From the NCBI RefSeq assembly GCF_016641735.1, contig NZ_JAEDAO010000001.1:2914001-2978000 (forward strand): a stretch of 64,000 bases of DNA, in the 5' to 3' direction. Source of the stretch: Ramlibacter algicola. GTDB lineage: Bacteria; Pseudomonadota; Gammaproteobacteria; Burkholderiales; Burkholderiaceae_C. This document shows, one piece after another, positions 1 through 64,000 of this stretch. The notes below the pieces were generated by a model. That model had not been told where the DNA came from. It searched no databases and saw only the letters and a program-made list of their open reading frames with translations. The translations under genes and the position numbers were made by a program. The first letter of the stretch is position 1. The number at the start of each line of letters is the position of its first letter.

Positions 1-1333
1 CCAGCAGCGGCTGCGCGATACGCACGAATGTGCCCTTGGGCGCGGCGCCGGTCACGATGGCGTCGAAGGTGTCACCGATGCGGTCCTGCAGCAGCAGCGT
101 CGCGGCGGCCTTGAGCACCTGGCGCTCCACCGCGTCGGCGTGGCTCTCCTGGTCGGTGCAGTGCTGCGCGATCGCCCGCAGCGCGTCCAGGTCGTACGGC
201 GGTGGGTCGCCGGCAATCGCAGCCTTGATCAGGCGCTGCGTGACCAGGTCCGGATAGCGCCGATTCGGCGCCGTCGAGTGGGCGTAGTGGCTCGCGGCCA
301 GGCCGAAGTGGCCGGGATCGGCGCCGTCGCCCTGCACGGCCATGTAGGCACCAGGCCCCAGCATCTTCACGACCTTGAGCGACAGGTCCTCGAAGGCGCG
401 CGGCTCGGCGTCGCGCCGCGCCGCGAGGAACCGCTGCAGCGCGATCGCATCCGGCTCGGCCGGCAGTGTCTCGCCGTAGCTCGTCGCGAGTGCTTCGATG
501 CGGTCCCAGCGCCGCGGCGACTGCAGGAAGCGGCGCAGCGACGGAAACCCCATGTCCGAGAGGAAGCGCGCGGTGACCGTGTTGGCCGCGATCATCAGGT
601 CGGCGATCAGGTCCTTGGCGCGGCCACGCTCGTCGGCGCGCAGGTCGACCAGCACCCCGTCGCGGAACACGGGACGCGCGGAGACGGTGTCGATCTCCAG
701 CGCGCCGTGCGCGCGACGCCAGCTGCGCATGCGGCGCGCAATGTCGTCGTGCACGCGCAGTTGCGCCTCCAGCGCCTCCAGGCTGCCATCCCCCGGCATC
801 TCGCCGCGGCCGTCGAGCCACGCGGACACGTCGTCGTAGCTGAGCTTGGCGCGATTGACGACCACCGCTTCGTACAGCGTCGCCGCGCCGAGGCGGCCGT
901 CGGCCTGCACTTCCATGTCCACCACCACCGCGGCGCGCTCCACCGCTTCGTGCAGCGAAGTGCGGTCGGTGGACAACACCTCCGGCAGCATCGGGAACAC
1001 GCCGGCCGCGGTGTAGACCGACGTCGTGTTGACGGCCGCGTGCTGGTCGATCGCACCATCTTTCGGCACCAGCACGTCGACGTCGGCCACCGCCACCAGC
1101 AGCCGGACAGCGCCGTTGTCCATCGGCTCGACCACGCTGAGCTGGTCGAGGTCGCGCGTGTCGGCGTTGTCGATGGAGAACCAGGGCAGCTTGCGGAGGT
1201 CGCGCACGTCGTTCCCGCTGCGGGAAGGCCGGGCCGACTCGGCGTCGGCCACCACCCGGGGCGGGAAATCGGGCTCCAGGCCACGCGAGCGCATGGCTTC
1301 GATCGCGAGGTCCAGCAGGGGTGGTGCGTCCAT
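1..1333 (-). CDS. RNB-domain exoribonuclease (RNase II/R family), C-terminus outside the window
   Basis: Processive 3'-5' exoribonuclease of the RNB superfamily, acting on RNA in the cytoplasm. The reading frame starts at ATG 1333 and stays open to the window edge (about 444 codons), so the end is missing. Near residues 50-65 the protein reads WFSIDNADTRDLDQL, the Asp-rich RNB metal-binding signature (family form D...DA.DRDDA). The distal part carries HYAHSTAPNRRYPDLVTQR, the conserved RNB C-terminal motif with the RNA-gripping Arg. The visible N-terminus is short and goes almost straight into RNB, with no obvious cold-shock domains, so it resembles the compact RNB proteins of Burkholderiales rather than E. 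coli RNase R. The family assignment is firm; the exact substrate is not known. Confidence 0.88.
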   Translation of the reverse strand, partial: MDAPPLLDLAIEAMRSRGLEPDFPPRVVADAESARPSRSGNDVRDLRKLPWFSIDNADTRDLDQLSVVEPMDNGAVRLLVAVADVDVLVPKDGAIDQHAAVNTTSVYTAAGVFPMLPEVLSTDRTSLHEAVERAAVVVDMEVQADGRLGAATLYEAVVVNRAKLSYDDVSAWLDGRGEMPGDGSLEALEAQLRVHDDIARRMRSWRRAHGALEIDTVSARPVFRDGVLVDLRADERGRAKDLIADLMIAANTVTARFLSDMGFPSLRRFLQSPRRWDRIEALATSYGETLPAEPDAIALQRFLAARRDAEPRAFEDLSLKVVKMLGPGAYMAVQGDGADPGHFGLAASHYAHSTAPNRRYPDLVTQRLIKAAIAGDPPPYDLDALRAIAQHCTDQESHADAVERQVLKAAATLLLQDRIGDTFDAIVTGAAPKGTFVRIAQPLL

Positions 1334-1360
1334 GCGAATCATTCTGCCGAGCAGGTTCGT

Positions 1361-2569
<1,209 letters not shown>

Positions 2570-2570
<1 letters not shown>

Positions 2571-3403
2571 TGGAGCCCGTCGAGCAACACGCCAGCTACG
2601 GCGGGCGCCAGGACGTGTGGAAGCACGCGTCGGCGGTGCTGGGGTGCGAGATGCGTTTCGGCGTCTACCTGCCCGAAGCGGCGCTGCGCGGCGAGCGCTG
2701 CCCGGTGCTGTACTGGCTGTCGGGCCTGACCTGCACCGAGCAGAACTTCATCACCAAGGCCGACGCGCAGCGGCACGCGGCCAGGCACCAGCTGATCGTC
2801 GTCGCGCCGGACACGAGCCCGCGCGGTGATGGTGTCGCCGACGATCCGGCGTACGACCTTGGGCAAGGCGCGGGCTTCTACCTCGATGCGACGCAGCCGC
2901 CGTGGTCCAGGCACTACCGCATGCAGGACTACGTCGCGCAGGAGTTGCCGGCGCTCGTCGAACAGCACTTCCCCGCATCGGAGGCGCGCGGCATCGCCGG
3001 CCACTCGATGGGCGGCCATGGCGCGTTGGTCACGGCGCTGCGTCATCCCGGCCGCTACCGCAGCGTGTCCGCGTTCTCGCCCATCGTCGCGCCCTCGCAG
3101 GTGCCCTGGGGGCAGAAGGCGTTCACCGCGTATCTCGGCGACGACCGCAACGCCTGGCGCGAGTGGGATGCGGTCGACCTGGTGGCGACCGCGAAGGAGC
3201 GGCTGCCGCTGCTGGTCGACCAAGGCACCGACGACGAGTTCCTGCAGCAGCACTTGCGTCCCGAGTTGCTGCGCGATGCGTGCGCCGCCGCGGGCCACCC
3301 GCTGACGCTGCGCCTGCAGCCGGGCTACGACCACAGCTACTACTTCATCGCCAGCTTCCTGGGCGACCACTTCGCGCACCATGGGACCGCGCTGCGCAGC
3401 TAA
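2570..3403 (+). CDS. fghA: S-formylglutathione hydrolase
   Basis: Alpha/beta hydrolase (esterase D family) that hydrolyses S-formylglutathione to formate and glutathione, the second step of the pathway begun by the upstream gene. 277 residues, normal for the family. Visible are SGLTCTEQNF near residue 51, the nucleophile elbow GHSMGGHGAL with Ser146, an acid at Asp221/222 (DQGTDDEF) and His255 in GYDHSYYF, all family hallmarks. ATG 2570 overlaps the TGA of frmA by one base, which fixes the start. Cytoplasmic, no signal peptide. Confidence 0.95.
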
Positions 3404-3455
3404 CGGAGTTCCGCTGCCGAGCTGAACCCTTGCCCGGCGGTGGGGTCTAGCAGGC

Positions 3456-4406
3456 ATGAAGTTCCACCGCCTCCGCCTCGCCGCAGCCGCCAGCATCCTT
3501 GCCACCTTGCTCGCCGCCTGCGGAGGCGGTGGCGGCGGCGATGCGCCACCGCCCAGCACAGCCACCACCACTCCGCCGCCCGCCAGCTCGGCTGCCGGCG
3601 CCACCTACGCGGCGGGCAGCGCGCAACGGCTGGCCTTCGACCAGCTGAACGCTTCGCGTCAGCGCTGCGGGTTCGGGGTGCTGGCGCAATCGGCCCCGCT
3701 CGACCAGGCCGCCACCGCGCACGCCAGCTACATGGCGCGCAACGGCGAGTTCGGCCATGGCGAAGACCCGTCCAAGCCCGGCTTCACGGGCGCGTCGGCG
3801 CTGGAGCGTGCGGTCGCCGCGGGCTACCCCGCGGGCTCCGTCGGCGAGGACCTGTCCACCGGCGGCTTCTTCGTGGGCTCGACGGCCGCGGACTCCATCC
3901 GCAACCTGCTGGCGGCGCCGTACCACGCGCAGTCGCTGCTCACGGGGTTCCGCGACGTCGGCCTGGCCTGGACCGCCGTCAATGCGCGCGACACGCTGGT
4001 GGCCAACCTCGGCGTGCAACAGTCCGCGTCCTTCCAGGGCCCGCAAGGCGTTGCGACTTTCCCGTGCGAAGGCACGCCCGACGCGGTGCCGCGCGCCACC
4101 AACGAGACGCCCTCGCCCTTCCCCAACGATCCTTCGGCCGCGTGGGGCCAGCCGATCACCGTCGCCGGTCCCAACAACCTGCGCATCACGTCCGCCACCA
4201 TCACCGGCCCGTCGGGTCCGGTACGGGTGCTCGCGCTGTACGGCACGGGCGCGACCACCGATCCGAACGGCGAGTTCACGGGCGGATGGTTCAGCGTCAT
4301 CCCCGACGTGTTGCAGCCGACGACGAGCTATGCCGTCGCGATCGACTACACGGCCGGCGGCACGGCGGGGTCGACGCGCTTCACCTTCACCACCGCAGCG
4401 CACTGA
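3456..4406 (+). CDS. CAP/SCP-domain secreted lipoprotein
   Basis: Predicted lipoprotein of the CAP (cysteine-rich secretory/SCP) superfamily, whose bacterial role is mostly unknown. The N-terminus is a signal peptide with lipobox LLAAC at about residues 18-22, followed by a Gly/Pro/Thr-rich tether (GGGGGG, PPPSTATTTPPP). The CAP domain covers roughly residues 55-200: AFDQLNASRQRCGF, the helix TAHASYMARNGEFGHGED with candidate cation-binding His residues, and the late FRDVGLAW strand. The C-terminal 100 residues look like a beta-rich extension (PNNLRITSATITGPSG...). 316 residues in all. It stands alone between fghA and the cupin gene. Confidence 0.82.
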   Translation: MKFHRLRLAAAASILATLLAACGGGGGGDAPPPSTATTTPPPASSAAGATYAAGSAQRLAFDQLNASRQRCGFGVLAQSAPLDQAATAHASYMARNGEFGHGEDPSKPGFTGASALERAVAAGYPAGSVGEDLSTGGFFVGSTAADSIRNLLAAPYHAQSLLTGFRDVGLAWTAVNARDTLVANLGVQQSASFQGPQGVATFPCEGTPDAVPRATNETPSPFPNDPSAAWGQPITVAGPNNLRITSATITGPSGPVRVLALYGTGATTDPNGEFTGGWFSVIPDVLQPTTSYAVAIDYTAGGTAGSTRFTFTTAAH

Positions 4407-4527
4407 CGCTGCGCACCGTGCGTGCGCCGGCGCACGCGCGCCGTGACACCTAGACGCACTCCTGGTGCGCCGCGTGCGTTGCACTTCCTAGACTGGACTT
4501 CCGTTGCCCAACGAATGGAGGCCAGCC

Positions 4528-4911
4528 ATGGAAGCCACCCTGTCCCCGGTCGAAGTCGAGAAGCTGCAGGTGAAGTCGCACGCCACGCCGGACGAAGTGC
4601 GTGCACCCGACAAGACGCGCGTCGAGGTCGTGAAGCTCGAGGGCTACACCATCGGCCGGATGACGTTCCAGCCGGGCTGGCGCTGGTCCGAATGCGTCAA
4701 GCCCGTCGTCAAGACCGAGCAGTGCCAGCTCTCGCACGTCGGCCACGCGATCCAGGGCCGCCTGACCGTGCGCATGCAGGACGGCACCGAGCAGTCGATC
4801 AGCGCCGGCGAGTCGTACACCATCCCGCCCGGGCACGACGCCTGGGTGGAGGGCGACAAGCCCTTCGTGGGCCTCGAGGTGCTGAGCGCCGACCAGTACG
4901 CCAAGCGCTGA
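4528..4911 (+). CDS. Small cupin-domain protein
   Basis: Single-domain cupin of 127 residues, function unknown; related proteins bind a metal or small ligand in the cytoplasm. The fold is supported by the two cupin stretches GHAIQGRLTVRMQDG and IPPGHDAWVEGDKPFVGLE. The first has His in place of part of the usual HxH pair, and the second keeps PPGHDAW. GGAGG at 4517-4521 lies seven bases before ATG 4528, which favours this start over an in-frame TTG at 4504. It is monocistronic; the next gene converges. Confidence 0.8.
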   Translation: MEATLSPVEVEKLQVKSHATPDEVRAPDKTRVEVVKLEGYTIGRMTFQPGWRWSECVKPVVKTEQCQLSHVGHAIQGRLTVRMQDGTEQSISAGESYTIPPGHDAWVEGDKPFVGLEVLSADQYAKR

Positions 4912-5006
4912 CGCGCCCGTGCGCCGCCAGTGCCGTTGCTGCGCGCCGCGCGGGTCGGTGCGGCCGTCACTCAGCGCCGCTTGAAAGCGTCCCCGAACCG
5001 CGGCCG

Positions 5007-5513
5007 TCAGCCAGCTGCTTCATCCAGGAACGTCACGACCTCGTAGTGCATGGGATCGGGGCTGGGGAAGTTGTTCCCCCACGCGAACCCATGTGCCTCG
5101 AAGATCCCATGCAGTGGCGCCGTGGAGCCTCCGTTCGATCCATCGTCGGAGTTGAGGTCGATTGCCAGGCCGAAAGCATGATTGGAAGGCTTGTGGCTGA
5201 TGCTCCCGTCGGTGGGCTTGCGCAAGCGCGGGTGGAAGCCACGGCTGACCTTCTGGACAAGGTGCAGAAGCCCGCGCTTTTCTATATCCGCGAAGGCAGA
5301 GAGCAACTGCGCGTGTGCACGCACGTGGAAATGAATGCGGCCGTGATGCGCCTGCTTGATCGCGACGAGTTGCGGCACCACGACGACGCCGATGCTTTCG
5401 GTCACGTTGAAGCCACTCGTGAACGTGATGACGTCGCCGCGCACCCAATCGTGGGACTGGGTCTCGAATTCCGTGCTGCCGATGAGCGGGTGAACATAGT
5501 TGCCTGAGGGCAT
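5007..5513 (-). CDS. M15-family D-Ala-D-Ala carboxypeptidase/endopeptidase-like protein
   Basis: Zinc peptidase of the VanY/M15 group that cleaves peptidoglycan stem peptides. In a 168-residue product the zinc ligands appear as His112 and Asp119 in SNHAFGLAIDLN and His156 in DPMHYE, the canonical M15 spacing. AAGGAG lies just upstream of ATG 5513, which is why this start is preferred to GTG 5528. No signal peptide is visible, as in phage endolysins and some free-standing M15 enzymes, so export would need a holin or another route. No phage genes lie nearby. The target bond (D-Ala-D-Ala or L-Ala-D-Glu) cannot be told from sequence. Confidence 0.8.
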   Translation of the reverse strand: MPSGNYVHPLIGSTEFETQSHDWVRGDVITFTSGFNVTESIGVVVVPQLVAIKQAHHGRIHFHVRAHAQLLSAFADIEKRGLLHLVQKVSRGFHPRLRKPTDGSISHKPSNHAFGLAIDLNSDDGSNGGSTAPLHGIFEAHGFAWGNNFPSPDPMHYEVVTFLDEAAG

Positions 5514-5674
5514 TCGGCTCTCCTTCACGTCATGGGGCGATCCATCCTGTCAAGCCTGCCAGGACACCGCCTCCCCCTTTTGGTTGGTGTGAGGGGTTAG
5601 CCCTAAGACAATCCGCACCGACCCTCTGCAGGATGCCCGGCGAGGCCCACCACATCGGGCCGTTGGAGCACTCC

Positions 5675-6799
5675 ATGCGAACGGGTGCATTCGCCGGAAT
5701 CCATCGATGCTGGACCGCGCTGCTCGCAGCAGCGCTGTGCATGGTCACGCCGCAGCACGTGCTGGCCGACTCAGGCAACTTGAAGGACCACGCGGCTTCA
5801 TTCACGTTCGAGAACGACCTCTTCTTCAATACGGACCGCTACTACACCGACGGCGTGCAACTGACAATTCGCAGCCGCGTGGACGAACGTGCAGACCTGA
5901 CGAAGCGGCTCCTGGACACGTTCTGCCAGGGAGCTGGTTGCTCGAAGGACGATTTCCGCTCCAGCCAGATCCGCTTCGGGCAATTGATGTACACGCCGCG
6001 GCAGATCACGGTGTCGAGGCCCCAGCCCTTGGACCGCCCGTGGGCCGGCCTGCTGTACCTGGCATCGGACTACAACTACCTATCGCCGGATGCATCGACA
6101 CTCACCACGCTGACAGGTGAAGTGGGTGTCACCGGGCCGGCGTCTCACGTCGAGCAGACGCAGAAGTGGGTGCACCGAACATTCACGGGGCAGCCCCCTC
6201 GAGGCTGGTCGAACCAGGTTCCGGGTGAACTCGGGCTCCTCGTGTCCGTTCAGCGCAAGCACGCGCTGGGCGGGTTCGTTGCAGACACGAACGGATTGCA
6301 GGGACGTGTGGACGGCCACTGGCGCGTCGCACTCGGCAACATCATGACTTACGGCGCAGCCGGTCTCACGGCGCGCTTCGGCAAGGGGCTGCCGAAAGTC
6401 GGCGATGAAGCTGGCGACGTGATCAAGGACAAGAAAGTCACCGCCGCTCCACCCGTCGGCCTTGACAACGCACTGATGGGGGCGGGGCCAGCCGGCGACG
6501 ACAGTTGCATCGTGTCCTGGCTCAGGTGCTCCGCCTTTGCCACCGTGGAAGTTCGCCTGATGGCCAGGAACATCTTCCTCGACGGCCCCTTGTTCAGGTC
6601 CGGGCCGCACGTCACACCCCGGCGACTGGTTGCCGACATGGCGCTCGGCGCACGTCTCGACTTTCCCGAAACCCGAAATGCCTGGACCGGGCCGTGGTAC
6701 GTCCAGTTCAAGGCTACGCGTCGCACGCCGGAGTTCAAGTCGCCGGCACCTGTCGCCTCGCAGCGTTTCGGAGCCTTGACGGTGGGAACCGATTTCTAG
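5675..6799 (+). CDS. LpxR-like outer-membrane lipid A deacylase family protein (DUF2219)
   Basis: Outer-membrane beta-barrel of the LpxR family, which in Salmonella and Helicobacter removes the 3'-acyloxyacyl group of lipid A. ATG 5675 follows GGAG by six bases and starts a clear signal peptide (TALLAAALCMVTPQHVLA, cleavage near residue 31). The mature N-terminus carries FTFENDLFFNTDRYYTDG with the Asn47-Asp48 pair corresponding to the family's essential Asn-Asp, then PLDRPWAGLLYLASDY and a GWSNQ motif typical of DUF2219. 374 residues, somewhat longer than LpxR (about 319). The next gene, a lipoprotein, follows after 17 bases and is probably cotranscribed. Activity on lipid A is inferred from family only. 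Confidence 0.8.
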   Translation: MRTGAFAGIHRCWTALLAAALCMVTPQHVLADSGNLKDHAASFTFENDLFFNTDRYYTDGVQLTIRSRVDERADLTKRLLDTFCQGAGCSKDDFRSSQIRFGQLMYTPRQITVSRPQPLDRPWAGLLYLASDYNYLSPDASTLTTLTGEVGVTGPASHVEQTQKWVHRTFTGQPPRGWSNQVPGELGLLVSVQRKHALGGFVADTNGLQGRVDGHWRVALGNIMTYGAAGLTARFGKGLPKVGDEAGDVIKDKKVTAAPPVGLDNALMGAGPAGDDSCIVSWLRCSAFATVEVRLMARNIFLDGPLFRSGPHVTPRRLVADMALGARLDFPETRNAWTGPWYVQFKATRRTPEFKSPAPVASQRFGALTVGTDF

Positions 6800-6816
6800 A
6801 TTCGGAGGGATGAGCC

Positions 6817-7683
6817 ATGAAGGAAGCGTCCATCGCAGGACTGGCATTGGCGAGCTTGCTCGGCGGCGGGTGCTCCGTGTACCCCGTGGAACCCAAGTAC
6901 AACGAAGCGAAGTTGGTCGACACAGGGAGCGGGAAGAATCTCGCGCCACTCTCGGTCCTCGGCTCCGCCCACCTCATTTCCGGCTGGCGTGCCGCGCTGG
7001 AAAGTGCGGCCGGCGATCGGCAAGCGGCCAAAGTGGCCACCAGCGAGATTCTGTTCTACGGAACACTGCTGGCATTCGCCGGCACTGCCGGTGGCTTCCA
7101 TCACGCCCACCAGGTGCGCAACGTCGGCGCCGCCGCCGTGGGAGGCAGCAGCCTGTTCACCTCCCACTACCAGCCTGAATTGCAACTCACGGCGTTCAGG
7201 AAGGCGGCTGACCGTCTCGAATGCGCGGAACGAGCCGTCGCGCCCATGGCTGTGGCCCGCGAGGACGTTCTCTTCAGTCCCACAGAACTGGCGACGATGG
7301 CCGACAAGATCGACCGCGTCCCGGAGCAGACGCGTTCGTTCATCGCGAAGCAGCGCGCGGAGCTCGCCACATCGCTGCAGGCCATCAAGCTCGAACCGCC
7401 CACCAAGGAGCAGTTGGAGTCACTCGTGGACCGGTCCAGGGCCGCGGAGGCAAGAGCTTCTACCGCAGCGAGGACGCTGCTCACGACGTCCACCGACAAG
7501 CCTGCGAACGTCCAGAGCCGTATTGGCGCCTTGGCCAAGATCGATCCGAAAGACAAGGAGGCGATGGCCAAGCAACTCAACTTCTCCGACTCGGAGCTCG
7601 CCTACAAGAAGACCCAGTACCTGGTCGCACTGGAGAAATACCCCACCGCCCTCGAGTTCTGCCTCGCCAACCAGCCGCAGTGA
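6817..7683 (+). CDS. Hypothetical lipoprotein downstream of the LpxR-like gene
   Basis: 288 residues with no family I recognise. A short signal peptide ends in the lipobox-like LLGGGC (Cys at about residue 19), so membrane anchoring is expected. A hydrophobic Gly/Ala-rich segment around residues 72-105 (YGTLLAFAGTAGGFHHAHQV) could be a membrane hairpin. The second half is helical, with charged repeats (ELATSLQAIKLEPPTKEQLESL; SRAAEARASTAARTLL) suggesting a coiled coil. GGAGG precedes the ATG. The 17-base spacing to the LpxR-like gene suggests a two-gene envelope operon. Confidence 0.7.
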   Translation: MKEASIAGLALASLLGGGCSVYPVEPKYNEAKLVDTGSGKNLAPLSVLGSAHLISGWRAALESAAGDRQAAKVATSEILFYGTLLAFAGTAGGFHHAHQVRNVGAAAVGGSSLFTSHYQPELQLTAFRKAADRLECAERAVAPMAVAREDVLFSPTELATMADKIDRVPEQTRSFIAKQRAELATSLQAIKLEPPTKEQLESLVDRSRAAEARASTAARTLLTTSTDKPANVQSRIGALAKIDPKDKEAMAKQLNFSDSELAYKKTQYLVALEKYPTALEFCLANQPQ

Positions 7684-7687
7684 ATGG

Positions 7688-8125
7688 CTAGCGGGTTGGT
7701 TCGCGCACGGCCGCCGACGCCGGCAACCCGAACACGCGGTCGAACGCCCACGTGAACACGATGGCGTAGACGAAGAAGAACGCGAGCAGCACCAGGTTGG
7801 CGGCGAACGCGGCGGCCGGCGTGATGCCGAGCCACAGCGACATCACCGGCACCAGGATCACCGCCAGTCCGCCTTCGAAGCCGGCCCCGTGCGCAAGGCG
7901 TCGGGCGAACGACCGCCCGCGCACGGCTTGCCGCGCTTCCCACTTCTCGAACAGCCAGTTGAAGACGTAGTTCCAGGTCAGCGCGATCGTGGACAGCACG
8001 ACGGCCAGGCCGAAGGTGGACGTCGGCGGCTCGTCGAACGCCAGGCTGAGCCCGGGGCCGACGACCGCGATGGCGATGGCTTCGTAGAGAACGGCCTGGA
8101 GGACGCGGCGGGTGGTGGGGGACAT
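7688..8125 (-). CDS. PACE-family multidrug efflux transporter
   Basis: Inner-membrane proton-coupled exporter of the proteobacterial antimicrobial compound efflux (PACE/AceI) family, whose known substrates include biocides such as chlorhexidine and short-chain polyamines. 145 residues form four transmembrane helices as two BTP repeats. Glu15 in the first helix (LQAVLYEAIAIAV) sits exactly where the essential proton-binding Glu15 of AceI lies. Other conserved stretches are TWNYVFNWLFEKWE after helix 2 and HGAGFEGGLAVI at the start of helix 3. It converges with the lipoprotein gene, with only 4 bases between stops. No regulator is adjacent. Confidence 0.88.
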   Translation of the reverse strand: MSPTTRRVLQAVLYEAIAIAVVGPGLSLAFDEPPTSTFGLAVVLSTIALTWNYVFNWLFEKWEARQAVRGRSFARRLAHGAGFEGGLAVILVPVMSLWLGITPAAAFAANLVLLAFFFVYAIVFTWAFDRVFGLPASAAVREPTR

Positions 8126-8304
8126 CGGGGATGGGCGGTGGATGCGGCGAGTGCCACATCGCAGGGGAAGCGGGTGGACAGCACGAGATTACTGGCTTGC
8201 AGCCGCTGGTGCGGCGAGGCGCGGAAGCAGCCCGCGGCTCCTTGGGTGGTTGCGGCGCAACGTTCGACGGTGTCTCGATCCAGGCCGTTGACTAGACTCT
8301 CCGC

Positions 8305-8592
8305 ATGAGCACCATCTACCTCCGGCCGTGGCGCGCCGCGCTCAAGTCGGCCCTCGTCGCAGCCGCCGTCGGCGTTCCGCTCGGTCTCATCGTGGTGTTC
8401 TTCAAGCAGTTCGACTCACGGCCCGGGCATGCCGAGACGGCTTGGTGGGGCTGGATCGCCATGCCCGTCCTCACGGCCGTCTTCCTGTTCGTTGTCGGCT
8501 TCTTCTTCGCCCTGTTCGCCGCCGTCGGCTTCAACCTGGCGACGCGAGTCGCGGGCAGCGCCGTCCAGCGCTCCGGTTCAGCGGACGTGTAG
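8305..8592 (+). CDS. Small two-helix membrane protein
   Basis: 95-residue protein of unknown function. It has two hydrophobic segments (residues about 15-33 and 46-72, the latter FFFALFAAVGF-rich) and a short basic start (YLRPWRAALK), predicting a small inner-membrane protein with both ends probably inside. Convergent with the DUF938 gene, with 5 bases between stops. Codon use is like the neighbours. No domain recognised. Confidence 0.6.
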   Translation: MSTIYLRPWRAALKSALVAAAVGVPLGLIVVFFKQFDSRPGHAETAWWGWIAMPVLTAVFLFVVGFFFALFAAVGFNLATRVAGSAVQRSGSADV

Positions 8593-8597
8593 CAGCG

Positions 8598-9200
8598 CTA
8601 CGCGAGCCGAAACACCAGCAGCAGGTTGTTGGCCGGCATCGCCTGCCGCTGCGCCAACACGAGTCCGTTGCGCGCGGCTTCGGCGACGACTTCATCGAGT
8701 TCGCGAATGCCCCAGGCCGGATCGCGCTCTCGCAGGCTGGCGTCGAAAGCGAGATTGCTCGGCGCCGGCGCGACGTCGCGTTCGAAGTACGGACCGTAGG
8801 TGACCAGCAGCCCGCCCGTCGCAAGGTGGCGCGCGGCGCCCGCCATGAGGCCGATGCAGGCTTGCCACGGCGCGATGTGCAGCATGTTGGCGCAGAAGAT
8901 CGCATCGAACTTCTGCGCGAACGCGGGCCATGGGCGCGTCACATCCAGGGCTTGCGGCGGCAGCACGTTGGACAACCCGGCCTCCGTGGCGCGCTCGGCG
9001 ATGGCGGGCAGCATCTCCGGGTCGGCGTCGGTCGGCTGCCAGGTCCAGCCGGGCAGGCCAGCGGCGAACCAGGCGGCGTGCTGCCCGGTGCCCGACGCGA
9101 TCTCCAGAATCGTGCCGCGTTCGCCCAGGATGGCCTGCAGCTGCGCGAGGATCGGCTCCTTGTTGCGGTCGGCCGCCGGGCTGTGGGGGAGCATGGCCAT
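8598..9200 (-). CDS. DUF938 family SAM-dependent methyltransferase-like protein
   Basis: 200-residue class I methyltransferase fold of the DUF938 family. Motif I is ILEIASGTGQHAAWF at about residues 31-45. WQPTDADPEML gives the acidic end of strand 2, ALDVTRPWP the motif II region, and FDAIFCANMLHIAPW is the DUF938 signature. Family members have no firmly established substrate. Starts at 9200 and 9194 are both possible; AGG lies a few bases before 9200. Downstream of the broken regulator remnant on the same strand. Confidence 0.85.
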   Translation of the reverse strand: MAMLPHSPAADRNKEPILAQLQAILGERGTILEIASGTGQHAAWFAAGLPGWTWQPTDADPEMLPAIAERATEAGLSNVLPPQALDVTRPWPAFAQKFDAIFCANMLHIAPWQACIGLMAGAARHLATGGLLVTYGPYFERDVAPAPSNLAFDASLRERDPAWGIRELDEVVAEAARNGLVLAQRQAMPANNLLLVFRLA

Positions 9201-9205
9201 CGCAC

Positions 9206-9463
9206 CTACGCGTGCTGCACCAGCCGCGCGAGTTCGTCCAGGTCGGCGGGCTTGACGAGGTAGTGGTCGAAGCCGGCCTGGCCGCCGTCGTAGTGGATGG
9301 CCGGCAGCCGCACCGCCTCACCCGCGAACGCGAGCCGCAGGTGCTGCGTTACGCCCTTGGCTTCCAGTTGCAGCTGGACGCTGAAGGGCGCCTGGTCGAA
9401 CAGCGTCTGGAAGCGCTGCTCGGTGGATCGCTCGGCAGCGCGCGAAGGGGTGGACGCGGACAC
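9206..9463 (-). pseudogene. Remnant of a hybrid sensor kinase (PAS start joined to receiver end)
   Basis: Short frame, open from a possible GTG at 9463 to the stop at 9206 (85 residues). The first half (STEQRFQTLFDQAPFSVQL) is the typical opening of a PAS sensor domain in two-component kinases. The second half (GFDHYLVKPADLDELARL) is the C-terminal end of a receiver domain, with the conserved Lys-Pro. The kinase core, ATPase domain and the phospho-acceptor Asp part of the receiver are absent. The junction around LQLEAKGVTQHLRLAFAGEAVRLPAI reads as a fusion of unrelated strands. It is best explained as a large in-frame internal deletion, leaving a non-functional stub. Whether it is still translated is unknown. 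Confidence 0.6.
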
Positions 9464-9522
9464 CGAAGGATTGTGCCCAGCACTGGCGGCGAGCGGGGTC
9501 GTGGGCAGCGCGGCTGGAAGCG

Positions 9523-10416
9523 TTATTCGACCGGCTTCCCCGCCCTCGCCACCGCCTTGCCGGCATCGAACTCCGCGCGCCGGCGCGCCAGTTCCTCCGG
9601 CGCCACGCGCGCCGGGTTGCAGTAGTCCAGCTTCCAGTCGGCCGAGTCGCTCCAGCGTTGCGGCGATTGCACCGTCGTTCTCGGCTGGGACGCGGTCTCG
9701 AGCACCTCGAGCGCGAGGTCCAGCGTCGCCTCCTGCGACGCCGCATCCCACGGCTTGCCGCAGGCGTTGCCGAGCGGGAAGTCCGAGAACAGGAAGCGGG
9801 GCACGCCCACATGTTCGACGATGTCCTTGGCGCAACCGACGACCACCGTCGCGATGCCGGCGGCTTCGAGTGCGCGCGCTGCGAGGCTGAGCGTCTGGTG
9901 GCACACGGGGCAGTTCGGCACCAGCACGGCGGCGTCGACGCCGTCGTCCTCGCAGCGCTGCAGCAGCACCGGCACGTCCACTTCCATCGTGTGGCGCTGG
10001 CTGCGGTTGGTCGGCATGCCGTGGAAGCGGGGCGACAGGCGGAACCGCCCTTCGGCCGCCCACCGCCGCATCAGCGGCAGCGGGAACCAGCAGTTCGCGT
10101 CTTCCATGTTGGCGTGCCGGCGATCGATGGCGACGTGCGAGATGCGCAGGTCGTGGTCCTGCGCGGTGTCGCCGGTGTAGGGCACGAAGAATTTCGCGCC
10201 GGCGTTGTACGGCGCGCCGGCGCCTTGCGGGCCCTTGTCGGGCTGGTACGGCGCGGCGGTGGTGACGAGTGCCAACACCGATTCGCGCAGCGGCTTTGAC
10301 AGCGGGTGGAACGGGACGTCGTCGAAGTGCGCGTAGCGGTAGGCCTGCTCATAGCCGAGCGCCCGGTACCACGCGTGCGTGCGCTGGATGTAGTCGATGG
10401 GGGCGTCGGGGTGCAT
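9523..10416 (-). CDS. Glycine/sarcosine/betaine reductase selenoprotein B (GrdB)-like family protein
   Basis: 297 residues, related to the GrdB-type reductase subunits of clostridia, but in an aerobic proteobacterial version whose reaction is unknown. Conserved-looking segments are KPLRESVLALVTTAAPYQP, RISHVAIDRRHA, VLVPNCPVCHQTLSLAAR with two Cys, and RFLFSDFPLGNACGKPWD. The family link rests on the overall pattern, not on a catalytic assay. No selenocysteine codon or insertion element is needed: the frame is continuous with Cys. ATG 10416 gives MHPDAPIDYIQRTHAWYR; a longer in-frame extension upstream is the shadow of the opposing aldehyde dehydrogenase gene. Confidence 0.7.
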   Translation of the reverse strand: MHPDAPIDYIQRTHAWYRALGYEQAYRYAHFDDVPFHPLSKPLRESVLALVTTAAPYQPDKGPQGAGAPYNAGAKFFVPYTGDTAQDHDLRISHVAIDRRHANMEDANCWFPLPLMRRWAAEGRFRLSPRFHGMPTNRSQRHTMEVDVPVLLQRCEDDGVDAAVLVPNCPVCHQTLSLAARALEAAGIATVVVGCAKDIVEHVGVPRFLFSDFPLGNACGKPWDAASQEATLDLALEVLETASQPRTTVQSPQRWSDSADWKLDYCNPARVAPEELARRRAEFDAGKAVARAGKPVE

Positions 10417-10429
10417 GTGTCCATTGTCT

Positions 10430-10504
10430 TTCCGGCGGGAGCCGGAATCCATGCCCGTGCGCCGCTGGCGCGCCTTCGTGCGGATTGCGGGTCGAGCCCG
10501 CAAT
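10430..10504. repeat. REP-like pair of perfect hairpins
   Basis: In the gap between the GrdB-like and aldehyde dehydrogenase genes are two perfect dyads. One has arms ttccggc/gccggaa (10430-10436 and 10441-10447, loop ggga). The other has arms attgcggg/cccgcaat (10484-10491 and 10497-10504, loop tcgag). The GGAATCCAT flank is shared with the 1361 element. This is the layout of a dispersed bacterial interspersed palindrome; neither hairpin has a T-run. Confidence 0.6.
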
Positions 10505-10590
10505 GACAACGTCTTCAGCGACCGGATGAGGTCCGCCGCGACCCCGATCTCGCTATAACGACCGCATCCCGTCCTGCCACCGGAGCGCCC

Positions 10591-11964
10591 ATGCCTCTGC
10601 AATCCATCAACCCCGCCACCGACGCCGTCATCGCCACGTACGAAGAGATGTCTGCGGCTGAAGTGGCCGGCATCGTCGACGCCACGCACGCAGCCCACCT
10701 GCAATGGCGGACGACCTCCTTCGACCAGCGCGCCAAGGTGCTGCGCGCGGCGGCGCACCTGCTGCGCTCGAGGGCCGACGAGTGGGCGCGGCTGATGGCG
10801 GCCGAGATGGGCAAGCCGCTGCGCGATGGCGTGGCGGAAGCGCAGAAGTGCGCCGACTGCTGCGACTGGTTCGCGGAAAACGGCGCCGCCATGCTCGAGC
10901 GCGAGTCGGTCCGCACCGACGACAAGCACGACAGCTTCGTCCTCTTCCAGCCGCTGGGGGTCGTGCTGGCCGTGATGCCGTGGAACTTCCCGTTCTGGCA
11001 GGCCGTGCGCGCCTTTGCGCCAGCGCTGATGGCGGGCAATGCGATCGTGCTGAAGCACGCGTCCAACGTGTGCGGCTGCGCGATTGCGCTGGAGCGCATC
11101 CTGCGCGAGGCCGGCGCGCCCCAGCACCTGTTCCGCACGCTGTTGATCGGCAGCAAGCACGTCGACGCCGTGATCGAGCATCCGCTGGTGCGCGCCGTCA
11201 CGCTCACGGGCAGCAGCGAGGCGGGCCGTGCGGTGGCCAGCAAGGCGGGCCAGGTGCTGAAGAAATGCGTGCTGGAACTGGGCGGCAGCGACGCGTACAT
11301 CGTGCTCGAGGACGCCGACCTGGACGTCGCGGTCACGGTCTGCGCGAAGGCGCGCCTGGTCAACGGCGGCCAGAGTTGCATCGCGGGCAAGCGATTCCTG
11401 GTCGTCGAGGCGATCCGCGCCGAGTTCGAGAAGCGCTTCGTCGCGAAGATGCAGGCCGTGCGCCAGGGTGACCCGCTCGACCCGGCGACCGAGATCGGCC
11501 CGATGGCGCGCCGCGATTTGCGCGAGGAGATGCACCGGCAGGTCACCGCCAGCATCGAGCGCGGCGCGCGTTGCCTGCTGGGCGGCAGCATTCCGCCAGG
11601 ACCCGGTGCGTTCTATCCGCCCACCGTGCTGGCCGACGTGCGCAAGGGCATGCCGGCGTACGACGAGGAAGTGTTCGGCCCCGTCGCGGCCGTCATCGCC
11701 GTGCGCGACGAAGCGCACGCCATCGAGGTCGCCAACGATTCGATGTTCGGCCTCGGCGGCGGCGTGATCACCCGCGACCTCGCGCGCGGCGAACGCGTCG
11801 CGGCGGCGCTCGAGTGCGGCTGCGCGTTCGTCAACGAGCCGGTGCGGTCCGACTCCCGGCTGCCCTTCGGTGGCGTCAAGCAAAGCGGTTACGGCCGCGA
11901 GCTGTCCGCGTTCGGGATCCGCGAGTTCGTGAACGTGAAGAGCGTGGTGGTGAATCGCGCGTGA
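10591..11964 (+). CDS. NAD(P)-dependent aldehyde dehydrogenase, succinate-semialdehyde dehydrogenase-like
   Basis: Oxidises an aldehyde to the acid; the closest characterised type is E. coli Sad/YneI (succinate semialdehyde), judged from the short 457-residue length and start. Visible are the cofactor-binding PLGVVLAVMPWNFPFW (119-136), general base Glu229 in VLELGGSDAYIV, the nucleophile Cys263 in NGGQSCIAGKR, and PFGGVKQSGYGRELS near the end. It is monocistronic, followed by a convergent phosphatase gene. The substrate is not fixed by context, as neither GABA nor other semialdehyde genes adjoin. Confidence 0.88.
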   Translation: MPLQSINPATDAVIATYEEMSAAEVAGIVDATHAAHLQWRTTSFDQRAKVLRAAAHLLRSRADEWARLMAAEMGKPLRDGVAEAQKCADCCDWFAENGAAMLERESVRTDDKHDSFVLFQPLGVVLAVMPWNFPFWQAVRAFAPALMAGNAIVLKHASNVCGCAIALERILREAGAPQHLFRTLLIGSKHVDAVIEHPLVRAVTLTGSSEAGRAVASKAGQVLKKCVLELGGSDAYIVLEDADLDVAVTVCAKARLVNGGQSCIAGKRFLVVEAIRAEFEKRFVAKMQAVRQGDPLDPATEIGPMARRDLREEMHRQVTASIERGARCLLGGSIPPGPGAFYPPTVLADVRKGMPAYDEEVFGPVAAVIAVRDEAHAIEVANDSMFGLGGGVITRDLARGERVAAALECGCAFVNEPVRSDSRLPFGGVKQSGYGRELSAFGIREFVNVKSVVVNRA

Positions 11965-12025
11965 GGCAGCGAAACCGGCCGCAGGGACCAGGAACGCCGC
12001 GGACGTGAGGCGGCCGCCTCGACAT

Positions 12026-12484
12026 TCATGCGTTGGCCTGCCCCGACAACGCCTGCATCGACGAGCGGACCCACGCCTTGTAGTCCTCGAACGCGCAGAA
12101 AGGTGCTGCGTCGAGTTCGGCCGCACGGATGACGTCGTCGGGCGTCGCGCCCGCCTTCAGCCCCGCATACATGTAGGCCACGGCCGAGGACCTCGGGCCG
12201 GCGCGGCAAGTGACCAGCGTGGGCCGCGGCAATTCATCGAGGGCCGCAACGTGCTGGCGCGCGAGGTTCAGGTCGAGCACCCGCGGCGGATCGCTCACCA
12301 CCCGGGCGCTGTGGTCGACCGCCTGCTGCACCTGCGCGTACGACATGCCGCCCGGCATCGACGCGAACTCGTCGCCGACGATGTAGAGCCAGGACCGGAC
12401 GCCTTGCTCCTTCGCATAGGCGATCGGGTCGTCGATGCGGGCCCGGTTGAACTTCAGGTCGGCGGGCAATCGGAAATCGGCCAT
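12026..12484 (-). CDS. DUF442/BLH-type protein tyrosine phosphatase-like protein
   Basis: 152-residue cytoplasmic protein with a phosphatase-type loop, TLVTCRAGPRSSAVAYM, where Cys and Arg are separated by four residues as in the DUF442 (beta-lactamase-like-hydrolase-associated) phosphatase group. The earlier general-acid region contains ALDELPRP. ATG 12484 is chosen because GAAAGG precedes it; the longer frame up to 12610 lacks a ribosome site. Related proteins occur with sulfide or quinone metabolism genes, but nothing of that kind is adjacent, so the role is open. Confidence 0.75.
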   Translation of the reverse strand: MADFRLPADLKFNRARIDDPIAYAKEQGVRSWLYIVGDEFASMPGGMSYAQVQQAVDHSARVVSDPPRVLDLNLARQHVAALDELPRPTLVTCRAGPRSSAVAYMYAGLKAGATPDDVIRAAELDAAPFCAFEDYKAWVRSSMQALSGQANA

Positions 12485-12657
12485 GGCGGTGCCTTTCGGA
12501 GTGGCGGGGCCGGATGCCCCGGTCCAGATGATGCTCCGGTGGGTCGACGTTTGGAAACGCCAGCGTGCGGGCCTTCTTCCTGAGGCAACTCGGCTGAGGC
12601 TGCTGCCCACCGGACCACGTTGTATGCTGCCCGGCTTCGACCCAGGAAAGAGATCAC

Positions 12658-12930
12658 ATGACCCAAGCCGACGAGCCCAAGAAGAACTCTGCCTTCATGA
12701 AGGCGCTGAAACCGAGCCCCGAGCTGGCCGCAGTGATCGGCCCCGAGCCCGTGCCCCGCACCGAAGCCACGAAGCGCCTGTGGGAGTACATCAAGGCCCA
12801 CAACCTGCAGAACCCGGCGAACAAGCGGAACATCCTCTGCGACGACAAGCTCAAGGCGGTGATGGGCAAGAGCGAGGTCACCATGTTCGAGATGACCGGC
12901 CTGGTGGGCAAGCACCTGCACGCGGCCTGA
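12658..12930 (+). CDS. SWIB/MDM2-domain protein
   Basis: 90 residues, nearly all SWIB domain: FMKALKPSPELAAVIGPEPVPRTEATKRLWEYI, then HNLQNPANKRNILCDDKLK and MFEMTGLVGKHL, the full order of the eukaryotic chromatin/MDM2-type fold. In bacteria such proteins are small, usually single-copy and poorly characterised; a nucleoid or topoisomerase-linked role has been suggested for chlamydial ones. AGGAAAGAG precedes ATG 12658. Monocistronic, convergent with the DUF3820 gene. Confidence 0.93.
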   Translation: MTQADEPKKNSAFMKALKPSPELAAVIGPEPVPRTEATKRLWEYIKAHNLQNPANKRNILCDDKLKAVMGKSEVTMFEMTGLVGKHLHAA

Positions 12931-12942
12931 ACGCGCGCGCCC

Positions 12943-13167
12943 CTACCGCGGCGCAGCGCCGCCGGCGCGGAGGGGCTCGAGGAAGTGCTTGAGCCCGTTG
13001 TGGTCGATCTCGTGCATCAACGCGAGCAGTCGACCCAGCTGCCCCGGGGGGAAACCTTCACGGGCGAACCAGTTCAGGTAGTTGCCCGGCAGGTCGGCGA
13101 CCAGGGTGCCCTTGTACTTCCCGTACGGCATCTCGGTCTTCACGAGGAGTTCCAGCGGGTCGGCCAT
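12943..13167 (-). CDS. DUF3820 family small protein
   Basis: 74 residues with the family pattern TEMPYGKYKGTLVADLPGNYLNWFAREGFPPGQLGRLLALMHEIDHNGL. DUF3820 (also named putative quorum-sensing-regulated virulence factor) proteins are small and of unknown function; the PYGKYKG motif resembles that of nuclease-associated domains. ATG 13167 is taken as the start because the conserved part begins right after it. Sits 44 bases downstream of the nucleotidyltransferase gene on the same strand, so may be cotranscribed with it. Confidence 0.82.
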   Translation of the reverse strand: MADPLELLVKTEMPYGKYKGTLVADLPGNYLNWFAREGFPPGQLGRLLALMHEIDHNGLKHFLEPLRAGGAAPR

Positions 13168-13211
13168 GCATCGATTGTCGTCGGGCCGGGGCAGCATTCC
13201 GGAACCGGACC

Positions 13212-13793
13212 TCAGGCCTCCTCGCACACCTGCAGCCACTCCCACCGACTCTTGTACGAAGCCGCCTTCTCCCGGAACAGCGGCAGATGGCAGGTGAGCG
13301 GATTGGGCGTGAGCACGCCGGCGTAGAGGATCGACAGCCCGTTGGGGACGTAGAGCTCATGCCGCCCCCCGAGCCAGCGCACACCCACGCAAGTCGACGG
13401 AATGAGGAACCTGTCGATCCCCTCCTTCGCACTGGCCAGCTGCGGGTACGGATAGCCGAAGTGCTCCTCGTACCAGAGGTGCACGCGCGCCTGGTTCTTG
13501 ACTTCGACCGGAACGCCCAATGGTCCAAGCACGCGATCGACGCGCTGCTGCACGCGCGCTTCGCCCGCGACCGAGAGGTCGGCGGCGTCGAAGTAGAAGA
13601 TGTCGTAGTCCTTGATGCCGTGCCCGGGCGCGCGGCCGTCCCGCAGGTTCCAGATGGTCTGGAACAGGCAGCCCGCCACCAGCCATCCGTCCTCGAGCTC
13701 GAGTGCCTCCCAGGCGTCCAGGATCGCCCGGTTGCAGCGATTGGCCAGGATGTCCTCGAGGAACCGGGCATCGTCGGGCGCTGGAATGGGCAT
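13212..13793 (-). CDS. Nucleotidyltransferase-like protein (DUF925/COG3575 family)
   Basis: 193-residue cytoplasmic protein of the PF06042-type nucleotidyltransferase-fold group. Diagnostic stretches are LVAGCLFQTIWN (nucleotide-binding helix), the acidic pair in GIKDYDIFYFDAADLS, VEVKNQARVHLWYEEHFGYPY and GVRWLGGRHELYVPNGL. Substrates are unknown for the whole family. ATG 13793 gives MPIPAPDDARFLEDI. The region upstream to the divergent LysR gene (13794-14016) shows no additional gene. Confidence 0.85.
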   Translation of the reverse strand: MPIPAPDDARFLEDILANRCNRAILDAWEALELEDGWLVAGCLFQTIWNLRDGRAPGHGIKDYDIFYFDAADLSVAGEARVQQRVDRVLGPLGVPVEVKNQARVHLWYEEHFGYPYPQLASAKEGIDRFLIPSTCVGVRWLGGRHELYVPNGLSILYAGVLTPNPLTCHLPLFREKAASYKSRWEWLQVCEEA

Positions 13794-14016
13794 CACGCCA
13801 GCATAGGCGACAGGAAAAATGCACACCGTCAGCCGACCGCAAGCGACTGCCCAACAGAGTGGCACCCTCGGCAAATCCAGCACTGGCGCGGGCTGCGCGG
13901 GGTGTCCACATGCTTGTTCACAACCTTCTCCCCGTCCGCTGTGGGCAGCGCGGAGTGCATGGTGTGCTAGCGATGGTGGCGACTCGGGGCGGGCCGACCC
14001 GGGGCACACTCGCCCC

Positions 14017-14913
14017 GTGACCACGCCATTGAACTACCGCCACCTCTATTACTTCTGGGTCGTCGCCAAGGAAGGCGGCATGGCCCGCGCCGCCGCGCGG
14101 CTGGACATGGCGGTGCAGACCGTCAGCGCGCAGGTGCGGCTGCTCGAGCAATGGCTGGGCCATTCGCTGCTCAAGCCGTCCGGCCGCGGCCTGGCCCTCA
14201 CCGAGGCGGGGATGGCTGCCATGGCGCACGCCGACCAGATCTTCCAGCTGGGCGAGCAGCTGCCCGCGGCGGTGAGCGATGCGGTCAGCGGCGGCGGCAT
14301 GCGGCTGGCGGTGGGCATCTCGGACGGCCTGCCCAAGCTGGTGGTGCGCCACCTGCTGCAGCCGGCGCTGCAGGATCCGCGCGTGCGGCTGCTGTGCCAC
14401 GACGACGAGTTCGACCGGCTGCTGGCCGACCTGGCGCTGCACAAGCTGGACGCCGTGCTGTCGGACCGGCCGGTGCCGCTCAACCCGAACCTGCGCCTGT
14501 ACGGGCACAAGCTGGGCGATGCGCCGATGGCGTGGTTCGCGCCGGCGGACATGGTGCGGCGCTCCAAGCGTCCATTCCCGGAGTGCCTGGACGATTTGCC
14601 GGTGCTGCTGCCCACGCACCATGCGGCCGTGCGCGCGTCGCTGGACCAGTGGTTCGAGCGCCACGGCCTGCGCCCGCGCATCACGGGGGAATTCGAGGAC
14701 AGCGCGCTGCTGGCGGCGTTCGGCCGCAGCGGCATGGGCGCGTTCCCGGCCTCGCGCTGGTCGCACGAGGAATTGCTGCAGGACAAGCGGGTGCGGCTGC
14801 TGGGCGAGACGCCGGAGGTGCAGGAGCACTTCCACCTGATCTCGGCCGAGCGCCGCATCCACCACCCGCTGGTGCAGCAGCTGGTGGAGGCCGCGCGCCA
14901 GGCGCCCCATTGA
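14017..14913 (+). CDS. nhaR: LysR-family regulator, NhaR type
   Basis: 298 residues. The N-terminal winged helix starts at once (PLNYRHLYYFWVVAKEGGMARAAARLDMAVQTVSAQVRLLE), a start form typical of NhaR, which activates the Na+/H+ antiporter gene nhaA in E. coli. The effector half carries RLAVGISDGLPKLVVRHLLQPAL and the HLISAERRIHHPLV end typical of that group. GTG 14017 is chosen because the conserved sequence begins directly after it; the long upstream extension is not protein-like. No antiporter gene lies beside it, so its target is elsewhere or different. Confidence 0.85.
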   Translation: MTTPLNYRHLYYFWVVAKEGGMARAAARLDMAVQTVSAQVRLLEQWLGHSLLKPSGRGLALTEAGMAAMAHADQIFQLGEQLPAAVSDAVSGGGMRLAVGISDGLPKLVVRHLLQPALQDPRVRLLCHDDEFDRLLADLALHKLDAVLSDRPVPLNPNLRLYGHKLGDAPMAWFAPADMVRRSKRPFPECLDDLPVLLPTHHAAVRASLDQWFERHGLRPRITGEFEDSALLAAFGRSGMGAFPASRWSHEELLQDKRVRLLGETPEVQEHFHLISAERRIHHPLVQQLVEAARQAPH

Positions 14914-14956
14914 GGCGGCCTGGCGACCAGTCGCTACCGGGCTGTGCCGGTGGCGA

Positions 14957-15898
14957 TCACTGCGCCTGCTGGATGCCGGCGATGACCCAGCCGCCGAAGC
15001 CGGCCTTGGGCTTGGCCAGGTGCCACACCTCGCGCAAGTCTTCGGTCTCGGCGCCGAACTGCTCGCGGACGCTGCCCGTGAACAGCACGCTGGCGACGTA
15101 GCGGTCGCCTTCTTCGACCACGTCCAGCACCTGCGCTTCCAGGCCGAACACCTCGGTCTTCTGCGTCGCGTCGCCGCGCTCGGCGATCTCGGCGCGCACC
15201 GCGTCGAACATCTCCGGGCTCAGGTAGTCGCGCAGCCGGTCGAGGTCGCGCGCGTCGTTGGCGGCCTGCAGCGCCATGAACTGGTCACGCGCCGTGCGCT
15301 CGAAGCCCGCCTTGTCGAAGCCGGCCGGGAGCGTGCCCGTGGACGTTGCCGTCGAGGCCACGCCCGCGCCGATGCCGGACCCGATCAGCGAGCCGGTGCG
15401 CCCCGTGTTCGCGCTGCGGAACATGCCCTGCCCTTGCTCGCCGGAGCGCGCCGCGCCGCCGAGCGGGCCGACACCGCCAGCACCGGCGAGCCCGCCGCCC
15501 TGCGCGGCCGCGCGCTTGCGCATCACGAAGCCGATGACGAACAGTACCGCCATCACCAGCAGGGCGATGGTCATCATGTTGGCCAGCGCTTCGCCGAAGC
15601 CGAAGTGCGATGCCAGCGCGGCCAGGCCCAGGCCGGCGGCCAGGCCTGCGACGGGGCCCATCCAGCTGCGCTTGGGCGCGGCGGTGGCCGCGGCCGCCGG
15701 CGCGGTCGCGGCGGCACCAGCCGCGGGTGCCTGCTGCGCCGGGGTGGCGGGCGGAGGCGTGTTGTGGGCGGGCGCAGTCGTGTTCTGCCGCTGCATGCCG
15801 GCGGACTTGCCACCGCCCAGGCGGCGCGCTTCCGCGTCCAGCCCGGCGGTCAGGCCGACGGCGAGCACGACGGCCATCATGGCCAGGGACTTCCTCAT
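14957..15898 (-). CDS. Tim44-like domain membrane protein
   Basis: 313 residues. Signal peptide or anchor at the N-terminus (SLAMMAVVLAVGLTAGL), then the motif RRLGGGKSAGMQRQ and a long Ala/Pro linker. Two membrane segments follow at about 82-100 and 108-126 (MTIALLVMAVLFVIGFVMRKR), then a Gly-rich stretch and the C-terminal Tim44-like domain (FERTARDQFMALQAANDARDLDRLRDYLSPEMF ... VASVLFTGSVREQF ... REVWHLAKP). This domain order is the common betaproteobacterial Tim44-like protein; function unknown. AAGGAG lies six bases before ATG 15898. Confidence 0.88.
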   Translation of the reverse strand: MRKSLAMMAVVLAVGLTAGLDAEARRLGGGKSAGMQRQNTTAPAHNTPPPATPAQQAPAAGAAATAPAAAATAAPKRSWMGPVAGLAAGLGLAALASHFGFGEALANMMTIALLVMAVLFVIGFVMRKRAAAQGGGLAGAGGVGPLGGAARSGEQGQGMFRSANTGRTGSLIGSGIGAGVASTATSTGTLPAGFDKAGFERTARDQFMALQAANDARDLDRLRDYLSPEMFDAVRAEIAERGDATQKTEVFGLEAQVLDVVEEGDRYVASVLFTGSVREQFGAETEDLREVWHLAKPKAGFGGWVIAGIQQAQ

Positions 15899-16079
15899 GG
15901 TGAACTCCTTCGGGAATGGGTCAGGGAACGAAAATAACCGCTTAGGACGCCAAGAAAAAGCAGACAGTGACTGCAGATCACTCAGGAAAAACCGAACCTC
16001 GGCGGCGCATCGACTCGGCGTGGTGGCGCGCATCCTCGACGCTGCGCTTGCAGCCCCCTGCGTCCAGGCAGTCAGCAAC

Positions 16080-16436
16080 TCACGACGTCAGCCAGCGTTC
16101 CGCTTCGGCCTGGTCGTCGAACGTGCGCACCTCGACGCCGAGCTTTTGGGCAACCTTGGCAGCGACGCCGACAAGCCGGCCGGGACGGACCACGGAGGCC
16201 AACCGCTCGATGTCGGAAAGGTGATCCACGAGATAGCTCCCCAGCTGCAGATGCTCCGTGAACGGAAGATCGTGTTCGACTGCCCGCATGTCCATGAGCA
16301 CCCGCCTATGGCGCCGACCGGCCGCAAGGGACTTGATGAAATCCACACTCGCCAACATGTCCTGCAGAGTCGCCTTTCCCGCCGTCTCGCAGTGCAGAAA
16401 CGCCGCGTTCTCGTGCACATTGAAGCTGAGGAGCAT
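16080..16436 (-). CDS. STAS/SpoIIAA-like small protein
   Basis: 118 residues resembling the STAS/SEC14-like proteins found singly in many proteobacteria. Pattern: beta strand FNVHENAAFLHCETAGKATLQDML, then RRVLMDMRAVEHDLPF (the strand before the STAS loop), GSYLVDHLSDIERLASVV and a final Trp-containing helix AEAERWLTS. Such proteins often bind nucleotides or partner proteins; no partner is adjacent. The start at 16436 lacks a strong ribosome site, and the first residues MLLSFNVHEN fit the fold. Confidence 0.68.
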   Translation of the reverse strand: MLLSFNVHENAAFLHCETAGKATLQDMLASVDFIKSLAAGRRHRRVLMDMRAVEHDLPFTEHLQLGSYLVDHLSDIERLASVVRPGRLVGVAAKVAQKLGVEVRTFDDQAEAERWLTS

Positions 16437-16882
16437 GGAACCAGTGTAGATGTTCGGTCGATGGTTCCCACTGGTCCGATTCCGGGGCGTCCTCCAGGGC
16501 TGCCCTCTCCCAAGAACTTGATGCTGCCATCGACGCGTACCTGGAAGCGCTCGATGAACTTGCTGCGTCCAGCGCTGCCTCCCAGTTCCCGGTGCTCGCG
16601 CGGTTGGGGGATCAGATCCAACGGCTGCGCGCTCTGTGCTCGTTCCGTTCATCCTTCACGCACGGCTACGTCGAATTGCTGATCGGCCACGCCGAACTGG
16701 TCGCGCATGTCTGCAATCCCAAGAGCGCACGGGCCGCGGCAACCGCCCTCATCAGCGCGCAGCGCGCCCGCGCCCGGAACGTCCGCGCGCCGGTGCATCG
16801 TGAAGAGGGCCAGTCGACTGCGGGGCAGCTGGGGCCAGCTGCGGCTGCGTCGCGCGGTGATGGAGGCGCTGCGCCCCCTTGA
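16430..16882 (+). pseudogene. Possible broken or non-ATG-started hypothetical gene
   Basis: This stretch (16437-16951) lies between two minus-strand genes and carries a plus-strand frame with protein-like content: ELDAAIDAYLEALDELAASS, FPVLARLGDQIQRLRAL, SFTHGYVELLIGHAELVAHV. It has no ATG; the first usual start is GTG 16592, inside the conserved-looking part. A neighbouring frame opens with ATG 16461 (MVPTGPIPGRPPGLPSP) and would join this frame by a one-base slip near 16510. Either the gene is frameshifted or the start is unusual. No family recognised. The tail after about residue 110 is low-complexity. Confidence 0.3.
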
Positions 16883-16951
16883 GCGGCCGTCGCTCTCCTC
16901 ACGGACGACTGCAGCCAGTTCCCAGGAGCCCGCAGGCGGGATTCCCTGCCA

Positions 16952-18538
16952 TCAGAGCGACGGACCACCGGCGGACTGCCCCGCCCCTCCGCACACCATG
17001 TCCTCTTGCACCTCGAGGCGAGGATCGTATTTGCGGGCGCCGTACCTCGCGAGGATGCTTTCCAGCCGTCCGGCCTGCGCGTAATGCTTCGAAACGGCAT
17101 AAATGTCGTGCCGCAGGCAAGGTGCGGTCGCGGCATCCCTCTTCATCCACAGCTTCACGCGCTCGCGCATCGTGATCCCGTCGTAGAACGGCACCAGGTA
17201 GACGTCGAAGGGACCCTCGCGAATGGCCGCCGCCATGCTCCGGCACTGGTTGTGCCACGTCCGCGAGCGATCGTGCGCCAGGTCGGTGCCGGGGCGCAGC
17301 ATCGCCAGTTCGCAATGCGCCACGATCAGGTCGTAGTGGCCCTGCGAGACGTCCTGCGGCGTGATCAGGGCATGCGCATACCGCGGCGTGTCGAGTCCCC
17401 AGCTGTCCTCGGCGAACCAGTTGCTGTAGTAGGCCAGCCGGCCGGCCTCGGTGACCAGCATGCGTCCCTGCAATCCGCCCAGGTCCTTCGACACGCCGTA
17501 GATGTTCTCCTGCCGCGACGAGGCCAGCTCCGCGAACGTGACGACGGTCAACTTGAACTGCGCGACGATCGCGAGCGCCAGGAACGCCAGGAAGGCACGC
17601 CGCTCCGTGTCGCTTTGCGCCAGCACGAAGGCGATGCCGGCGAACATGGGCGCCAGGAACCGGTTGCCGATGTTCTGCTCGAGCCGCATCGCCGAATAGA
17701 AGGCGGCGGGCAGGATGAACAGCGCCAGGAATTCGACGGCGAGTCGCTTGCGGCGACTGGACAGGAGGATGGCAAGCGCGCCGGGCAGCAGCACCATCAG
17801 GACGTCGCGGACCGAATCGGAATAGAAGAGCAGCAGGTCGCGCGGCGCCGCGGCCTTGACGAGGAAGGGCAAGGGCAGGAATTCACCGAAGTACCACCAG
17901 CGCCACGCGAAATAGAGCACGCCCGGCAGGACCAGGCACAGCAGCGCATTCCGGATCTCGTCGCCCAGGCGCCGCTCCCCCGACCCCGTGATGGCGCGAT
18001 AGAGCAGGCAGCCCGCACCCCACACGACGCCATCGGGCCGGATGAGGCACAGGACCAGGACCGACAGGTAGACGTAGCGGCTCCCGGTCAGCGTCCAGCG
18101 CAGGACGAGCACGTACCAGGCGGAAAAGAAGATCGCGCTGAAGCCGTTGAGGCTCGCGTACAGGTAAGGCGTGAGCAGCAGCGCGACGCCGACCAGGATG
18201 CGCTCCTTCGGCTCGCGGAAGGCGTGCAGCACCAGCAGGACCCCGACGGCGTTCAGGACCATCGCGGACGCGAACTCGTCCACCCCCATCGCCTTCAAGC
18301 CGGCGATGACCACCATCCACAGGAAGTCCGTGGCACCTTCGATCGGCATCGCGTGGACGCTGTAGGTGATGATCCCCCGGCTGGCGAGATTTTTCGCGTA
18401 GTCGTACAGGATGACCGCGTCTTCGGCCGGGATCGTGTACAGGTAGGCGAGCAGGAACAGCAGCGCCAGCGTGGCGGTCAAGGCCCTGGACACCAGGACC
18501 GGCATGCTGGCCGGCCGAGGCATGACGATGGTGTTCAT
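16952..18538 (-). CDS. GT-C membrane glycosyltransferase, AftB-like candidate arabinofuranosyltransferase
   Basis: 528 residues with about ten or more membrane helices in the first 390, then a soluble C-terminal domain. The first loop reads TIPAEDAVILYDYAKNLASRGIITYSV and IEGATDFLW. This matches the AftB-type pattern (acidic pair, Tyr/Asn-Leu, Glu-Gly...Asn/Asp-Phe-Leu-Trp) in which the acidic pair is the GT-C catalytic motif. Such enzymes use polyprenyl-phosphate sugars on the periplasmic face. It is the last gene of a five-gene minus-strand operon and overlaps dprE2 by ATGA. Its neighbours make polyprenyl-phosphoryl-arabinose, so transfer of D-Araf to a surface acceptor is the natural inference. 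The acceptor is unknown. Confidence 0.78.
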   Translation of the reverse strand: MNTIVMPRPASMPVLVSRALTATLALLFLLAYLYTIPAEDAVILYDYAKNLASRGIITYSVHAMPIEGATDFLWMVVIAGLKAMGVDEFASAMVLNAVGVLLVLHAFREPKERILVGVALLLTPYLYASLNGFSAIFFSAWYVLVLRWTLTGSRYVYLSVLVLCLIRPDGVVWGAGCLLYRAITGSGERRLGDEIRNALLCLVLPGVLYFAWRWWYFGEFLPLPFLVKAAAPRDLLLFYSDSVRDVLMVLLPGALAILLSSRRKRLAVEFLALFILPAAFYSAMRLEQNIGNRFLAPMFAGIAFVLAQSDTERRAFLAFLALAIVAQFKLTVVTFAELASSRQENIYGVSKDLGGLQGRMLVTEAGRLAYYSNWFAEDSWGLDTPRYAHALITPQDVSQGHYDLIVAHCELAMLRPGTDLAHDRSRTWHNQCRSMAAAIREGPFDVYLVPFYDGITMRERVKLWMKRDAATAPCLRHDIYAVSKHYAQAGRLESILARYGARKYDPRLEVQEDMVCGGAGQSAGGPSL

Positions 18539-19272
18539 ATCTTCAACCTCACGAAGCATGGCGAGGGGATCGACCGGATGACCAGCATCACCGTGCGCCA
18601 GAATCCCGGCAGGTAGACCTCGCCGTTGGCGGAGTCGACGGCCTTCACGATCTTCTTCGCCACCGCGGACGGCCGGGCCCACAGCGGGCCCTTCTTGAAG
18701 CCCGCGGTCATGGGCGTGTCCACCAGTCCGGGCTTCAGCGTCACGACCGCCACGTTCGACTTGTGCAGCCGTTGCCGCAGGCCGGACGCGAACGCCGTCA
18801 GCATCGCCTTCGCCGACCCGTACACGTAGTTGCTCGCCCGGCCCCGGTCTCCGGCCACCGACGAGATGACCGCGATGGTCCCGCTGCGCTGCGCTTCCAG
18901 CCGATTGGCCACCAGCGTCAGCAGCGCAATGGTGGACAGCGCGTTGGTCCGGATCTCGGCCATCGTCAGGTCCACGTCGCGCTCGCAAGCCTTCTGGTCG
19001 GACAAGGTGCCGTGCGCGATGAGCACCACGTCGGTGCCGCCGAGCACGCGATCCGCCTCGTCCAGCACGGCCTGGTGCTTGCCGAAGTCGTTGAGGTCGA
19101 GCACGACCGTCGCGACCTTGGACGCGCCGCGCACGTCGAGGTCGCCGGCCATGGCCGCGAGCCGCTCCTCGTTGCGCCCGACCAGCAGCAGCGCGTCGCC
19201 CCGCTCGGCCCACAGCCGCGCGCACTGCTCGGCGATCGCCGAGGTCGCGCCGATGACGAGGATCCGCTTCAT
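18535..19272 (-). CDS. dprE2: Decaprenylphosphoryl-2-keto-ribose reductase-like SDR
   Basis: 245-residue short-chain dehydrogenase. In mycobacteria DprE2 reduces the 2-keto intermediate made by DprE1 to polyprenyl-phosphoryl-D-arabinose with NADH. Visible are the nucleotide loop VIGATSAIAEQCARLWA (6-22), DLND at 59-62, AHGTL in place of the common NAG, Ser137/138, and Tyr151...Lys155 in YVYGSAK. KPGLVDTPMTAGFKKGPLWA is the segment seen in DprE2-type SDRs. Four-base overlaps join it to dprE1 upstream and the GT-C gene downstream. The SDR fold is certain; the specific role rests on the operon. Confidence 0.88.
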   Translation of the reverse strand: MKRILVIGATSAIAEQCARLWAERGDALLLVGRNEERLAAMAGDLDVRGASKVATVVLDLNDFGKHQAVLDEADRVLGGTDVVLIAHGTLSDQKACERDVDLTMAEIRTNALSTIALLTLVANRLEAQRSGTIAVISSVAGDRGRASNYVYGSAKAMLTAFASGLRQRLHKSNVAVVTLKPGLVDTPMTAGFKKGPLWARPSAVAKKIVKAVDSANGEVYLPGFWRTVMLVIRSIPSPCFVRLKI

Positions 19273-20558
19273 TGCAAGCCCAACCTTCGTGATTGCGCGG
19301 AACGGAACCGGCCGATCGCGCCGTACTTCTCCCGCACCGCTTCGAACTGTCGCCAGCGCGGATAGCCGGCCTTGAACGTGGATTCCGCCATGACGGCGTC
19401 CTTGGCCAGGTAGATGCGTCCGCCCGCGGCGGTGACCAGGTCGTCCAGGCCGCGCAGGAAGGCGACGGTCGTCGCGGTCAGCTGAAAGTCCAGGGCCAGG
19501 GTGTAGCCCTCGATCGGGAACGACAGGAGGTTGTCGTTCTGCGGACCCAGTTGCTTCAGCACCGCCAGGAAGGACGCACGGCCGCTGCCGGCGATCTCTT
19601 CGAGCACGCGCCGCATGACGGCCAGCCCGCCCGCACGCGGCAGCGCGAACTGGTACTGCACGAAGCCGCGCCGGCCGTACAGCCTGTTCCACTGCCCGAC
19701 GGCGTCGAGCGGATAGAAGAACGGGAAGAAGGGAACGCTGGCCATGCCCGGGCGCGCGCTGCCGTAATGCACCGCATTGAACGCGCGCATCGTCACCTTG
19801 TTCAGGACCTGCGACGGCGCGTGGAAGGGCACGTCGGCGGGCTCCGGCAGCTGGAACGCCAGCCCGCCCTCCTCGGCATGCTCGCCCAGCGCCAGCACGC
19901 TCCGGCCCAGGCTCTTGCCGCTGGCGAGGCAATCGATCCAGGCCACGCTGTAGGTCGAGCCGGCGTGCGCGTCGAGCAGTTCGCAAGCGTGTTCGAGGCA
20001 CGTCGCCTTGAGGGTCGACTGGCGGATCTGCGCGGACCGGATCGGGATCAGCCGGACGGTGACCGTGAGGATCACGCCCGTCAGGCCCATCCCGCCGCAA
20101 GTGGCATGGAACAGGTCCGCGTGCTCGCTGGGCGACGCCGTCACGACCTCGCCGGTGCCGAGCATCAAGGTGAGGCCCACCACGTGCTGGCCGAACGTGC
20201 CGGCCACGTGATGGTTCTTGCCATGCACGTCGCTCGCGACCGCGCCTGCCAGCGTGACGTAGCTGGTGCCGGGCGTCACCGGCAGGAACCATCCCCTGGG
20301 CACGACCCGCCGCAGGATGTCCCGCAACGTGAGGCCCGCTTCGCCGGTGAGCAGGCCCGTGCCTTCGTCGAATGCGATGAAGCGGTCGACGTGGCCGGTC
20401 TGCGCGACCGTCGCGGCGGTGGCGCTGTCGCCGTAGCTGCGGCCCATGCCGCGGGCGATGAAGGGCTCCTCCAGGCACTCGCGGAAGCCGCTGAGCGCCA
20501 GCGGTTGCAGGACGCGGGCGTCCTGGACCGGATAGCCGCCCCAGCCGCTGATCATCAT
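19269..20558 (-). CDS. dprE1: Decaprenylphosphoryl-beta-D-ribose 2'-oxidase-like FAD protein
   Basis: 429 residues, FAD-linked oxidase of the VAO fold. It matches mycobacterial DprE1 motif by motif: SGWGG start, IARGMGRSYGD (Tyr42, family Tyr60), FLPVTPGTSYVTLAGAVASD, HGKNHHVAGTFGQHV (112-126, family His132 region), CGGMGLTG, YPLDAVGQWNRLYGRRGF, VQYQF, LSFPIEGYTLALDF and AKDAV with Lys386 (family Lys418). DprE1 oxidises the 2'-OH of polyprenyl-phosphoryl-ribose. The residue aligned with Cys387, the covalent target of benzothiazinones in M. tuberculosis, is Ala355. Start 20558 overlaps the stop of the GtrA gene (ATGA). Confidence 0.93.
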   Translation of the reverse strand: MMISGWGGYPVQDARVLQPLALSGFRECLEEPFIARGMGRSYGDSATAATVAQTGHVDRFIAFDEGTGLLTGEAGLTLRDILRRVVPRGWFLPVTPGTSYVTLAGAVASDVHGKNHHVAGTFGQHVVGLTLMLGTGEVVTASPSEHADLFHATCGGMGLTGVILTVTVRLIPIRSAQIRQSTLKATCLEHACELLDAHAGSTYSVAWIDCLASGKSLGRSVLALGEHAEEGGLAFQLPEPADVPFHAPSQVLNKVTMRAFNAVHYGSARPGMASVPFFPFFYPLDAVGQWNRLYGRRGFVQYQFALPRAGGLAVMRRVLEEIAGSGRASFLAVLKQLGPQNDNLLSFPIEGYTLALDFQLTATTVAFLRGLDDLVTAAGGRIYLAKDAVMAESTFKAGYPRWRQFEAVREKYGAIGRFRSAQSRRLGLQ

Positions 20559-20983
20559 GGGAACCTCGCGGCCGGCGCGCTCACGAAGACGTAGCGCTTG
20601 TCCAGCTGGTACTTCACGTAGAACCCGATCCCCAGGCCGACGACGGCACCGGCATAGCGCATCGAGGCACTGCCGAAGGCCAGATGGAAGGCGTACTCCA
20701 CGCTCCAGAAGATCAGCGTGGTGAACACGCCCATGAAGCTGTAGAGCGTGAACAGCTGGCCGTCGTGCACGAGGCTGCGGCTGCTGAAATCGAAGATGAA
20801 GCGCTTCTCCAGCACGTAGCGCAGCGGCAGGCCCGCGGCGGTTCCCACTAGGATCGACACTTCCACCGCGCGGGGGCCGCCGTAGATCCACATGCTGGCC
20901 ATCTGGGCACCGAGGTTGATCGCAGTGGAGATCGCCGCGAACAACGTGTAAAGCACGGCGATGCTCAGCGCACGCCCTGCCAT
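20555..20983 (-). CDS. GtrA-family membrane protein
   Basis: 142 residues, four membrane helices with the GtrA/DPMS layout: LSIAVLYTLFAAISTAINLGAQ, ILVGTAAGLPLRYVLEKRFIF (the Lys-Arg-Phe-x-Phe signature after helix 2), FMGVFTTLIFWSVEYAFHL, and AVVGLGIGFYVKYQLDKRYVFV. GtrA proteins help polyprenyl-linked sugars cross the membrane or recruit glycosyltransferases; Rv3789 beside mycobacterial dprE1 is of this family. Here it overlaps the UbiA gene by 19 bases and dprE1 by 4, which places it in the same pathway. Confidence 0.88.
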   Translation of the reverse strand: MAGRALSIAVLYTLFAAISTAINLGAQMASMWIYGGPRAVEVSILVGTAAGLPLRYVLEKRFIFDFSSRSLVHDGQLFTLYSFMGVFTTLIFWSVEYAFHLAFGSASMRYAGAVVGLGIGFYVKYQLDKRYVFVSAPAARFP

Positions 20984-22473
20984 ACCCAGTCCGCCGTTCC
21001 CGCGGCCAGCACGAAAGCCAGGGCGATCATGGCCACGATGGCCAGGCTGCCCCGGTCCTTGATGGCGAACACCACCGGATCGTCGTGCATCTCGGCCCGG
21101 TGCGCCTTCATCCACGCGCGGCTCACCCAGAGCAGCATCAGCGGGATCGCCAGCCAGATGACGCGCGGGTGCTCGTACATCGCGGCGACGGTATCGCTGT
21201 TCAGGTAGAGCGCGAGCACCATGACCGACGCGTAGCCCGCTGCGATGCCCAGCGTCTGCAGCAGGTTGGCGTCGGCCACCTCGTAGCCACGCCCGTGCGC
21301 CCGCTTGCCGTGCGCCTGCGCTTCGACCTGCAGTTCGGCGTACCGCTTGACGAAGGCAAGCGACAGGAAGATGAACACGCAGAAGGCCAGCAGCCAGAAC
21401 GACAACTCGATCTCCGCCGCCTCGCCGCCGGCGATGACCCGCAGCGTGTAGAGCGCCGCCAAAGTGAGGCAGTCGACCAGCGGAATGCGCTTGAGGTGCA
21501 GCGAGTACAGGGTGGTCACGACGAAGTACAGGCCCAGCCACCCGAGAAAATCGGCGCCGACGAACGCACCGACCAGCACGGACAGTGCGAGCAGCACCGG
21601 GACGAGGGCCGCCCCCTGCGCGATGGGCACGGCGCCGGAGGCCAGCGGACGGTGCCGCTTCCTCGGATGCCGGCGGTCGCTCTCGAGATCGAGCAGGTCG
21701 TTGGTCACGTAGACCGCGGAGGCGCACAGGCTGAAGGCCACGAACGCCAGGGCCAGCGTCCCGACCGTGGCCAGGTCGCCCAGCTGGTGCGCGGCCAGCA
21801 GCGGCACGAACAGCAGCAGGTTCTTGAGCCACTGGTGCGCGCGAATGAGCTTGACCCACTGGCGCAGGTCGGCGCGCTCGCGCGGAAACTGCTTGGCGAC
21901 GTCGGCCACCTTCGCCGCCTGCGCGGCAACGGACGGACGCGCATTGGCCAGGATGGCGCGCCTCGCACCGGCCCACACCGCAACGTCGGCGGACGCATTG
22001 CCGGCGTAGTCGTACCCGTGGGAGCCGAACTTGGCCTCGAGCGCCGCGCGCTTGGCCTTGCCGGTGACGTTGACGGAACCGTCGCTGGCAATGACTTCGT
22101 CGAACACCTGCAGGTGGTCGGCGACCTGCTGCGCGACGCGGCGATCCGCGGCCGTGCACAGGGCGATGCTGCGGCCGCTGGCCCTCTCCGTCTTCAGCCA
22201 CGCGAGCAGCTGGTCGTTGTACGGCAGGGTCGACGCGTCGATGGACGTCGTGGCGGCCAGCCTCGCCTTCAGCGCGGCCTTGCCCATCGCCAGCCACAGC
22301 GGCAATGCGAACACGAGCAGCGGCTTGTCTTTCAGCAGGCCGATCGCGAGCTCATGCAGGGTGTCCGTGAACGTCAGGGTCCCGTCCAGGTCCACGACCA
22401 GCACCGTTGCGAGCCCCGGCCCGTAGGCGGCCTGCCCGGCGGTCGCATCCAGCTCCTGGAAGTCGGCCTTCAT
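20965..22473 (-). CDS. HAD phosphatase-UbiA prenyltransferase fusion, candidate polyprenyl phosphoribosyl synthase plus phosphatase
   Basis: 502 residues in two domains. Residues about 20-180 are a HAD phosphatase (nucleophile in VVDLDGTLT, 27-34; ALCTAAD; Lys in VTGKAKR; acidic loop GNASADVAVW, where the first position is Asn rather than Asp). Residues about 200-500 are a UbiA-type enzyme with NDLLDLESD (258-266, metal-binding), GEAAEI and about eight or nine helices. Mycobacterial UbiA (Rv3806c) adds phosphoribose from PRPP to decaprenyl phosphate. The fused HAD would then remove the 5'-phosphate to give the DprE1 substrate. First gene of the operon; promoter expected in 22474-22789. Confidence 0.88.
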   Translation of the reverse strand: MKADFQELDATAGQAAYGPGLATVLVVDLDGTLTFTDTLHELAIGLLKDKPLLVFALPLWLAMGKAALKARLAATTSIDASTLPYNDQLLAWLKTERASGRSIALCTAADRRVAQQVADHLQVFDEVIASDGSVNVTGKAKRAALEAKFGSHGYDYAGNASADVAVWAGARRAILANARPSVAAQAAKVADVAKQFPRERADLRQWVKLIRAHQWLKNLLLFVPLLAAHQLGDLATVGTLALAFVAFSLCASAVYVTNDLLDLESDRRHPRKRHRPLASGAVPIAQGAALVPVLLALSVLVGAFVGADFLGWLGLYFVVTTLYSLHLKRIPLVDCLTLAALYTLRVIAGGEAAEIELSFWLLAFCVFIFLSLAFVKRYAELQVEAQAHGKRAHGRGYEVADANLLQTLGIAAGYASVMVLALYLNSDTVAAMYEHPRVIWLAIPLMLLWVSRAWMKAHRAEMHDDPVVFAIKDRGSLAIVAMIALAFVLAAGTADWVWQGVR

Positions 22474-22789
22474 GGGACCGCCGCAGGGATCGGGGTCGCG
22501 ACGCGCTGCCGGGCACCAAGGGCCAGGTCGGCACGACGTCGATTGAACACGGAGCGCTCGGGAAGCATCGAGCCATGCTAGGGGCGCCCCCGAGCAGGTC
22601 CATAGGATGAAGGTCCCGGACTTGTACTGGTGTCCTGCCGTGCCGTCCTGCTGCCTCAGCCGTACGCGGCCGATCGCACGCGCATCCCACCGGCGCAGGG
22701 CACTTCGCCCCTGCAGGACAGGACGGATCTACCGGGCGCCGAAGCGCAGCTTGCGCCAGCATGGACCTCCCATCGAGCAGGAGGTCGGT
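22474..22789. other. Intergenic region between the arabinose-lipid operon and the PxKF gene
   Basis: 316 bases between two divergent genes. It must carry promoters for both directions, but I see no clear -35/-10 pair or operator. A short palindrome (ggggcgcccc) lies near 22580. An open frame through this region in phase with the PxKF gene has the composition of non-coding sequence (CWxC, RRRAL) and no ribosome site. Confidence 0.5.
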
Positions 22790-23830
22790 ATGTGGAAGTT
22801 CAGCATGCGACGGGACTGTCTGGCGGTGGCCGCGTGCGCCGCCTTGGTGTCGTGTGGAGGCGGCGACGGCGGTCCGGCTGAAAGCCAGCCGGCGGCGACG
22901 TTCACCGTCGCACGAGCCCAGGTGCTGGCCGCCGATGCGACGCTCGACGCGGCCCACTGGCCCGCGACCGCGCCCTACGGCTACTTGTCGACGTATCTCA
23001 ACGACCCGCTCAATCCCCCCTCCATCCTGCAGCCCGTCAAGGCCATCGCCAGCGGGCGGCTGGCGCGAGTCTCCTTGAATCTGTGCGTGTCGGGCACGTC
23101 GGGCAGCACCGTCCTCCAGGTCCGGCGCACGGCCGCATTCCTGGCCCCTGTCATCGCCACGGCGCAAGTGCCGCGGGCGACCAGCCCCCTGTGGGGTTCT
23201 GCGCAATGTCCGGGCGCCGGCGACCTGGCTGGCAACGCGCAAGCCGAAGTGACGTTCGACCTCAGCGGCTCGAACGTCGACCTCACCGCGGGCGAGGAGT
23301 ACAGCATCGCGCTGGCCAACGCTGTGCCTGCATCTGCCGGCGAGAACTGGTTCGGGGATTTCAACGGCAACAGGGACCCCACGCCCGACAACTGGCTGGT
23401 CCTGATGACCTACCAGGGATCACAGAGCGACTTGTTCGGCTACCGGATGCGGTTCAAGACCTACGTGGTGCCGACAGCCGCGTGGACGTTCAGCGGCTTC
23501 CTGCCGCCCGTCAAAGCGTGGCCGGCGATCAACCGGTTGCAGGCCGGCGCGGCGCTTCCCGTGAAGTTCAGCTTCGGCGCCGACAAGGGGCTCGACATCT
23601 TCAGCGCCGCGCCGTCGTCCGTGGCCACCGACTGCGACGCAGCGGCGACACCAGTCCCTGCCGTCGAATCCGCTGCAAGCCCCGGACAGTCGGCGCTTCG
23701 CTACGACCCGCGCACCACGCAGTACACGTACTTGTGGCAGACCGAAGCGAGTTGGGCGAATTCCTGCCGGCAGCTCGTGCTGCGTTTCAAGGACGGGAGC
23801 ACGCAGCGGGCGAGGTTCCAGTTTCGGTAG
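22790..23830 (+). CDS. Secreted lipoprotein with C-terminal PxKF domain
   Basis: 346 residues. Signal peptide with lipobox ALVSC near residue 20, then a Gly-rich tether. The middle (residues about 45-225) looks like a beta-sandwich binding domain (LARVSLNLCVSGTSGSTVLQV; VTFDLSGSNVDLTAGEEYSIAL). The last 100 residues are a PxKF domain: LPVKFSFGADKGLDIF, a two-Cys loop, SALRYDPRTTQYTYLWQTE, and CRQLVLRFKDG. PxKF domains occur at the ends of secreted proteins in Burkholderiales and actinomycetes and have no assigned function. AGGAGG precedes ATG 22790. Divergent from the arabinose-lipid operon; a link is only positional. Confidence 0.85.
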   Translation: MWKFSMRRDCLAVAACAALVSCGGGDGGPAESQPAATFTVARAQVLAADATLDAAHWPATAPYGYLSTYLNDPLNPPSILQPVKAIASGRLARVSLNLCVSGTSGSTVLQVRRTAAFLAPVIATAQVPRATSPLWGSAQCPGAGDLAGNAQAEVTFDLSGSNVDLTAGEEYSIALANAVPASAGENWFGDFNGNRDPTPDNWLVLMTYQGSQSDLFGYRMRFKTYVVPTAAWTFSGFLPPVKAWPAINRLQAGAALPVKFSFGADKGLDIFSAAPSSVATDCDAAATPVPAVESAASPGQSALRYDPRTTQYTYLWQTEASWANSCRQLVLRFKDGSTQRARFQFR

Positions 23831-23836
23831 CGGCGC

Positions 23837-24739
23837 CTAGCCCACCGGCGCCGGCGGGTGCTGGAGCACGTACCTCAGGAACAGCTTCGCGGCCGGCGAC
23901 AGTTCGGCCATCGAGCGGTAGAGGAACCCGATCGGTCGGCGCACCGTCGGCTCCACGAGCGCCAACGTCTTGACAGCTGACAGGTCGCACGCGCGCGCAG
24001 CGCGCAGTGGCAACACGGTGGCACCGATGCCGGCACGCGCCATGCCGATGGCGGTCGTGATCAGGCTGACCTGGGCCACCGGCCGCTTCGACACGCCGAT
24101 GGCCGCGAACGTCTGGTCCACCAGCAGCCGCACGTAGCTGTTGGTCGCCATGCCCACGAGCGGCAAGGCGCTGAAGTCCTTCCACGTGAGCCGGGTGAGG
24201 CTGTCGTCACCGTAGGCGGCGGGCACGATCGCGACGAGCTCGTCGTCGTACAGGTGCCGGAACTGCAGCTCGGCCGCATCCGGCATCGCGCTGGCGACGC
24301 CGCAGTCGATGTCCCCCGCGCGCACCATGCGGACGATTTCGCGGTTCTCCGTCATCGCGTCGCGCAGGTCGATGCGCACCGTCGGATGCTCCAGGTTGAA
24401 GCCGGCAATCAGTGGCGGCAGGAACTGGCTCCCCGCCGACGGGATGCATGCCAACGTGACGGTCCCGCCACGCGGTGCGGTGCCGCTCAGCACGTTGGCC
24501 AAGGTCTCGTTCAACTCGGTCAGCAGCCGGTCGACGGTCGGCAGCAGTTCGCGACCGGCCGTCGTCATCGTGACGCCGCGCGCGGTGCGCTCGAACAGCG
24601 ACACCCCCAGCTGCTGTTCCAGGTTCTTGATGACGGCCGTCAGCGCGGGCTGCGACACGTGCACGATGCGCGCCGCCGCCGAGAAGCTGCCGGTGCGGGC
24701 GATCGCCACGAAGGCCTCGAGTTGCTTCAACGTGGGCAT
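23837..24739 (-). CDS. LysR-family transcriptional regulator, divergent from the ThDP operon
   Basis: 300 residues. Winged helix LKQLEAFVAIARTGSFSAAARIVHVSQPALTAVIKNLE at the N-terminus; effector domain starts at GTVTLACIPSAGSQFLPPLI, with CGVASAMP in the pocket region. It is transcribed away from the ThDP enzyme gene with 104 bases between starts, the classical layout for a LysR protein that controls its divergent operon and itself. Start 24739 chosen over 24742 because it yields the usual MPTLKQLEAF. The inducer is presumably the catabolised compound, identity unknown. Confidence 0.92.
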   Translation of the reverse strand: MPTLKQLEAFVAIARTGSFSAAARIVHVSQPALTAVIKNLEQQLGVSLFERTARGVTMTTAGRELLPTVDRLLTELNETLANVLSGTAPRGGTVTLACIPSAGSQFLPPLIAGFNLEHPTVRIDLRDAMTENREIVRMVRAGDIDCGVASAMPDAAELQFRHLYDDELVAIVPAAYGDDSLTRLTWKDFSALPLVGMATNSYVRLLVDQTFAAIGVSKRPVAQVSLITTAIGMARAGIGATVLPLRAARACDLSAVKTLALVEPTVRRPIGFLYRSMAELSPAAKLFLRYVLQHPPAPVG

Positions 24740-24843
24740 CAAGTGATTTTATGGCTCGTTCCAGAATTGGTATTGGACCGGCGCCCGCCCTCCTCCTTAG
24801 CATCGACTCCACTCCTCGAACCGACCCTATCCAAGAAACTTAT

Positions 24844-26628
24844 ATGCAGTCCACGAGCGGTGCAGCCGCGAGCCCCCAGAGCGCCGGTGCAGGCAGCTGG
24901 GTGCGCCAGAACCTCTCCGGCTACCGCGTCGCGAACGCCATGGCCGACGTGCTGAAGGCCGCCGGCGTGCGCGAGATCTTCGGCCAGAGCTGCCCGACGG
25001 CCCTGTTCCTCGCCGCCGAGGCGGTGGGCATCCGGCAGATCGGCTACCGCACCGAGAACGCCGGTGCCGCGATGGCCGACGGCGCCGCGCGCGTGAGCCG
25101 CCAGATTTCCGTCATCACCGCGCAGAACGGCCCGGCCGCCGCGCTGCTGGTCGCAGGCTTCGCCGAGGCGACCAAGGCCTCGGTGCCGATCCTGGCCATC
25201 GTGCAGGAAGTGCCCCGCAGCAACGCCGACAAGAACGCGTTCCAGGAACTGGACCACCACGCGCTGTTCGGCGCCTGCGCCAAGTGGGTGCGCCGCATCG
25301 ACGTGGCCGAACGCGCCGCCGAATACGTGGAGCGGGCCATCCGGATCGCGACGTCGGGACGGCCCGGCCCCGTCGTGCTGCTGGTGTCGCCCGACGTGCT
25401 GACGCAGACCTGCGAAAAGGCGGCGCCCATCACGCAGGACAGCGACGAGCCGCTCGGCCGTTTCCCGCTGGACCGCACGGTCCCCGTGCAGGCCCGCCTG
25501 CAGAAGCTGGCCGACGCGCTGCTCGCGGCCAAGCGACCGCTGGTGGTGGCCGGCGGCGGCGTGCACCTCTCGGGTGCCGCCGAGGCGCTGGCGCGCCTGC
25601 AGGCACTCGCCGGCCTGCCGATGGCCAGCACCAACATGGGCAAGGGCGCCGTCGACGAGACGCACCCGCTCGCATTGGGCGTCATCGGCAACACGATGGG
25701 AACGCGCAGCCCCGCCAAGTTCCTGCAGCCTTACGTGGAAAGCGCGGACTTCGTGCTGTTCGTCGGCACGCGCACCAACGAAAACGGCACCGCGTCGTGG
25801 TCGCTGTTCCCCAAGGGGGCGACCTTCGCGCAGATCGACATCGACAGCCAGGAGCTGGGGCGCAACTATGCGGGGATGCGGTTCGCCGGTGATGCTGCCG
25901 CAACGCTCGAGGCACTTTGCGGATTGCTCGAAGGACGCTGCGACGCGGTCACCCGCGAGCGCATCGCCGAATTCGCACCGATGGTGGAACAGGCGCGCCA
26001 GGATCACCTGGAGGAACTGGCGCCCTACTCGCGCAGCGACGCCACGCCGATGCGGCCCGAGCGCATCATGGCCGAGCTGGCCCGCTGCGAAGGCGACGTC
26101 ACGTGGGTGGCGGACGCGAGCTACTCGTCGATCTGGCTGGTGCAGTACCTGCGCAGCAGCCGGCCGGGCACGCGCTTCGTCACGCCGCGCGGCATTGCGG
26201 GCCTGGGCTGGGGCGTGCCGATGGCGATCGGCGCCAAGATCGCCAGGCCGCAGTCGCGCGTGATCTGCCTGACGGGCGACGGCGGCTTCGCCCACTGCTG
26301 GGCCGAACTCGAAACGGCGCGCCGCCACGCCGTCCCGGTGACGATCGCGGTGTTGAACAACGGCGTGCTCGGCTTCCAGATCAACGCGGAAGAAAGCCGC
26401 TTCGGCACGCACACCGACGTGTGCCACTTCGGTGACATCGACTACGTGGCGATCGCGCGCGCCTGCGGTTGCGACGGACGCAGGGTCGCCACCGCGGCCG
26501 AGTTGCGCAAGGCGTTGGAGGCTTCCGCGCAAAGCAAGGTGCCGTTCGTGATCGACATCAAGACCGACCCGGCGGCGTTCCCGCCGATCACGGCGTTCGA
26601 GTCGCAGTTCAAGCCGCTGCAAGCATGA
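24844..26628 (+). CDS. Thiamine-diphosphate-dependent enzyme, acetolactate synthase-like
   Basis: 594 residues with the three-domain layout of the acetolactate synthase/benzoylformate decarboxylase family. The pyrimidine domain has the activating Glu in YRTENAGAAMADGAAR, and the central domain VAGGGVHLSGAAEALARL. The diphosphate domain has GDGGFAHCWAELETARRHAVPVTIAVLNN, the GDG-x25-NN metal motif. No FAD-binding hallmark of true acetolactate synthase is obvious and no small subunit adjoins, so it is more likely a catabolic 2-oxo-acid decarboxylase, lyase or carboligase. First gene of a five-gene operon with two SDRs and two Bug receptors. No Shine-Dalgarno is evident at ATG 24844. Confidence 0.88.
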   Translation: MQSTSGAAASPQSAGAGSWVRQNLSGYRVANAMADVLKAAGVREIFGQSCPTALFLAAEAVGIRQIGYRTENAGAAMADGAARVSRQISVITAQNGPAAALLVAGFAEATKASVPILAIVQEVPRSNADKNAFQELDHHALFGACAKWVRRIDVAERAAEYVERAIRIATSGRPGPVVLLVSPDVLTQTCEKAAPITQDSDEPLGRFPLDRTVPVQARLQKLADALLAAKRPLVVAGGGVHLSGAAEALARLQALAGLPMASTNMGKGAVDETHPLALGVIGNTMGTRSPAKFLQPYVESADFVLFVGTRTNENGTASWSLFPKGATFAQIDIDSQELGRNYAGMRFAGDAAATLEALCGLLEGRCDAVTRERIAEFAPMVEQARQDHLEELAPYSRSDATPMRPERIMAELARCEGDVTWVADASYSSIWLVQYLRSSRPGTRFVTPRGIAGLGWGVPMAIGAKIARPQSRVICLTGDGGFAHCWAELETARRHAVPVTIAVLNNGVLGFQINAEESRFGTHTDVCHFGDIDYVAIARACGCDGRRVATAAELRKALEASAQSKVPFVIDIKTDPAAFPPITAFESQFKPLQA

Positions 26629-27410
26629 GCACGCCTGCATCCGTTGCTCCGAAGGACTTCGCTGGGCGCCATGCGCTCGTCACCGGCGGAGGCGGCGGCA
26701 TCGGTCGCGCCATTGCGCTCGGACTGGCCGAGCGCGGCGCGGACGTCTGCGTGCTCGACGTCGGCGCTTCAGCGGCTGAGGAAACCGCCGCCGCCGTTCG
26801 CGCGCTCGGCCGCCGTGCCGCCGTCGTCGTGCACGACACGGGCCACGATGCCGTCGTCGACGCGATCGGCTCCGCTGCAGCCGGCTTCGGCGCGTTCGAC
26901 CTGCTGGTCAACAACGCCGGCATCTCGCCCAAGAAGCCCGACGGCCGCAAACGCATGCTGTGGGAGACGTCGCCGCAGGAGTGGCGCCAGGTCGTCGACG
27001 TGAATCTCAACGGCTACTTCCTCGCGCTGCGCGCGGTGCTGCCGGGCATGATGGAACGCCGGCGCGGCGCCGTGGTCAATATCGGGTCGCTGGCCGGCCT
27101 GCGCTACTCGTCCATCGCCGGCGCGGCCTACGCGACGGCGAAGAATGCCGTGATCGGGCTGACCCGGCAGGCTGCGGGCGAGGTGGCCGAGTTCGGGATC
27201 CGCATCAACTGCATCGCGCCCGGCCGCATCGAGACCGGCATGGCCGCCGTCGCGGGCGGATCGTTCAACGAAGCGATCCGCGAGAGCACGCCCCTGCGCC
27301 GGCTCGGACTGCCGGAGGACATCGCCGAAGCGGCGCTGTTCCTCCTGTCGGACCGGGCCAGCTTCATCACCGGCGAAAGCCTGGTCGTGTCCGGCGGACG
27401 CGGCCTCTGA
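26625..27410 (+). CDS. Short-chain dehydrogenase/reductase in the ThDP operon
   Basis: 261-residue classical SDR. Cofactor loop TGGGGGIGRAIALGLAERGA, NNAG at LLVNNAGISPKKPDG, catalytic Ser in NIGSLAGLRYSS, and Tyr-x3-Lys in YATAKNAVIGL. APGRIETGM follows. ATGA overlap with the ThDP gene implies translational coupling. The second SDR of the operon (29438) shares the loop NNAGISPK, so the two may be paralogues acting on related hydroxy/keto pairs. NAD rather than NADP preference is suggested by Asp in VCVLDVG. Confidence 0.9.
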   Translation: MSTPASVAPKDFAGRHALVTGGGGGIGRAIALGLAERGADVCVLDVGASAAEETAAAVRALGRRAAVVVHDTGHDAVVDAIGSAAAGFGAFDLLVNNAGISPKKPDGRKRMLWETSPQEWRQVVDVNLNGYFLALRAVLPGMMERRRGAVVNIGSLAGLRYSSIAGAAYATAKNAVIGLTRQAAGEVAEFGIRINCIAPGRIETGMAAVAGGSFNEAIRESTPLRRLGLPEDIAEAALFLLSDRASFITGESLVVSGGRGL

Positions 27411-27436
27411 CATTCATCCACCAGGAGCCATTCCAC

Positions 27437-28417
27437 ATGAAGTCCCTTCCCCGCCGCGCCGTCCTGGCGGCCGCCATGGCCGCTTGCGCCACCGCAGCCT
27501 TCCCGGCTGCTGCCGCGAGCTGGCCCGAGCGCCCGCTGAAGATCATCGTCCCCTACCCGCCGGGCGGCATCACCGATATCGTCGGCCGCTCGATCGCGGA
27601 GCGGCTGTCCGAGACGCTGCGCCAGCCGGTCGTGGTGGACAACCGCGCGGGTGCCGGCGGCACGATCGGCGCCTCCGAAGCGGCGCGCGCGACCGCCGAT
27701 GGCTACACGCTGTTCATCGGAACGAGCGCCACCAACGGCACCAACCCGAGCACCTTCAAGGAACTTCGCTACAAGCCCGACACCGACTTCGCGCCGGTGG
27801 CCCTGCTCGCGACGGCGCCGCTGATGATCATCGTGAATCCCTCGGTGCCGGCGAAGACGCTGCCCGAGCTGGTGAAGTACGTGAAGGCGAACCCGGGCAA
27901 GGTCAACTACGCCAGCACCGGCAATGGCGGCTCCGTGCACCTGACCACCGAGCTGTTCGCGCTGCAGACGGGCACGTCGCTGACGCACGTCGTCTACAAG
28001 GGCAGCGCTCCCGCGCTGAACGATCTCATGGGCGGCCACGTCCAGCTGATGTTCGACAACGTCCCGTCCGCGGCGCCGCTGGCCGCGGCCGGCAAGGTAC
28101 GTGCGCTGGCCGTCACGAGCACCAAGCGCACCGCGCTGGCACCCGACGTCCCCACGGTGGCCGAGACCGCCGTGCCGAACTTCGAGTCGCTCTCCTGGAT
28201 CGCGCTCTACGCGCCCGCGGGCACACCGCCGGCGATCGTCAAGCAACTGAACGACGCCGTGAACGCGGGCCTGAAGAACGCCAAGCTGCTGACCACGTTC
28301 GAGAAGGCGGGCCTCGACCCGGTGGGTGGCACGCCGGACTCGCTGGCGCGCTACCAGGCCGCCGAGATCGCGAAGTGGGCCGACGTCGTGAAGACGATCA
28401 AGTACGTGCCGGAGTGA
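27437..28417 (+). CDS. Bug-family (TctC-like) periplasmic solute-binding protein
   Basis: 326 residues. Cleavable signal peptide (RRAVLAAAMAACATAAFPAAAA) followed by the Bug start WPERPLKIIVPYPPGGITDIVGR, then VVVDNRAGAGGTIGASEAARATADGYTL, GHVQLMFDNVPSA and APAGTPPAIVKQL. These are standard for receptors of tripartite tricarboxylate transporters, which bind carboxylates. No TctA/TctB membrane genes are present nearby, as is usual for the many orphan Bug proteins of Burkholderiales. AGGAG precedes ATG 27437. Confidence 0.93.
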   Translation: MKSLPRRAVLAAAMAACATAAFPAAAASWPERPLKIIVPYPPGGITDIVGRSIAERLSETLRQPVVVDNRAGAGGTIGASEAARATADGYTLFIGTSATNGTNPSTFKELRYKPDTDFAPVALLATAPLMIIVNPSVPAKTLPELVKYVKANPGKVNYASTGNGGSVHLTTELFALQTGTSLTHVVYKGSAPALNDLMGGHVQLMFDNVPSAAPLAAAGKVRALAVTSTKRTALAPDVPTVAETAVPNFESLSWIALYAPAGTPPAIVKQLNDAVNAGLKNAKLLTTFEKAGLDPVGGTPDSLARYQAAEIAKWADVVKTIKYVPE

Positions 28418-28467
28418 GCACGGCGGCAGCGACCTGGATCACGAATCACAACAACGGGAGACAACCC

Positions 28468-29436
28468 TTGAACGTCCGAACCTTCCTGCGTCATGGCTGC
28501 GTTGCCGTGGCAGCCCTCTGCGTCGGCCCCATGGCATCCGCCGCCGACGCCTGGCCGACGCACGAGCTGACCATGTACGTCAACTACGGGCCTGGCAGCG
28601 CCACCGACCTGGTGGCGCGCGCACTGGCCGGCGAAATGGAGAAGGCCATCGGCCAGCCCGTCATCGTGCAGAACAAGCCTGGCGCGCAGGGAACGCTCGG
28701 CCCGGCCTTTTTCGCCCGGCGCCCCGCCGACGGCTACTCGTTCGGCATCCTGTCGTTCGCTCCGGCCGCGATCGCGCCGCACATGATGGACGTGGCGTAC
28801 AAGCTCGATGACTTCGACGTCGTTGCCGGCATCGGGCGCTACCGCTACGGCGTCGCCGTGCGGGCCGACTCGCCCTATCGCACCGTGAAGGACCTGGTGG
28901 ACGCGGCGAAGTCCGGCAAGGGCGTGTCGTTCACCGCCACCGGGGCTCCGAACAACCTGGCCTTGCTGAAGTTGGGAACCCTCACCGGGGGCAGCTTCAC
29001 GTTCGTGCCGATGAAGTCCGGCCCCGATTCCGTGAACGCCGTGCTCGGCTCGCACGTGGATGCCGTGGTGCAGACGCCCAGCGACATCATGCCCTTCGTG
29101 CAATCCGGGCAGATGCGACTGCTGGCCTCGGTGAGCCCGGTACGCTGGAGCGAACTGCCCGACACGCCGACCATGAAGGAAGCTGGCTACAACGTGGAGA
29201 TCGATTCGTGGACCGGCATCGCCGCGCCGCGTGGACTGCCGCCCGAAGTGCTTCGCACCCTGGAGCAGGCGGCCCTGAAGGCGGTGCAGTCGCCCGCGTA
29301 CCAGCAGCGCGTCAAGCAGTTCGGCGTCGATCCGCTAGCGATGGATGCACGCAGCTACCGCGCCTTCCTCGAGGCCGGTTACCGCGACATGGCGAAGGCG
29401 CTGCGCGACGCCGGTATGGCCAAGGCCGCGAACTGA
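28468..29436 (+). CDS. Second Bug-family periplasmic solute-binding protein
   Basis: 322 residues starting at TTG 28468, preceded by GGGAG. Signal peptide (VAVAALCVGPMASAADA), then WPTHELTMYVNYGPGSATDLVARALA, VIVQNKPGAQGTLGPAFFARRPADGYSF, GSHVDAVVQTPSD and APRGLPPEVLRTL. It is clearly Bug but diverged from the upstream one (NYGPGSAT replaces the more usual PYPPGG). Two different receptors in one operon suggest the pathway takes more than one carboxylate, or one is a sensor. Confidence 0.92.
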   Translation: MNVRTFLRHGCVAVAALCVGPMASAADAWPTHELTMYVNYGPGSATDLVARALAGEMEKAIGQPVIVQNKPGAQGTLGPAFFARRPADGYSFGILSFAPAAIAPHMMDVAYKLDDFDVVAGIGRYRYGVAVRADSPYRTVKDLVDAAKSGKGVSFTATGAPNNLALLKLGTLTGGSFTFVPMKSGPDSVNAVLGSHVDAVVQTPSDIMPFVQSGQMRLLASVSPVRWSELPDTPTMKEAGYNVEIDSWTGIAAPRGLPPEVLRTLEQAALKAVQSPAYQQRVKQFGVDPLAMDARSYRAFLEAGYRDMAKALRDAGMAKAAN

Positions 29437-29437
29437 C

Positions 29438-30208
29438 ATGGGCATGGACGTCACCCAACCGCCGGCCCACCCGCGCACCGCGGTGATCACCGGCGCGGCC
29501 CGCGGCATCGGACTGGAAACTGCGACGCGCCTCGTGCGCGAGGGCTACCGCGTCGCCTTGGTCGATCGCGATCCGCTGGTGCGCGACAGCGCCGCCGGGC
29601 TGCCGGCGGGGAGCGCCGTCGCGGTCACCGTCGACATCGGCACGCCAGACGCGCCACAGGCGATCGCCGAGGCCGTCAAGCACTGGAGCCCGCCGTCGGT
29701 GCTGGTGAACAACGCGGGCATCTCGCCCAAGGTGAACGGCCGATCCAACGGGCTGCTGCAGATCGAGCAGGCCGAGTGGGACCTGGTGATGAACGTCAAC
29801 CTGTACGCCGCGTTCCGCATGTGCAAGCACTTCATCCCCGGCATGCGCGAGATGGGCTGGGGCCGCATCGTCAACGTGGCCTCGCTGGCAGGTCGCAGCA
29901 AGTCCATCGTCGCAGGAGCCACCTACATGGCGTCCAAGGCGGCGCTGCTCGGCCTGAGCCGCTCGATCGCGTCACAGTTCGGGCTCGACGGCATCACCTG
30001 CAACAGCGTCGCTCCCGGCCGCGTGGACACGCTGATGGGCGCCGCCGGCGGTGCCGGCCAGAACACCGACTACGCGACACAGATTCCGGTCGGCCGGATC
30101 GGCAAGGCGCACGAGATCGCAGCTGCCATCGTGTACCTGGCGTCCGAGGATGCCGGGTTCGTGAACGGTGCGGTGATCGACCTCAACGGCGGGTTCTTCA
30201 TGGCGTGA
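29438..30208 (+). CDS. Second SDR of the ThDP/Bug operon
   Basis: 256-residue classical SDR: TGAARGIGLETATRL, Asp in VALVDRDPL (NAD type), VLVNNAGISPKVNG, NVASLAGRSKS, and YMASKAALLGL with catalytic Tyr and Lys. It ends the operon one base after the second Bug gene, and an intrinsic terminator follows at 30254. Predicted to oxidise or reduce a hydroxy/keto intermediate along with the ThDP enzyme. Confidence 0.9.
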   Translation: MGMDVTQPPAHPRTAVITGAARGIGLETATRLVREGYRVALVDRDPLVRDSAAGLPAGSAVAVTVDIGTPDAPQAIAEAVKHWSPPSVLVNNAGISPKVNGRSNGLLQIEQAEWDLVMNVNLYAAFRMCKHFIPGMREMGWGRIVNVASLAGRSKSIVAGATYMASKAALLGLSRSIASQFGLDGITCNSVAPGRVDTLMGAAGGAGQNTDYATQIPVGRIGKAHEIAAAIVYLASEDAGFVNGAVIDLNGGFFMA

Positions 30209-30253
30209 CGCCATGGCGCGATCGGTTGGCCCGCTGAGGGCCGACTCTCGCAG

Positions 30254-30283
30254 GCCCCGGTGCTGCCCGGGGCTTTTCTCTTT
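30254..30283 (+). terminator. Intrinsic terminator of the ThDP/Bug/SDR operon
   Basis: Perfect seven-base stem gccccgg/ccggggc (30254-30260 with 30267-30273), loop of six, followed by ttttctcttt. It lies 46 bases after the last SDR stop and before the convergent Bug gene. Confidence 0.85.
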
Positions 30284-30333
30284 CTACGATCGCTCCTCAT
30301 GATCCGTGTGGAGACGCCTGCGGTCGCGCCGCA

Positions 30334-31302
30334 TCACTCGACCTTGATGTTGGCCGTCTTGATCACCTGCGCCCACTTCTTCGCTTCGGCGTCGAGGAAG
30401 GCGCGGAAGTCCGCCGCGGAACCACCGCGCAGTTGCAGGCCGGCGGCTTCCGCCTTGCGGCGTACCTCGGGGTCGGCGATCGCCGCGTTGAACTCGGTGT
30501 TCAGGCGCTGCACGATCGCGGCCGGCGTGCCCGCGGGCAGCATCACGCCGTACCAACCGTACCCCACCACGCCCGGGACGCCGCCTTCCGCGAACGTGGG
30601 CGTGTCCGGTAGCAGCGGCGTGCGTTGCTCGTTCGCGACCGCCAGCACGCGCAGCTTGCCCGAGTCGACGTGCGGCTTGGCCGTGGACACTGCTGTCAGC
30701 GTCGCGTCGATGCGGCCGGCCAGCAGTTCGGTGTACGCGGGCGCGTCGCCCTGGAACTGCGCGACCAGGCCCTTGCCGCCGGCGGCGCGGATGAACATCT
30801 CGGCGGTCAGGTGCGGTGCGGAACCGGCGCCCGGCGAGCCGAACGTGAAGCCGTTCGGGTTGGCCTTGCCCCACTGCACGAATTCGGCCAGCGTCTTGTA
30901 CGGCTTGCTCGCGTTGACCACCAGGAACAGCGGCGCGATCGCGGTGCTGACGACCGGCTCGAAGCTCTTGCGCATGTCGTATTGCAGGTTCGGGTACAGC
31001 GACTCGCCGATCGCGATCGGCGCCGCCGCGTGCAGCACCGTGTAGCCATCGGGCGCCGCCTTCGACACCTGGTCGTTCGCGATGCGCGTGCCGGCGCCCG
31101 GCTTGTTGTCGACCACGACCGCCTGGCCCAGGCGCGTGGAGAGGAAGTCGGCCAACACGCGCGTGAGGATGTCGCTGGAACCACCGGCGGCATACGGGCA
31201 GACCAGCCGCACGGGCCGGGAGGGCCAGGCCTGGGCGAAGGCGGGCAGCGCGAAGGGCGCGAGGGCCGAAGCGGCCAGCAGGTGGCGGCGGGTCAGGGTC
31301 AT
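30334..31302 (-). CDS. Third Bug-family solute-binding protein
   Basis: 322 residues. Twin-Arg-like start TLTRRHLLAASALAPFALPAFAQA, then WPSRPVRLVCPYAAGGSSDILTR, VVVDNKPGAGTRIANDQVSKAAPDGYT, AGRIDATLTAVSTAKP and LPAGTPAAIVQRLN. It belongs to the opposite operon with the DUF1254 and CoA-transferase genes (31 bases to the former). The Arg-Arg start hints at Tat export, seen in some Bug proteins. Confidence 0.92.
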   Translation of the reverse strand: MTLTRRHLLAASALAPFALPAFAQAWPSRPVRLVCPYAAGGSSDILTRVLADFLSTRLGQAVVVDNKPGAGTRIANDQVSKAAPDGYTVLHAAAPIAIGESLYPNLQYDMRKSFEPVVSTAIAPLFLVVNASKPYKTLAEFVQWGKANPNGFTFGSPGAGSAPHLTAEMFIRAAGGKGLVAQFQGDAPAYTELLAGRIDATLTAVSTAKPHVDSGKLRVLAVANEQRTPLLPDTPTFAEGGVPGVVGYGWYGVMLPAGTPAAIVQRLNTEFNAAIADPEVRRKAEAAGLQLRGGSAADFRAFLDAEAKKWAQVIKTANIKVE

Positions 31303-31333
31303 GGTCGTCTCCTTTGTTCTGGTGGATGCCGCG

Positions 31334-32608
31334 TCAGAGGCGGCGCAGCGAGGGGTAGCGGTAGTGGAAATCCAGGTGCTCGCGCTGCGGCTGGTACAGG
31401 CGCAGCACGACGTAGAACGCCTCGTCGGGCGGCGCGGGCAGCCAGTTGAACCCGGCGCCCGGGTCGTTGGCTTGCACCCGGATGACGAGGCTGCCGTCCG
31501 GCTCCGCGCGCAGCCCCGGCGTGCGGTCGCCGATCGAATAGCGGTGGATGGGATTGGCGACGAACAGGCAATCGCTGCGACGGTACATGGTCAGTGACCA
31601 GAACGCGCCGACGCGCGGCCCCGCGCCCGGCGGGAAGCGCAGTTCGTACGCGTTCGAGCCGTGCAGCACCTGGCCCTCGCCATCGACTTCGGCCGTCGGG
31701 TACATCGCTTCCTCGATGCCGAGCGCGCCGATGAGGTTGCGCGCGACGCGGGCACGCGTCACCAGGTCGTCGCCCCAGTGCGTGCGCACGGCCACGGGCA
31801 GCGCCCAGCCACCGCCGAGGCCCTGCGGCTGGTCGGCGTGGCGCAGTTCCTCGAACACGGCGGGCAGTGCATTGGTCAACTCGTCACCGGCGCCCGGCCA
31901 CAGCGGCCGCTCACCCGCGGGATAGGGATTGCGCGCCAGTGCTTCGTCGACGATGAGCCGGTACAGCGGCGCGAGCGGCACGTCGACCGTGCGGCCGTCG
32001 AGCCGCGTGTCGACGCGCATCGCCGCATCGCTGCCGTCGAGGCGACGCATCGAGAACTGCACCTGCAACGCGCGCACTTCGTCCACGTCGCCGGGCTTGT
32101 CGTCGACGAGCACCCGGCCGATCAGCCAGACGTCCTGCCCCGGGCAGGCGATCACGTTCGAGATGTCCGCGGGCACCTCGCCACGCCAGCCGGGTCCGTG
32201 CACCAGCGTGCGCTGCGTGCGGTTGCCCGTGGTGCGCCGGCCGACGTAGGCGAACGGATTGGTCCACGCGTCCAGCAGGCCGAGCGTCCAGTAGCGGTCG
32301 CCCATGTCGGGCGTCTCGATCACGACCGGCCCTTCCGAGAGGTCGAGCCAGGAGTTGCTGTAGACGGTGTCGTTGTTCGGGCTGACCACCTCGCGGTCGT
32401 CGGGGCCGAGGCGGCGGTGCGTGTGCGTGAACTGGTTGACCCAGCGCATGCGCGATGCGGCGTCGGCACCGGCGAAGCCGTGCTTCGGGTGCCGGCGCGC
32501 CGTGGTCGCGGCACGCATGCGCATCATCTCGAACAGCGGCAGGGTCTGGATGACCGCGGCTCGCGCTGCGTCGAACGTGGTGAGGGTGGAAAGCGTGGAA
32601 AGGTCCAT
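31334..32608 (-). CDS. DUF1254/DUF1214 domain protein
   Basis: 424 residues without a signal peptide. N-terminal DUF1254 part: VSPNNDTVYSNSWLDLSEGPVVIETPDMGDRYWTLGLLDAWTNPFAYVG. C-terminal DUF1214 part: FWSLTMYRRSDCLFVANPIHRYSIGDRTPGLR and WLPAPPDEAFYVVLRLYQP. This family is widespread, structurally characterised only in part, and has no agreed reaction. Lies between the CoA-transferase (5 bases) and Bug genes, so it may act in the uptake or activation of the same carboxylate. Confidence 0.88.
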   Translation of the reverse strand: MDLSTLSTLTTFDAARAAVIQTLPLFEMMRMRAATTARRHPKHGFAGADAASRMRWVNQFTHTHRRLGPDDREVVSPNNDTVYSNSWLDLSEGPVVIETPDMGDRYWTLGLLDAWTNPFAYVGRRTTGNRTQRTLVHGPGWRGEVPADISNVIACPGQDVWLIGRVLVDDKPGDVDEVRALQVQFSMRRLDGSDAAMRVDTRLDGRTVDVPLAPLYRLIVDEALARNPYPAGERPLWPGAGDELTNALPAVFEELRHADQPQGLGGGWALPVAVRTHWGDDLVTRARVARNLIGALGIEEAMYPTAEVDGEGQVLHGSNAYELRFPPGAGPRVGAFWSLTMYRRSDCLFVANPIHRYSIGDRTPGLRAEPDGSLVIRVQANDPGAGFNWLPAPPDEAFYVVLRLYQPQREHLDFHYRYPSLRRL

Positions 32609-32613
32609 GGTGT

Positions 32614-33822
32614 TCAGAGGACGACGCCTGCCTGGCGCAACGCCGCGATGTCGGTGGCCGCATAGCCGGCTTCCGAGAGCACGAGGGTGCCGTCGGCGCC
32701 GATCCCGGGCGCGGCGGCGGGTTCGGGACGGGGCGCGTCGCCCAGGCGGTAAGGCAAGCCGAGCGCGCGATAGCTCTCGCCATCCGGCCCGCGCGCCTGC
32801 ACGAGCAGCTCGCCCCCGGTCACGTCGGGACTGGCCAGCACGTCGCGGTAGGGACGCACGGCACCGACCACGATCTGCTGCCCGCCGAGGCGGTCGACGC
32901 ATTCCTGGCTCGTGAAGCCGGACAGGCACTCCTGCAGCACCTGGCGCAGGTCGGCGCGGTGCCGCACGCGCAGTTCGTTGGTGGCGAAACGGGGATCGTC
33001 GACCAGCTCGTCGCGGCCGACGACGCGGCAGAAGCGCTGCCAGTGCTCCTGCGCATAGGCCGACAGCACGACATGGCCGTCGCGTGTCGCGACGAGTTCA
33101 GCGGCAGGCGCGTTGTGCGGCTGGCCGTGGCCCATGCGCGTGGGCTCGGGGCCGCCGGCGAGGTACTCGCACCAGGTGGCGGCCTGCAGGTTCAACGCGG
33201 TTTCGAGCAGCGACACCTCCAGCGTCTCGCCGACGCCGCTGCGCTCGCGCCCGAACAGCGCCGCCAAGACGGCCTGCGCGCCCAGCTGCGCGGCGGCTGC
33301 ATCGACGATCGGCACGCCGACCTTCTGCGGCAGGCCATCGCGCTCGCCGGTGACGGCCATGAGGCCGCTCTCGGCCTGCGCCGCGATGTCGTAGCCCGGC
33401 CGGCCGTGGGACGGGCCGCCACGCGGAAAGCCGGTGATCGACAGGTAGATCACGCGCGGGAAGCGCTCGCGCACGGCGGCCGGACCCAAGCCCAGCTTGT
33501 CCACGGCGCCAGGACGCAGGTTCTGGATCACGACGTCGCTCTCGCCCATGAGCCGTAGCGCGACGTCGCGGCCCGCATCGCTCTTGAGGTCCAGCGCGAT
33601 CGAGCGCTTGCCGCGGTTGTAGGCCCGGATCATGGATTCGCCGTAGCGCCCGATGTGGCGCGCCTGGTCGCCGCCGAGCGGTTCGACCTTGGTGACGGTG
33701 GCGCCGAGTTCGGCGAGCGCCATGGCCGCACCGGGGCCGGCGATGTACTGGCCCAGGTCGATGACGCGCACGCCGGCGAGCGGTGCGGCCGGACGGCGTG
33801 CTTGGGAAGGACTGCTTTGCAC
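32614..33822 (-). CDS. CaiB/BaiF class III CoA-transferase
   Basis: 402 residues. Family marks: LAGVRVIDLGQYIAGPGAAMALAELGATVTKVEP at the start, YNRGKRSIALDLKSDAGRD, and GRPGYDIAAQAESGLMAVTGE with the Asp that forms the acyl-anhydride. VEVSLLETAL-like EVSLLETALN follows. It transfers CoA between carboxylates; together with a Bug receptor it would activate an imported acid. GTG 33822 is the most likely start; a second GTG nine bases upstream is possible. Divergent from a LysR gene 93 bases away that probably regulates it. Confidence 0.9.
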   Translation of the reverse strand: MQSSPSQARRPAAPLAGVRVIDLGQYIAGPGAAMALAELGATVTKVEPLGGDQARHIGRYGESMIRAYNRGKRSIALDLKSDAGRDVALRLMGESDVVIQNLRPGAVDKLGLGPAAVRERFPRVIYLSITGFPRGGPSHGRPGYDIAAQAESGLMAVTGERDGLPQKVGVPIVDAAAAQLGAQAVLAALFGRERSGVGETLEVSLLETALNLQAATWCEYLAGGPEPTRMGHGQPHNAPAAELVATRDGHVVLSAYAQEHWQRFCRVVGRDELVDDPRFATNELRVRHRADLRQVLQECLSGFTSQECVDRLGGQQIVVGAVRPYRDVLASPDVTGGELLVQARGPDGESYRALGLPYRLGDAPRPEPAAAPGIGADGTLVLSEAGYAATDIAALRQAGVVL

Positions 33823-33915
33823 GGGACCCACGATAGCCGCGCGCCTGATCGCTGGAAAATCGAGATTCCTGATGGCGTGATAACTTCCGGTGATCGGCCG
33901 CCGAGGCCCACCGCG

Positions 33916-34884
33916 ATGCCCCACCCACCCGATTTCCTCGTCCGGCGCCTGCGCCTGCGGCACCTCGAGTTGCTGGTGGCGCTGGCCGAGGCCGGCACCA
34001 TGCGCGCCGCCGCGACGCGGCTGCACCTGAGCCAGCCAGCGTTGAGCAAGATGCTGGTGGAGGTCGAGGGCAGCTTCGGCACGCGCCTATTCGAGCGCAC
34101 GCCGCAGGGCGTGCTGGCGAACGCGCTGGGCCAGGCGGCGGTCTACCGCGCGCGCGTCATGCTCGGCGAGCTGGAACGCGGTCGCGAGGAGGTGGACGCC
34201 CTGCGTGCCGGCGCCAGTGGCGTGCTGCGGCTAGGCACTCTGTCGGTCACGGCGTCGGTGCCGCGTGCGATCGCGCACCTGCGGCACCAGGTGCCCGGCG
34301 CGCGCGTGCAGGTGCAGGAGGGGCGCGTGCGCGACCTCGTGCAGCGCCTGCTGGACGGCGAGCTCGACGCCGTGTTCGGCGCCATCACGCCGGAACTGCT
34401 CGCGAGCGACCTGCTGCCCCTGTTGCGGCCCGAACTGCTGCTGGCCGACGAACTGTGCGTGCTATGCGCCGACGGCCATCCCCTCGCCCGCCGCCGCAAG
34501 CTGGCGTGGGACGACCTGTCCGGCCTGGCATGGGTCGCGCCGCCCAAGGACACGCTGGTGCGGCAGGCGCTGATGACGGCCTTCCTGAACCAGGGATTGC
34601 CGCCGCCGGAGCCGGCCGTCGAAGTCCTCTCCTCCGTCACCGTCGGGAGCCTGTTGCGGCTGGACCTGCAGTTGCTCGGCGCGGCGCGGCTGGAACATGC
34701 GCAGGATGAAGTGGCGCGCGGCGGGATGCGCCGCCTGCCCGTCGCGCCCGCGGTGCCGCTGCCCTCGATCGGGCTGTACACGCGGCGGTCCGCGGGGGAA
34801 GCGCCGCCGCTGGTTCGAGGGCTGGCGGAGGCGCTGCGGAAGTTCGGGAAGCCGGCGCGGGGCGGCGACGCGTCGAAGAAATGA
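33916..34884 (+). CDS. LysR-family regulator, divergent from the CoA-transferase operon
   Basis: 322 residues. Helix-turn-helix LRLRHLELLVALAEAGTMRAAATRLHLSQPALSKMLVEVE, an effector domain beginning VLRLGTLSVTASVPRAIAHL, and the acidic pocket loop GELDAVFGAI. The start form (RRLRLRHLELLVAL) is that of the GbpR/CbbR-like subgroup. The stop overlaps the start of the YdeI gene (ATGA). It presumably controls the divergent CoA-transferase/DUF1254/Bug operon. Confidence 0.92.
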   Translation: MPHPPDFLVRRLRLRHLELLVALAEAGTMRAAATRLHLSQPALSKMLVEVEGSFGTRLFERTPQGVLANALGQAAVYRARVMLGELERGREEVDALRAGASGVLRLGTLSVTASVPRAIAHLRHQVPGARVQVQEGRVRDLVQRLLDGELDAVFGAITPELLASDLLPLLRPELLLADELCVLCADGHPLARRRKLAWDDLSGLAWVAPPKDTLVRQALMTAFLNQGLPPPEPAVEVLSSVTVGSLLRLDLQLLGAARLEHAQDEVARGGMRRLPVAPAVPLPSIGLYTRRSAGEAPPLVRGLAEALRKFGKPARGGDASKK

Positions 34885-35456
34885 CGACCCACCCGGATCC
34901 CCTTCGCTTCGCGACCGCCAGAGCGTTCGAGGCCTGGCTGCGCAAGAACCACGCATCGTCCGACGGCACCTGGCTGCTGATCGCGAAGGCGGGCGCGGAG
35001 CGGCCGACCGTCACGTACGCGCAAGCCGTCGACATCGCGCTTTGCTACGGCTGGATCGACGGGCAGAAGAAGGCGTTGGACGACCAGCACTGGCTGCAGC
35101 GTTTCACGCCCCGGCGCGCGCGCAGCCTGTGGTCGAAAGTCAATCGCGAGAAGGCCGAGGCCTTGGTCGCCTCGGACCGCATGCAGCCGAGCGGGCTGGC
35201 GGAGATCGAACGCGCCAAGGCAGACGGACGCTGGGACGCCGCTTACGACAGCGCGAGCACGGCCGCCGTGCCGCCTGACCTGCAAGCCGCTCTCGACGCC
35301 GCGCCGAAGGCGCGTAGGCTCTTCGCGCAGTTGGATGGCACGAATCGCTACGCCGTGCTGTGGCGCGTGCAGACGGCCAAGCGGCCGGAGACGCGGGCGA
35401 GACGGATCGGGACGCTGGTGGCAATGCTGGCGCGGGGCGAGAAGATTCACGGCTGA
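34881..35456 (+). CDS. YdeI/OmpD-associated family protein
   Basis: 191 residues of the YdhG/YdeI-type bacteriocin-protection/OmpD-associated family: FEAWLRKNHASSDGTWLLIAKAG, ALCYGWIDGQKKALDDQHWLQRFTPRRARSLWSKVNREKAEAL, and PKARRLFAQLDGTNRYAVLWRVQTAKRPETRARRI. These motifs are the family core. Role poorly defined (stress or peptide resistance in some reports). Translationally coupled to the LysR gene. Confidence 0.9.
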   Translation: MTTHPDPLRFATARAFEAWLRKNHASSDGTWLLIAKAGAERPTVTYAQAVDIALCYGWIDGQKKALDDQHWLQRFTPRRARSLWSKVNREKAEALVASDRMQPSGLAEIERAKADGRWDAAYDSASTAAVPPDLQAALDAAPKARRLFAQLDGTNRYAVLWRVQTAKRPETRARRIGTLVAMLARGEKIHG

Positions 35457-35549
35457 CGCCGTGCGGCGCCGGCCCGGCGCGGACCCCTCCGATGCATTTG
35501 TGGCAACATAGTCCCGCAAGCCGCGCTGCGGCATCCCGCCTCCGCATCG

Positions 35550-36365
35550 ATGCGGGCGGCACGCACCCCGATCGACGATTTGGCGACCCTCGGCTCCACC
35601 ACCTCTTCCCGCATGCCGCACCTCCTGCAAGGGCGGGGCGAAACGGCACTCGCGGGCGCGCTGCGGCGCGTGCCGCTGCTGGCCTTCGATTTCGACGGCA
35701 CCCTGGCGCCCATCGCGACGACGCCGGAGAAGGCCAGGGTCTCGCGCTCCGTGTCCGGCAAGCTCGCGCGCCTGTGCCGCCACCTGCCGGTCGCGGTCAT
35801 CAGCGGCCGGAGCCGCGCCGACGTCAGCGGCCGGCTGGACTTCCAGCCGCACTTCGTGGTGGGCAACCACGGCTGCGAGATGGAGGAGGACGCGCTCGCG
35901 ACCCACGGCCCCGAACTCGATGCGGCCCGCCAGCTGCTCGCATCACAAGCGCAGGCCCTGGCCGCGGCGGGCGTGAGCGTGGAGGACAAGGGGCTGTCGA
36001 TCGCCCTGCACTACCGGCTGGCACGCCGGCCCGAGCAGGCGCTCGCGACCATTCGCGGCGTGCTGCAGCCGCTGGAAGGCCGGTATCGCACCTTCGGCGG
36101 CAAGATGGTCGAGAACGTGGTCCTGCCCGACGCGCCGGACAAGAGCCGGGCCGTGCACCACCTGGTGGACGTGTGCGGCACCGACTGCGCGATCTTCGTC
36201 GGCGACGACGTCAACGACGAGCCCGTGTTCGCCTCCGCGCCGCCCCACTGGCTGACCATCCGCGTCGGCCGCGAGGATGCCAGTTCACGCGCCGCTTTCT
36301 TCGTCGACAGCACCGCCGAAGTGGCGCTGGTGCTGGACCGCATGCTGCTGCATCTCGGCGCCTGA
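35550..36365 (+). CDS. otsB: Trehalose-6-phosphate phosphatase
   Basis: 271 residues from ATG 35550, or 250 from ATG 35613. HAD phosphatase with LLAFDFDGTLAPIA (nucleophile Asp), AVISGRSRADV, GNHGCEME, ALHYRLA, the GGKMVENVVLP Lys segment, and GDDVNDEPVF (metal Asp). This motif set is diagnostic of OtsB. It converts trehalose-6-phosphate to trehalose for osmotic and desiccation protection. The partner otsA is not in the window; downstream is a convergent RDD gene. Confidence 0.92.
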   Translation: MRAARTPIDDLATLGSTTSSRMPHLLQGRGETALAGALRRVPLLAFDFDGTLAPIATTPEKARVSRSVSGKLARLCRHLPVAVISGRSRADVSGRLDFQPHFVVGNHGCEMEEDALATHGPELDAARQLLASQAQALAAAGVSVEDKGLSIALHYRLARRPEQALATIRGVLQPLEGRYRTFGGKMVENVVLPDAPDKSRAVHHLVDVCGTDCAIFVGDDVNDEPVFASAPPHWLTIRVGREDASSRAAFFVDSTAEVALVLDRMLLHLGA

Positions 36366-36382
36366 GCGCCTGCTGCTTCCCC

Positions 36383-36404
36383 GCGGCTCCCGCAAAGGAG
36401 CCGC
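36383..36404. terminator. Hairpin between convergent otsB and RDD genes
   Basis: Perfect eight-base stem gcggctcc/ggagccgc with loop cgcaaa, in the 47-base gap between two convergent stops. It lacks a T-run on either strand, so termination by this hairpin alone is uncertain; position is the main support. Confidence 0.45.
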
Positions 36405-36412
36405 ATCGCAAC

Positions 36413-36898
36413 TTAGAAGCGAGGCTCGGTCTGCTTGAAGGCCGGCTCGGACGGGAAGCGCACGCGCTCGTTGCCGGCGGGCCGGATCACGACCGTGCCC
36501 GCGATCTTGTCGTGCCAGGCTTGCTTCCTGCGGTCCAGCCCGGCCCAGAAGAAGCCGACGAACAACGGCAGCGCCGACACGATGTACGAGACATAGCGCA
36601 GCACGGCCTGGCCGGTCGTCATCGGATGGCCGGTGTCTGCGTCGACCACCCTGGCGGACATCGCGAGCTTGCCGGGCGTTGCGCCCTTCCACAGCCAGAA
36701 CGCGATGACGGCCACCGCGGGAAGCACGGCATTGATCACGACATCGAAGGGCCCCTGGAAGTAGCGGCCGTCCGGGGACGTCCACGTGCCGTAGACCGCC
36801 ATGGTCAATGGCGCGCAGATGATCACCTGCAGGATCAGGTCGATGATGGCGGCGACCGTGCGCGCCCAGAAGCCGACGTATTCCCACTCTTCATGCAT
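36413..36898 (-). CDS. RDD-family membrane protein
   Basis: 161 residues with three membrane segments: YVGFWARTVAAIIDLILQVIICAPL (Arg and Asp of the RDD name in helix 1), VINAVLPAVAVIAFWLWKGATPGKLAMSARVVD (the conserved GxTxGK motif) and YVSYIVSALPLFVGFFWAGLD. It ends with RRKQAWHDKIAGTVVI, another RDD hallmark. Function generally unknown; some members affect ion exchange. A strong GGAGGAGGGAG precedes ATG 36898. Confidence 0.9.
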   Translation of the reverse strand: MHEEWEYVGFWARTVAAIIDLILQVIICAPLTMAVYGTWTSPDGRYFQGPFDVVINAVLPAVAVIAFWLWKGATPGKLAMSARVVDADTGHPMTTGQAVLRYVSYIVSALPLFVGFFWAGLDRRKQAWHDKIAGTVVIRPAGNERVRFPSEPAFKQTEPRF

Positions 36899-37008
36899 GT
36901 GAGCTCCCTCCTCCGAGGCGAGCATTGTCCAACGGAGGCGCGGGTCCAATGACTCCGCGGGGACGACGGGGGCATCCGCTATCCTCGCGCCACTTTCCCG
37001 GAGCCGCC

Positions 37009-38832
37009 ATGAACCGCTTCCTGCTTTCCACCCTGCTGGCCGCCCTGCTCGCCAGCGGCGCGTTCGCCCAAACCCCCAAGCGCGCCGAGCGCGCGGACGA
37101 CCTGCCCCGCTTCAGCTATCCCGTGCAGGGCGAGCTGGAGGCCATCGTGCGCGACCCGCAGCGCTTTGCCGTCTTTGCCGCCCCCGTGCGCCGCGACATC
37201 GAGCAAACGCTGAAGGCCTACGACATTGCCGACGCGTCCAAGAAGCGCGAGCTGCTCGGCACGCTGCTGCGGCTGGACATGCTGGACGGCCGCTGGGACA
37301 ACGCGCTGAAGGTCGCCGACGAGATCCGCAAGCTGGAAGAAAAGCCGGCCGACAAGCTGGTCTCGTCCATGATCCCGCGTGCCGTCGTCGCGGCGGTGAA
37401 GAAGACCGGCAGCCTGCAATCGCCGCAGTTCCCGGCCGAACTGACGAAGGCGCTGTCCGGGCATCTGGCGGGCATGCCGTTCCTGGTCGTGCGCAACGAG
37501 GTGCAGGCGACCAAGGCCGCCCTGGAAACGACGGGCGAGACGCTGGCGCTGGGCCGCGTGCGCAACATGCTGCAGCCAGTGGCCAAGCAGACGGGCGCGC
37601 TGAGTTCGGACCTGGCGCCGGGCCTGGTTCGCGCGCGCTACACGCTGCAGTTCGTGCTGCCGCTCAAGCAGCCGCTGCTGCAGGCGTACACGACCTACCT
37701 GGCCGCCAACAAGGTCGACAAGCCCGACATCTGGGCGGCGCGTGACGTCACGCTGGTCGAGGGCCGGCCGTACGCGATCGTGCCGATGGTGGTCTGGGAC
37801 AGCGGCGTGGACATGCCCCTGTTCCCGGGCCGCCAGGTGCTGCAAGGCGGCAAGCCGGCGGTGATCGCCTTCGACAAGTACTACCAGCCGTCGGCGTCGC
37901 CGCTGGAGCCGCTGCCCGCGTCGACCCGGGCCCGCCTGGACCAGCTGCTGGCTTACAGCAAGGGCTTCTCGGACCTGCAGTCCGACATCGACAGCCCCGA
38001 GGCCAGCCAGGTGAAGAAGCTGCTGTCGGAACTGACGCAGGACCAGTACAAGTCCACGATCGAGGAACTGCGGCTGATGGGCAACTACGAGCACGGCACG
38101 CACGTCGCGGGCATCGCGATGGCGGGCAACCCGTACGCGCGCATCGCCAATGCCCGCATCGAGTTCGGCCACACGCTGCTGCCCGATCCCTGCCCCACGC
38201 CCGAACTGCAACAGCGCGCCGCCGACACCTTCGCGCAGTACGGCGCGTTCATCCGCGACGCCAAGGCGCGCGTGGTCAACATGAGCTGGGGCGGCGACCT
38301 GCGCTCGTACGAAGTGGAACTGGAGCAGTGCGGCATCGGCAAGGACCAGGCCGAACGCAAGGCCATCGCTCGCAAGTACTTCGACGTGCACTACGCCGCG
38401 CTGAAGAAGATGTTCCAGTCGCTGCCCGACGTGCTGTTCGTCACCGCGGCCGGCAACAGCGACAGCGACGCGACGTTCAACGACGACTACCCCGCCAGCA
38501 TGGGCCTGCCCAACATGGTGGCCGTGGGCGCCGTCGACAAGGCGGGCGACGAAGCCGCCTTCACCAGCTACGGCCCCACCGTGCTGCTGCACGCCAACGG
38601 CTACCAGGTGGAGAGCTACCTGCCGGGTGGCAAGCGCGTGGCGCTGTCCGGCACGTCGATGGCGTCGCCGCAGGTCGCGAACCTGGCCGCCAAGATCCTC
38701 GCGGTGAAGCCGGCGTTGAAGCCGACGGAAGTCGTCGAGATCATGCGCAAGACGGCGGACCGCAGCGAGGATGGCCGGCGGACGCTGGTGAACCCGAAGA
38801 AGGCGCTGGAGGCGGTGGGCTACGAGCCCTGA
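37009..38832 (+). CDS. Secreted S8 subtilase-family serine protease with long N-terminal domain
   Basis: 607 residues. Signal peptide MNRFLLSTLLAALLASGAFA. Residues about 25-255 form a helical N-terminal region without a recognised inhibitor-I9 pattern. The catalytic triad reads Asp264 (VVWDSGVDMP), His362 (EHGTHVAGIA) and Ser550 (SGTSMASPQVA), and VVNMSWGG plus TAAGNSDSD (oxyanion Asn) are in place. About 98 residues separate Asp and His, far more than the usual 30-40, giving a large insertion (SAYSKGFSDLQ... region). It is alone and convergent with a kinase gene. Periplasmic or secreted protease, target unknown. Confidence 0.92.
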   Translation: MNRFLLSTLLAALLASGAFAQTPKRAERADDLPRFSYPVQGELEAIVRDPQRFAVFAAPVRRDIEQTLKAYDIADASKKRELLGTLLRLDMLDGRWDNALKVADEIRKLEEKPADKLVSSMIPRAVVAAVKKTGSLQSPQFPAELTKALSGHLAGMPFLVVRNEVQATKAALETTGETLALGRVRNMLQPVAKQTGALSSDLAPGLVRARYTLQFVLPLKQPLLQAYTTYLAANKVDKPDIWAARDVTLVEGRPYAIVPMVVWDSGVDMPLFPGRQVLQGGKPAVIAFDKYYQPSASPLEPLPASTRARLDQLLAYSKGFSDLQSDIDSPEASQVKKLLSELTQDQYKSTIEELRLMGNYEHGTHVAGIAMAGNPYARIANARIEFGHTLLPDPCPTPELQQRAADTFAQYGAFIRDAKARVVNMSWGGDLRSYEVELEQCGIGKDQAERKAIARKYFDVHYAALKKMFQSLPDVLFVTAAGNSDSDATFNDDYPASMGLPNMVAVGAVDKAGDEAAFTSYGPTVLLHANGYQVESYLPGGKRVALSGTSMASPQVANLAAKILAVKPALKPTEVVEIMRKTADRSEDGRRTLVNPKKALEAVGYEP

Positions 38833-38862
38833 AACGGCAGCAGGAATTGCACGGGATGGTCG

Positions 38863-40035
38863 TCATCGATTCCCGTCGCCATGCGCCCGCCGATCCCTGC
38901 CCGCAGGCGGCACCCGCGGCAGCCTGACCAGGAAGCTCGTCGACTTGTCGTCCGAGGCCACCTCGATGCTTCCGCCGTGCGCCATGGCGATCTCCCGCGT
39001 GATGTACAGCCCCAGCCCCAGGCCGGACGACCCGGCCTTGCGCTCCCCCTCGCTGGCCGGCGCCTGGCGCAACGGAAGGAACAGCGTCTTCTGCGCATTC
39101 GCCGGGATCGGCGTTCCCTTGTTGGTGACGCTGAAGGTCACCTTGTCGCCTTCGCCGCGCACACGGACGATGATCGGCTCCGAGGCATCGCCATGCTGGG
39201 CGGCATTGGCCAGCAGGTTGGCGAGCATCTGCGAGATGCGGTCGCCGTCCCAGCGGCCATGCAGGTCCCCCGCGACGGAGAGATCGACGTGGCAGTCCGG
39301 GCGCAGCGTGGTCACCTCGCCGACGATGGACCTCGCGATCGCCTCCATGTCCGCCGGGGCGGGCGAGATGGGCAGCGTGACGCCGAAGGCGGTCTGCGTG
39401 AAGTCGAGGATGTCCTTGACCATCGACGTCATCCGCTCCGACGACGTCAGGATCCGCGCGACGGCCTTGGTCTGCGGGCCGTCGAGCGTGTCCGACTGCA
39501 GGAGGTACCGCGCGCTCATCTGGACGACGCCGATGGGCGTGCGCAGGTCGTGCCCGAGCACGCCCAGCAGGAGGTTGCGCGAGTCCTCGACCTTGCGCGC
39601 ATAGAGCGACGCCGACTCGTACAGCGCCTGGTCCATCGCTTCGCCGAAACGCGTCATCTCCTCCAGGTCGGAGCGGTCGGGCTGCTGCGGCCGGGCCACC
39701 CAGCGCCGGATCACCGAGGCGCGCAAGGCGCGGAACTCGGACACCAGGTGGTCGAAGGAAAAGCCCTGCTCGAAGCGTTGCGCGGCATGCTCGCGCGCGA
39801 TGCGGGTCAGGGCGGGGGCGTTGCCGGCCTGGTTGCCTTGCGCCTTGTCGTGCCTGGCCTCCGCCCCCTGCGCCTGCCGCATGTCCGCGGCGATGGCCAG
39901 CAGCAGCACCTTCGCGTGGTCGGCCAGTTCCTCGCGGGTGAAGTCGTGGGACGGCGGGACCCGCGTGCGGGCGAATTCCACCCACTCATCGACGATGGGG
40001 CCTAGCTGCTGTTCGGTGAAATCGGCAATCGTCAT
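38863..40035 (-). CDS. Soluble sensor histidine kinase with RsbRD-like N-terminal domain
   Basis: 390 residues, no membrane segment. The N-terminal 140 residues are all-helical (LGPIVDEWVEFARTR, VLLLAIAADMRQAQGAE, FDHLVSEFRALRASVIRRW) and resemble the RsbRD_N stress-sensing domain. HisKA with phospho-acceptor His162 in LGVLGHDLRTPIGVVQ; HATPase with MLANLLANAAQHG and GLGLGLYITREIAMAHGG. No response regulator is adjacent, so it is an orphan kinase. It is divergent from four tiny overlapping ORFs. Confidence 0.9.
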   Translation of the reverse strand: MTIADFTEQQLGPIVDEWVEFARTRVPPSHDFTREELADHAKVLLLAIAADMRQAQGAEARHDKAQGNQAGNAPALTRIAREHAAQRFEQGFSFDHLVSEFRALRASVIRRWVARPQQPDRSDLEEMTRFGEAMDQALYESASLYARKVEDSRNLLLGVLGHDLRTPIGVVQMSARYLLQSDTLDGPQTKAVARILTSSERMTSMVKDILDFTQTAFGVTLPISPAPADMEAIARSIVGEVTTLRPDCHVDLSVAGDLHGRWDGDRISQMLANLLANAAQHGDASEPIIVRVRGEGDKVTFSVTNKGTPIPANAQKTLFLPLRQAPASEGERKAGSSGLGLGLYITREIAMAHGGSIEVASDDKSTSFLVRLPRVPPAGRDRRAHGDGNR

Positions 40036-40185
40036 GCGCAGCTGCTCCAGCTCGACGGGAAAGGGGCATCTTGCACCACCGCGCCGCGCCGCGGACCGGT
40101 CGCGGCTCGCACAGGACAAAGAGTTGCATCTGCCGGCCGCGCGCGCCCGTCGCGACGCGCACGATGGGGCAACGAGGAACTGCCC

Positions 40186-40416
40186 ATGACACCGCACGCC
40201 TACACCCACTTCACGCTGCAAGCCGCCCCGCGCGCAGAGCACGAGACGCTGGACCAATGTGCCGGCCGAACGGGCGAACGACCTGGCGAGGGCCTGTGCA
40301 GCCTGCGGCAGCGGCTGCTGTCCGACGTCGGACAGACCAGCGGCCCGTCGCGATACGTGTCGCCATCGCGCGCGATCCGCCACGCGTGGGCCAGCTCGTC
40401 GTGGAGCGCAGCATGA
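40186..40416 (+). CDS. Small hypothetical protein 1 of a four-ORF chain
   Basis: 76 codons from ATG 40186, preceded by AACGAGGA. Composition is polar with no domain I recognise (HAYTHFTLQAAPRAEHETLDQC at the start). Support comes from the ribosome site and from its stop overlapping the next start (ATGA at 40413), as throughout this chain. It may be a leader that couples translation. Confidence 0.45.
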   Translation: MTPHAYTHFTLQAAPRAEHETLDQCAGRTGERPGEGLCSLRQRLLSDVGQTSGPSRYVSPSRAIRHAWASSSWSAA

Positions 40417-40613
40417 CCGCCCCCGAGACGATCACGGCCGTTCAGGACCGACTGCAGCGCGCCACGAAGGCCACCGCGATGCTCCAGCGCGCGGGCACGA
40501 GCGAGCAATACCTCGAGTCGTACTTCCTCGTGGAAGCCCTCGAACTCCAGCTGGCCCGCTTGCGGCTGGCCGCGCATCCGCGCCTGGACCCGGACGCAAG
40601 GGGCTCACCGTGA
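40413..40613 (+). CDS. Small hypothetical protein 2 of the chain
   Basis: 66 residues, strongly helical (TITAVQDRLQRATKATAMLQRAG, YFLVEALELQLARLRLAAHP). Looks like a small coiled-coil or helical-hairpin protein. Starts inside the previous stop (ATGA) and ends overlapping the next start (GTGA). Family not recognised. Confidence 0.6.
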   Translation: MTAPETITAVQDRLQRATKATAMLQRAGTSEQYLESYFLVEALELQLARLRLAAHPRLDPDARGSP

Positions 40614-40840
40614 ACAGGCAGTCGCCCTGGCTGCGCCTGGTGCGCACGAACGGCGGGGAGACCAGCCCGGCCGGCGAGCACGAACCGCCCCTAGCGAATC
40701 CGACGGGCGAAGAGCGCGCCGTCATGGCCGCGCACGGCATCCAGTTCGACGGCTGCGGGTTCCGCTTCGCCGGCTACCGCCACGAGCTGCTCGCCGACGC
40801 CGTCGACGAGGCACGGCTGTCCGGCCGGGGACGCGAATGA
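40610..40840 (+). CDS. Small hypothetical protein 3 of the chain
   Basis: 76 residues from GTG 40610 with AAGGGG upstream. Reads NRQSPWLRLVRTNGGE..., then EERAVMAAHGIQFDGCGFRFAGYRHELLADAVDEARLSG. The C-terminal 35 residues look folded, with Cys and aromatic residues. No family recognised. Coupled by 4-base overlaps on both sides. Confidence 0.6.
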   Translation: MNRQSPWLRLVRTNGGETSPAGEHEPPLANPTGEERAVMAAHGIQFDGCGFRFAGYRHELLADAVDEARLSGRGRE

Positions 40841-41052
40841 CACAGGATGCGCAACTGCGGCGCGACTGCCAGCAGGTGGTCGACCGACTGGTACCGCACG
40901 GGGCCGTGCAGATCCAGGTGGACCAGGGGTGGGTGGCGCTGCGCGGCGCCGTCACGCGCGCCGTCGACCGGTGGAAAGTGGAAGAAGCCGTGTCCCGTGT
41001 CGCCGGCGTCGTCGGCACGACGGCCCAGCTGCGCGTGCTGGCGACCCACTAG
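40837..41052 (+). CDS. Small BON-domain protein
   Basis: 71 residues, one BON (OsmY/nodulation) domain: LRRDCQQVVDRLVPHGAVQIQVDQGWVALRGAVTRAVDRWKVEEAVSRVAGVVGTTAQLRV, the usual alpha-beta-beta-alpha-beta order with the central Gly-x-Val-x-Leu-x-Gly strand. There is no signal peptide, so it is cytoplasmic, unlike OsmY. BON domains bind membranes or lipids. Last gene of the four-ORF chain (ATGA overlap). Confidence 0.78.
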   Translation: MTQDAQLRRDCQQVVDRLVPHGAVQIQVDQGWVALRGAVTRAVDRWKVEEAVSRVAGVVGTTAQLRVLATH

Positions 41053-41102
41053 CGGCCCCTGCCCCACGCCGAGCTGGGGCGGCGCTGGCGCCTTCCTGCG
41101 TC

Positions 41103-41369
41103 TCAGCGCAGGACGCGCGCGAAGATCACTCCAAGGGCAAACGCGGCAGCGACCGCGGTGAGCGGCTTGCCGAGCACGCGCTCGCGCAGGTCGTCGCCCC
41201 AACGGCCCCAACTCCCGCCTTCGCGGACCGGCGCAATGGCGAACGTGTTGATCCGCTCGCCGTCGGGCGCGCCATCCAGCGGCGCCACGCTGGCGACGGG
41301 AATGACGGCGACGGGCTCGTCGGCCTCGACTTCGGGCACGGGGATCGGCGTGGCGGGACTCGTCTGCAT
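41103..41369 (-). CDS. DUF883-like small C-tail-anchored protein
   Basis: 88 residues. The C-terminus LRERVLGKPLTAVAAAFALGVIFARVLR is the ending of DUF883/YqjD-type ribosome- or membrane-associated stress proteins, a single membrane helix at the very end. The N-terminal 60 residues are acidic and Pro-rich (TPIPVPEVEADEPVAVIPV) rather than the usual coiled coil, so it is an atypical member. Start at 41369 chosen from the Met before TSPATPIP. Confidence 0.65.
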   Translation of the reverse strand: MQTSPATPIPVPEVEADEPVAVIPVASVAPLDGAPDGERINTFAIAPVREGGSWGRWGDDLRERVLGKPLTAVAAAFALGVIFARVLR

Positions 41370-41578
41370 GGTGGTGGACCTCGGTTCGGGCCAGTCTATG
41401 CACGCCAGGCGAGGCGAGGTGTAGGCCGCGCGCCAACGCACGTCGCCGGGACGGCCGAGCAGCGCGGCGCGCCGTCGCAGCGGCGTCCTACCGTGATGCG
41501 TCCCCACACCCGACACGCACTGCTCGCAGGCGGACCAAGATGACGACAGGCCGATCACCGGCCGATGAAGGAGACACC

Positions 41579-41746
41579 ATGCCCCAATCGACCAAGGACT
41601 CCAAGGGCGGCAAGACGCACGCCGGCAAGAGCAAGGACCGCTCCAGCGGTGCCGTGTCCGACAAGGCCGTCGCCAAGAAGGCCTCGCGTTCGAAGGGCCC
41701 CACGGGCCCGAACAAGCACGGCGAGAAGAAGAGCACGCCGCACTGA
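41579..41746 (+). CDS. Lysine-rich small basic protein
   Basis: 55 residues, about a quarter Lys (KDSKGGKTHAGKSKDRSS..., AVAKKASRSKGPTGPNKHGEKK). No fold is expected; it could bind nucleic acid or be a stress-related disordered protein. AAGGAG six bases before ATG 41579 strongly supports translation. The in-frame ATG at 41540 has no ribosome site. Confidence 0.7.
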   Translation: MPQSTKDSKGGKTHAGKSKDRSSGAVSDKAVAKKASRSKGPTGPNKHGEKKSTPH

Positions 41747-41804
41747 CGGAAGAGTCGGTGCCGTCCTACACCCGCGTCTGTTGAGCTGTGGGACTCTCGC
41801 CGCC

Positions 41805-42023
41805 ATGACCTGGCGGAACCCCCAACTTGCCGACGCGGCACTCCAATGGCGCATTGCCCAGAACGCGGTCGCGCGTGCGAAGCACACGTTCCGCGTGAGT
41901 GATGAAGAGCGGTGCACGCCGCCCACCCGGCCGGGTGCGACGGATGTGACCGCGCTGGAACGGCGCGCGACGCAGGCGCTGGCCGAGTGCCTGCGCATCG
42001 CGCGTCAAGCCGACCGCGCGTAG
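41805..42023 (+). CDS. Small hypothetical helical protein
   Basis: 72 residues, rich in Ala and Arg, mostly helical (NPQLADAALQWRIAQNAVARAKHTF; ALERRATQALAECLRIARQ). No family recognised and no clear Shine-Dalgarno. Lies between the Lys-rich ORF and the PHB depolymerase. Moderate to low confidence. Confidence 0.5.
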   Translation: MTWRNPQLADAALQWRIAQNAVARAKHTFRVSDEERCTPPTRPGATDVTALERRATQALAECLRIARQADRA

Positions 42024-42156
42024 CCGCGCGCGCCAAGCCGGGCCGATTGCGCGCCCGAAGGTCGCGGTTTTTCAGCAGGCCTGCCAGCGGGCGCGTCCTA
42101 CAAAGGGCAATGGCTGCTTGCCTAGAGGATGGGCTTGTCTCGAAGGAGCCAACGCG

Positions 42157-43248
42157 ATGCCATCCCAGCGCAAGCTCTCCATCCTTCTGGTCGCCGTCCT
42201 GGCCACCATCACCGCGCCGATGACGGCCGCCGCAGCACCGCCCGAACCGGGGCCGGCGCCGGTGGTGAGGCTGCAGCGGTACCAGATCGATCCCGCGAAG
42301 ATCTTCGTGGCCGGCATTTCGTCCGGAGGGTTCGCGGCGGTGCAGATGCACGTCGCGCACTCGTCCACGTTCAAGGGCGCGGCCGTCTATGCGGGTGGTG
42401 TCTACTGGTGCGCAGGCGCCGGCGGCGTGGCCACCGCGCTCACCAACTGCGGGGGGCAGACCTTGCCGACGGGCCAGGCCTCGTACGTCAGCACGCTGGC
42501 GCAATCGCAGACCTACCTGGAGACGCAGTCGGCCCTCGGCACGATCGATCCGATGTCGAACCTGCGCGGGCAGCCCGTCTACCTGTGGTCCGGCACCCAG
42601 GACGCGACCGTCCATCCGCTCGAGATGGCGGACCTGAATGCGGAGTACCTGCGCTACGGCGCCAAGGTGCGCTTCGACAACACCTTCCCCGCCGCGCACG
42701 GCTGGGAGTCACCGGACGGCGAGCTCGCCTGCGGCACGGCGGGCAGCCCGTTCATGGTCCGCTGCCTGCAGCAGGACGGCAGCCCTTACGACTCGGTCAA
42801 GACGTGGCTGACGATGTTCCTGGGCTCGCTCTCGCCGCGCAACAACGGCAAGCTGCAGGGCAGCCTGATGGCGTTCGACCAGACGGAGTTCGGCGCGGGG
42901 CCGAACGTGTCGCTGGCGCCCACCGGCTCGGTGTTCGTGCCCAAGTCCTGCGCGATGGGCAAGACCTGCGGGATGGTGCTCGCGCTGCACGGCTGCAAGC
43001 AGCAGGCTGCGCTGGTCGGCGACAAGTGGGTGACCCAGGCGGGCATCAACGAGTGGGCCGACACCAACGGCCTGGTCGTGCTGTACCCCGACACGGTCGC
43101 CACCTCGGCGCCCGACCCCACCAACCCGAATGCGTGCTTCGATTGGTGGGGCTACTCGAACCAGCTCGACCCCGACTACGCGCTCAAGAGCGGGGCGCAG
43201 ATGCAGGTGCTGTATTCGATGGTGCAGCGGGTGGCCGGGGTGCAGTGA
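42157..43248 (+). CDS. Extracellular PHB depolymerase-family esterase, circularly permuted (type 2) catalytic domain
   Basis: 363 residues. Signal peptide LSILLVAVLATITAPMTAAAA. The lipase box GISSGG (Ser55) comes right after the signal, Asp149 lies in WSGTQDATVHP and His181 in AAHGWES. The oxyanion-His block TCGMVLALHGCKQ is near residue 278, at the C-terminal side. That order is the type 2 (permuted) arrangement of PHB depolymerases, in which the oxyanion segment follows the catalytic triad. No linker or substrate-binding domain follows, so binding to crystalline polymer may be weak. Ribosome site GAAGGAG. Converges with a methyltransferase gene. Confidence 0.88.
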   Translation: MPSQRKLSILLVAVLATITAPMTAAAAPPEPGPAPVVRLQRYQIDPAKIFVAGISSGGFAAVQMHVAHSSTFKGAAVYAGGVYWCAGAGGVATALTNCGGQTLPTGQASYVSTLAQSQTYLETQSALGTIDPMSNLRGQPVYLWSGTQDATVHPLEMADLNAEYLRYGAKVRFDNTFPAAHGWESPDGELACGTAGSPFMVRCLQQDGSPYDSVKTWLTMFLGSLSPRNNGKLQGSLMAFDQTEFGAGPNVSLAPTGSVFVPKSCAMGKTCGMVLALHGCKQQAALVGDKWVTQAGINEWADTNGLVVLYPDTVATSAPDPTNPNACFDWWGYSNQLDPDYALKSGAQMQVLYSMVQRVAGVQ

Positions 43249-43250
43249 TC

Positions 43251-43279
43251 GGGCCGGCCCGTGATCACGGACCGGGCCC
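43251..43279. terminator. Imperfect hairpin between convergent depolymerase and methyltransferase genes
   Basis: The 31-base gap between the two stops is almost entirely an imperfect dyad (arms gggccggcccgtga and tcacgg-accgggccc). The position between convergent stops suggests a bidirectional terminator; there is no T-run. Confidence 0.5.
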
Positions 43280-44110
43280 TCACGCGCGCTTGCGGCAGAT
43301 CACCTGGATGGGATGCGTCCGGCCTTCTTCGATGTTGCGTGCGGCATTGCGCGTCTTGTCGCGCGCATTCGCCCCCAGCAGGATGTGGACCCCCAGGGGC
43401 GGCAGCAAATCTTGCTCCGCGAGCGCCATGACCTTCTTGTAGGCGGCAAGGTACTTGTCGCCCGTGTCCTCGACCTCGACGTCCTCGAACCCCGCTTGCT
43501 GGAGCAAGCTGCGCGTCTCAGCGGGCGTCACCAGGTAGGCACCGCTGCCGTCTTCCGACCATGGCAGCGGGTAATGCGGCGTGCCGGCGGGCCCCAGGCC
43601 GTGTTCGGTCAGCGCAAAAAAGGCGCCCGGCTTCAGGACGCGCGCGGCTTCTGCGAAGAACCGGCTTCGGTCCGGGATGTTCATCGTGACGTGCTGCGCG
43701 AGCGCACCGTCGAACCTTCCATCGGCGTAGGGGAGATGCTGGGCATCGCCCTCCTCCATCGCGACCCGGTCCTCGAGCTCCAGCAAGGCCGTGAGCTTGC
43801 GGCCCGCGGCGACGAATGTCGGCGTGAGGTCGATCCCGGTCACGTGGCAGCCGAACCGCGTTGCGATGTACCTGGCCGGCCCGCCAATCCCGCAGCCAAT
43901 GTCGAGCACCTGGTCGCCAGCATCGATCGTGAGGCGGTCGGCGAGATCCACGGTCGCGGGAAAGCCGCGCGCATGGAAGTGATCCACGGGCGCCAGGTCC
44001 TCGACGGTGAGTCCGCGCAGGGGCTTGCCCATCTTCTCGAGCGTGGCTATCACCTGCGCATACACGTCACCCTTGGCCCAGTGCCCGGCAATGGCGCTTT
44101 GCTGTTCCAT
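43280..44110 (-). CDS. Class I SAM-dependent methyltransferase (UbiE/sarcosine N-methyltransferase-like)
   Basis: 276 residues. SAM motif I VLDIGCGIGGPARYIATRFG, acidic strand 2 VTGIDLTPTF, motif II-III AMEEGDAQHLPYADGRFDGALAQHVTMNI, and RVLKPGAFFALTEHGLGP. The start FYAQVI-like (DVYAQVIATLEKMG) and LAPVDHFHARGFPAT resemble the sarcosine/dimethylglycine N-methyltransferase branch. Substrate unproven. Upstream to 44385 I see no gene. Confidence 0.88.
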   Translation of the reverse strand: MEQQSAIAGHWAKGDVYAQVIATLEKMGKPLRGLTVEDLAPVDHFHARGFPATVDLADRLTIDAGDQVLDIGCGIGGPARYIATRFGCHVTGIDLTPTFVAAGRKLTALLELEDRVAMEEGDAQHLPYADGRFDGALAQHVTMNIPDRSRFFAEAARVLKPGAFFALTEHGLGPAGTPHYPLPWSEDGSGAYLVTPAETRSLLQQAGFEDVEVEDTGDKYLAAYKKVMALAEQDLLPPLGVHILLGANARDKTRNAARNIEEGRTHPIQVICRKRA

Positions 44111-44385
44111 CGTTCGTCTCCTGGTGGTTGGGGCATCGTGCCAAGGCAGGCGCCTTCGGCGCGGTGTTCGCGAAAGGGCTCGGCCAGGAAGTCGCAGACG
44201 CGGTGCCTGGGACGGTCACATCCTCGACCGGCCGACCCACTTCTACGCTCTCGCCATCCCGCTCGCAATGGGACTCTTGTCACGCGCGCCGATGGAGAGG
44301 TCTGCAACAAGAACAGGACGTCCGTCACTGACGTGGGCTGGGGTGCGAGGGCGATGATGACAACTCGCGTGGCGGGAATCGAAAC

Positions 44386-44622
44386 ATGCGCTCACTGGCA
44401 CGAGGACTCCACAGGCTCGTTCGCAATCTTGTCGTCCTGGGCGGGAGAGACCCGGAAGTCTTCATCGCAAGCATCAGCGATCGAGGCGTTGAGATCTCGA
44501 CCGGTTCCAGCAGTCGGTGCTATCCACTGCAAGCGTGGACAAGCCGATTCACCAGGGACTTGGCAAGCGGTGTGTTCGACCAAGCCGGAGAGCAGCAAAC
44601 TTCCAAACGCAGTCTGGGGTGA
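44386..44622 (+). CDS. Small hypothetical protein
   Basis: 78 residues. LARGLHRLVRNLVVLGGRDPEVFIASISDRGVEISTG and YPLQAWTSRFTRDLASGVFD look like a real small alpha/beta protein. The frame on the opposite strand is equally long, so coding is not certain. No ribosome site is visible. The rest of the 44111-44692 stretch holds only the terminator at 44639. Confidence 0.4.
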   Translation: MRSLARGLHRLVRNLVVLGGRDPEVFIASISDRGVEISTGSSSRCYPLQAWTSRFTRDLASGVFDQAGEQQTSKRSLG

Positions 44623-44638
44623 TCTCACGGGGTCGAAC

Positions 44639-44664
44639 AAAAAAAGCGGCCCAGTGGGCCGCTT
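44639..44664 (-). terminator. Intrinsic terminator of the solute-binding protein gene
   Basis: Read on the minus strand: eight-base stem aagcggcc/ggccgctt (44644-44651 with 44657-44664), loop of five, followed by a run of seven T. It lies about 29 bases past the stop of the minus-strand transporter gene. Confidence 0.9.
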
Positions 44665-44692
44665 CTTGCATCGGGCTCTTGGACCCTGACGG

Positions 44693-45685
44693 CTACTTGG
44701 CCGTCATGCGCACCTTGGTGTCCAGGAAGTCGTTGGTGAACATCGTGGTCGGCTCGAAGGCCTTGTCGATGCCGATCAGCGACTGCACGAGGGCGTAGTC
44801 GGCCTTCACGCGGTTGGCGTCGAACGCGCCGAGCGCCACCTTCGTGGTGGTGTCGTCGCGCATCAGCTGCTTGATGCGCTCCCACTGGTCGCGCTGGTTG
44901 TCGGCGTTCAGGCCGCTGACGTCCGCCATCAACGCCTGCAGGCACGGGTCGAAGGTCTTGACGCAGCTGTCGTACGCACGCTGCGTGATCTCGACGAACT
45001 TGCGCACGAGATCCTTGTTCTTCGCCAGGTAGGCGCTGTTGACAAGCAGCGAGTTGCCGTAGACGTTGACGCCGTTCTCGCGCCACGGCGCGAAGCCCAG
45101 GTCGGCCCCGAACTCGCGCGCCTTCAGGTCGTGCTCGTTGTAGAAGTCGCTGATGATGTCCACCGACTTCGACTTGAGGGCAGCGACCTTGGCCGGCGGG
45201 CTCACGTTGACGAACGTCACGGCGTTCGGGTCGATGCCGGTCTTCTTGGCGAAGGCCGGCCACATCAGGCGGGCAGCGTCGCCGGGCGGGTTGCCGATCT
45301 TCTTGCCCGCGAAGTCCTTCGGCCCGGTGATGCCCGACGACTTCAGCCAGTAGAACCCCTGGGGGCTGTTGGCGTAGATCACCATGACCGCGGTCAGGTC
45401 CGCGCCCTTGCCGCGCGCCTGCATGGCCGTCGGCAGGTCCGAGATGCCGATGGGGGTGCCGCCGGAGCCGACGCGCTGCGCGGACACCGCCGACCCCTTG
45501 CCGCTTTCGATGCTCAGGTCGATGCCCGCGTCCTTGTACCAGCCCTTGGACTTGGCGTAGTAGATCGGCGAATGGTCGGCGGTGGGCGTCCAGTTCAACA
45601 TCAGGCTGACGTTCTCGGCGGCGTGCGACGCCGCGCCAACACTGAACAACATTGCGGCAGCGAGTGCCGACAGCACGGATCTCAT
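44693..45685 (-). CDS. ABC transporter substrate-binding protein, NMT1/SsuA-like
   Basis: 330 residues. Signal peptide ALAAAMLFSVGAASHA, then the NMT1/THI5-like start VSLMLNWTPTADHSPIYYAKSKGWYKDAGIDLSIESGKGS. SDLPTAMQARGKGADLTAV and GKKIGNPPGDAARLMWPAF are the ligand-binding stretches. The family carries pyrimidine precursors, sulfonates or aromatic acids into the cell. It pairs with the permease (46546) and ATPase (50342) genes across the TetR gene. Divergent from tetR, 86 bases between starts, with a palindromic site inside. Confidence 0.92.
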   Translation of the reverse strand: MRSVLSALAAAMLFSVGAASHAAENVSLMLNWTPTADHSPIYYAKSKGWYKDAGIDLSIESGKGSAVSAQRVGSGGTPIGISDLPTAMQARGKGADLTAVMVIYANSPQGFYWLKSSGITGPKDFAGKKIGNPPGDAARLMWPAFAKKTGIDPNAVTFVNVSPPAKVAALKSKSVDIISDFYNEHDLKAREFGADLGFAPWRENGVNVYGNSLLVNSAYLAKNKDLVRKFVEITQRAYDSCVKTFDPCLQALMADVSGLNADNQRDQWERIKQLMRDDTTTKVALGAFDANRVKADYALVQSLIGIDKAFEPTTMFTNDFLDTKVRMTAK

Positions 45686-45732
45686 CGAGGGCGCTCCAGG
45701 TCGATGTCGCATGGCGACGATGGCGTTCTTAT

Positions 45733-45746
45733 ACCAACTGTTTGGT
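45733..45746. promoter_or_regulatory. Candidate TetR operator 1 in the SBP/tetR divergent promoter
   Basis: Palindrome accaa-ctgt-ttggt in the 86-base gap between the divergent solute-binding-protein and tetR genes, flanked by ttggttgat. A related palindrome sits upstream of the permease gene (46474-46489). Binding is inferred from symmetry, location and recurrence. Confidence 0.6.
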
Positions 45747-45771
45747 TGATAATCAATCGAGGAAGAACACC

Positions 45772-46473
45772 GTGCCCACCAGGAACCCCGCCCCAGCAGG
45801 CCCCGCGCGGCGAGAGCGCGACCCTGCCGCCACCCAGGATTCGCTGCTGGCCGCTGCCGTCGCGGAGTTCGCGCGCGCGGGCTTCGCGGGCGCCCGCGTG
45901 GACGAGATCGCAGCCCGTGCAGGCGTCAACAAGCAGCTGGTCTACCACTACTGGGGCAGCAAGCAGGGCCTGTACCAGGTGGCCTTGGCGTCGGTCTACG
46001 CCAGGATCCGCGAGAAGGAGCGGCAGCTGTCGATGGCCGAGCTGGGCCCCATCCAGGCGATGGAAGTCCTCGTGGGCTTTTCCTTCGACTACCTGGCGGA
46101 GCACCCGGAGTTCATCGCGATGCTCGCGGACGAGAACCGCAACAAGGGCGAGCACCTGCGCGAATCCGGGCCGCTGCAGGAGATGCACATGCCGTTCGTC
46201 GAGATGCTGCAGGCCACGCTGGCCCGTGGCGTGGCGGCGGGGGTGTTCCGCGACGACTACGACGCCATCGACCTCTACATCTCGATCGCGGGGATCTCGT
46301 ACTTCTTCTTCTCGAACAACTACACGCTGTCCGCGATCTTCGGCCGCCAGCTGGGCTCGCGCCCGGCCCTGGCCCAGCGGCGCCGGCACGTCATCGCGTT
46401 CACCCTCAATGCGCTTCGACCCGACGCGGCGTCTCCCGCCAAGCGGGCCAAGCCTCGAAAGCTCTCCACCTGA
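45772..46473 (+). CDS. TetR-family repressor of the transport/catabolism island
   Basis: 233 residues from GTG 45772 with GAGGA upstream. Helix-turn-helix SLLAAAVAEFARAGFAGARVDEIAARAGVNKQLVYHYWGSKQGLYQVAL. The C-terminal half (FDYLAEHPEFIAMLADENRNKGEHL; DLYISIAGISYFFFSNNYTLSAIF) is the RutR/CgmR-like ligand domain. It lies between the solute-binding gene and the permease operon. Similar palindromes in front of itself and of the permease suggest autorepression and control of both arms. Confidence 0.92.
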   Translation: MPTRNPAPAGPARRERDPAATQDSLLAAAVAEFARAGFAGARVDEIAARAGVNKQLVYHYWGSKQGLYQVALASVYARIREKERQLSMAELGPIQAMEVLVGFSFDYLAEHPEFIAMLADENRNKGEHLRESGPLQEMHMPFVEMLQATLARGVAAGVFRDDYDAIDLYISIAGISYFFFSNNYTLSAIFGRQLGSRPALAQRRRHVIAFTLNALRPDAASPAKRAKPRKLST

Positions 46474-46489
46474 TCAACCAGTTGGTTGA
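46474..46489. promoter_or_regulatory. Candidate TetR operator 2 in front of the permease operon
   Basis: Palindrome tcaacca-gt-tggttga starting right after the tetR stop, 56 bases before the permease ATG. It shares the accan..tggt core with the site at 45733, and would let the repressor control the operon from an internal promoter. Confidence 0.6.
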
Positions 46490-46545
46490 CTCCGGGCGAC
46501 CGCCCTCCTACCATGCCCGCCCATGACGCCCCCAGAAGGACCGAG

Positions 46546-47355
46546 ATGAGCTCTCCCGGCGCCGTGCTCGCCCCCACCGCATCCGCCACGCTGCCCGACC
46601 TGCCGGCCTGGCGCCGCTGGGCCACCATCGTCGCGGTGCACGTCGCGATGCTCGTGCTGTGGGAAGCCTCCGTGCGCGCGTTCGGCATCCGCAAGTTCGT
46701 GCTGCCCGCGCCCTCGGACATCCTGGCCACCCTCGCCAGCCCCAGCTACTCGTGGCTGGCCAACACCGGGGTGACGGCCATCGAGGTGTTCGGCGGCTAC
46801 GCCCTCGGGCTGGTGCTGGGCGTGCTGGGCGCTCTCCTGTTCATCACGAGCAAGCGGCTGACGCTGGTGCTGTTCCCGCTGCTGGTCACCCTGAACATGG
46901 TCCCGAAGGTGGCCATGGGGCCGCTGATCATCGTGTGGTTCAAGTACGGCATCGGGCCGAACATCCTGATCACCTTCAGCCTGTGCTTCTTCCCGATCCT
47001 GCTCACGACCATCCGCGGGCTGAACGAGACCGAGCCGGAGCTGCTCGACCTGGTGCGTGCGCTCAAGGGCTCGCGCTGGCAGCTGTTTCGCTACATCCAG
47101 CTCCCCGGCTCGCTGCCGTACCTGTTCTCCGGCATGAAGGTCGCCACCGTGCTGGCCGTCGCCGGTGCGGTGGTCGGCGAGTTCATCGCGTCCGACAAGG
47201 GCCTGGGCTACCTGATGATCCAGGTGCAGGCCTCGCTCGACACGCCCGCGGTGTTCATGGCCGTGCTGCTCATCACCGGCCTCGGCGTGCTTCTCTACGG
47301 GCTGGTCCTGCTGCTGGAGCGGCTCTTCATCACCCAAGACGCGAGACTTCAATGA
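46546..47355 (+). CDS. ABC transporter permease, SsuC/TauC type
   Basis: 269 residues, six membrane helices. N-terminal WATIVAVHVAMLVLWEASVRAFGIRKFVLPAPSDILATL is typical of the sulfonate/taurine/nitrate permease group. The cytoplasmic EAA-like loop is LLDLVRALKGSRWQLFRYIQLPGSLPYLFSGMKVA. AGAAGGA precedes ATG 46546. The stop overlaps the epimerase start (ATGA). It works with the binding protein (44693) and ATPase (50342). Confidence 0.93.
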   Translation: MSSPGAVLAPTASATLPDLPAWRRWATIVAVHVAMLVLWEASVRAFGIRKFVLPAPSDILATLASPSYSWLANTGVTAIEVFGGYALGLVLGVLGALLFITSKRLTLVLFPLLVTLNMVPKVAMGPLIIVWFKYGIGPNILITFSLCFFPILLTTIRGLNETEPELLDLVRALKGSRWQLFRYIQLPGSLPYLFSGMKVATVLAVAGAVVGEFIASDKGLGYLMIQVQASLDTPAVFMAVLLITGLGVLLYGLVLLLERLFITQDARLQ

Positions 47356-48416
47356 ACGACACCCATTCGGGGCGTCCGCTGCTGGACGACCTGCCCTTCC
47401 CCGAACGCTTCGCTTCCGAAGCGGCCCTGGAAGACTACCTGGCCACGCCGTCCCGCGACCTGGTGCGCGACCTGGCCCGCACCGAGGGCGACCTGATGAT
47501 CCTCGGCGTGGGCGGCAAGATGGGCCCGACGCTGGCCCGCCTGGCGCGCAACGCGCTGCCGGCGTCGCGCCGCGTCATCGCCGTCGCGCGCTTCAGCGAC
47601 CCCGCAGTGCGCGAGTCGCTGGGCCAGCACGGCATCGAGACCATCGCCTGCGACCTGCAGGACCGGGCCGCGCTCGCGAAGCTGCCCCAGTGCCCCAACA
47701 TCGTCTTCATGGCCGGCCACAAGTTCGGCGCGGGCGGCAACCTGCCGCTGACGTGGGCCATGAACACGTACGTGCCGGGACTGGTCGCCGAGACGTTCAC
47801 CCGGTCGCGCATCGTGGCGTTCTCCACCGCCTGCGTGTACCCGTTCGTGCCGGTCACCAGCCAGGGCGCCAGCGAGGACGAGCTGCCGACGCCCCCGGGC
47901 GAGTACGCGAATTCCTGCGTCGGCCGCGAACGCCTGTTCCAGCACTTCTCGCAGCTCCACGGCACGCCCGGGCGCCTGTTCCGACTGAGCTATGCGATCG
48001 ACATGCGCTACGGCGTGCTGGCCGACGTCGCCCAGAAGGTCTGGGCGGGGCAGCCCGTGGACGTCACGATGGGCCACGTCAACGTGATCTGGCAAGGCGA
48101 CGCCAACGCCCAGGCGCTGCGCTGCCTGGCCGTGGCCACCGTGCCGACCTCGCCGCTGAACGTCAGCGGCCCGGAGACGACGTCCATCCGGTGGCTGGCC
48201 GAGGAGTTCGGCCGCCGCTTCGGCAAGCCGGTCACAATCACCGGCCAGGAGGCGCCCACCGCGTGGCTGATGAACACCGGCGAGGCCGAGCGCCTGTTCG
48301 GCTATCCGCGCGTGCCGCTCAAGCAGCTGGTGGCGTGGGTCGCCGACTGGATCGCGAATGAAGGGCGCCTGCTGGGCAAGCCCACCAAGTTCGAGCAGCG
48401 GGATGGCAAGTACTGA
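47352..48416 (+). CDS. NAD-dependent epimerase/dehydratase family protein
   Basis: 354 residues, extended-SDR Rossmann protein. The nucleotide loop is MILGVGGKMGPTLARLARNA after a 48-residue helical lead; CDLQDRAAL and FMAGHKFG follow. The active site is FSTACVYPFVPVT with EYANSCVGRERLFQHF: the Tyr-x3-Lys Lys is not in its usual place (YANSCVG), so standard SDR chemistry is doubtful. Translationally coupled to the permease, so it probably modifies the imported compound or uses it as ligand. Confidence 0.82.
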   Translation: MNDTHSGRPLLDDLPFPERFASEAALEDYLATPSRDLVRDLARTEGDLMILGVGGKMGPTLARLARNALPASRRVIAVARFSDPAVRESLGQHGIETIACDLQDRAALAKLPQCPNIVFMAGHKFGAGGNLPLTWAMNTYVPGLVAETFTRSRIVAFSTACVYPFVPVTSQGASEDELPTPPGEYANSCVGRERLFQHFSQLHGTPGRLFRLSYAIDMRYGVLADVAQKVWAGQPVDVTMGHVNVIWQGDANAQALRCLAVATVPTSPLNVSGPETTSIRWLAEEFGRRFGKPVTITGQEAPTAWLMNTGEAERLFGYPRVPLKQLVAWVADWIANEGRLLGKPTKFEQRDGKY

Positions 48417-49269
48417 GTCGGCCCCGGTCGGCGGCGTGGAGCGGCTCGCGCAGCTCGATGCCGGGTCGCTGGGCATGCTCGAAGCCCTGGTGGCCGCCAG
48501 CAACTGGAACCAGGTTGCCGACGACTGGGCGCTGTTCCACCAGGCGGGCAGCATCCATGTGGTGCGCGACGACACCGGCCGCATCGTCGCCAGTGGCGCC
48601 GTGCTGCCCATGGGCGCGCCCGGCCAGGTGGCGTGGATCAGCATGATCCTGGTGCTTCCTTCCGTGCGCGGCCAGGGCCTGGGCCGCGCCGTCTTCAGCC
48701 ACTGCTTGCGTGAGGTGCAGGCCGATGGCCGGGTGGCCATGCTCGATGCGACGCCGGCGGGCGAAGCGCTGTACCGGCAGTTCGGCTTCGAGTCGCTGTG
48801 GCGGCTCACGCGCTGGCGTCGCGAGGCACGTGCCGCAGCGACGGATCGGGCCGTGGGCGACGAGGCCGCCGCCATCGAGACACTTGTGGAACTCGACGGC
48901 CAGGCGCTGGGCTTCCAGCGATCGTCCGTCATCGGCCAGATCGCACGGCGGCCGTCCACGCGCTGCTTGCGCACCGGCGACGCGTGGGCGGTCGTGCGTG
49001 CCGGCCGCACGGCCCACCAGGTCGGGCCGCTGCTGGCCGCCACGGAGGACGCTGCGGCGCGAGCACTGGCCCAGGTGGCCGACGCCATCGCCGGCCCGAT
49101 CTACATCGATGTCCCGGATGACCGGCCGCTGATGCGCGCCACGCTGCAGGCTGCCGGCTTCCAGCCGCAACGCGGCTTCGCACGAATGGCACTGGCCCCT
49201 GCCGGCAAGGTGCCCCCTTCGGGCCAGGCCGCGTTCCTCCACGCCATCGCCGGCCCCGAATTCGCCTAG
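48403..49269 (+). CDS. GNAT-family N-acetyltransferase (tandem-type)
   Basis: 288 residues. First GNAT domain at residues about 20-140: WISMILVLPSVRGQGLGRAVFSHCL (motif A with the acetyl-CoA loop RGQGLG) and ALYRQFGFESLWRLTRW (motif B). The C-terminal 120 residues form a second, degenerate GNAT-like domain (YIDVPDDRPLMRATLQAAGFQPQRGFARMAL). This domain pair is common in catabolic clusters. Overlaps the epimerase gene by 14 bases. Confidence 0.88.
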   Translation: MASTESAPVGGVERLAQLDAGSLGMLEALVAASNWNQVADDWALFHQAGSIHVVRDDTGRIVASGAVLPMGAPGQVAWISMILVLPSVRGQGLGRAVFSHCLREVQADGRVAMLDATPAGEALYRQFGFESLWRLTRWRREARAAATDRAVGDEAAAIETLVELDGQALGFQRSSVIGQIARRPSTRCLRTGDAWAVVRAGRTAHQVGPLLAATEDAAARALAQVADAIAGPIYIDVPDDRPLMRATLQAAGFQPQRGFARMALAPAGKVPPSGQAAFLHAIAGPEFA

Positions 49270-49277
49270 GAGTTTCC

Positions 49278-50345
49278 ATGCCATTGAACCGGTCCGACCT
49301 GCCCCAGGACGTTCTCGCCCTGCTGGCCCAGGGCGCCGTGATCCCCGCCCATCCGCTGGCGCTGGACAGCCAGCGCAAGTTCGACCGGCGCCGCCAGCGT
49401 GCGCTGACCCGCTACTACGTGGATGCCGGCGCAGGCGGGCTTGCGGTGGGCGTCCACACGACGCAGTTCGCGATCCGCCAGCACGGGCTGTACGAGACGG
49501 TGCTGCGCAGCGCGATGGAAGACCGCCTCGCGTGGAGCGAGCGACCCATGGCCATGGTTGCCGGCCTGTGCGGCGGCACCCAGCAGGCGCTCAAGGAAGC
49601 CGACATCGCCGTCGGCTTGGGCTATCACGCCGGGCTGCTGAGCCTGGCGGCCATGGCGTCGGCGTCCGAGGACGAGCTGGTCGCGCACTGCCAGGCGGTG
49701 GCCGAGGTCATCCCCCTGGTCGGCTTCTACCTGCAGACGGTGGTCGGCGGCCCCGTGCTCTCGAGCGACTTCTGGCGCCGCTTCGCGCAGATCCCGAATG
49801 CGCTGGCGATCAAGGTGGCACCGTTCAACCGCTACCGCACGCTGGACGTCGTGCGCGGGCTGGTCGATGCCGGCGCCGAGGAGCGCGTCTTCCTGTACAC
49901 GGGCAACGACGACCACATCATCCTCGACCTCGCGCTGCCGTTCACCGCCATGCGCCAGGGCCAGCCGGTCACGGTGCGCTTCCGTGGCGGCCTGCTGGGA
50001 CACTGGTCGGTGTGGACCTCCAGCGCGGTCCGGCAGTTGCAGCAGGTGAAGGCGACGCTGGCTGCGCATGGCGGCAGCCTGCCGCCCGAGCTGCTGTCGC
50101 TGGACTCGCGGGTGACGGACTGCAACGCCGCCTTCTTCGACGTCGCCAACAACTTCCACGGCTGCATCGCGGGCTGCCATGAGGTGCTGCGGCGGCAGGG
50201 ACTGCTCGAAGGCATCTGGTGCCTCGATCCGGACGAAGGGCTGGGTGCCGGCCAGGCGCAGGAGATCGACCGCGTGTACCGGCAGCACGGCGACCTGGCC
50301 GACGATGCCTTCGTGCGTGACAACCTGCAGCGGTGGCTGGCGTGA
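49278..50345 (+). CDS. DapA/NanA-superfamily (dihydrodipicolinate synthase-like) lyase
   Basis: 355 residues, TIM-barrel aldolase family. Schiff-base Lys is expected in [18 protein letters not shown], and [10 protein letters not shown] holds a Tyr near the usual catalytic strand. The HTTQFAIRQ strand replaces the normal G-T-T-G-E phosphate/carboxylate motif (GVHTTQFA), so substrate recognition differs from DapA. Probably cleaves or condenses a 2-keto acid made by the preceding enzymes. Lies eight bases after the GNAT gene; GTGA overlap with the ATPase gene. Confidence 0.87.
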
Positions 50346-51139
50346 CCCCGTCCCTGTCCGCAGCAGACGCCCGCGCCGCCACGCGCACGCCGCTGATCCG
50401 CATGCAGCAGCTGCGGAAGGTGTACCGCAAGCGCGACGAGGAATTCCTGGCGGTGTCCGACGTCACGATGGACATCTACGAGGGCGACATGGTGTCGCTG
50501 GTCGGACCTTCGGGCTGCGGCAAGTCGACGCTGCTGAAGATCCTCTCGGGGCTGCATGGGCACGACGGCGGGACGCTGGAGATCGGCGGCGGCGACTTCA
50601 ACCCGGGTCGCGACGTCGGCATGGTGTTCCAGCAGCCGTTGCTGCTGAAGTGGCGCACCATCCTCGACAACGTGCTGCTGCCGGCGGACATCCTCGGGCT
50701 GCCGCGCAAGGCGGCCCGCGAGCGCGCGCAGGACCTGCTGCAGATGGTGGGCCTGCACGGCTATGCGGACAAGATGCCGTACGAGCTGTCCGGCGGCATG
50801 CAGCAGCGCGCCTCGATCGCGCGCGCCCTCGTGCACGATCCCAAGCTGGTGCTGATGGACGAGCCGTTCGGCGCCCTCGATGCGCTCACGCGCGAGAAGA
50901 TGAACCTGGAGATGCTGCGCATCTGGGAGCAGAGCCACAAGACCTTCGTGGTCGTGACCCACAGCATCCAGGAGGCCGTGTTCCTGGGCTCGCATTGCGC
51001 GGTGCTCACCGCGGGGCCGGCACGCATGGCCGACTTCTTCCCCATCGAGCTCGAGGAACCGCGCCGCCTGCACGTGAAGACGACGCCGAAGTTCGGCGAG
51101 TACGTCGGGCGCATTTACGAGCTGCTCGGCGTCGAATAG
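50342..51139 (+). CDS. ABC transporter ATP-binding protein, SsuB/TauB type
   Basis: 265 residues. Walker [11 protein letters not shown]-loop [13 protein letters not shown], signature LSGGMQQR, Walker [14 protein letters not shown]-loop VTHSIQEA. Complete and typical of nitrate/taurine/sulfonate importers. GTG 50342 overlaps the DapA-like stop (GTGA). It energises the permease at 46546. Placement after three enzyme genes shows that transport and metabolism are one operon. Confidence 0.95.
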
Positions 51140-51150
51140 AGCCGCCCTCC

Positions 51151-51603
51151 ATGACAATCCCTGCGATGACCACCCCCCAAGCCGCGGCCATGCCGCCGTT
51201 CCACCTCGCCTTCCCCGTGCACGATCTCGCCGAGGCGCGCCGGTTCTACGGCGGACTCCTGGGCTGCCCCGAGGGCCGCAGCTCGCCGGACTGGATCGAC
51301 TTCAACTTCCACGGCCACCAGATCGTGGCGCACCTCGCGCCCGACGAGTGCAACTTCAGCGCGGTGAGCGCGGTGGACGGCCACGGCGTGCCCGTGCGCC
51401 ACTTCGGTGTCGTGCTGTCGATGGCCCAGTGGCACGAGATGGCCGACAAGCTGCGCTCCGCGGGCACCGAGTTCGTGATCGAACCCTACATCCGCTTCAA
51501 GGGCGAGGTCGGCGAGCAGGCCACGATGTTCTTCCGCGATCCGTCGGGCAACGCGATCGAGCTCAAGGCGTTCGCCAACCTCGAGTCGCTGTTCGCCAAG
51601 TAG
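51151..51603 (+). CDS. VOC-superfamily glyoxalase/dioxygenase-like protein
   Basis: 150 residues from ATG 51151 (ATG 51166 also possible). [27 protein letters not shown] opens with a metal-ligand His. [12 protein letters not shown] gives the second, and [23 protein letters not shown] the Glu ligand and the family C-terminus. Resembles the VOC proteins annotated as glyoxalase-like. Twelve bases after the ATPase gene, so the last gene of the island's operon. Confidence 0.88.
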
Positions 51604-51637
51604 GCGGACAGGGTCGCGACCGGCGCGGCGCGCCGCT

Positions 51638-52411
51638 TCAGCGCGTCAACGTCATCAGCATGTCGGCATACCAGGCGCAGTTCAGGCCGAGCATGTCGTC
51701 CTCGACGCGATCGCGGTTACCCATGTCCATGCGTGACGAGTGCACACCCAGCAGGCGCCACGGCAGCGCGGCACCGAGCTGGTCGCAGCGCATGACGACC
51801 GGCGCACCGCTGGAGCCGCGGTGCATGCGGCCGTCGGTGAGGAAGTAGCCCAGGCCCTGGAAGCGGACCCCGAACGACGACGCGACGATGGCGTGGCGCA
51901 CGACCGGCAGGTGGTGCACGGTGTCGAAGAAGCCGAGCGGGAAGCCCGTCACGCGCAGCGACTGCCCCACTTCCACCCCGTCCGATGCCGAGGCCAGGTG
52001 GCGCGGTTCGAACGCGCTCACGGCCAGGTCGGCGGGCAGGTTGGCGGCGTCCAGCTCCAGCACGGCGATGTCCACCGGGCCGGCGGAGTCCTCGCCTTGC
52101 CGCCACACGGGCTGCCCTGACTGGTAGAGCAGCACGGAGTAGTTCACCACGCGGGTGAGGTTCGTGCGGTCGACGTGCAGGACCAGCTCGATGCGATCGG
52201 GATGGTGGCCGCTGACCTCGTCGCGCAGCACGTGGCTGCTGGTGACGACGAACAGCCGGCCGTCGCGCCGGAAGAAGAACCCCGTCGCGCCGGTCAGCAG
52301 CTGCTGGCCCTGGAAGGTCGACAGCCTGGTCGTCGTGAGCAGCAGTGGCTCGGCACCCACGGGTGCCGTCGCAGCGCTTGGCGCGCTAGGCGGCGACCCT
52401 GCGGTGTGCAT
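51638..52411 (-). CDS. Trypsin-like serine protease of a cold-shock operon
   Basis: 257 residues. Catalytic residues of the S1 fold: His60 (FFVVTSSHVL region), Asp114 (PVDIAVLEL) and Ser201 in RGSSGAPVV. No signal peptide is visible, so a cytoplasmic location is likely, unusual for this fold. The start at 52411 overlaps the upstream small gene by 26 bases; a GTG near 52360 would avoid the overlap. Last gene of a three-gene minus-strand unit with the cold-shock protein. Confidence 0.82.
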   Translation of the reverse strand: MHTAGSPPSAPSAATAPVGAEPLLLTTTRLSTFQGQQLLTGATGFFFRRDGRLFVVTSSHVLRDEVSGHHPDRIELVLHVDRTNLTRVVNYSVLLYQSGQPVWRQGEDSAGPVDIAVLELDAANLPADLAVSAFEPRHLASASDGVEVGQSLRVTGFPLGFFDTVHHLPVVRHAIVASSFGVRFQGLGYFLTDGRMHRGSSGAPVVMRCDQLGAALPWRLLGVHSSRMDMGNRDRVEDDMLGLNCAWYADMLMTLTR

Positions 52412-52646
52412 CGGTGACACCCTGGATCCAGCGCAGGCCTTCGGCGCGGGCGTAGGCCACGGCTTCGGGCACCGACAGGAACATGCGCGTGAGGCGCAGG
52501 ACACGGTCGGATGTGCCGCTGCCCGAGCCGGAGCGGATGGAGACCGAGCTGGCGAACCAGCCGTTGCCCAGGCACTTCACCAGCGGCGACACCAGGTACT
52601 TGCCCACCTGCTGCGGGGTGGCGTTCGCGAGGAGCGTGCCGTTCAT
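52386..52646 (-). CDS. Small hypothetical protein between cold-shock protein and protease
   Basis: 86 residues. [52 protein letters not shown] looks like a small beta-rich fold, then [19 protein letters not shown]. No family recognised. Starts inside the stop of the cold-shock gene (ATGA) and overlaps the protease gene, so it is probably translated with both. Confidence 0.68.
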
Positions 52647-52858
52647 TGCACCGCCCGGATGTTGGAAGCCTGCGGCCCGCGGGGACCCGGGGTCACGTCG
52701 AACTGGACGCGGGCGTTCTCGGCGAGCGACCTGAAGCCGTCGCCCTGGATCTCACGGAAATGCGCGAAGAGGTCCTCGCCGCCGCCATCGGGTGCGATGA
52801 ACCCGTAGCCCTTGCTGTCGTTGAACCACTTCACGGTTCCGGTCTGTGCTGTCGTCAT
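52643..52858 (-). CDS. Cold-shock protein (CspA family)
   Basis: 71-residue OB-fold RNA chaperone. RNP1 [11 protein letters not shown]2 DLFAHFREI, and [10 protein letters not shown] at the start. Binds single-stranded RNA/DNA; here the final strands [19 protein letters not shown] are typical. Its leader (52859 onward) is long and carries an inverted repeat. Translational coupling to the 86-residue protein and a protease is not a usual csp arrangement. Confidence 0.95.
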
Positions 52859-53191
52859 GGTCGATCACTTTCTGTCGAAGGTTGTTGGCACGCAGCGCTG
52901 CGCCGCGTGGTGCGACGCCAAGAAACCATCGGAGGGAAGAATCGACTACGGTCGTCGCCGCGGGGCGGGAGACAGGGGAAGAGAAAAACCTGGATGCGGA
53001 CTTGGGGAGCGTCGGCGCAGCCATGTTAACCCACATGGCTGCAGCGCGCCGGCCCGTCCGTGAATGAACCTGCTGGCGAGCCTCCCTCGGCTCCCGCGTC
53101 GAGCCGGCGTCCTACACGGCGCGGCCGTGCGCTGCCTGGGAAGGGCATGGCCGCCGGCCTCTCGGCGCCGACGACCACCGCCGTCGCAGCA
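52859..53191. other. Long leader of the cold-shock gene with an inverted repeat
   Basis: 333 bases without a gene between the minus-strand csp start and the end of the ADH gene. It should contain the csp promoter and a long 5' leader, as csp genes often have. A perfect eight-base inverted repeat, arms agccatgt/acatggct with a six-base spacer, lies at 53019-53040. No T-run follows it on the minus strand, so operator or RNA structure is more likely than a terminator. Confidence 0.5.
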
Positions 53192-54331
53192 TCACCCGTT
53201 CGGTGCCAGCGTGACCTTGGTCCAGCCGTCGTTGCGCGCGTCGAAGTTCTTGTACGCGTCGGGCGCCTGCTCCAGCGGCAGCTCGTGCGACACGATCCAC
53301 GAGGGCTTGACCTTGTCCTGCTCGATCAGGCGGCTGAGATAGCGGTTGTAGGCCTTCACGGGGCACTGGCCGGTGCCCAGCTTCTGGCCCTTGAACCAGA
53401 ACATGCCGAAGTCGAACGCCATCTGCCCGCGCTGCTGCAGCTTCTCCTTGCCGTTCGGATCCATCGGCACGAACACCCCCACGCACCCAATGTGGCCGGT
53501 GAACTTCACCGCATGCACCAGGTTGTTCATGGTGAGGTTGGGCACTTCCTCCTGGTGCTTGTTGCAGCACTGGTAGCCCACGCACTCGCAGCCGCAGTCC
53601 GCGCCGCGGCCGCCGGTGAGTTCCATCACGCGCTCGATGCCGCCGCCCTCGGTGTCGTCGATGGCCACCGCGCCGATCTTCTCGGCCAGCGCCAGCCGGT
53701 CCTTGTGCGTGTCCACCACCATCACGAGGCTCGCGCCCTTGACCTGTGCGGACAGCGCGGCCATCAGCCCGACAGGGCCGGCGCCGTAGATCACCACCGA
53801 GCGGCCGGGCTGCACCTGCGCCATTTCGGTGGCGTGGTAGCCGGTCGGGAAGATGTCGGACAGCATCACGTAATCGTTCTGCTTGTCCACGGCATCGCGC
53901 GGCAGGATGAGCGCGTTGTAGTCGGCGTAAGGCACGCGCAGCAGTTCCGCCTGGCCCCCGGCGTAGGGCCCCATGTCGGCGAAGCCGTAGGCGGCGCCGG
54001 CGAGCCCCGGGTTGCATGTCAGGCAGTAGTTGCTCAGCCCGCGCTCGCAGTTCTCGCAAAAGCCACAGCCGATGTTGAACGGCAGCGACACCATGTCGCC
54101 GACCTTCACGCGGTCCACGGCCTTTCCGACCTCGATCACCTCGCCCACGTTCTCGTGCCCAAGGATGCGGCCCGGCTTCATGTCCGTGCGGCCTTCGTAC
54201 ATGTGCAGGTCCGAGCCGCAGATGTTGGTGCGGGTGATGCGCACCAGCGCATCGGTCGCGCGCTCGATGCGCGCGTCGGGCACGTTGTCCACGCTGACCT
54301 CGCGCGGGCCCTTGTAGACGAGGGCTTTCAT
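53192..54331 (-). CDS. Zinc alcohol dehydrogenase, glutathione-independent formaldehyde dehydrogenase-like
   Basis: 379 residues. TRTNICGSDLHMYEGRTDMKPGRILGHENVGEVIEVG (catalytic zinc Cys/His), CGFCENCERGLSNYCLTCNPG (structural zinc) and GAAYGFADMGPYAGGQAELLRVPYADYNALIL match the FdhA pattern of Pseudomonas putida. VIYGAGPVGLMAALSAQVKGA is the NAD fold. CECVGYQCCNKHQEE has several extra Cys. It oxidises formaldehyde or another aldehyde without glutathione. Overlaps the hemerythrin gene (ATGA). Confidence 0.85.
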   Translation of the reverse strand: MKALVYKGPREVSVDNVPDARIERATDALVRITRTNICGSDLHMYEGRTDMKPGRILGHENVGEVIEVGKAVDRVKVGDMVSLPFNIGCGFCENCERGLSNYCLTCNPGLAGAAYGFADMGPYAGGQAELLRVPYADYNALILPRDAVDKQNDYVMLSDIFPTGYHATEMAQVQPGRSVVIYGAGPVGLMAALSAQVKGASLVMVVDTHKDRLALAEKIGAVAIDDTEGGGIERVMELTGGRGADCGCECVGYQCCNKHQEEVPNLTMNNLVHAVKFTGHIGCVGVFVPMDPNGKEKLQQRGQMAFDFGMFWFKGQKLGTGQCPVKAYNRYLSRLIEQDKVKPSWIVSHELPLEQAPDAYKNFDARNDGWTKVTLAPNG

Positions 54332-54834
54332 GCCGGCACCTTCTTCTTCCCCGCCGGCGCAGGCGCAGGCGCTCCGGTTTGCAGTTCCTTCTTGCGCGCG
54401 TAGAGCTGCGGCACCATGCCGCGCAAGTCGGCCGTGGAGTAGCGCGCCTTCAGGAAGATCTGCTCGCGCTCTTCCATCACGTGGTCCATGATCGACATGA
54501 ACAGCTGCTGGACCATGTCGTCGTAGGCGGCGTCGTTCGGCGCCATGCGCCGGATACGCGCAATGAGCTCCTTGGCCTCGGCGTGCTCGAGCAGCGCCTC
54601 GTCCATCAGGGCGTCGTCGCCGATGGCCTCGCGCACGGCCGGGTAGAAGATCTCCTCTTCGATCTGCGTGTGCACGCTCAGGTCCTGGCAGATCTTGGCC
54701 GCCAGCGTCCGTTTGGCCTCCGACGGCGCACCGTCCTGGCTCATGGCCTTGTAGTCGAGGAACATCTTCTGCGCGAGCTTGTGGTCGGCGTCCAGCAAGT
54801 CGACGGCGTCCGGGTAGGACAGGGTTGCACTCAT
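54328..54834 (-). CDS. Hemerythrin-like (HHE) domain protein
   Basis: 168 residues, four-helix bundle with di-iron ligands: His18 in DLLDADHK, VHTQIEEEIFYPAV (His and Glu), LLEHAEAK, and MDHVMEEREQIF. Pro/Ala/Lys tail (APAPAPAGKKK). Senses or stores O2/NO or iron. It is coupled by ATGA to the formaldehyde-dehydrogenase-like gene, so the two functions may be linked (oxidative or aldehyde stress). Confidence 0.9.
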   Translation of the reverse strand: MSATLSYPDAVDLLDADHKLAQKMFLDYKAMSQDGAPSEAKRTLAAKICQDLSVHTQIEEEIFYPAVREAIGDDALMDEALLEHAEAKELIARIRRMAPNDAAYDDMVQQLFMSIMDHVMEEREQIFLKARYSTADLRGMVPQLYARKKELQTGAPAPAPAGKKKVPA

Positions 54835-55035
54835 ACACGCTCCTAAGGTGGAACGTGCAGTCTGCGATCGGGCGAGGCGCGCGGACTACAGCGACGACGA
54901 CGTGCGGCCGTGCGACCGCGCCTGCGACGAGGACGGGGCGCGGCCGGGCGGAAGGCTGCCGGCCGCAACGCCGTCGGGCAAGCCGATGGCGGCGTGTTCG
55001 CTGCGCTCAGCCCGGCGCGAGGTGGGTCGCCACCG

Positions 55036-55509
55036 CTAGCCGGACGCGCCGCCGGCTCCCTTTTTCGTGCGGTCGCGGCCGCGCGGCACCGCATGCAGCA
55101 GCGACCGCAAGGCGGTCGCGTCCTCGGCGCCGAAGTGCTTCTCGAAGGAGGCTTGGGCGCTTCGCCAGTGCGGGCGCGCGGCCTTGAGCTTGTCGCGCCC
55201 GGCAGGCGTCAGTGTGAGGTCCTTGCGGCGGCGGTCGTCCTGGCCCGGCACGATCTCGACGAGCCCGTCACGCTCCAGCGGCACCAGGTTGCGCGTGAGG
55301 GTCGTCCGGTCCATCACCATGGCCTGCGCCAGCGCGGCCAGCCCCACCGGACCGAGCCGATCCAGGTGCGACAGCACGCCGAACTGGCTGGAGGTGAGCC
55401 CGACCTCGGCCAGGTGCTGGTCGTACAGCTGCGTGATCCAGCGCCCGGCCTGCCGCACGGCCAGTGAATAGCACGGGTGTGGCGCCCGTTCCACGTCGCG
55501 CTCAGCCAT
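55036..55509 (-). CDS. MarR-family regulator divergent from the MATE gene
   Basis: 157 residues. Winged helix: SSQFGVLSHLDRLGPVGLAALAQAMVMDRTTLTRNLVPLERDGLVEIVPGQDDRRRKDLTLTPAGRDKL, the DxRxR wing included. C-terminal Lys/Gly-rich tail. Divergent from the MATE efflux gene with a 109-base gap holding two palindromes, so it very likely represses both. The 54835-55035 gap behind it shows no gene. Confidence 0.92.
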   Translation of the reverse strand: MAERDVERAPHPCYSLAVRQAGRWITQLYDQHLAEVGLTSSQFGVLSHLDRLGPVGLAALAQAMVMDRTTLTRNLVPLERDGLVEIVPGQDDRRRKDLTLTPAGRDKLKAARPHWRSAQASFEKHFGAEDATALRSLLHAVPRGRDRTKKGAGGASG

Positions 55510-55547
55510 GGCGCTCCCCTTCGCGCATCAGGGTGTCCTGCAGACAT

Positions 55548-55596
55548 GTGCACATGCACGTATTATCGCGCCCAAACCGAAACGTGCATATGCACG
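55548..55596. promoter_or_regulatory. Two palindromic MarR operator candidates
   Basis: Two sites in the marR/MATE gap share the core TGCAyATGCA. One is gtgcacatgcac at 55548-55559, and the other is the perfect palindrome cgtgcatatgcacg at 55583-55596. Dyad centres are 36 bases apart. The second site is 22 bases before the MATE ATG, where it would block the promoter or ribosome access. Confidence 0.7.
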
Positions 55597-55618
55597 CACC
55601 AGATCCCCGGAGATCCCG

Positions 55619-57040
55619 ATGTCCCAGCCCGGCACCCCGACCGTCGACCCGCGCACGCGGCGCTTGCTCGAAGCCCCCATCGTCCCGCTGCTGCTGCGCA
55701 TGGCGGCGCCCAACGTTCTGGTGCTGGTCGCTCAGTCGGCCGCCGGCCTGATCGAGACCTACTTCATCGGCCGGCTCGGCGTCGATGCCCTGGGCGGCGT
55801 GGCGCTCGTGTTCCCGGTCGTGATGCTGATGCAGATGCTCTCCGGCGGCGCCATCGGCGGCGGCATTTCGGCGTCGATCGCCCGCGCGCTCGGCGGCCGG
55901 CGCAACGACGAGGCGGACGACCTCGCGCTGCATGCGATCGCGATCGCAGTCACCTTCGGGCTGTTGTCGACGGCAGTTGCCTGGCTCGGCGGCGCTGCCC
56001 TGTATGCGCGCATGGGCGGCAGCGGCGAGTCGCTGCGCGTGGCGCTCACCTACTCGGGCTGGGTGTTCGGCGGCGCGACGCTGGTGTGGGTCTTCAATGC
56101 ATTGGCGTCCGTGCTGCGCGGCACGGGCAACATGGCGCTCCCCGCTACCGTCACGCTGGTAGGCACCCTCGCGCTGGTGCCGCTGTCGCCGGCGTTGATC
56201 TTCGGCTTCGGTCCCCTGCCCGCGCTGGGCGTGGCCGGTGGCGCGATCGCCCTGCTCATTTACTACGCCGCCGGCGTCGCATGGCTGGTGTGGGCCGTGG
56301 CCAGCGGCCGCAACGTCGTGCGGCCGCGCTGGCGCGGGTTCCGGCTGCGCCGTGCCCCGCTCGCCGGCATCCTGAAGATCGGCCTCGCGGGCGCGATCTC
56401 GACGGTCGCCACGAACGTGAGCATCGCGGTCGCGACCGGCCTGGCGGGCCAGGTGGGCACGGCCGCCATCGCGGGCTACGGCACCGCGTCGCGGCTCGAG
56501 TACCTGCTGGTGCCGCTGGTGTTCGGGCTCGGCGCCCCGCTGGTCGTGCTGGTCGGCACCTGCATCGGCGCCGGCCAGCGCGATCGCGCACTGCGCGCGA
56601 CCTGGATCGGCGCCGCCATCGCGGGCGCGCTCGCGGAAACCATCGGCGTGCTGGCCACGCTCTTTCCCGAACCGTGGATGCGCCTGTTCACGAACGACGC
56701 CGGCGCCGTTGCTGCCGGCACGGACTACCTGCACATCGTCGCGCCGACCTACGGCTTCTTCGGCATCGCCTTGCTGCTGTACTTCGCCTCGCAGGGCGCG
56801 GGACGCCTGCTCTGGCCGGTGCTGGGGAACATCGCGCGGCTTGTCGTCGCTGCCGCCGGCGGCTGGCTGGCCCTTCGCGCGGGCTGGGGCCTCGTCGGCG
56901 TGTTCGCTGCCCAGGCCGCTGCGCTGGTCGTCTACGGCGCCATCAATGCCGGGTCCATCGCCGCCGGGGCCTGGTTCGGCCAGCCGGTGTGGCGCCGTCC
57001 CGCCCCCGTTCGTTCACCAGGAGTGCTCCATGAAGCTTGA
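55619..57040 (+). CDS. MATE-family multidrug efflux transporter
   Basis: 473 residues, about twelve helices in two bundles. PIVPLLLRMAAPNVLVLVAQSAAGLIETYFIGRLGVDALGGVAL is the classical NorM-type start. The second bundle opens LAGILKIGLAGAISTVATNVSIAVATG, and GYGTASRLEYLLVPLVFGLGAPLVVLVGTCIGAGQRDRA mirrors the first. Uses H+ or Na+ to export cationic drugs. Regulated by the divergent MarR protein; overlaps the next SDR by 11 bases. Confidence 0.93.
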   Translation: MSQPGTPTVDPRTRRLLEAPIVPLLLRMAAPNVLVLVAQSAAGLIETYFIGRLGVDALGGVALVFPVVMLMQMLSGGAIGGGISASIARALGGRRNDEADDLALHAIAIAVTFGLLSTAVAWLGGAALYARMGGSGESLRVALTYSGWVFGGATLVWVFNALASVLRGTGNMALPATVTLVGTLALVPLSPALIFGFGPLPALGVAGGAIALLIYYAAGVAWLVWAVASGRNVVRPRWRGFRLRRAPLAGILKIGLAGAISTVATNVSIAVATGLAGQVGTAAIAGYGTASRLEYLLVPLVFGLGAPLVVLVGTCIGAGQRDRALRATWIGAAIAGALAETIGVLATLFPEPWMRLFTNDAGAVAAGTDYLHIVAPTYGFFGIALLLYFASQGAGRLLWPVLGNIARLVVAAAGGWLALRAGWGLVGVFAAQAAALVVYGAINAGSIAAGAWFGQPVWRRPAPVRSPGVLHEA

Positions 57041-57728
57041 AGATGCCGTCGTCCTCGTCACCGGTGCCAATCGCGGCATCGGCCTCGCCTTCGCCCGCGC
57101 GGCGCTCGCCCGCGGTGCGCGCAAGGTCTATGCTGGTGTGCGCGACCCGTCGCGAGTCGACGTTCCCGGCGTCCAGCCGATTCGGCTGGACGTCACCAGC
57201 GACACCGACGTGGCCGCGGCCGTGGCCGCCTGCGGCGACGTGTCGATCGTCGTCAACAACGCCGGCATCGCCACGTTCGGCGGCGTCATGGTGGACGGCA
57301 GTCTGCAATCCGCGCGCGAGCAGATGGAAGTGAACTACTTCGGGCTGCTGCGCATGAGCCAGGCCTTCGCGCCCGTGCTGGCCCGCAACGGCGGCGGCGC
57401 GCTCGTGAACGTGCTGTCCGTCGCCAGCTGGATCAACCGGCCCACGCTTGGTGTGTACGGCTCGACCAAGTCGGCGGCCTGGGGCCTGACCAACTCCCTG
57501 CGCCACGAGCTGCGCGAGCACGGCACCCAGGTGCTGGGCGCGCATTTCGGGTTCGTCGACACCGACCTCACGCGCGGCATCGACGCGCCCAAGTCCACGC
57601 CGGACGCGATTGCCGCCCGCGTGCTCGATGCCCTGGAAGCCGGCGCCGAAGAGGCCCTGGCCGACGAGATCACCCTGCAGGTCAAGCGCGGGCTCTCGGC
57701 CGACCCGGGCGTCTACATGAAAGCCTGA
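57030..57728 (+). CDS. SDR family oxidoreductase
   Basis: 232-residue classical SDR. VTGANRGIGLAFARAALARGA, LDVTSDTDV, VVNNAGIATFGG, NVLSVASWINR, and YGSTKSAAWGL (Tyr/Lys). Best resembles the short SDRs that follow efflux or quinone-reductase genes. CACCAGGAG precedes ATG 57030. Cotranscribed with the MATE pump; may reduce the toxic substrate (for example a carbonyl) that the pump exports. Confidence 0.9.
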   Translation: MKLEDAVVLVTGANRGIGLAFARAALARGARKVYAGVRDPSRVDVPGVQPIRLDVTSDTDVAAAVAACGDVSIVVNNAGIATFGGVMVDGSLQSAREQMEVNYFGLLRMSQAFAPVLARNGGGALVNVLSVASWINRPTLGVYGSTKSAAWGLTNSLRHELREHGTQVLGAHFGFVDTDLTRGIDAPKSTPDAIAARVLDALEAGAEEALADEITLQVKRGLSADPGVYMKA

Positions 57729-57782
57729 TCGGCTGACCGACGTGGCGGCGCGTCGCTGGGGAGCCCGATCGCCCGGGCAGGC

Positions 57783-58175
57783 TCACCCCGGCCGGTAGAC
57801 CGCGCAGAGCTTGTTGCCGTCCGGATCGCGCACGTAGGCCATGTGCGCGGCGCCGGGCTTGCTGTCGCGCGGGCCGGGCGCGCCTTCGATCGACGTACCG
57901 CCTTGCGCGACCGCCGTGTCGTGGAACTGCTGCAACTGCTCGGCCGACTTGCACTTGAAGCCGATGGTGCCGCCGTTGGCATGGGTCGCCGGCTGGCCGT
58001 CGATCGGCTGGGTCACGCCGAACGTGCTGCCCTCGTGGCGGTAGAACAGCCGCGCCTGGCCGGTCCCGTTCACGTTGCGCACGGGTTCTCCGGCGCCCAG
58101 CACGCCGAGCACGGCGTCGTAGAAGCGCTTGGCCCGCTCGATGTCGTTGGTGCCGACCATCACGTGGTTCAACAT
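57783..58175 (-). CDS. VOC-family protein (glyoxalase-like)
   Basis: 130 residues. LNHVMVGTNDIERAKRFYDAVLGVLGAGEP, GQARLFYRHEGSTFGVTQPIDGQPATHANGGTIGFKCKSAEQ, and AHMAYVRDPDGNKLCAVYR give the paired beta-alpha-beta modules of the VOC fold. Metal ligands are His4 and possibly Glu replaced by Cys near the end (KLCAVY), so metal binding is uncertain. Stands alone after the SDR gene. Confidence 0.85.
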   Translation of the reverse strand: MLNHVMVGTNDIERAKRFYDAVLGVLGAGEPVRNVNGTGQARLFYRHEGSTFGVTQPIDGQPATHANGGTIGFKCKSAEQLQQFHDTAVAQGGTSIEGAPGPRDSKPGAAHMAYVRDPDGNKLCAVYRPG

Positions 58176-58575
58176 GTCTCGCTCTTTCTTCGTTGGATCC
58201 GATCGCCAGCGGGGTGCGGGCCGCGGGAGTCTACGCTGGCGTGACGGGAGGAACGTGCAGAGCCAGGGCCGGCGCGTTCAACGTCCTTCGACGAAAGCGG
58301 CGCGTCCAAGGGCCCGGGCCGCCCCGAGCCCGATGCGCGCGCACGGACCGCGATCCACAAGCTCCCCGGGGAAGGCAAGAGGATGTCGGCGCGGCGGAAC
58401 CTTCCCTCCGGCCCCCTCGGTGGCTCGGGTCGCAAGTCGAACGTGCCGCGCTCGTCGTGAGCGGCACCGCGGAGTGCTGGCCGCTTCCGCGGCCCTGCGC
58501 CCCCATGCTCGCGTTCGCGCAGGCCGATCTGTGGCGCCCCAGGGCATCACGGCGGATTGAGCGCCGTCAGGCGCC
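58176..58575. other. Intergenic stretch without a convincing gene
   Basis: 400 bases between the VOC start and the OYE end. Frames exist on both strands, but all have skewed Arg/Pro/Ala composition, lack a ribosome site, and overlap each other. Nothing further recognised. Confidence 0.5.
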
Positions 58576-59691
58576 CTACCGCTGCCCGTAGTGCGCCCCC
58601 TCGAACAAATCCTTCAACTCCCGCGGCTGGCATCGCCAGTACTGCTTCGGCGCGGTGACGTGCGCGCCCAGCTTGGCGGCGGCATGCCAGGGCCAGCGCG
58701 GGTCATAGAGCATCGCGCGCGCCATCGCGATCGCGTCGGCGTCGCCACGCTGCAGGATCTCCTGCGCCTGCTCGGCCTCGGTGATCAGGCCGACGGCCAC
58801 GGTCGGCAGGCCCACGGCCTCCTTCACCTGCCTGGCGAAGCCGACCTGGTACCCAGGCCCGAGCGCGATCTTCTGGTGCGGTGACACGCCGCCGCTGGAC
58901 ACGTGCATCGCCGCGCAGCCGCGCGCCTTGAGTTCGCGGCCGAGGGCGATCGTGCTCTCGACGTCCCAGCCGCCCGGCACCCAGTCGGTGGCGGAGACGC
59001 GCACCCACACCGGCTTGCCGGCCGGGAACGCGGCACGCACGGCCTCGAACACCTCCAGCGGGAACCGCATGCGGTTCTGCAGGCTGCCGCCATACGCGTC
59101 GGTGCGCTGGTTGGCCACCGGGGAAAGGAACTGGTGCATCAGGTAGCCGTGCGCGCAGTGCAGCTCGATGCCGTCGACGCCCAGGCGCGCGGCGCGCTGG
59201 GTGGCTTGCACGAAGGCGTCGCGCACCCGTGCGAGGCCAGCGGCGTCGAGGGCGATGGGCGCGTGTTCGCCCTCCGCATGCGGCACGGCGGACGGTGCTT
59301 CGGTCAGCCAGCCTTGCGGTTCGTCCGGCGCGATCTGGGCGCCACCGTCCCACGGCGCGCGGCTCGATCCCTTGCGACCCGCGTGGCTCAACTGGATCGC
59401 GACCGGGATCGGCGAGTGCGCGCGGATCCCCGCCAGCACGCGGGCGAGCGCCGCCTCGTTCGCATCCGAGTACAGCCCCAGGTCCTGCGGCGAGATGCGG
59501 CCGACGTCCGAGACGGCGGTCGCCTCGGTGATCAGCAGCCCGGCGCCGGACAGCGCCAGGTGGCCGAGGTGGATCAGGTGCCAATCGGTGGCGCTGCCCT
59601 CCTCGGCCGAGTATTGGCACATGGGGGCGACGACGATGCGGTTTGGAAGGCGCAGCGTGCCCAGTTGGAGCGGATCGAACAACTTGGTCAT
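58576..59691 (-). CDS. Old Yellow Enzyme family NADH:flavin oxidoreductase (YqjM/NamA type)
   Basis: 371 residues, FMN TIM barrel. RLPNRIVVAPMCQYSAEEGSATDWHLIHLG with Cys25 is the YqjM-type signature. QLSHAGRKGSSRAPW, DGIELHCAHGYLMHQFLSPVANQRTDAYGGS and PTVAVGLITEAEQAQEILQRGDADAIAMARAMLYDPRWPW follow. Reduces alpha,beta-unsaturated carbonyls and nitro compounds. Monocistronic; the next gene on the minus strand is the end of the livF unit. Confidence 0.93.
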   Translation of the reverse strand: MTKLFDPLQLGTLRLPNRIVVAPMCQYSAEEGSATDWHLIHLGHLALSGAGLLITEATAVSDVGRISPQDLGLYSDANEAALARVLAGIRAHSPIPVAIQLSHAGRKGSSRAPWDGGAQIAPDEPQGWLTEAPSAVPHAEGEHAPIALDAAGLARVRDAFVQATQRAARLGVDGIELHCAHGYLMHQFLSPVANQRTDAYGGSLQNRMRFPLEVFEAVRAAFPAGKPVWVRVSATDWVPGGWDVESTIALGRELKARGCAAMHVSSGGVSPHQKIALGPGYQVGFARQVKEAVGLPTVAVGLITEAEQAQEILQRGDADAIAMARAMLYDPRWPWHAAAKLGAHVTAPKQYWRCQPRELKDLFEGAHYGQR

Positions 59692-59770
59692 GGGCGCGGA
59701 TTAGAGCAAAACGCGGCATGCAAATGAAAAGTGGTGCCCAGGGCGCCACCTTCACTTTCATGTCGTGCGA

Positions 59771-59926
59771 TCAGCGACCGCGCGCGACACAGCTCATCAC
59801 GGCGCCCCTCTGGCTGGCACAGAGCAGGCCGGCCCCGGCGGCTGTGTCCGTCACCTTCGTCATGCAGGAGACGAACTGTCCCTGGTTCTTCGGCCCCATG
59901 CATGCTTCGACATCCGCATGCAGCAT
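59771..59926 (-). pseudogene. Short remnant of a small Cys-containing protein
   Basis: The 59692-60106 gap holds a protein-like minus-strand frame ending at 59771. From ATG 59926 it reads MLHADVEACMGPKNQGQFVSC..., then LLCASQRGAVMSCVARG, with regular Cys spacing. Upstream the frame stays open and protein-like to about 60105 without a start codon, so a fuller gene seems to have lost its 5' end. No family recognised. Confidence 0.3.
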
Positions 59927-60106
59927 CTGCCCGTTCGGGCGTCCCGGCTCAACGCGACAGGCTGGTGCTGGAAGCTCGAGGGCGCGGCGGATCAGGAAGA
60001 TGAGCGCGAGGCTGCCGGATCGCGGTTCGGTCCCGTACTGTTCGCCGTACTTGGGTCTTTCTTCGAACGCACGCGTCTCCCGGTGGATGCGATGAGCCCC
60101 ATCGCT

Positions 60107-60814
60107 TCAATCCACGCCCAGGTAAGCCTGCCGGATGGAGTCGTCGGCGCGCAGCGCGGCGCTTGTGCCCGAGCGGCCCACCTGCCCGTGCTCCAGCACA
60201 TAGACCCGGTCGGCCACCCGCAGCGCCGACTGCGCATCCTGCTCGGCCATCAGGATGGCGGTGCCGCGGCGCTGGATGCGCTTGATGGCGTCGAAGATCT
60301 CCAGCTTGAGACGGTGGGCGATCCCCACCGACGGCTCGTCCAGCAGCAGCAGCGACGGCCGTCCCATCAGCGCGCGGCCGATCGCCACCATCTGCTGCTG
60401 TCCACCAGACAGCGTGCTCACCACCTGGGGAGCGCGTTCGCGCAGCACCGGAAACAGCTCGTACACCGCGGCGAGGTCGGCCTCGATGCCGGCCCGGTCC
60501 TTGCGCAGGTAGGCGCCGAGCATCAGGTTCTTCAGCACCGAGAGTTCCGGGAACAGCCGCCGGCCCTCGGGGCAGTGGCAGATGCCCTTGCCGACGACCG
60601 CATGGGCCGGCAACGCCTGCAGCGATTCGTCCGCGAAACGCAAGGTGCCGGTGGACGGGCAGGCACGCGAGATCGCCTTGAGCAGCGTGCTCTTGCCCGC
60701 GCCGTTGGGCCCGAGCACCGCGACGAACTCGCCGCGCGCGACCTCGAGCGACACGCGCTCCAGGGCGACGGCCTTGCCGTACGAGACCGAGAGATCGCGC
60801 ACTTCAAGCAGCAT
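60107..60814 (-). CDS. livF: Branched-chain amino-acid-type ABC transporter ATPase
   Basis: 235 residues from ATG 60814. Walker A GPNGAGKSTL, Q-loop HCPEGRRLFPELSVL, signature LSGGQQQM, Walker B LLLLDEPSVGIA, H-loop MAEQDAQSALR. This is the LivF form (EGRRLFPELSV). Overlaps livG by 11 bases. Last gene of the transporter operon. Substrate class for such HAAT importers includes amino acids, amides, urea and aromatic acids; the actual one is unknown. Confidence 0.95.
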   Translation of the reverse strand: MLLEVRDLSVSYGKAVALERVSLEVARGEFVAVLGPNGAGKSTLLKAISRACPSTGTLRFADESLQALPAHAVVGKGICHCPEGRRLFPELSVLKNLMLGAYLRKDRAGIEADLAAVYELFPVLRERAPQVVSTLSGGQQQMVAIGRALMGRPSLLLLDEPSVGIAHRLKLEIFDAIKRIQRRGTAILMAEQDAQSALRVADRVYVLEHGQVGRSGTSAALRADDSIRQAYLGVD

Positions 60815-61559
60815 CGAGCGCTCCAGCTTCCTCCGCATCGCGGCCGATGTACGCCTCGATGACGGCGGGATTGCGCACGATCTCCGCCGGCGGCCCCTCG
60901 GCGATGATCTCGCCGAAGTCGAGCGCGATCACACGCTCCACCAGGCTCATGAACTCGCGCAGCTTGTGCTCGATCAGCAGCACCGTGAGCCCCTCGTCGG
61001 CATGCACCTGCCGGATCAGGGCCGACAGGTCCGCCATCTCCGCGCTGCCGAGACCGGCGAAAGGTTCATCGAGCAGCAGCAGCCGCGGCCGCGCCGCGAG
61101 CGCCCGCGCGATCTCCAGGCGGCGCTGGTCGCCATAGGACAGCGCGTCGACTCGCAGTTGCTCGCGGCCGGCCAGGCCGACCCGCTCCAGCAAGCGCAGC
61201 GCCCGCTTCTCCAGCTCGGCGTCGTCGCGGCGTCCGGTCCCGAGGCCGCCCACCACCACGTTCTCCAGCACCGTGAGGCCCAGGAACGGCCGGCACAGCT
61301 GGAAGGTGCGCGAGATACCGAGTGCGGCGATGCGGTGTGGTGGCCGTCCCAGCACGTCGTGGCCGTCGAACAGGACGCGCGCCCCCGGGTCGGGCGGGAT
61401 GAACCCGGTGAGCAGGTTGTACAGCGTGGTCTTGCCGGCGCCGTTGGGACCCAGGATGCCGACGATCTCGCCGGCCCGCACCTGGAACGAGACGTTGCGC
61501 ACAGCATGCAGCCCGCCGAAATGCTTGTTCAGGTTGGCGACGTCGAGCAGCACCGTCAT
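60804..61559 (-). CDS. livG: Branched-chain amino-acid-type ABC transporter ATPase
   Basis: 251 residues. Walker A GPNGAGKTTLYNLLTGFIPPDPG, the LivG form ISRTFQLCRPFLGLTVLENV, Walker B LLLLDEPFAGLGSAEM, H-loop IEHKLREF. The signature reads LSYGDQRRLEIARAL, the usual LivG-type variant of LSGGQ. Start overlaps the livM stop (ATGA). Forms the heterodimeric ATPase with LivF. Confidence 0.95.
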   Translation of the reverse strand: MTVLLDVANLNKHFGGLHAVRNVSFQVRAGEIVGILGPNGAGKTTLYNLLTGFIPPDPGARVLFDGHDVLGRPPHRIAALGISRTFQLCRPFLGLTVLENVVVGGLGTGRRDDAELEKRALRLLERVGLAGREQLRVDALSYGDQRRLEIARALAARPRLLLLDEPFAGLGSAEMADLSALIRQVHADEGLTVLLIEHKLREFMSLVERVIALDFGEIIAEGPPAEIVRNPAVIEAYIGRDAEEAGALDAA

Positions 61560-62557
61560 GGGCGCGGCTCCCGGCCCGGCTCGAGCTGGCTCAATCCGGC
61601 CGCGGTGCGCCCGGTGCCCGCAGGTTTGCGCGATGTGAGCGCAGCCCGAAGGCGCCGCCACATGGGCGCGACCAGTCCCTCCGGCAGGAAGAACAGGATC
61701 AGGATCAGCGTGCAGCTGTAGATCATCAGCCGCCACTCGCCGAAGTCGCGCAGCAGCTCCATCAACAGCACCAGCAGGATCGCGCCGCCCACCGGCCCGT
61801 AGATCGTGCCCATGCCGCCGACGTAGACCATGGTGATGATCGTGATCGAGGTGACGACGGCGAACAGTTGCGGGCTCACCTGCAACTGGTAGTGCGCGTA
61901 CATCGCGCCGCCGGCGCCGGCGAACGCGGCACTGATCACCAGTGAGGCGATCTTGTAGAAGGTCACGTTGATGCCGGCGGCCTGGCAGGTGGCCTCGTCG
62001 CCGCGGATGGCGCGCAGGATCAGCCCCCAGTGCGAGCGCGCCAGCACCACCAGCAGCAGCGTCATGGCGGCCAGCACGGCCAGCGCGAAGTAGTAGAAGC
62101 CCAGCTGCGAGCGGATCAGCGGCGTGAGGCCGTTGATGCCCTCCTCGCCCCCCGTGTACTCCCAGAAGATCAGCATCAGCCGCTGCATGATCACGGCGCC
62201 GGACAGCATGGCGAGCGCGAAGTAAGGCCCCTTCAGGCGCAGCGTCGGCAGCCCGATCACCAAGGCGAACAGCACTGCCACGACCATGGCTGCCGGCAGG
62301 CTCCACCAGCCGCTGGCGCCCAGGCTGGTGTTGAGGAAGCCGGCCGTGTAGGCACCGACGCCGATGAACAGGCTGTGGCCGAAGTTCTCGCGCCCGGTCA
62401 GGCCGGACATGAAGTCCCAGCTCACGGCCCAGATGCCGTAGATGGCGCTGACCGTGAGCACGCCGATCAGGTAGTTGCTGCCGAAGACGAGCGGCAGCAG
62501 CGCCATCAGCCCGAAGAAGGCGGCGGCGGCGGCGAAGTCGAGCCGGTGGGGCAGCAT
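61556..62557 (-). CDS. livM: Branched-chain amino-acid-type ABC transporter permease
   Basis: 333 residues from ATG 62557 (GTG 62578 possible). Helices with family motifs WDFMSGLTGRENFGHSLFIGVGAYTAGFL, LRLKGPYFALAMLSGAVIMQRL, and MTLLLVVLARSHWGLILRAIRGDEATCQAAGINVTFYKIASLVISAAFAG (the EAA-like loop). C-terminal tail is basic and Gly-rich. Seven bases separate it from livH. Confidence 0.93.
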   Translation of the reverse strand: MLPHRLDFAAAAAFFGLMALLPLVFGSNYLIGVLTVSAIYGIWAVSWDFMSGLTGRENFGHSLFIGVGAYTAGFLNTSLGASGWWSLPAAMVVAVLFALVIGLPTLRLKGPYFALAMLSGAVIMQRLMLIFWEYTGGEEGINGLTPLIRSQLGFYYFALAVLAAMTLLLVVLARSHWGLILRAIRGDEATCQAAGINVTFYKIASLVISAAFAGAGGAMYAHYQLQVSPQLFAVVTSITIITMVYVGGMGTIYGPVGGAILLVLLMELLRDFGEWRLMIYSCTLILILFFLPEGLVAPMWRRLRAALTSRKPAGTGRTAAGLSQLEPGREPRP

Positions 62558-62564
62558 GGCGCGA

Positions 62565-63419
62565 TCAGAAGGCAGCACGCCGGCCGAAGATGCCCGCCGG
62601 CCGCACCACCAGCATCAGCAGGGTGGCCAGCACCGACACGATCTCGGTCCACGAGGTGGAGATGCCGTAGGCCACGATGGTCTCCGCGTAGCCGAGCATC
62701 AGCGCGGCGACGATGCTGCCCGGGATCGATCCGAGGCCGCCGACCACCACGATGGCGAACGCCTTGACGATCGGCAGCAGCCACATCGTCGGCTGCACCG
62801 TCAGGAACGGCCCGGCCAGGATGCCCGCCGCGGCAGCCAGGGCCGCCGAGATCGCCATCACGAGCGAGAAGATCCGGTCGCTCGGGATGCCCATGTACTG
62901 CGCCGCCTGCGCGTCCTGCGAGATCGCGAGGATCGCCGAGCCGAGCCGCGTGTGCTGGATGAACAGCCACAGCGCCCCGATCAGCACCATGCAGACGCCC
63001 AGCGCCAGCAGCCGAGCGCCGCCGACGTCGACGCCGCCGATGGTGAACTTGGTGTCGACGAAGGCCGGCACGTTGCGGTACTCCGAGCCGAAGGTGAGAA
63101 ACAGCGCCTGCTCGACCACCAGCGCCACCGCCAGCGTGATCATCAGCACGGCCAACTGCGAATGGCGCATCGGCCGCACCAGCACGCGTTCGACCGCCAC
63201 ACCGAACAGCGCCACCACCGCGACCGACGTCAGCGCGGCCACCAGCAGCGGCCACTTGAGCGTGGAGCTCAGGAAGTAGGTGCCGTACGCGCCCAGCGCA
63301 TAGAACGAGCCGTGCGCCAGGTTCAGCACGCGGGCCACGCCGAAGATCAGCGTGAAGCCCACGGCCAGCATCGCGTAGATGGCGCTGCTGACAGCGCCGA
63401 CGATCAGGATCTCGAGCAA
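62565..63419 (-). CDS. livH: Branched-chain amino-acid-type ABC transporter permease
   Basis: 284 residues from TTG 63419, whose product starts LLEILIVGAVSSAIYAMLAVGFTLIFGVARVLNLAHGSFYALGAY, the LivH signature. MRHSQLAVLMITLAVALVVEQALF, TRLGSAILAISQDAQAAQYMGIPSDRIFSLVMAISAALAAAAGILAGPF and FAIVVVGGLGSIPGSIVAALMLG complete it. Seven bases after the binding-protein gene. Pairs with LivM. Confidence 0.93.
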   Translation of the reverse strand: MLEILIVGAVSSAIYAMLAVGFTLIFGVARVLNLAHGSFYALGAYGTYFLSSTLKWPLLVAALTSVAVVALFGVAVERVLVRPMRHSQLAVLMITLAVALVVEQALFLTFGSEYRNVPAFVDTKFTIGGVDVGGARLLALGVCMVLIGALWLFIQHTRLGSAILAISQDAQAAQYMGIPSDRIFSLVMAISAALAAAAGILAGPFLTVQPTMWLLPIVKAFAIVVVGGLGSIPGSIVAALMLGYAETIVAYGISTSWTEIVSVLATLLMLVVRPAGIFGRRAAF

Positions 63420-63426
63420 GGCGCGC

Positions 63427-64000
63427 TTACTTCTTCAGCCACGCCGGGGGGGTGAAGTCGGCGGTCCGCATCGGCTTCGGATAGATCACTTCGCGCTTGC
63501 AGCCGTCGCGCCACTGGGCCATCAGGAACGACGGGCCCTTGAAGTCGGCGGTGCCCACCTTGACGTCGTGCGTGTCGTCGAACTGGATGATGCCGGGGAT
63601 GCCGACGTAGTTGGTCTTCTCCAGCTCCTTGATCACCGCATTCGCATCCGTGCTGTTGGCGCGCTTCACCGCGTCGGCGTAAATGTAGACGGCGTCGTTG
63701 GCGCCGAACGCGGTGTACACCGGCGCGCGCGAGGTGCGCTTCTGGAACTCGTCGAAGAAGGGAATGGTCCTGGGCGTGAGCGGCGCGCGCACCGCGAAGT
63801 TGGCCGCCAGCTGGCCGATCGACTTGCCGCCGATGCGCTGGCAGAAGTCGCCGTCCATGCTCTTCACGTCGATGCCGCCATAGGGCATGGGAAAGCGCGA
63901 GTCGTACCACTGCTTGGCGAAGATGTCGCTGGAGGCATGCGACAGCACCACCACCAGGTACTGCGCTCCCGAGTCCTTGACTTTGGAGAACAGCGGCGAG
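63427..64000 (-). CDS. livK: Branched-chain amino-acid-type ABC periplasmic binding protein, N-terminus outside the window
   Basis: Only the C-terminal 190 residues are visible, running in frame from the window edge (SPLFSKVKDSGAQYLVVV...) to the stop at 63427. FGANDAVYIYADAVKRANSTDANAVIKELEKTNYVGIPGIIQFDDTHDVKVGTADFKGPSFLMAQWRDG is the C-lobe of the Leu/Ile/Val-binding (PBP type I) family. First gene of the liv-type operon, so the promoter lies outside the window. Confidence 0.92.
   Translation of the reverse strand, partial: SPLFSKVKDSGAQYLVVVLSHASSDIFAKQWYDSRFPMPYGGIDVKSMDGDFCQRIGGKSIGQLAANFAVRAPLTPRTIPFFDEFQKRTSRAPVYTAFGANDAVYIYADAVKRANSTDANAVIKELEKTNYVGIPGIIQFDDTHDVKVGTADFKGPSFLMAQWRDGCKREVIYPKPMRTADFTPPAWLKK

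Follow-up and report, generated by a model that had tools for sequence, protein, structure and literature searches.

The window, the 64,000-nucleotide stretch of Ramlibacter algicola DNA that we analysed, carries five overlapping minus-strand genes, placed as the earlier note had described them and all with intact ORFs (Table 1). The four-base overlaps given for the set are present at three of the four junctions (4 nt), whereas HAD-UbiA and GtrA overlap by 19 nt. The GtrA start is backed by a homologue of the same length at locus L111. GC (0.66–0.70) and GC3 (0.90–0.95) of the four cassette genes compared (GtrA, at <200 aa, lay outside the comparison) are close to those of the window (means 0.696 and 0.913). 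Composition therefore gives no support to a recent foreign origin, and mobility of the cassette is argued from phylogeny and position.

Table 1. Genes of the five-gene cassette, with positions in the window.
Feature	Position	Strand	Length	ORF
HAD-UbiA	20965-22473	minus	502 aa	open ORF
GtrA	20555-20983	minus	142 aa	open ORF
DprE1-like FAD oxidase	19269-20558	minus	429 aa	open ORF
DprE2-like SDR reductase	18535-19272	minus	245 aa	open ORF
GT-C membrane glycosyltransferase	16952-18538	minus	528 aa	open ORF

On profile and PDB matches, HAD-UbiA appears to be a HAD phosphatase fused to a UbiA-type polyprenyl-phosphate phosphoribosyltransferase (PRP-PPPRS). It matched NF006088 at 661 bits (cut-off 351; span 23–491) and PF01040 at 84 bits, and its best solved relative is the mycobacterial decaprenyl-phosphate phosphoribosyltransferase 8j8j (E = 4e-29), with which NDxxDxxxD and KRYAEL are conserved. 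The motifs are DLDGT at residue 28, NDLLDLESD at 258 and KRYAEL at 376; the first two are counterparts of residues probed by mutation in Citrobacter ORF15 (HAD D18; N247, D248, D251 and D255; Kelly et al. 2024, PMC11127046). From this comparison the HAD domain, to which the earlier note gave no function and which scored 25.9 bits against PF12710, slightly below the cut-off of 27, is predicted to be a 5'-phosphatase. The small GtrA-family membrane protein (NF037976, 163.5 bits, cut-off 50; PF04138, 24.5 bits, below the cut-off of 26.1) is proposed as a putative flippase of the lipid-linked pentose.

The DprE1-like protein has NF053785 as its best family (377.6 bits; next family, 64 bits), below the curated equivalog cut-off of 500 bits, a score reached by 0 of 399 genomes of the order and 0 of 33 genomes with the GT-C family. 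Its best PDB match is DprE1 (4aut, E = 5.7e-75), the first non-DprE1 match following at E = 1.1e-11. The DprE2-like protein, with YxxxK at Y151, scored 329.5 bits against NF005489 (cut-off 267) and 186.9 bits against the DprE2 family NF053786, below the curated equivalog cut-off of 250; its best PDB match is DprE2 (21gq_C, E = 7.6e-27; next, E = 1.6e-19). The gene set as a whole bears out the suggestion that the genes combine lipid-linked D-arabinofuranose (D-Araf) synthesis with a GT-C transferase. UbiA, DprE1 and DprE2 each have a mycobacterial enzyme of this pathway as the nearest solved structure, which supports reading the five genes as one cassette.

At E 0.1 the GT-C protein matched no family in Pfam or NCBIfam. 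None of its close homologues is characterised, the PDB held no direct sequence match of note, and its own genome showed no second copy. Its predicted structure has a GT-C fold (pLDDT 93.5). Conserved residues are E39-D40, GATD 68–71, RPDG 167–170, R213 and R293, with D40 conserved in 77 of 78 sequences. At least 160 homologues passed among 8,000 candidates scored; the 120 listed are named hypothetical protein or glycosyltransferase RgtA/B/C/D-like, and the 120 listed by the GT-C profile search were approximately the same proteins as in an earlier search.

The protein had been called AftB-like, and this stands only as a probable remote homology, from fold comparison and transitively through an intermediate family (A2), not as a direct sequence match. 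Neither the single GT-C sequence nor the profile of its family (A1), at E 10, matched AftB in the PDB, which leaves direct homology unsupported. Profile A1 matched A2 at E = 1.1e-9, and profile A2 matched AftB at E = 4.4e-4; as a single query the A2 member L054 gave no AftB match, and only the A2 profile gave one. A single A2 member gave an hhalign probability of 64.9; the four controls, each run as a single sequence, gave <1 (the UbiA of the window and the fifth genes of three other modules). Over the structural alignment, the predicted GT-C model and AftB share about 15 percent identity, and ArnT slightly outscores AftB in both fold comparisons. The family of the GT-C protein appears to be uncharacterised, with a remote relation to AftB. 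D40 corresponds to the second D of A2's RDDG, in turn aligned with ADDG from residue 60 of the AftB chain; the first D of the AftB DD motif is E in the window protein. The catalytic Asp of that motif in AftB is D62 (PMC12041299), and if D40 acts like it, transfer would be retaining and the product β-D-Araf, which we offer as a prediction by analogy only.

Synteny had been put forward as a check on the reading, and the order HAD-UbiA, GtrA, DprE1, DprE2 is conserved across genera: this donor module of four genes is met again in different lineages and on plasmids of alphaproteobacteria, so the order is not due to chance. DprE2 adjoins DprE1 in 29 of the 30 DprE1 loci inspected, our own included (30 of the 41 DprE1-bearing genomes of the order supplied loci to inspect). 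Within one genus the module lies at differing sites, and of the eight genomes in the genus that have DprE1, three (G005, G010 and G017) are arranged otherwise. In the nearest module (G136), HAD-UbiA reads as a pair of ORFs sharing one frame, and this copy may therefore be interrupted. Several genomes have a different membrane protein after the module. No Pfam family matched the fifth gene in G007, Rhizobium, Cereibacter or Paracoccus, and these genes are candidate GT-C members only (of the four, hydrophobic spans were counted for G007), and that of G035/G034, a member of A2, is a putative GT-C on the strength of the profile match to AftB.

Full-length DprE1 (E ≤ 2.1e-78) was present in 29 of the 33 GT-C-family genomes counted, versus 41 of the order's 399 (Fisher p = 9e-22, a test that ignores relatedness and sets several phyla against one order). 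The four GT-C genomes lacking it are all titled MAG and possibly incomplete. This count took 33 of 37 GT-C loci: L022 shares an assembly with L020, L017 is a short contig, L040 is a weak match, and the fourth locus omitted, L027, has a DprE1 piece within 10 kb. DprE1 lay within 10 kb in 10 of the 37 loci; the closest named GT-C relatives, from Caballeronia, have none within that distance, and in two of these genomes another contig carries DprE1. A flank test covered 27 of 30 Tim44 loci (L146–L148, weaker matches of a second type, were omitted). The window GT-C had no match among viral contigs when used as a single query and none on plasmids at E 1e-10, and phage records held no DprE1 match at E 1e-10.

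Taken together, these five genes probably form one extracytoplasmic D-arabinofuranosylation cassette, a reading from sequence to which we give a probability of roughly 0.8. We infer a route in which, at the second step, the fused HAD domain would remove the 5'-phosphate. In the third, DprE1 would oxidize C2 and DprE2 reduce it, converting polyprenyl-P-ribofuranose to polyprenyl-P-D-arabinofuranose in the cytoplasm; GtrA would then flip the lipid across the inner membrane (fourth), and the GT-C enzyme would move D-Araf onto a surface acceptor encoded elsewhere (fifth).

It is highly improbable that common paralogues have been misread here, namely a UbiA of the quinone type, an oxidase of the gulonolactone type and an SDR unrelated to them. 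UbiA, FAD_binding_4 and SDR are large families, but UbiA scores with DPPR synthase and DprE1 with its own family, so the refuting outcome named in the earlier note did not arise, and the profile margins speak against the quinone and gulonolactone-oxidase readings (166 bits for the best DPPR-synthase profile versus 42.5 for quinone UbiA; 378 versus 64 for DprE1). Two further UbiA-family genes already lie elsewhere in the genome, and conservation of gene order across genera also speaks against misreading. Two other products are unlikely: a lipid-linked sugar whose pentose is not D-Araf, and an arabinosylated compound that is soluble, for instance a signal molecule. Scores under the curated cut-offs for DprE1 and DprE2 would allow another pentose, and Citrobacter O2 makes Xylf with a different epimerase (PMC11127046); against this, the two together are the known C2-epimerase and their closest solved relatives are the mycobacterial pair. 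A soluble product fits poorly with a GtrA and GT-C set, which implies use outside the cytoplasm. A soluble precedent does exist in the Nod factors of Azorhizobium, which carry D-arabinose; the genes for this, noeCHOP, are proteobacterial D-arabinosylation genes that we liken to the cassette by description only.

If the cassette reading holds, the acceptor is a separate matter: no acceptor gene is linked to the five genes, and no polysaccharide gene was recognised beside them in the window. An O-antigen, capsule or exopolysaccharide, with side chains modified after polymerisation as in Citrobacter, is a serious candidate at somewhat under even odds. The prototype system acts on O-antigen (PMC11127046), the R. 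algicola genome has five Wzy_C loci above cut-off, and, read by eye, GT-C relatives lie near dTDP-sugar-type genes (L036, L037) and, in Caballeronia (L004/L005), near a co-polymerase and a polymerase; however, the neighbours at L006 resemble housekeeping genes, also by eye. A less probable arrangement keeps the donor pathway and has GT-C arabinosylate a type IV pilin, PilA from another locus. The genome does encode a PilA-type pilin (PF00114, 52.7 bits; L149), and behind its gene, in the same orientation, lie a GT2, two ORFs with no Pfam match, two proteins with GT1/GT2-type domains and an ABC transporter. These glycosyltransferases of its own may add another sugar to the pilin, which counts against this arrangement. 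In Pseudomonas paraeruginosa the D-Araf synthesis genes (RGP80) likewise lie away from pilA-tfpWX (PMC12369383), but TfpW adjoins pilA, whereas here the transferase adjoins the donor genes.

The premise that few such systems are known in proteobacteria proved too strong: 41 of the order's 399 genomes carry a DprE1-type gene, as do 64 plasmid records (5 of which were opened), the chemistry has close precedents in Citrobacter, P. paraeruginosa and mycobacteria, and PMC11127046 calls the pathway type widespread and reports candidate DprE1/E2 systems for Araf-containing glycans. As that paper describes them, the three-component systems of Citrobacter youngae O1/O2 share an N-terminal HAD fused to a UbiA-type polyprenyl phosphoribosyltransferase with NDxxDxxxD, a flippase and a GT-C. 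Their flippase is of the MATE family, where GtrA stands here; DprE1 and DprE2 are further differences on our side, and no polysaccharide locus is attached to our cassette. The prototype transferase is a GT-C of family GT136, and the D-x-x-E-Y spacing of ORF12 (D31, E34, Y35) was not seen by eye in the window GT-C. The mycobacterial decaprenyl-phosphoryl-arabinose pathway shares UbiA (DPPR synthase), DprE1, DprE2 and a GT-C arabinosyltransferase, but has many transferases instead of one and a separate phosphatase of another family (Rv3807c, PMC11127046) in place of the fused HAD domain. P. paraeruginosa RGP80 (PSPA7_6245-6251) with TfpW, likened by description, is a Gram-negative lipid-linked D-Araf island apart from its acceptor; its transferase lies beside pilA and its UbiA has no HAD, unlike the single cassette here, and in a P. 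syringae candidate the HAD domain is C-terminal (PMC11127046, PMC12369383).

What appears to be new is the architecture, a recurring four-gene donor module at differing sites with a variable terminal gene. The gtrA-gtrB-gtr(type) cassettes, which glucosylate O-antigen, similarly pair donor and flippase genes that stay the same with a terminal GT-C that varies, and lie away from the acceptor genes (PMC11127046), with two donor genes and a glucosyl lipid instead of four and a pentofuranosyl one. Tentatively, the locus could be a portable arabinosyl seroconversion cassette, in which a fixed polyprenyl-P-D-Araf module moves as gtr cassettes do and an interchangeable transferase picks the surface target, here a Gram-negative retaining AftB-type enzyme adding β-D-Araf; for this side-chain linkage the 2024 survey (PMC11127046) reports no example besides AftB.

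Self-contained and non-actinobacterial, the cassette brings a phosphatase, a pair of epimerase genes, a candidate flippase and a transferase, and would be a simple system for studying step order, the role of GtrA and acceptor choice in harmless hosts. D-arabinofuranose, so characteristic of the mycobacterial wall, is otherwise a rare decoration. If the terminal transferase is interchangeable, the module would offer surface antigens a general route to gain pentofuranoses.

The earlier note had described a compact minus-strand gene set for D-arabinofuranose (D-Araf), and its order of five genes (HAD-UbiA, GtrA, DprE1-like, DprE2-like and a GT-C transferase) was confirmed, with all five ORFs open. 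The four-base overlaps it reported are present at three junctions (4 nt each), while HAD-UbiA and GtrA overlap by 19 nt; the GtrA start agrees with that of an equal-length homologue. The window corresponds to G000:C1:2914001-2978000 within the 4.2 Mb genome. GC composition of the cassette is normal for the window, so any transfer was not recent. To its left stands a LysR-Tim44 pair. Of 26 genus relatives examined, 24 retain this pair with the two genes at most about 1.5 kb apart, and at this site the SpoIIAA-like gene, the transferase and HAD-UbiA were absent from all 26. The divergent neighbour of the cassette has a lipoprotein-like start, judged by eye.

Features of the cassette, its surroundings and related loci
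Feature	Location	Strand	Description
HAD-UbiA	window 20965-22473	-	
GtrA	window 20555-20983	-	
DprE1-like	window 19269-20558	-	Ala at A355
DprE2-like	window 18535-19272	-	
GT-C transferase	window 16952-18538	-	
346-aa protein	window 22790-23830	+	PxKF domain NF038114, 118.8 bits; divergent neighbour of cassette
Ten further proteins scanned	window 24844-28417, 30334-31302, 37009-38832, 44693-51139, 61556-62557		Ordinary-looking; include TPP enzyme, SDR, LysR regulator, TctC-type receptors, NMT1/ABC transporter parts, branched-chain amino acid permease, subtilase
Candidate pilin glycosylation locus	L149 (G000:C1:325000-344900) 845-9776		Pilin, GT2, more glycosyltransferases, ABC transporter
HAD-UbiA of nearest relative module	L111 (G136:C1) 7067-8494		Two ORFs (142 and 331 aa), one frame
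Tandem proteins after module	L163 (Paracoccus plasmid pAK3) 9080-13796		Three mutually related proteins (520, 503, 549 aa; 38-46 percent identical)
Transferase homologue	L008 (Caballeronia fortuita) 10001-11160		Close homologue; two-piece match, query residues 130-160 unmatched, ends at 405

In a profile search HAD-UbiA matched NF006088 at 661 bits. It does not score with the quinone prenyltransferases: the best DPPR-synthase model gave 166 bits, against 42.5 bits for the quinone model TIGR01474. The nearest solved structure is the mycobacterial decaprenyl-phosphate phosphoribosyltransferase (8j8j, E 4e-29), with which it shares the NDxxDxxxD and KRYAEL motifs. The HAD part is N-terminal, with DLDGT at residue 28 and a Pfam score of 25.9, slightly below the cut-off of 27. 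The fused gene is thus additional to two other UbiA-family genes in the genome. Citrobacter ORF15, also an N-terminal HAD joined to UbiA, is reported to convert PRPP to farnesyl-P-Ribf, and with HAD Asp18 replaced the phosphorylated form dominated, while a small amount of farnesyl-P-Ribf was still present (PMC11127046).

The third and fourth cassette proteins are nearest to DprE1 (PDB E 5.7e-75) and DprE2 (PDB E 7.6e-27), and both score under the NCBI equivalog cut-offs. The DprE1 cut-off may have been drawn for actinobacterial members, because none of 399 Burkholderiales genomes reaches it, whereas the Corynebacterium glutamicum control does. In an alignment, the DprE1-like protein has Ala in place of the Cys in GWNVCVDF of the mycobacterial chain, a residue we take to be the one attacked by benzothiazinones.

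Full DprE1 occurs in 8 of 40 genus genomes, the window's included. The order HAD-UbiA, GtrA, DprE1, DprE2 (the donor module) is kept in four of the other seven (G035, G007, G004 and G034; the G004 contig ends in DprE2 and the G034 module is split across two contigs), and G005, G010 and G017 have a differing arrangement. The gene that follows the module varies. In G035 and G034 it belongs to a family with a profile match to AftB (the two 60 percent identical), and in G007 it is a different multi-span protein without a Pfam match. G136 comes from a different family within the order; its module shares 64-71 percent identity with that of the window and has a PMT_2-type protein after it. In G151 a GT4-type glycosyltransferase, not a GT-C, comes next. 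The G136 HAD-UbiA is perhaps interrupted, or carries a sequencing error. LPG_synthase_TM proteins, perhaps other flippases, adjoin the module at two loci (L036 and L039). The cassette lies 2.9 Mb from Tim44 in G007 and on a different contig in G035. In a DprE1 tree of 28 hand-chosen rows, the window protein is sister to that of G136 (support 100/100), and four changes are required for the seven genus rows.

DprE1 at E 1e-40 was also found in 64 plasmid records. Gene order was read in five (Rhizobium, Cereibacter, Paracoccus, Salipiger and Azospirillum), and all five share the order UbiA (bearing both DLDGT and NDxxDxxxD), GtrA, DprE1, with one extra gene in between in Cereibacter. An uncharacterised 504-520 aa protein immediately follows DprE2 on the Rhizobium, Cereibacter and Paracoccus plasmids, and calcium-binding proteins take that position on the Salipiger plasmid; on the Azospirillum plasmid an acyltransferase separates DprE1 from DprE2 and a kinase comes after. 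At the Paracoccus locus, where a protein annotated GT87 adjoins the three tandem proteins, several transferases are perhaps served by one donor. On Salipiger plasmid pTPRO6 (L159), calcium-binding proteins and a protein with an M10 metallopeptidase C-terminal domain flank the module in place of a transferase, and a Calx-beta protein lies nearby in Azospirillum (L161); such secreted repeat proteins may serve as acceptors there.

The window's transferase family was found at 37 loci in the genome contigs scanned, whose titles assign them to Proteobacteria, Acidobacteria, Bacteroidetes and further groups. Full DprE1 (E at most 2.1e-78) was present in 29 of 33 transferase-bearing genomes examined and not found in the other four, all titled MAG. 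Across the order, DprE1 (E at most 1e-40) occurs in 41 of 399 genomes, and the transferase has a strong match in one, the window's own, and a weak match in one more, also with DprE1. Co-occurrence gave a Fisher p of 9e-22, a value that ignores relatedness and compares two samples of differing composition. At 10 of the 37 loci the transferase and DprE1 are no more than 10 kb apart. The closest named transferases are from Caballeronia, two genomes of which carry HAD-UbiA-DprE1-DprE2 with a nearby GtrA on a separate contig. Judged from its sequence match, the C. fortuita homologue is perhaps disrupted, in contrast to the L004 and L005 copies.

No gene neighbouring the cassette names the acceptor. 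The 346-aa PxKF protein is a possible exported partner or acceptor. Elsewhere in the genome, near 334 kb, a PilA-type pilin gene is followed by glycosyltransferase genes in what looks like a pilin-linked glycosylation locus; two adjacent ORFs after its GT2 (258 and 399 aa) have no Pfam match. The genome also has five Wzy_C loci over the cut-off. In P. paraeruginosa the D-Araf genes are reported to stand apart from the pilin (PMC12369383), and Citrobacter O-antigen side chains offer a precedent (PMC11127046). We rank a polysaccharide somewhat above pilin as candidate acceptor.

The chemistry of the pathway is not new. A 2024 PNAS paper describes it, names DprE1/E2 candidates for Araf glycans, notes systems with unknown acceptor as well as a phage-borne one, and puts forward seroconversion as a suggestion (PMC11127046). 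Judged by titles and abstract openings, the papers found describe neither a five-gene cassette of such make-up nor transferase exchange behind a fixed donor module. The cassette resembles the three-component systems in its predicted way of working, but its flippase family, its epimerase pair and probably its transferase family are different, and it forms a unit complete in itself; it is thus a variant of a known pathway type.
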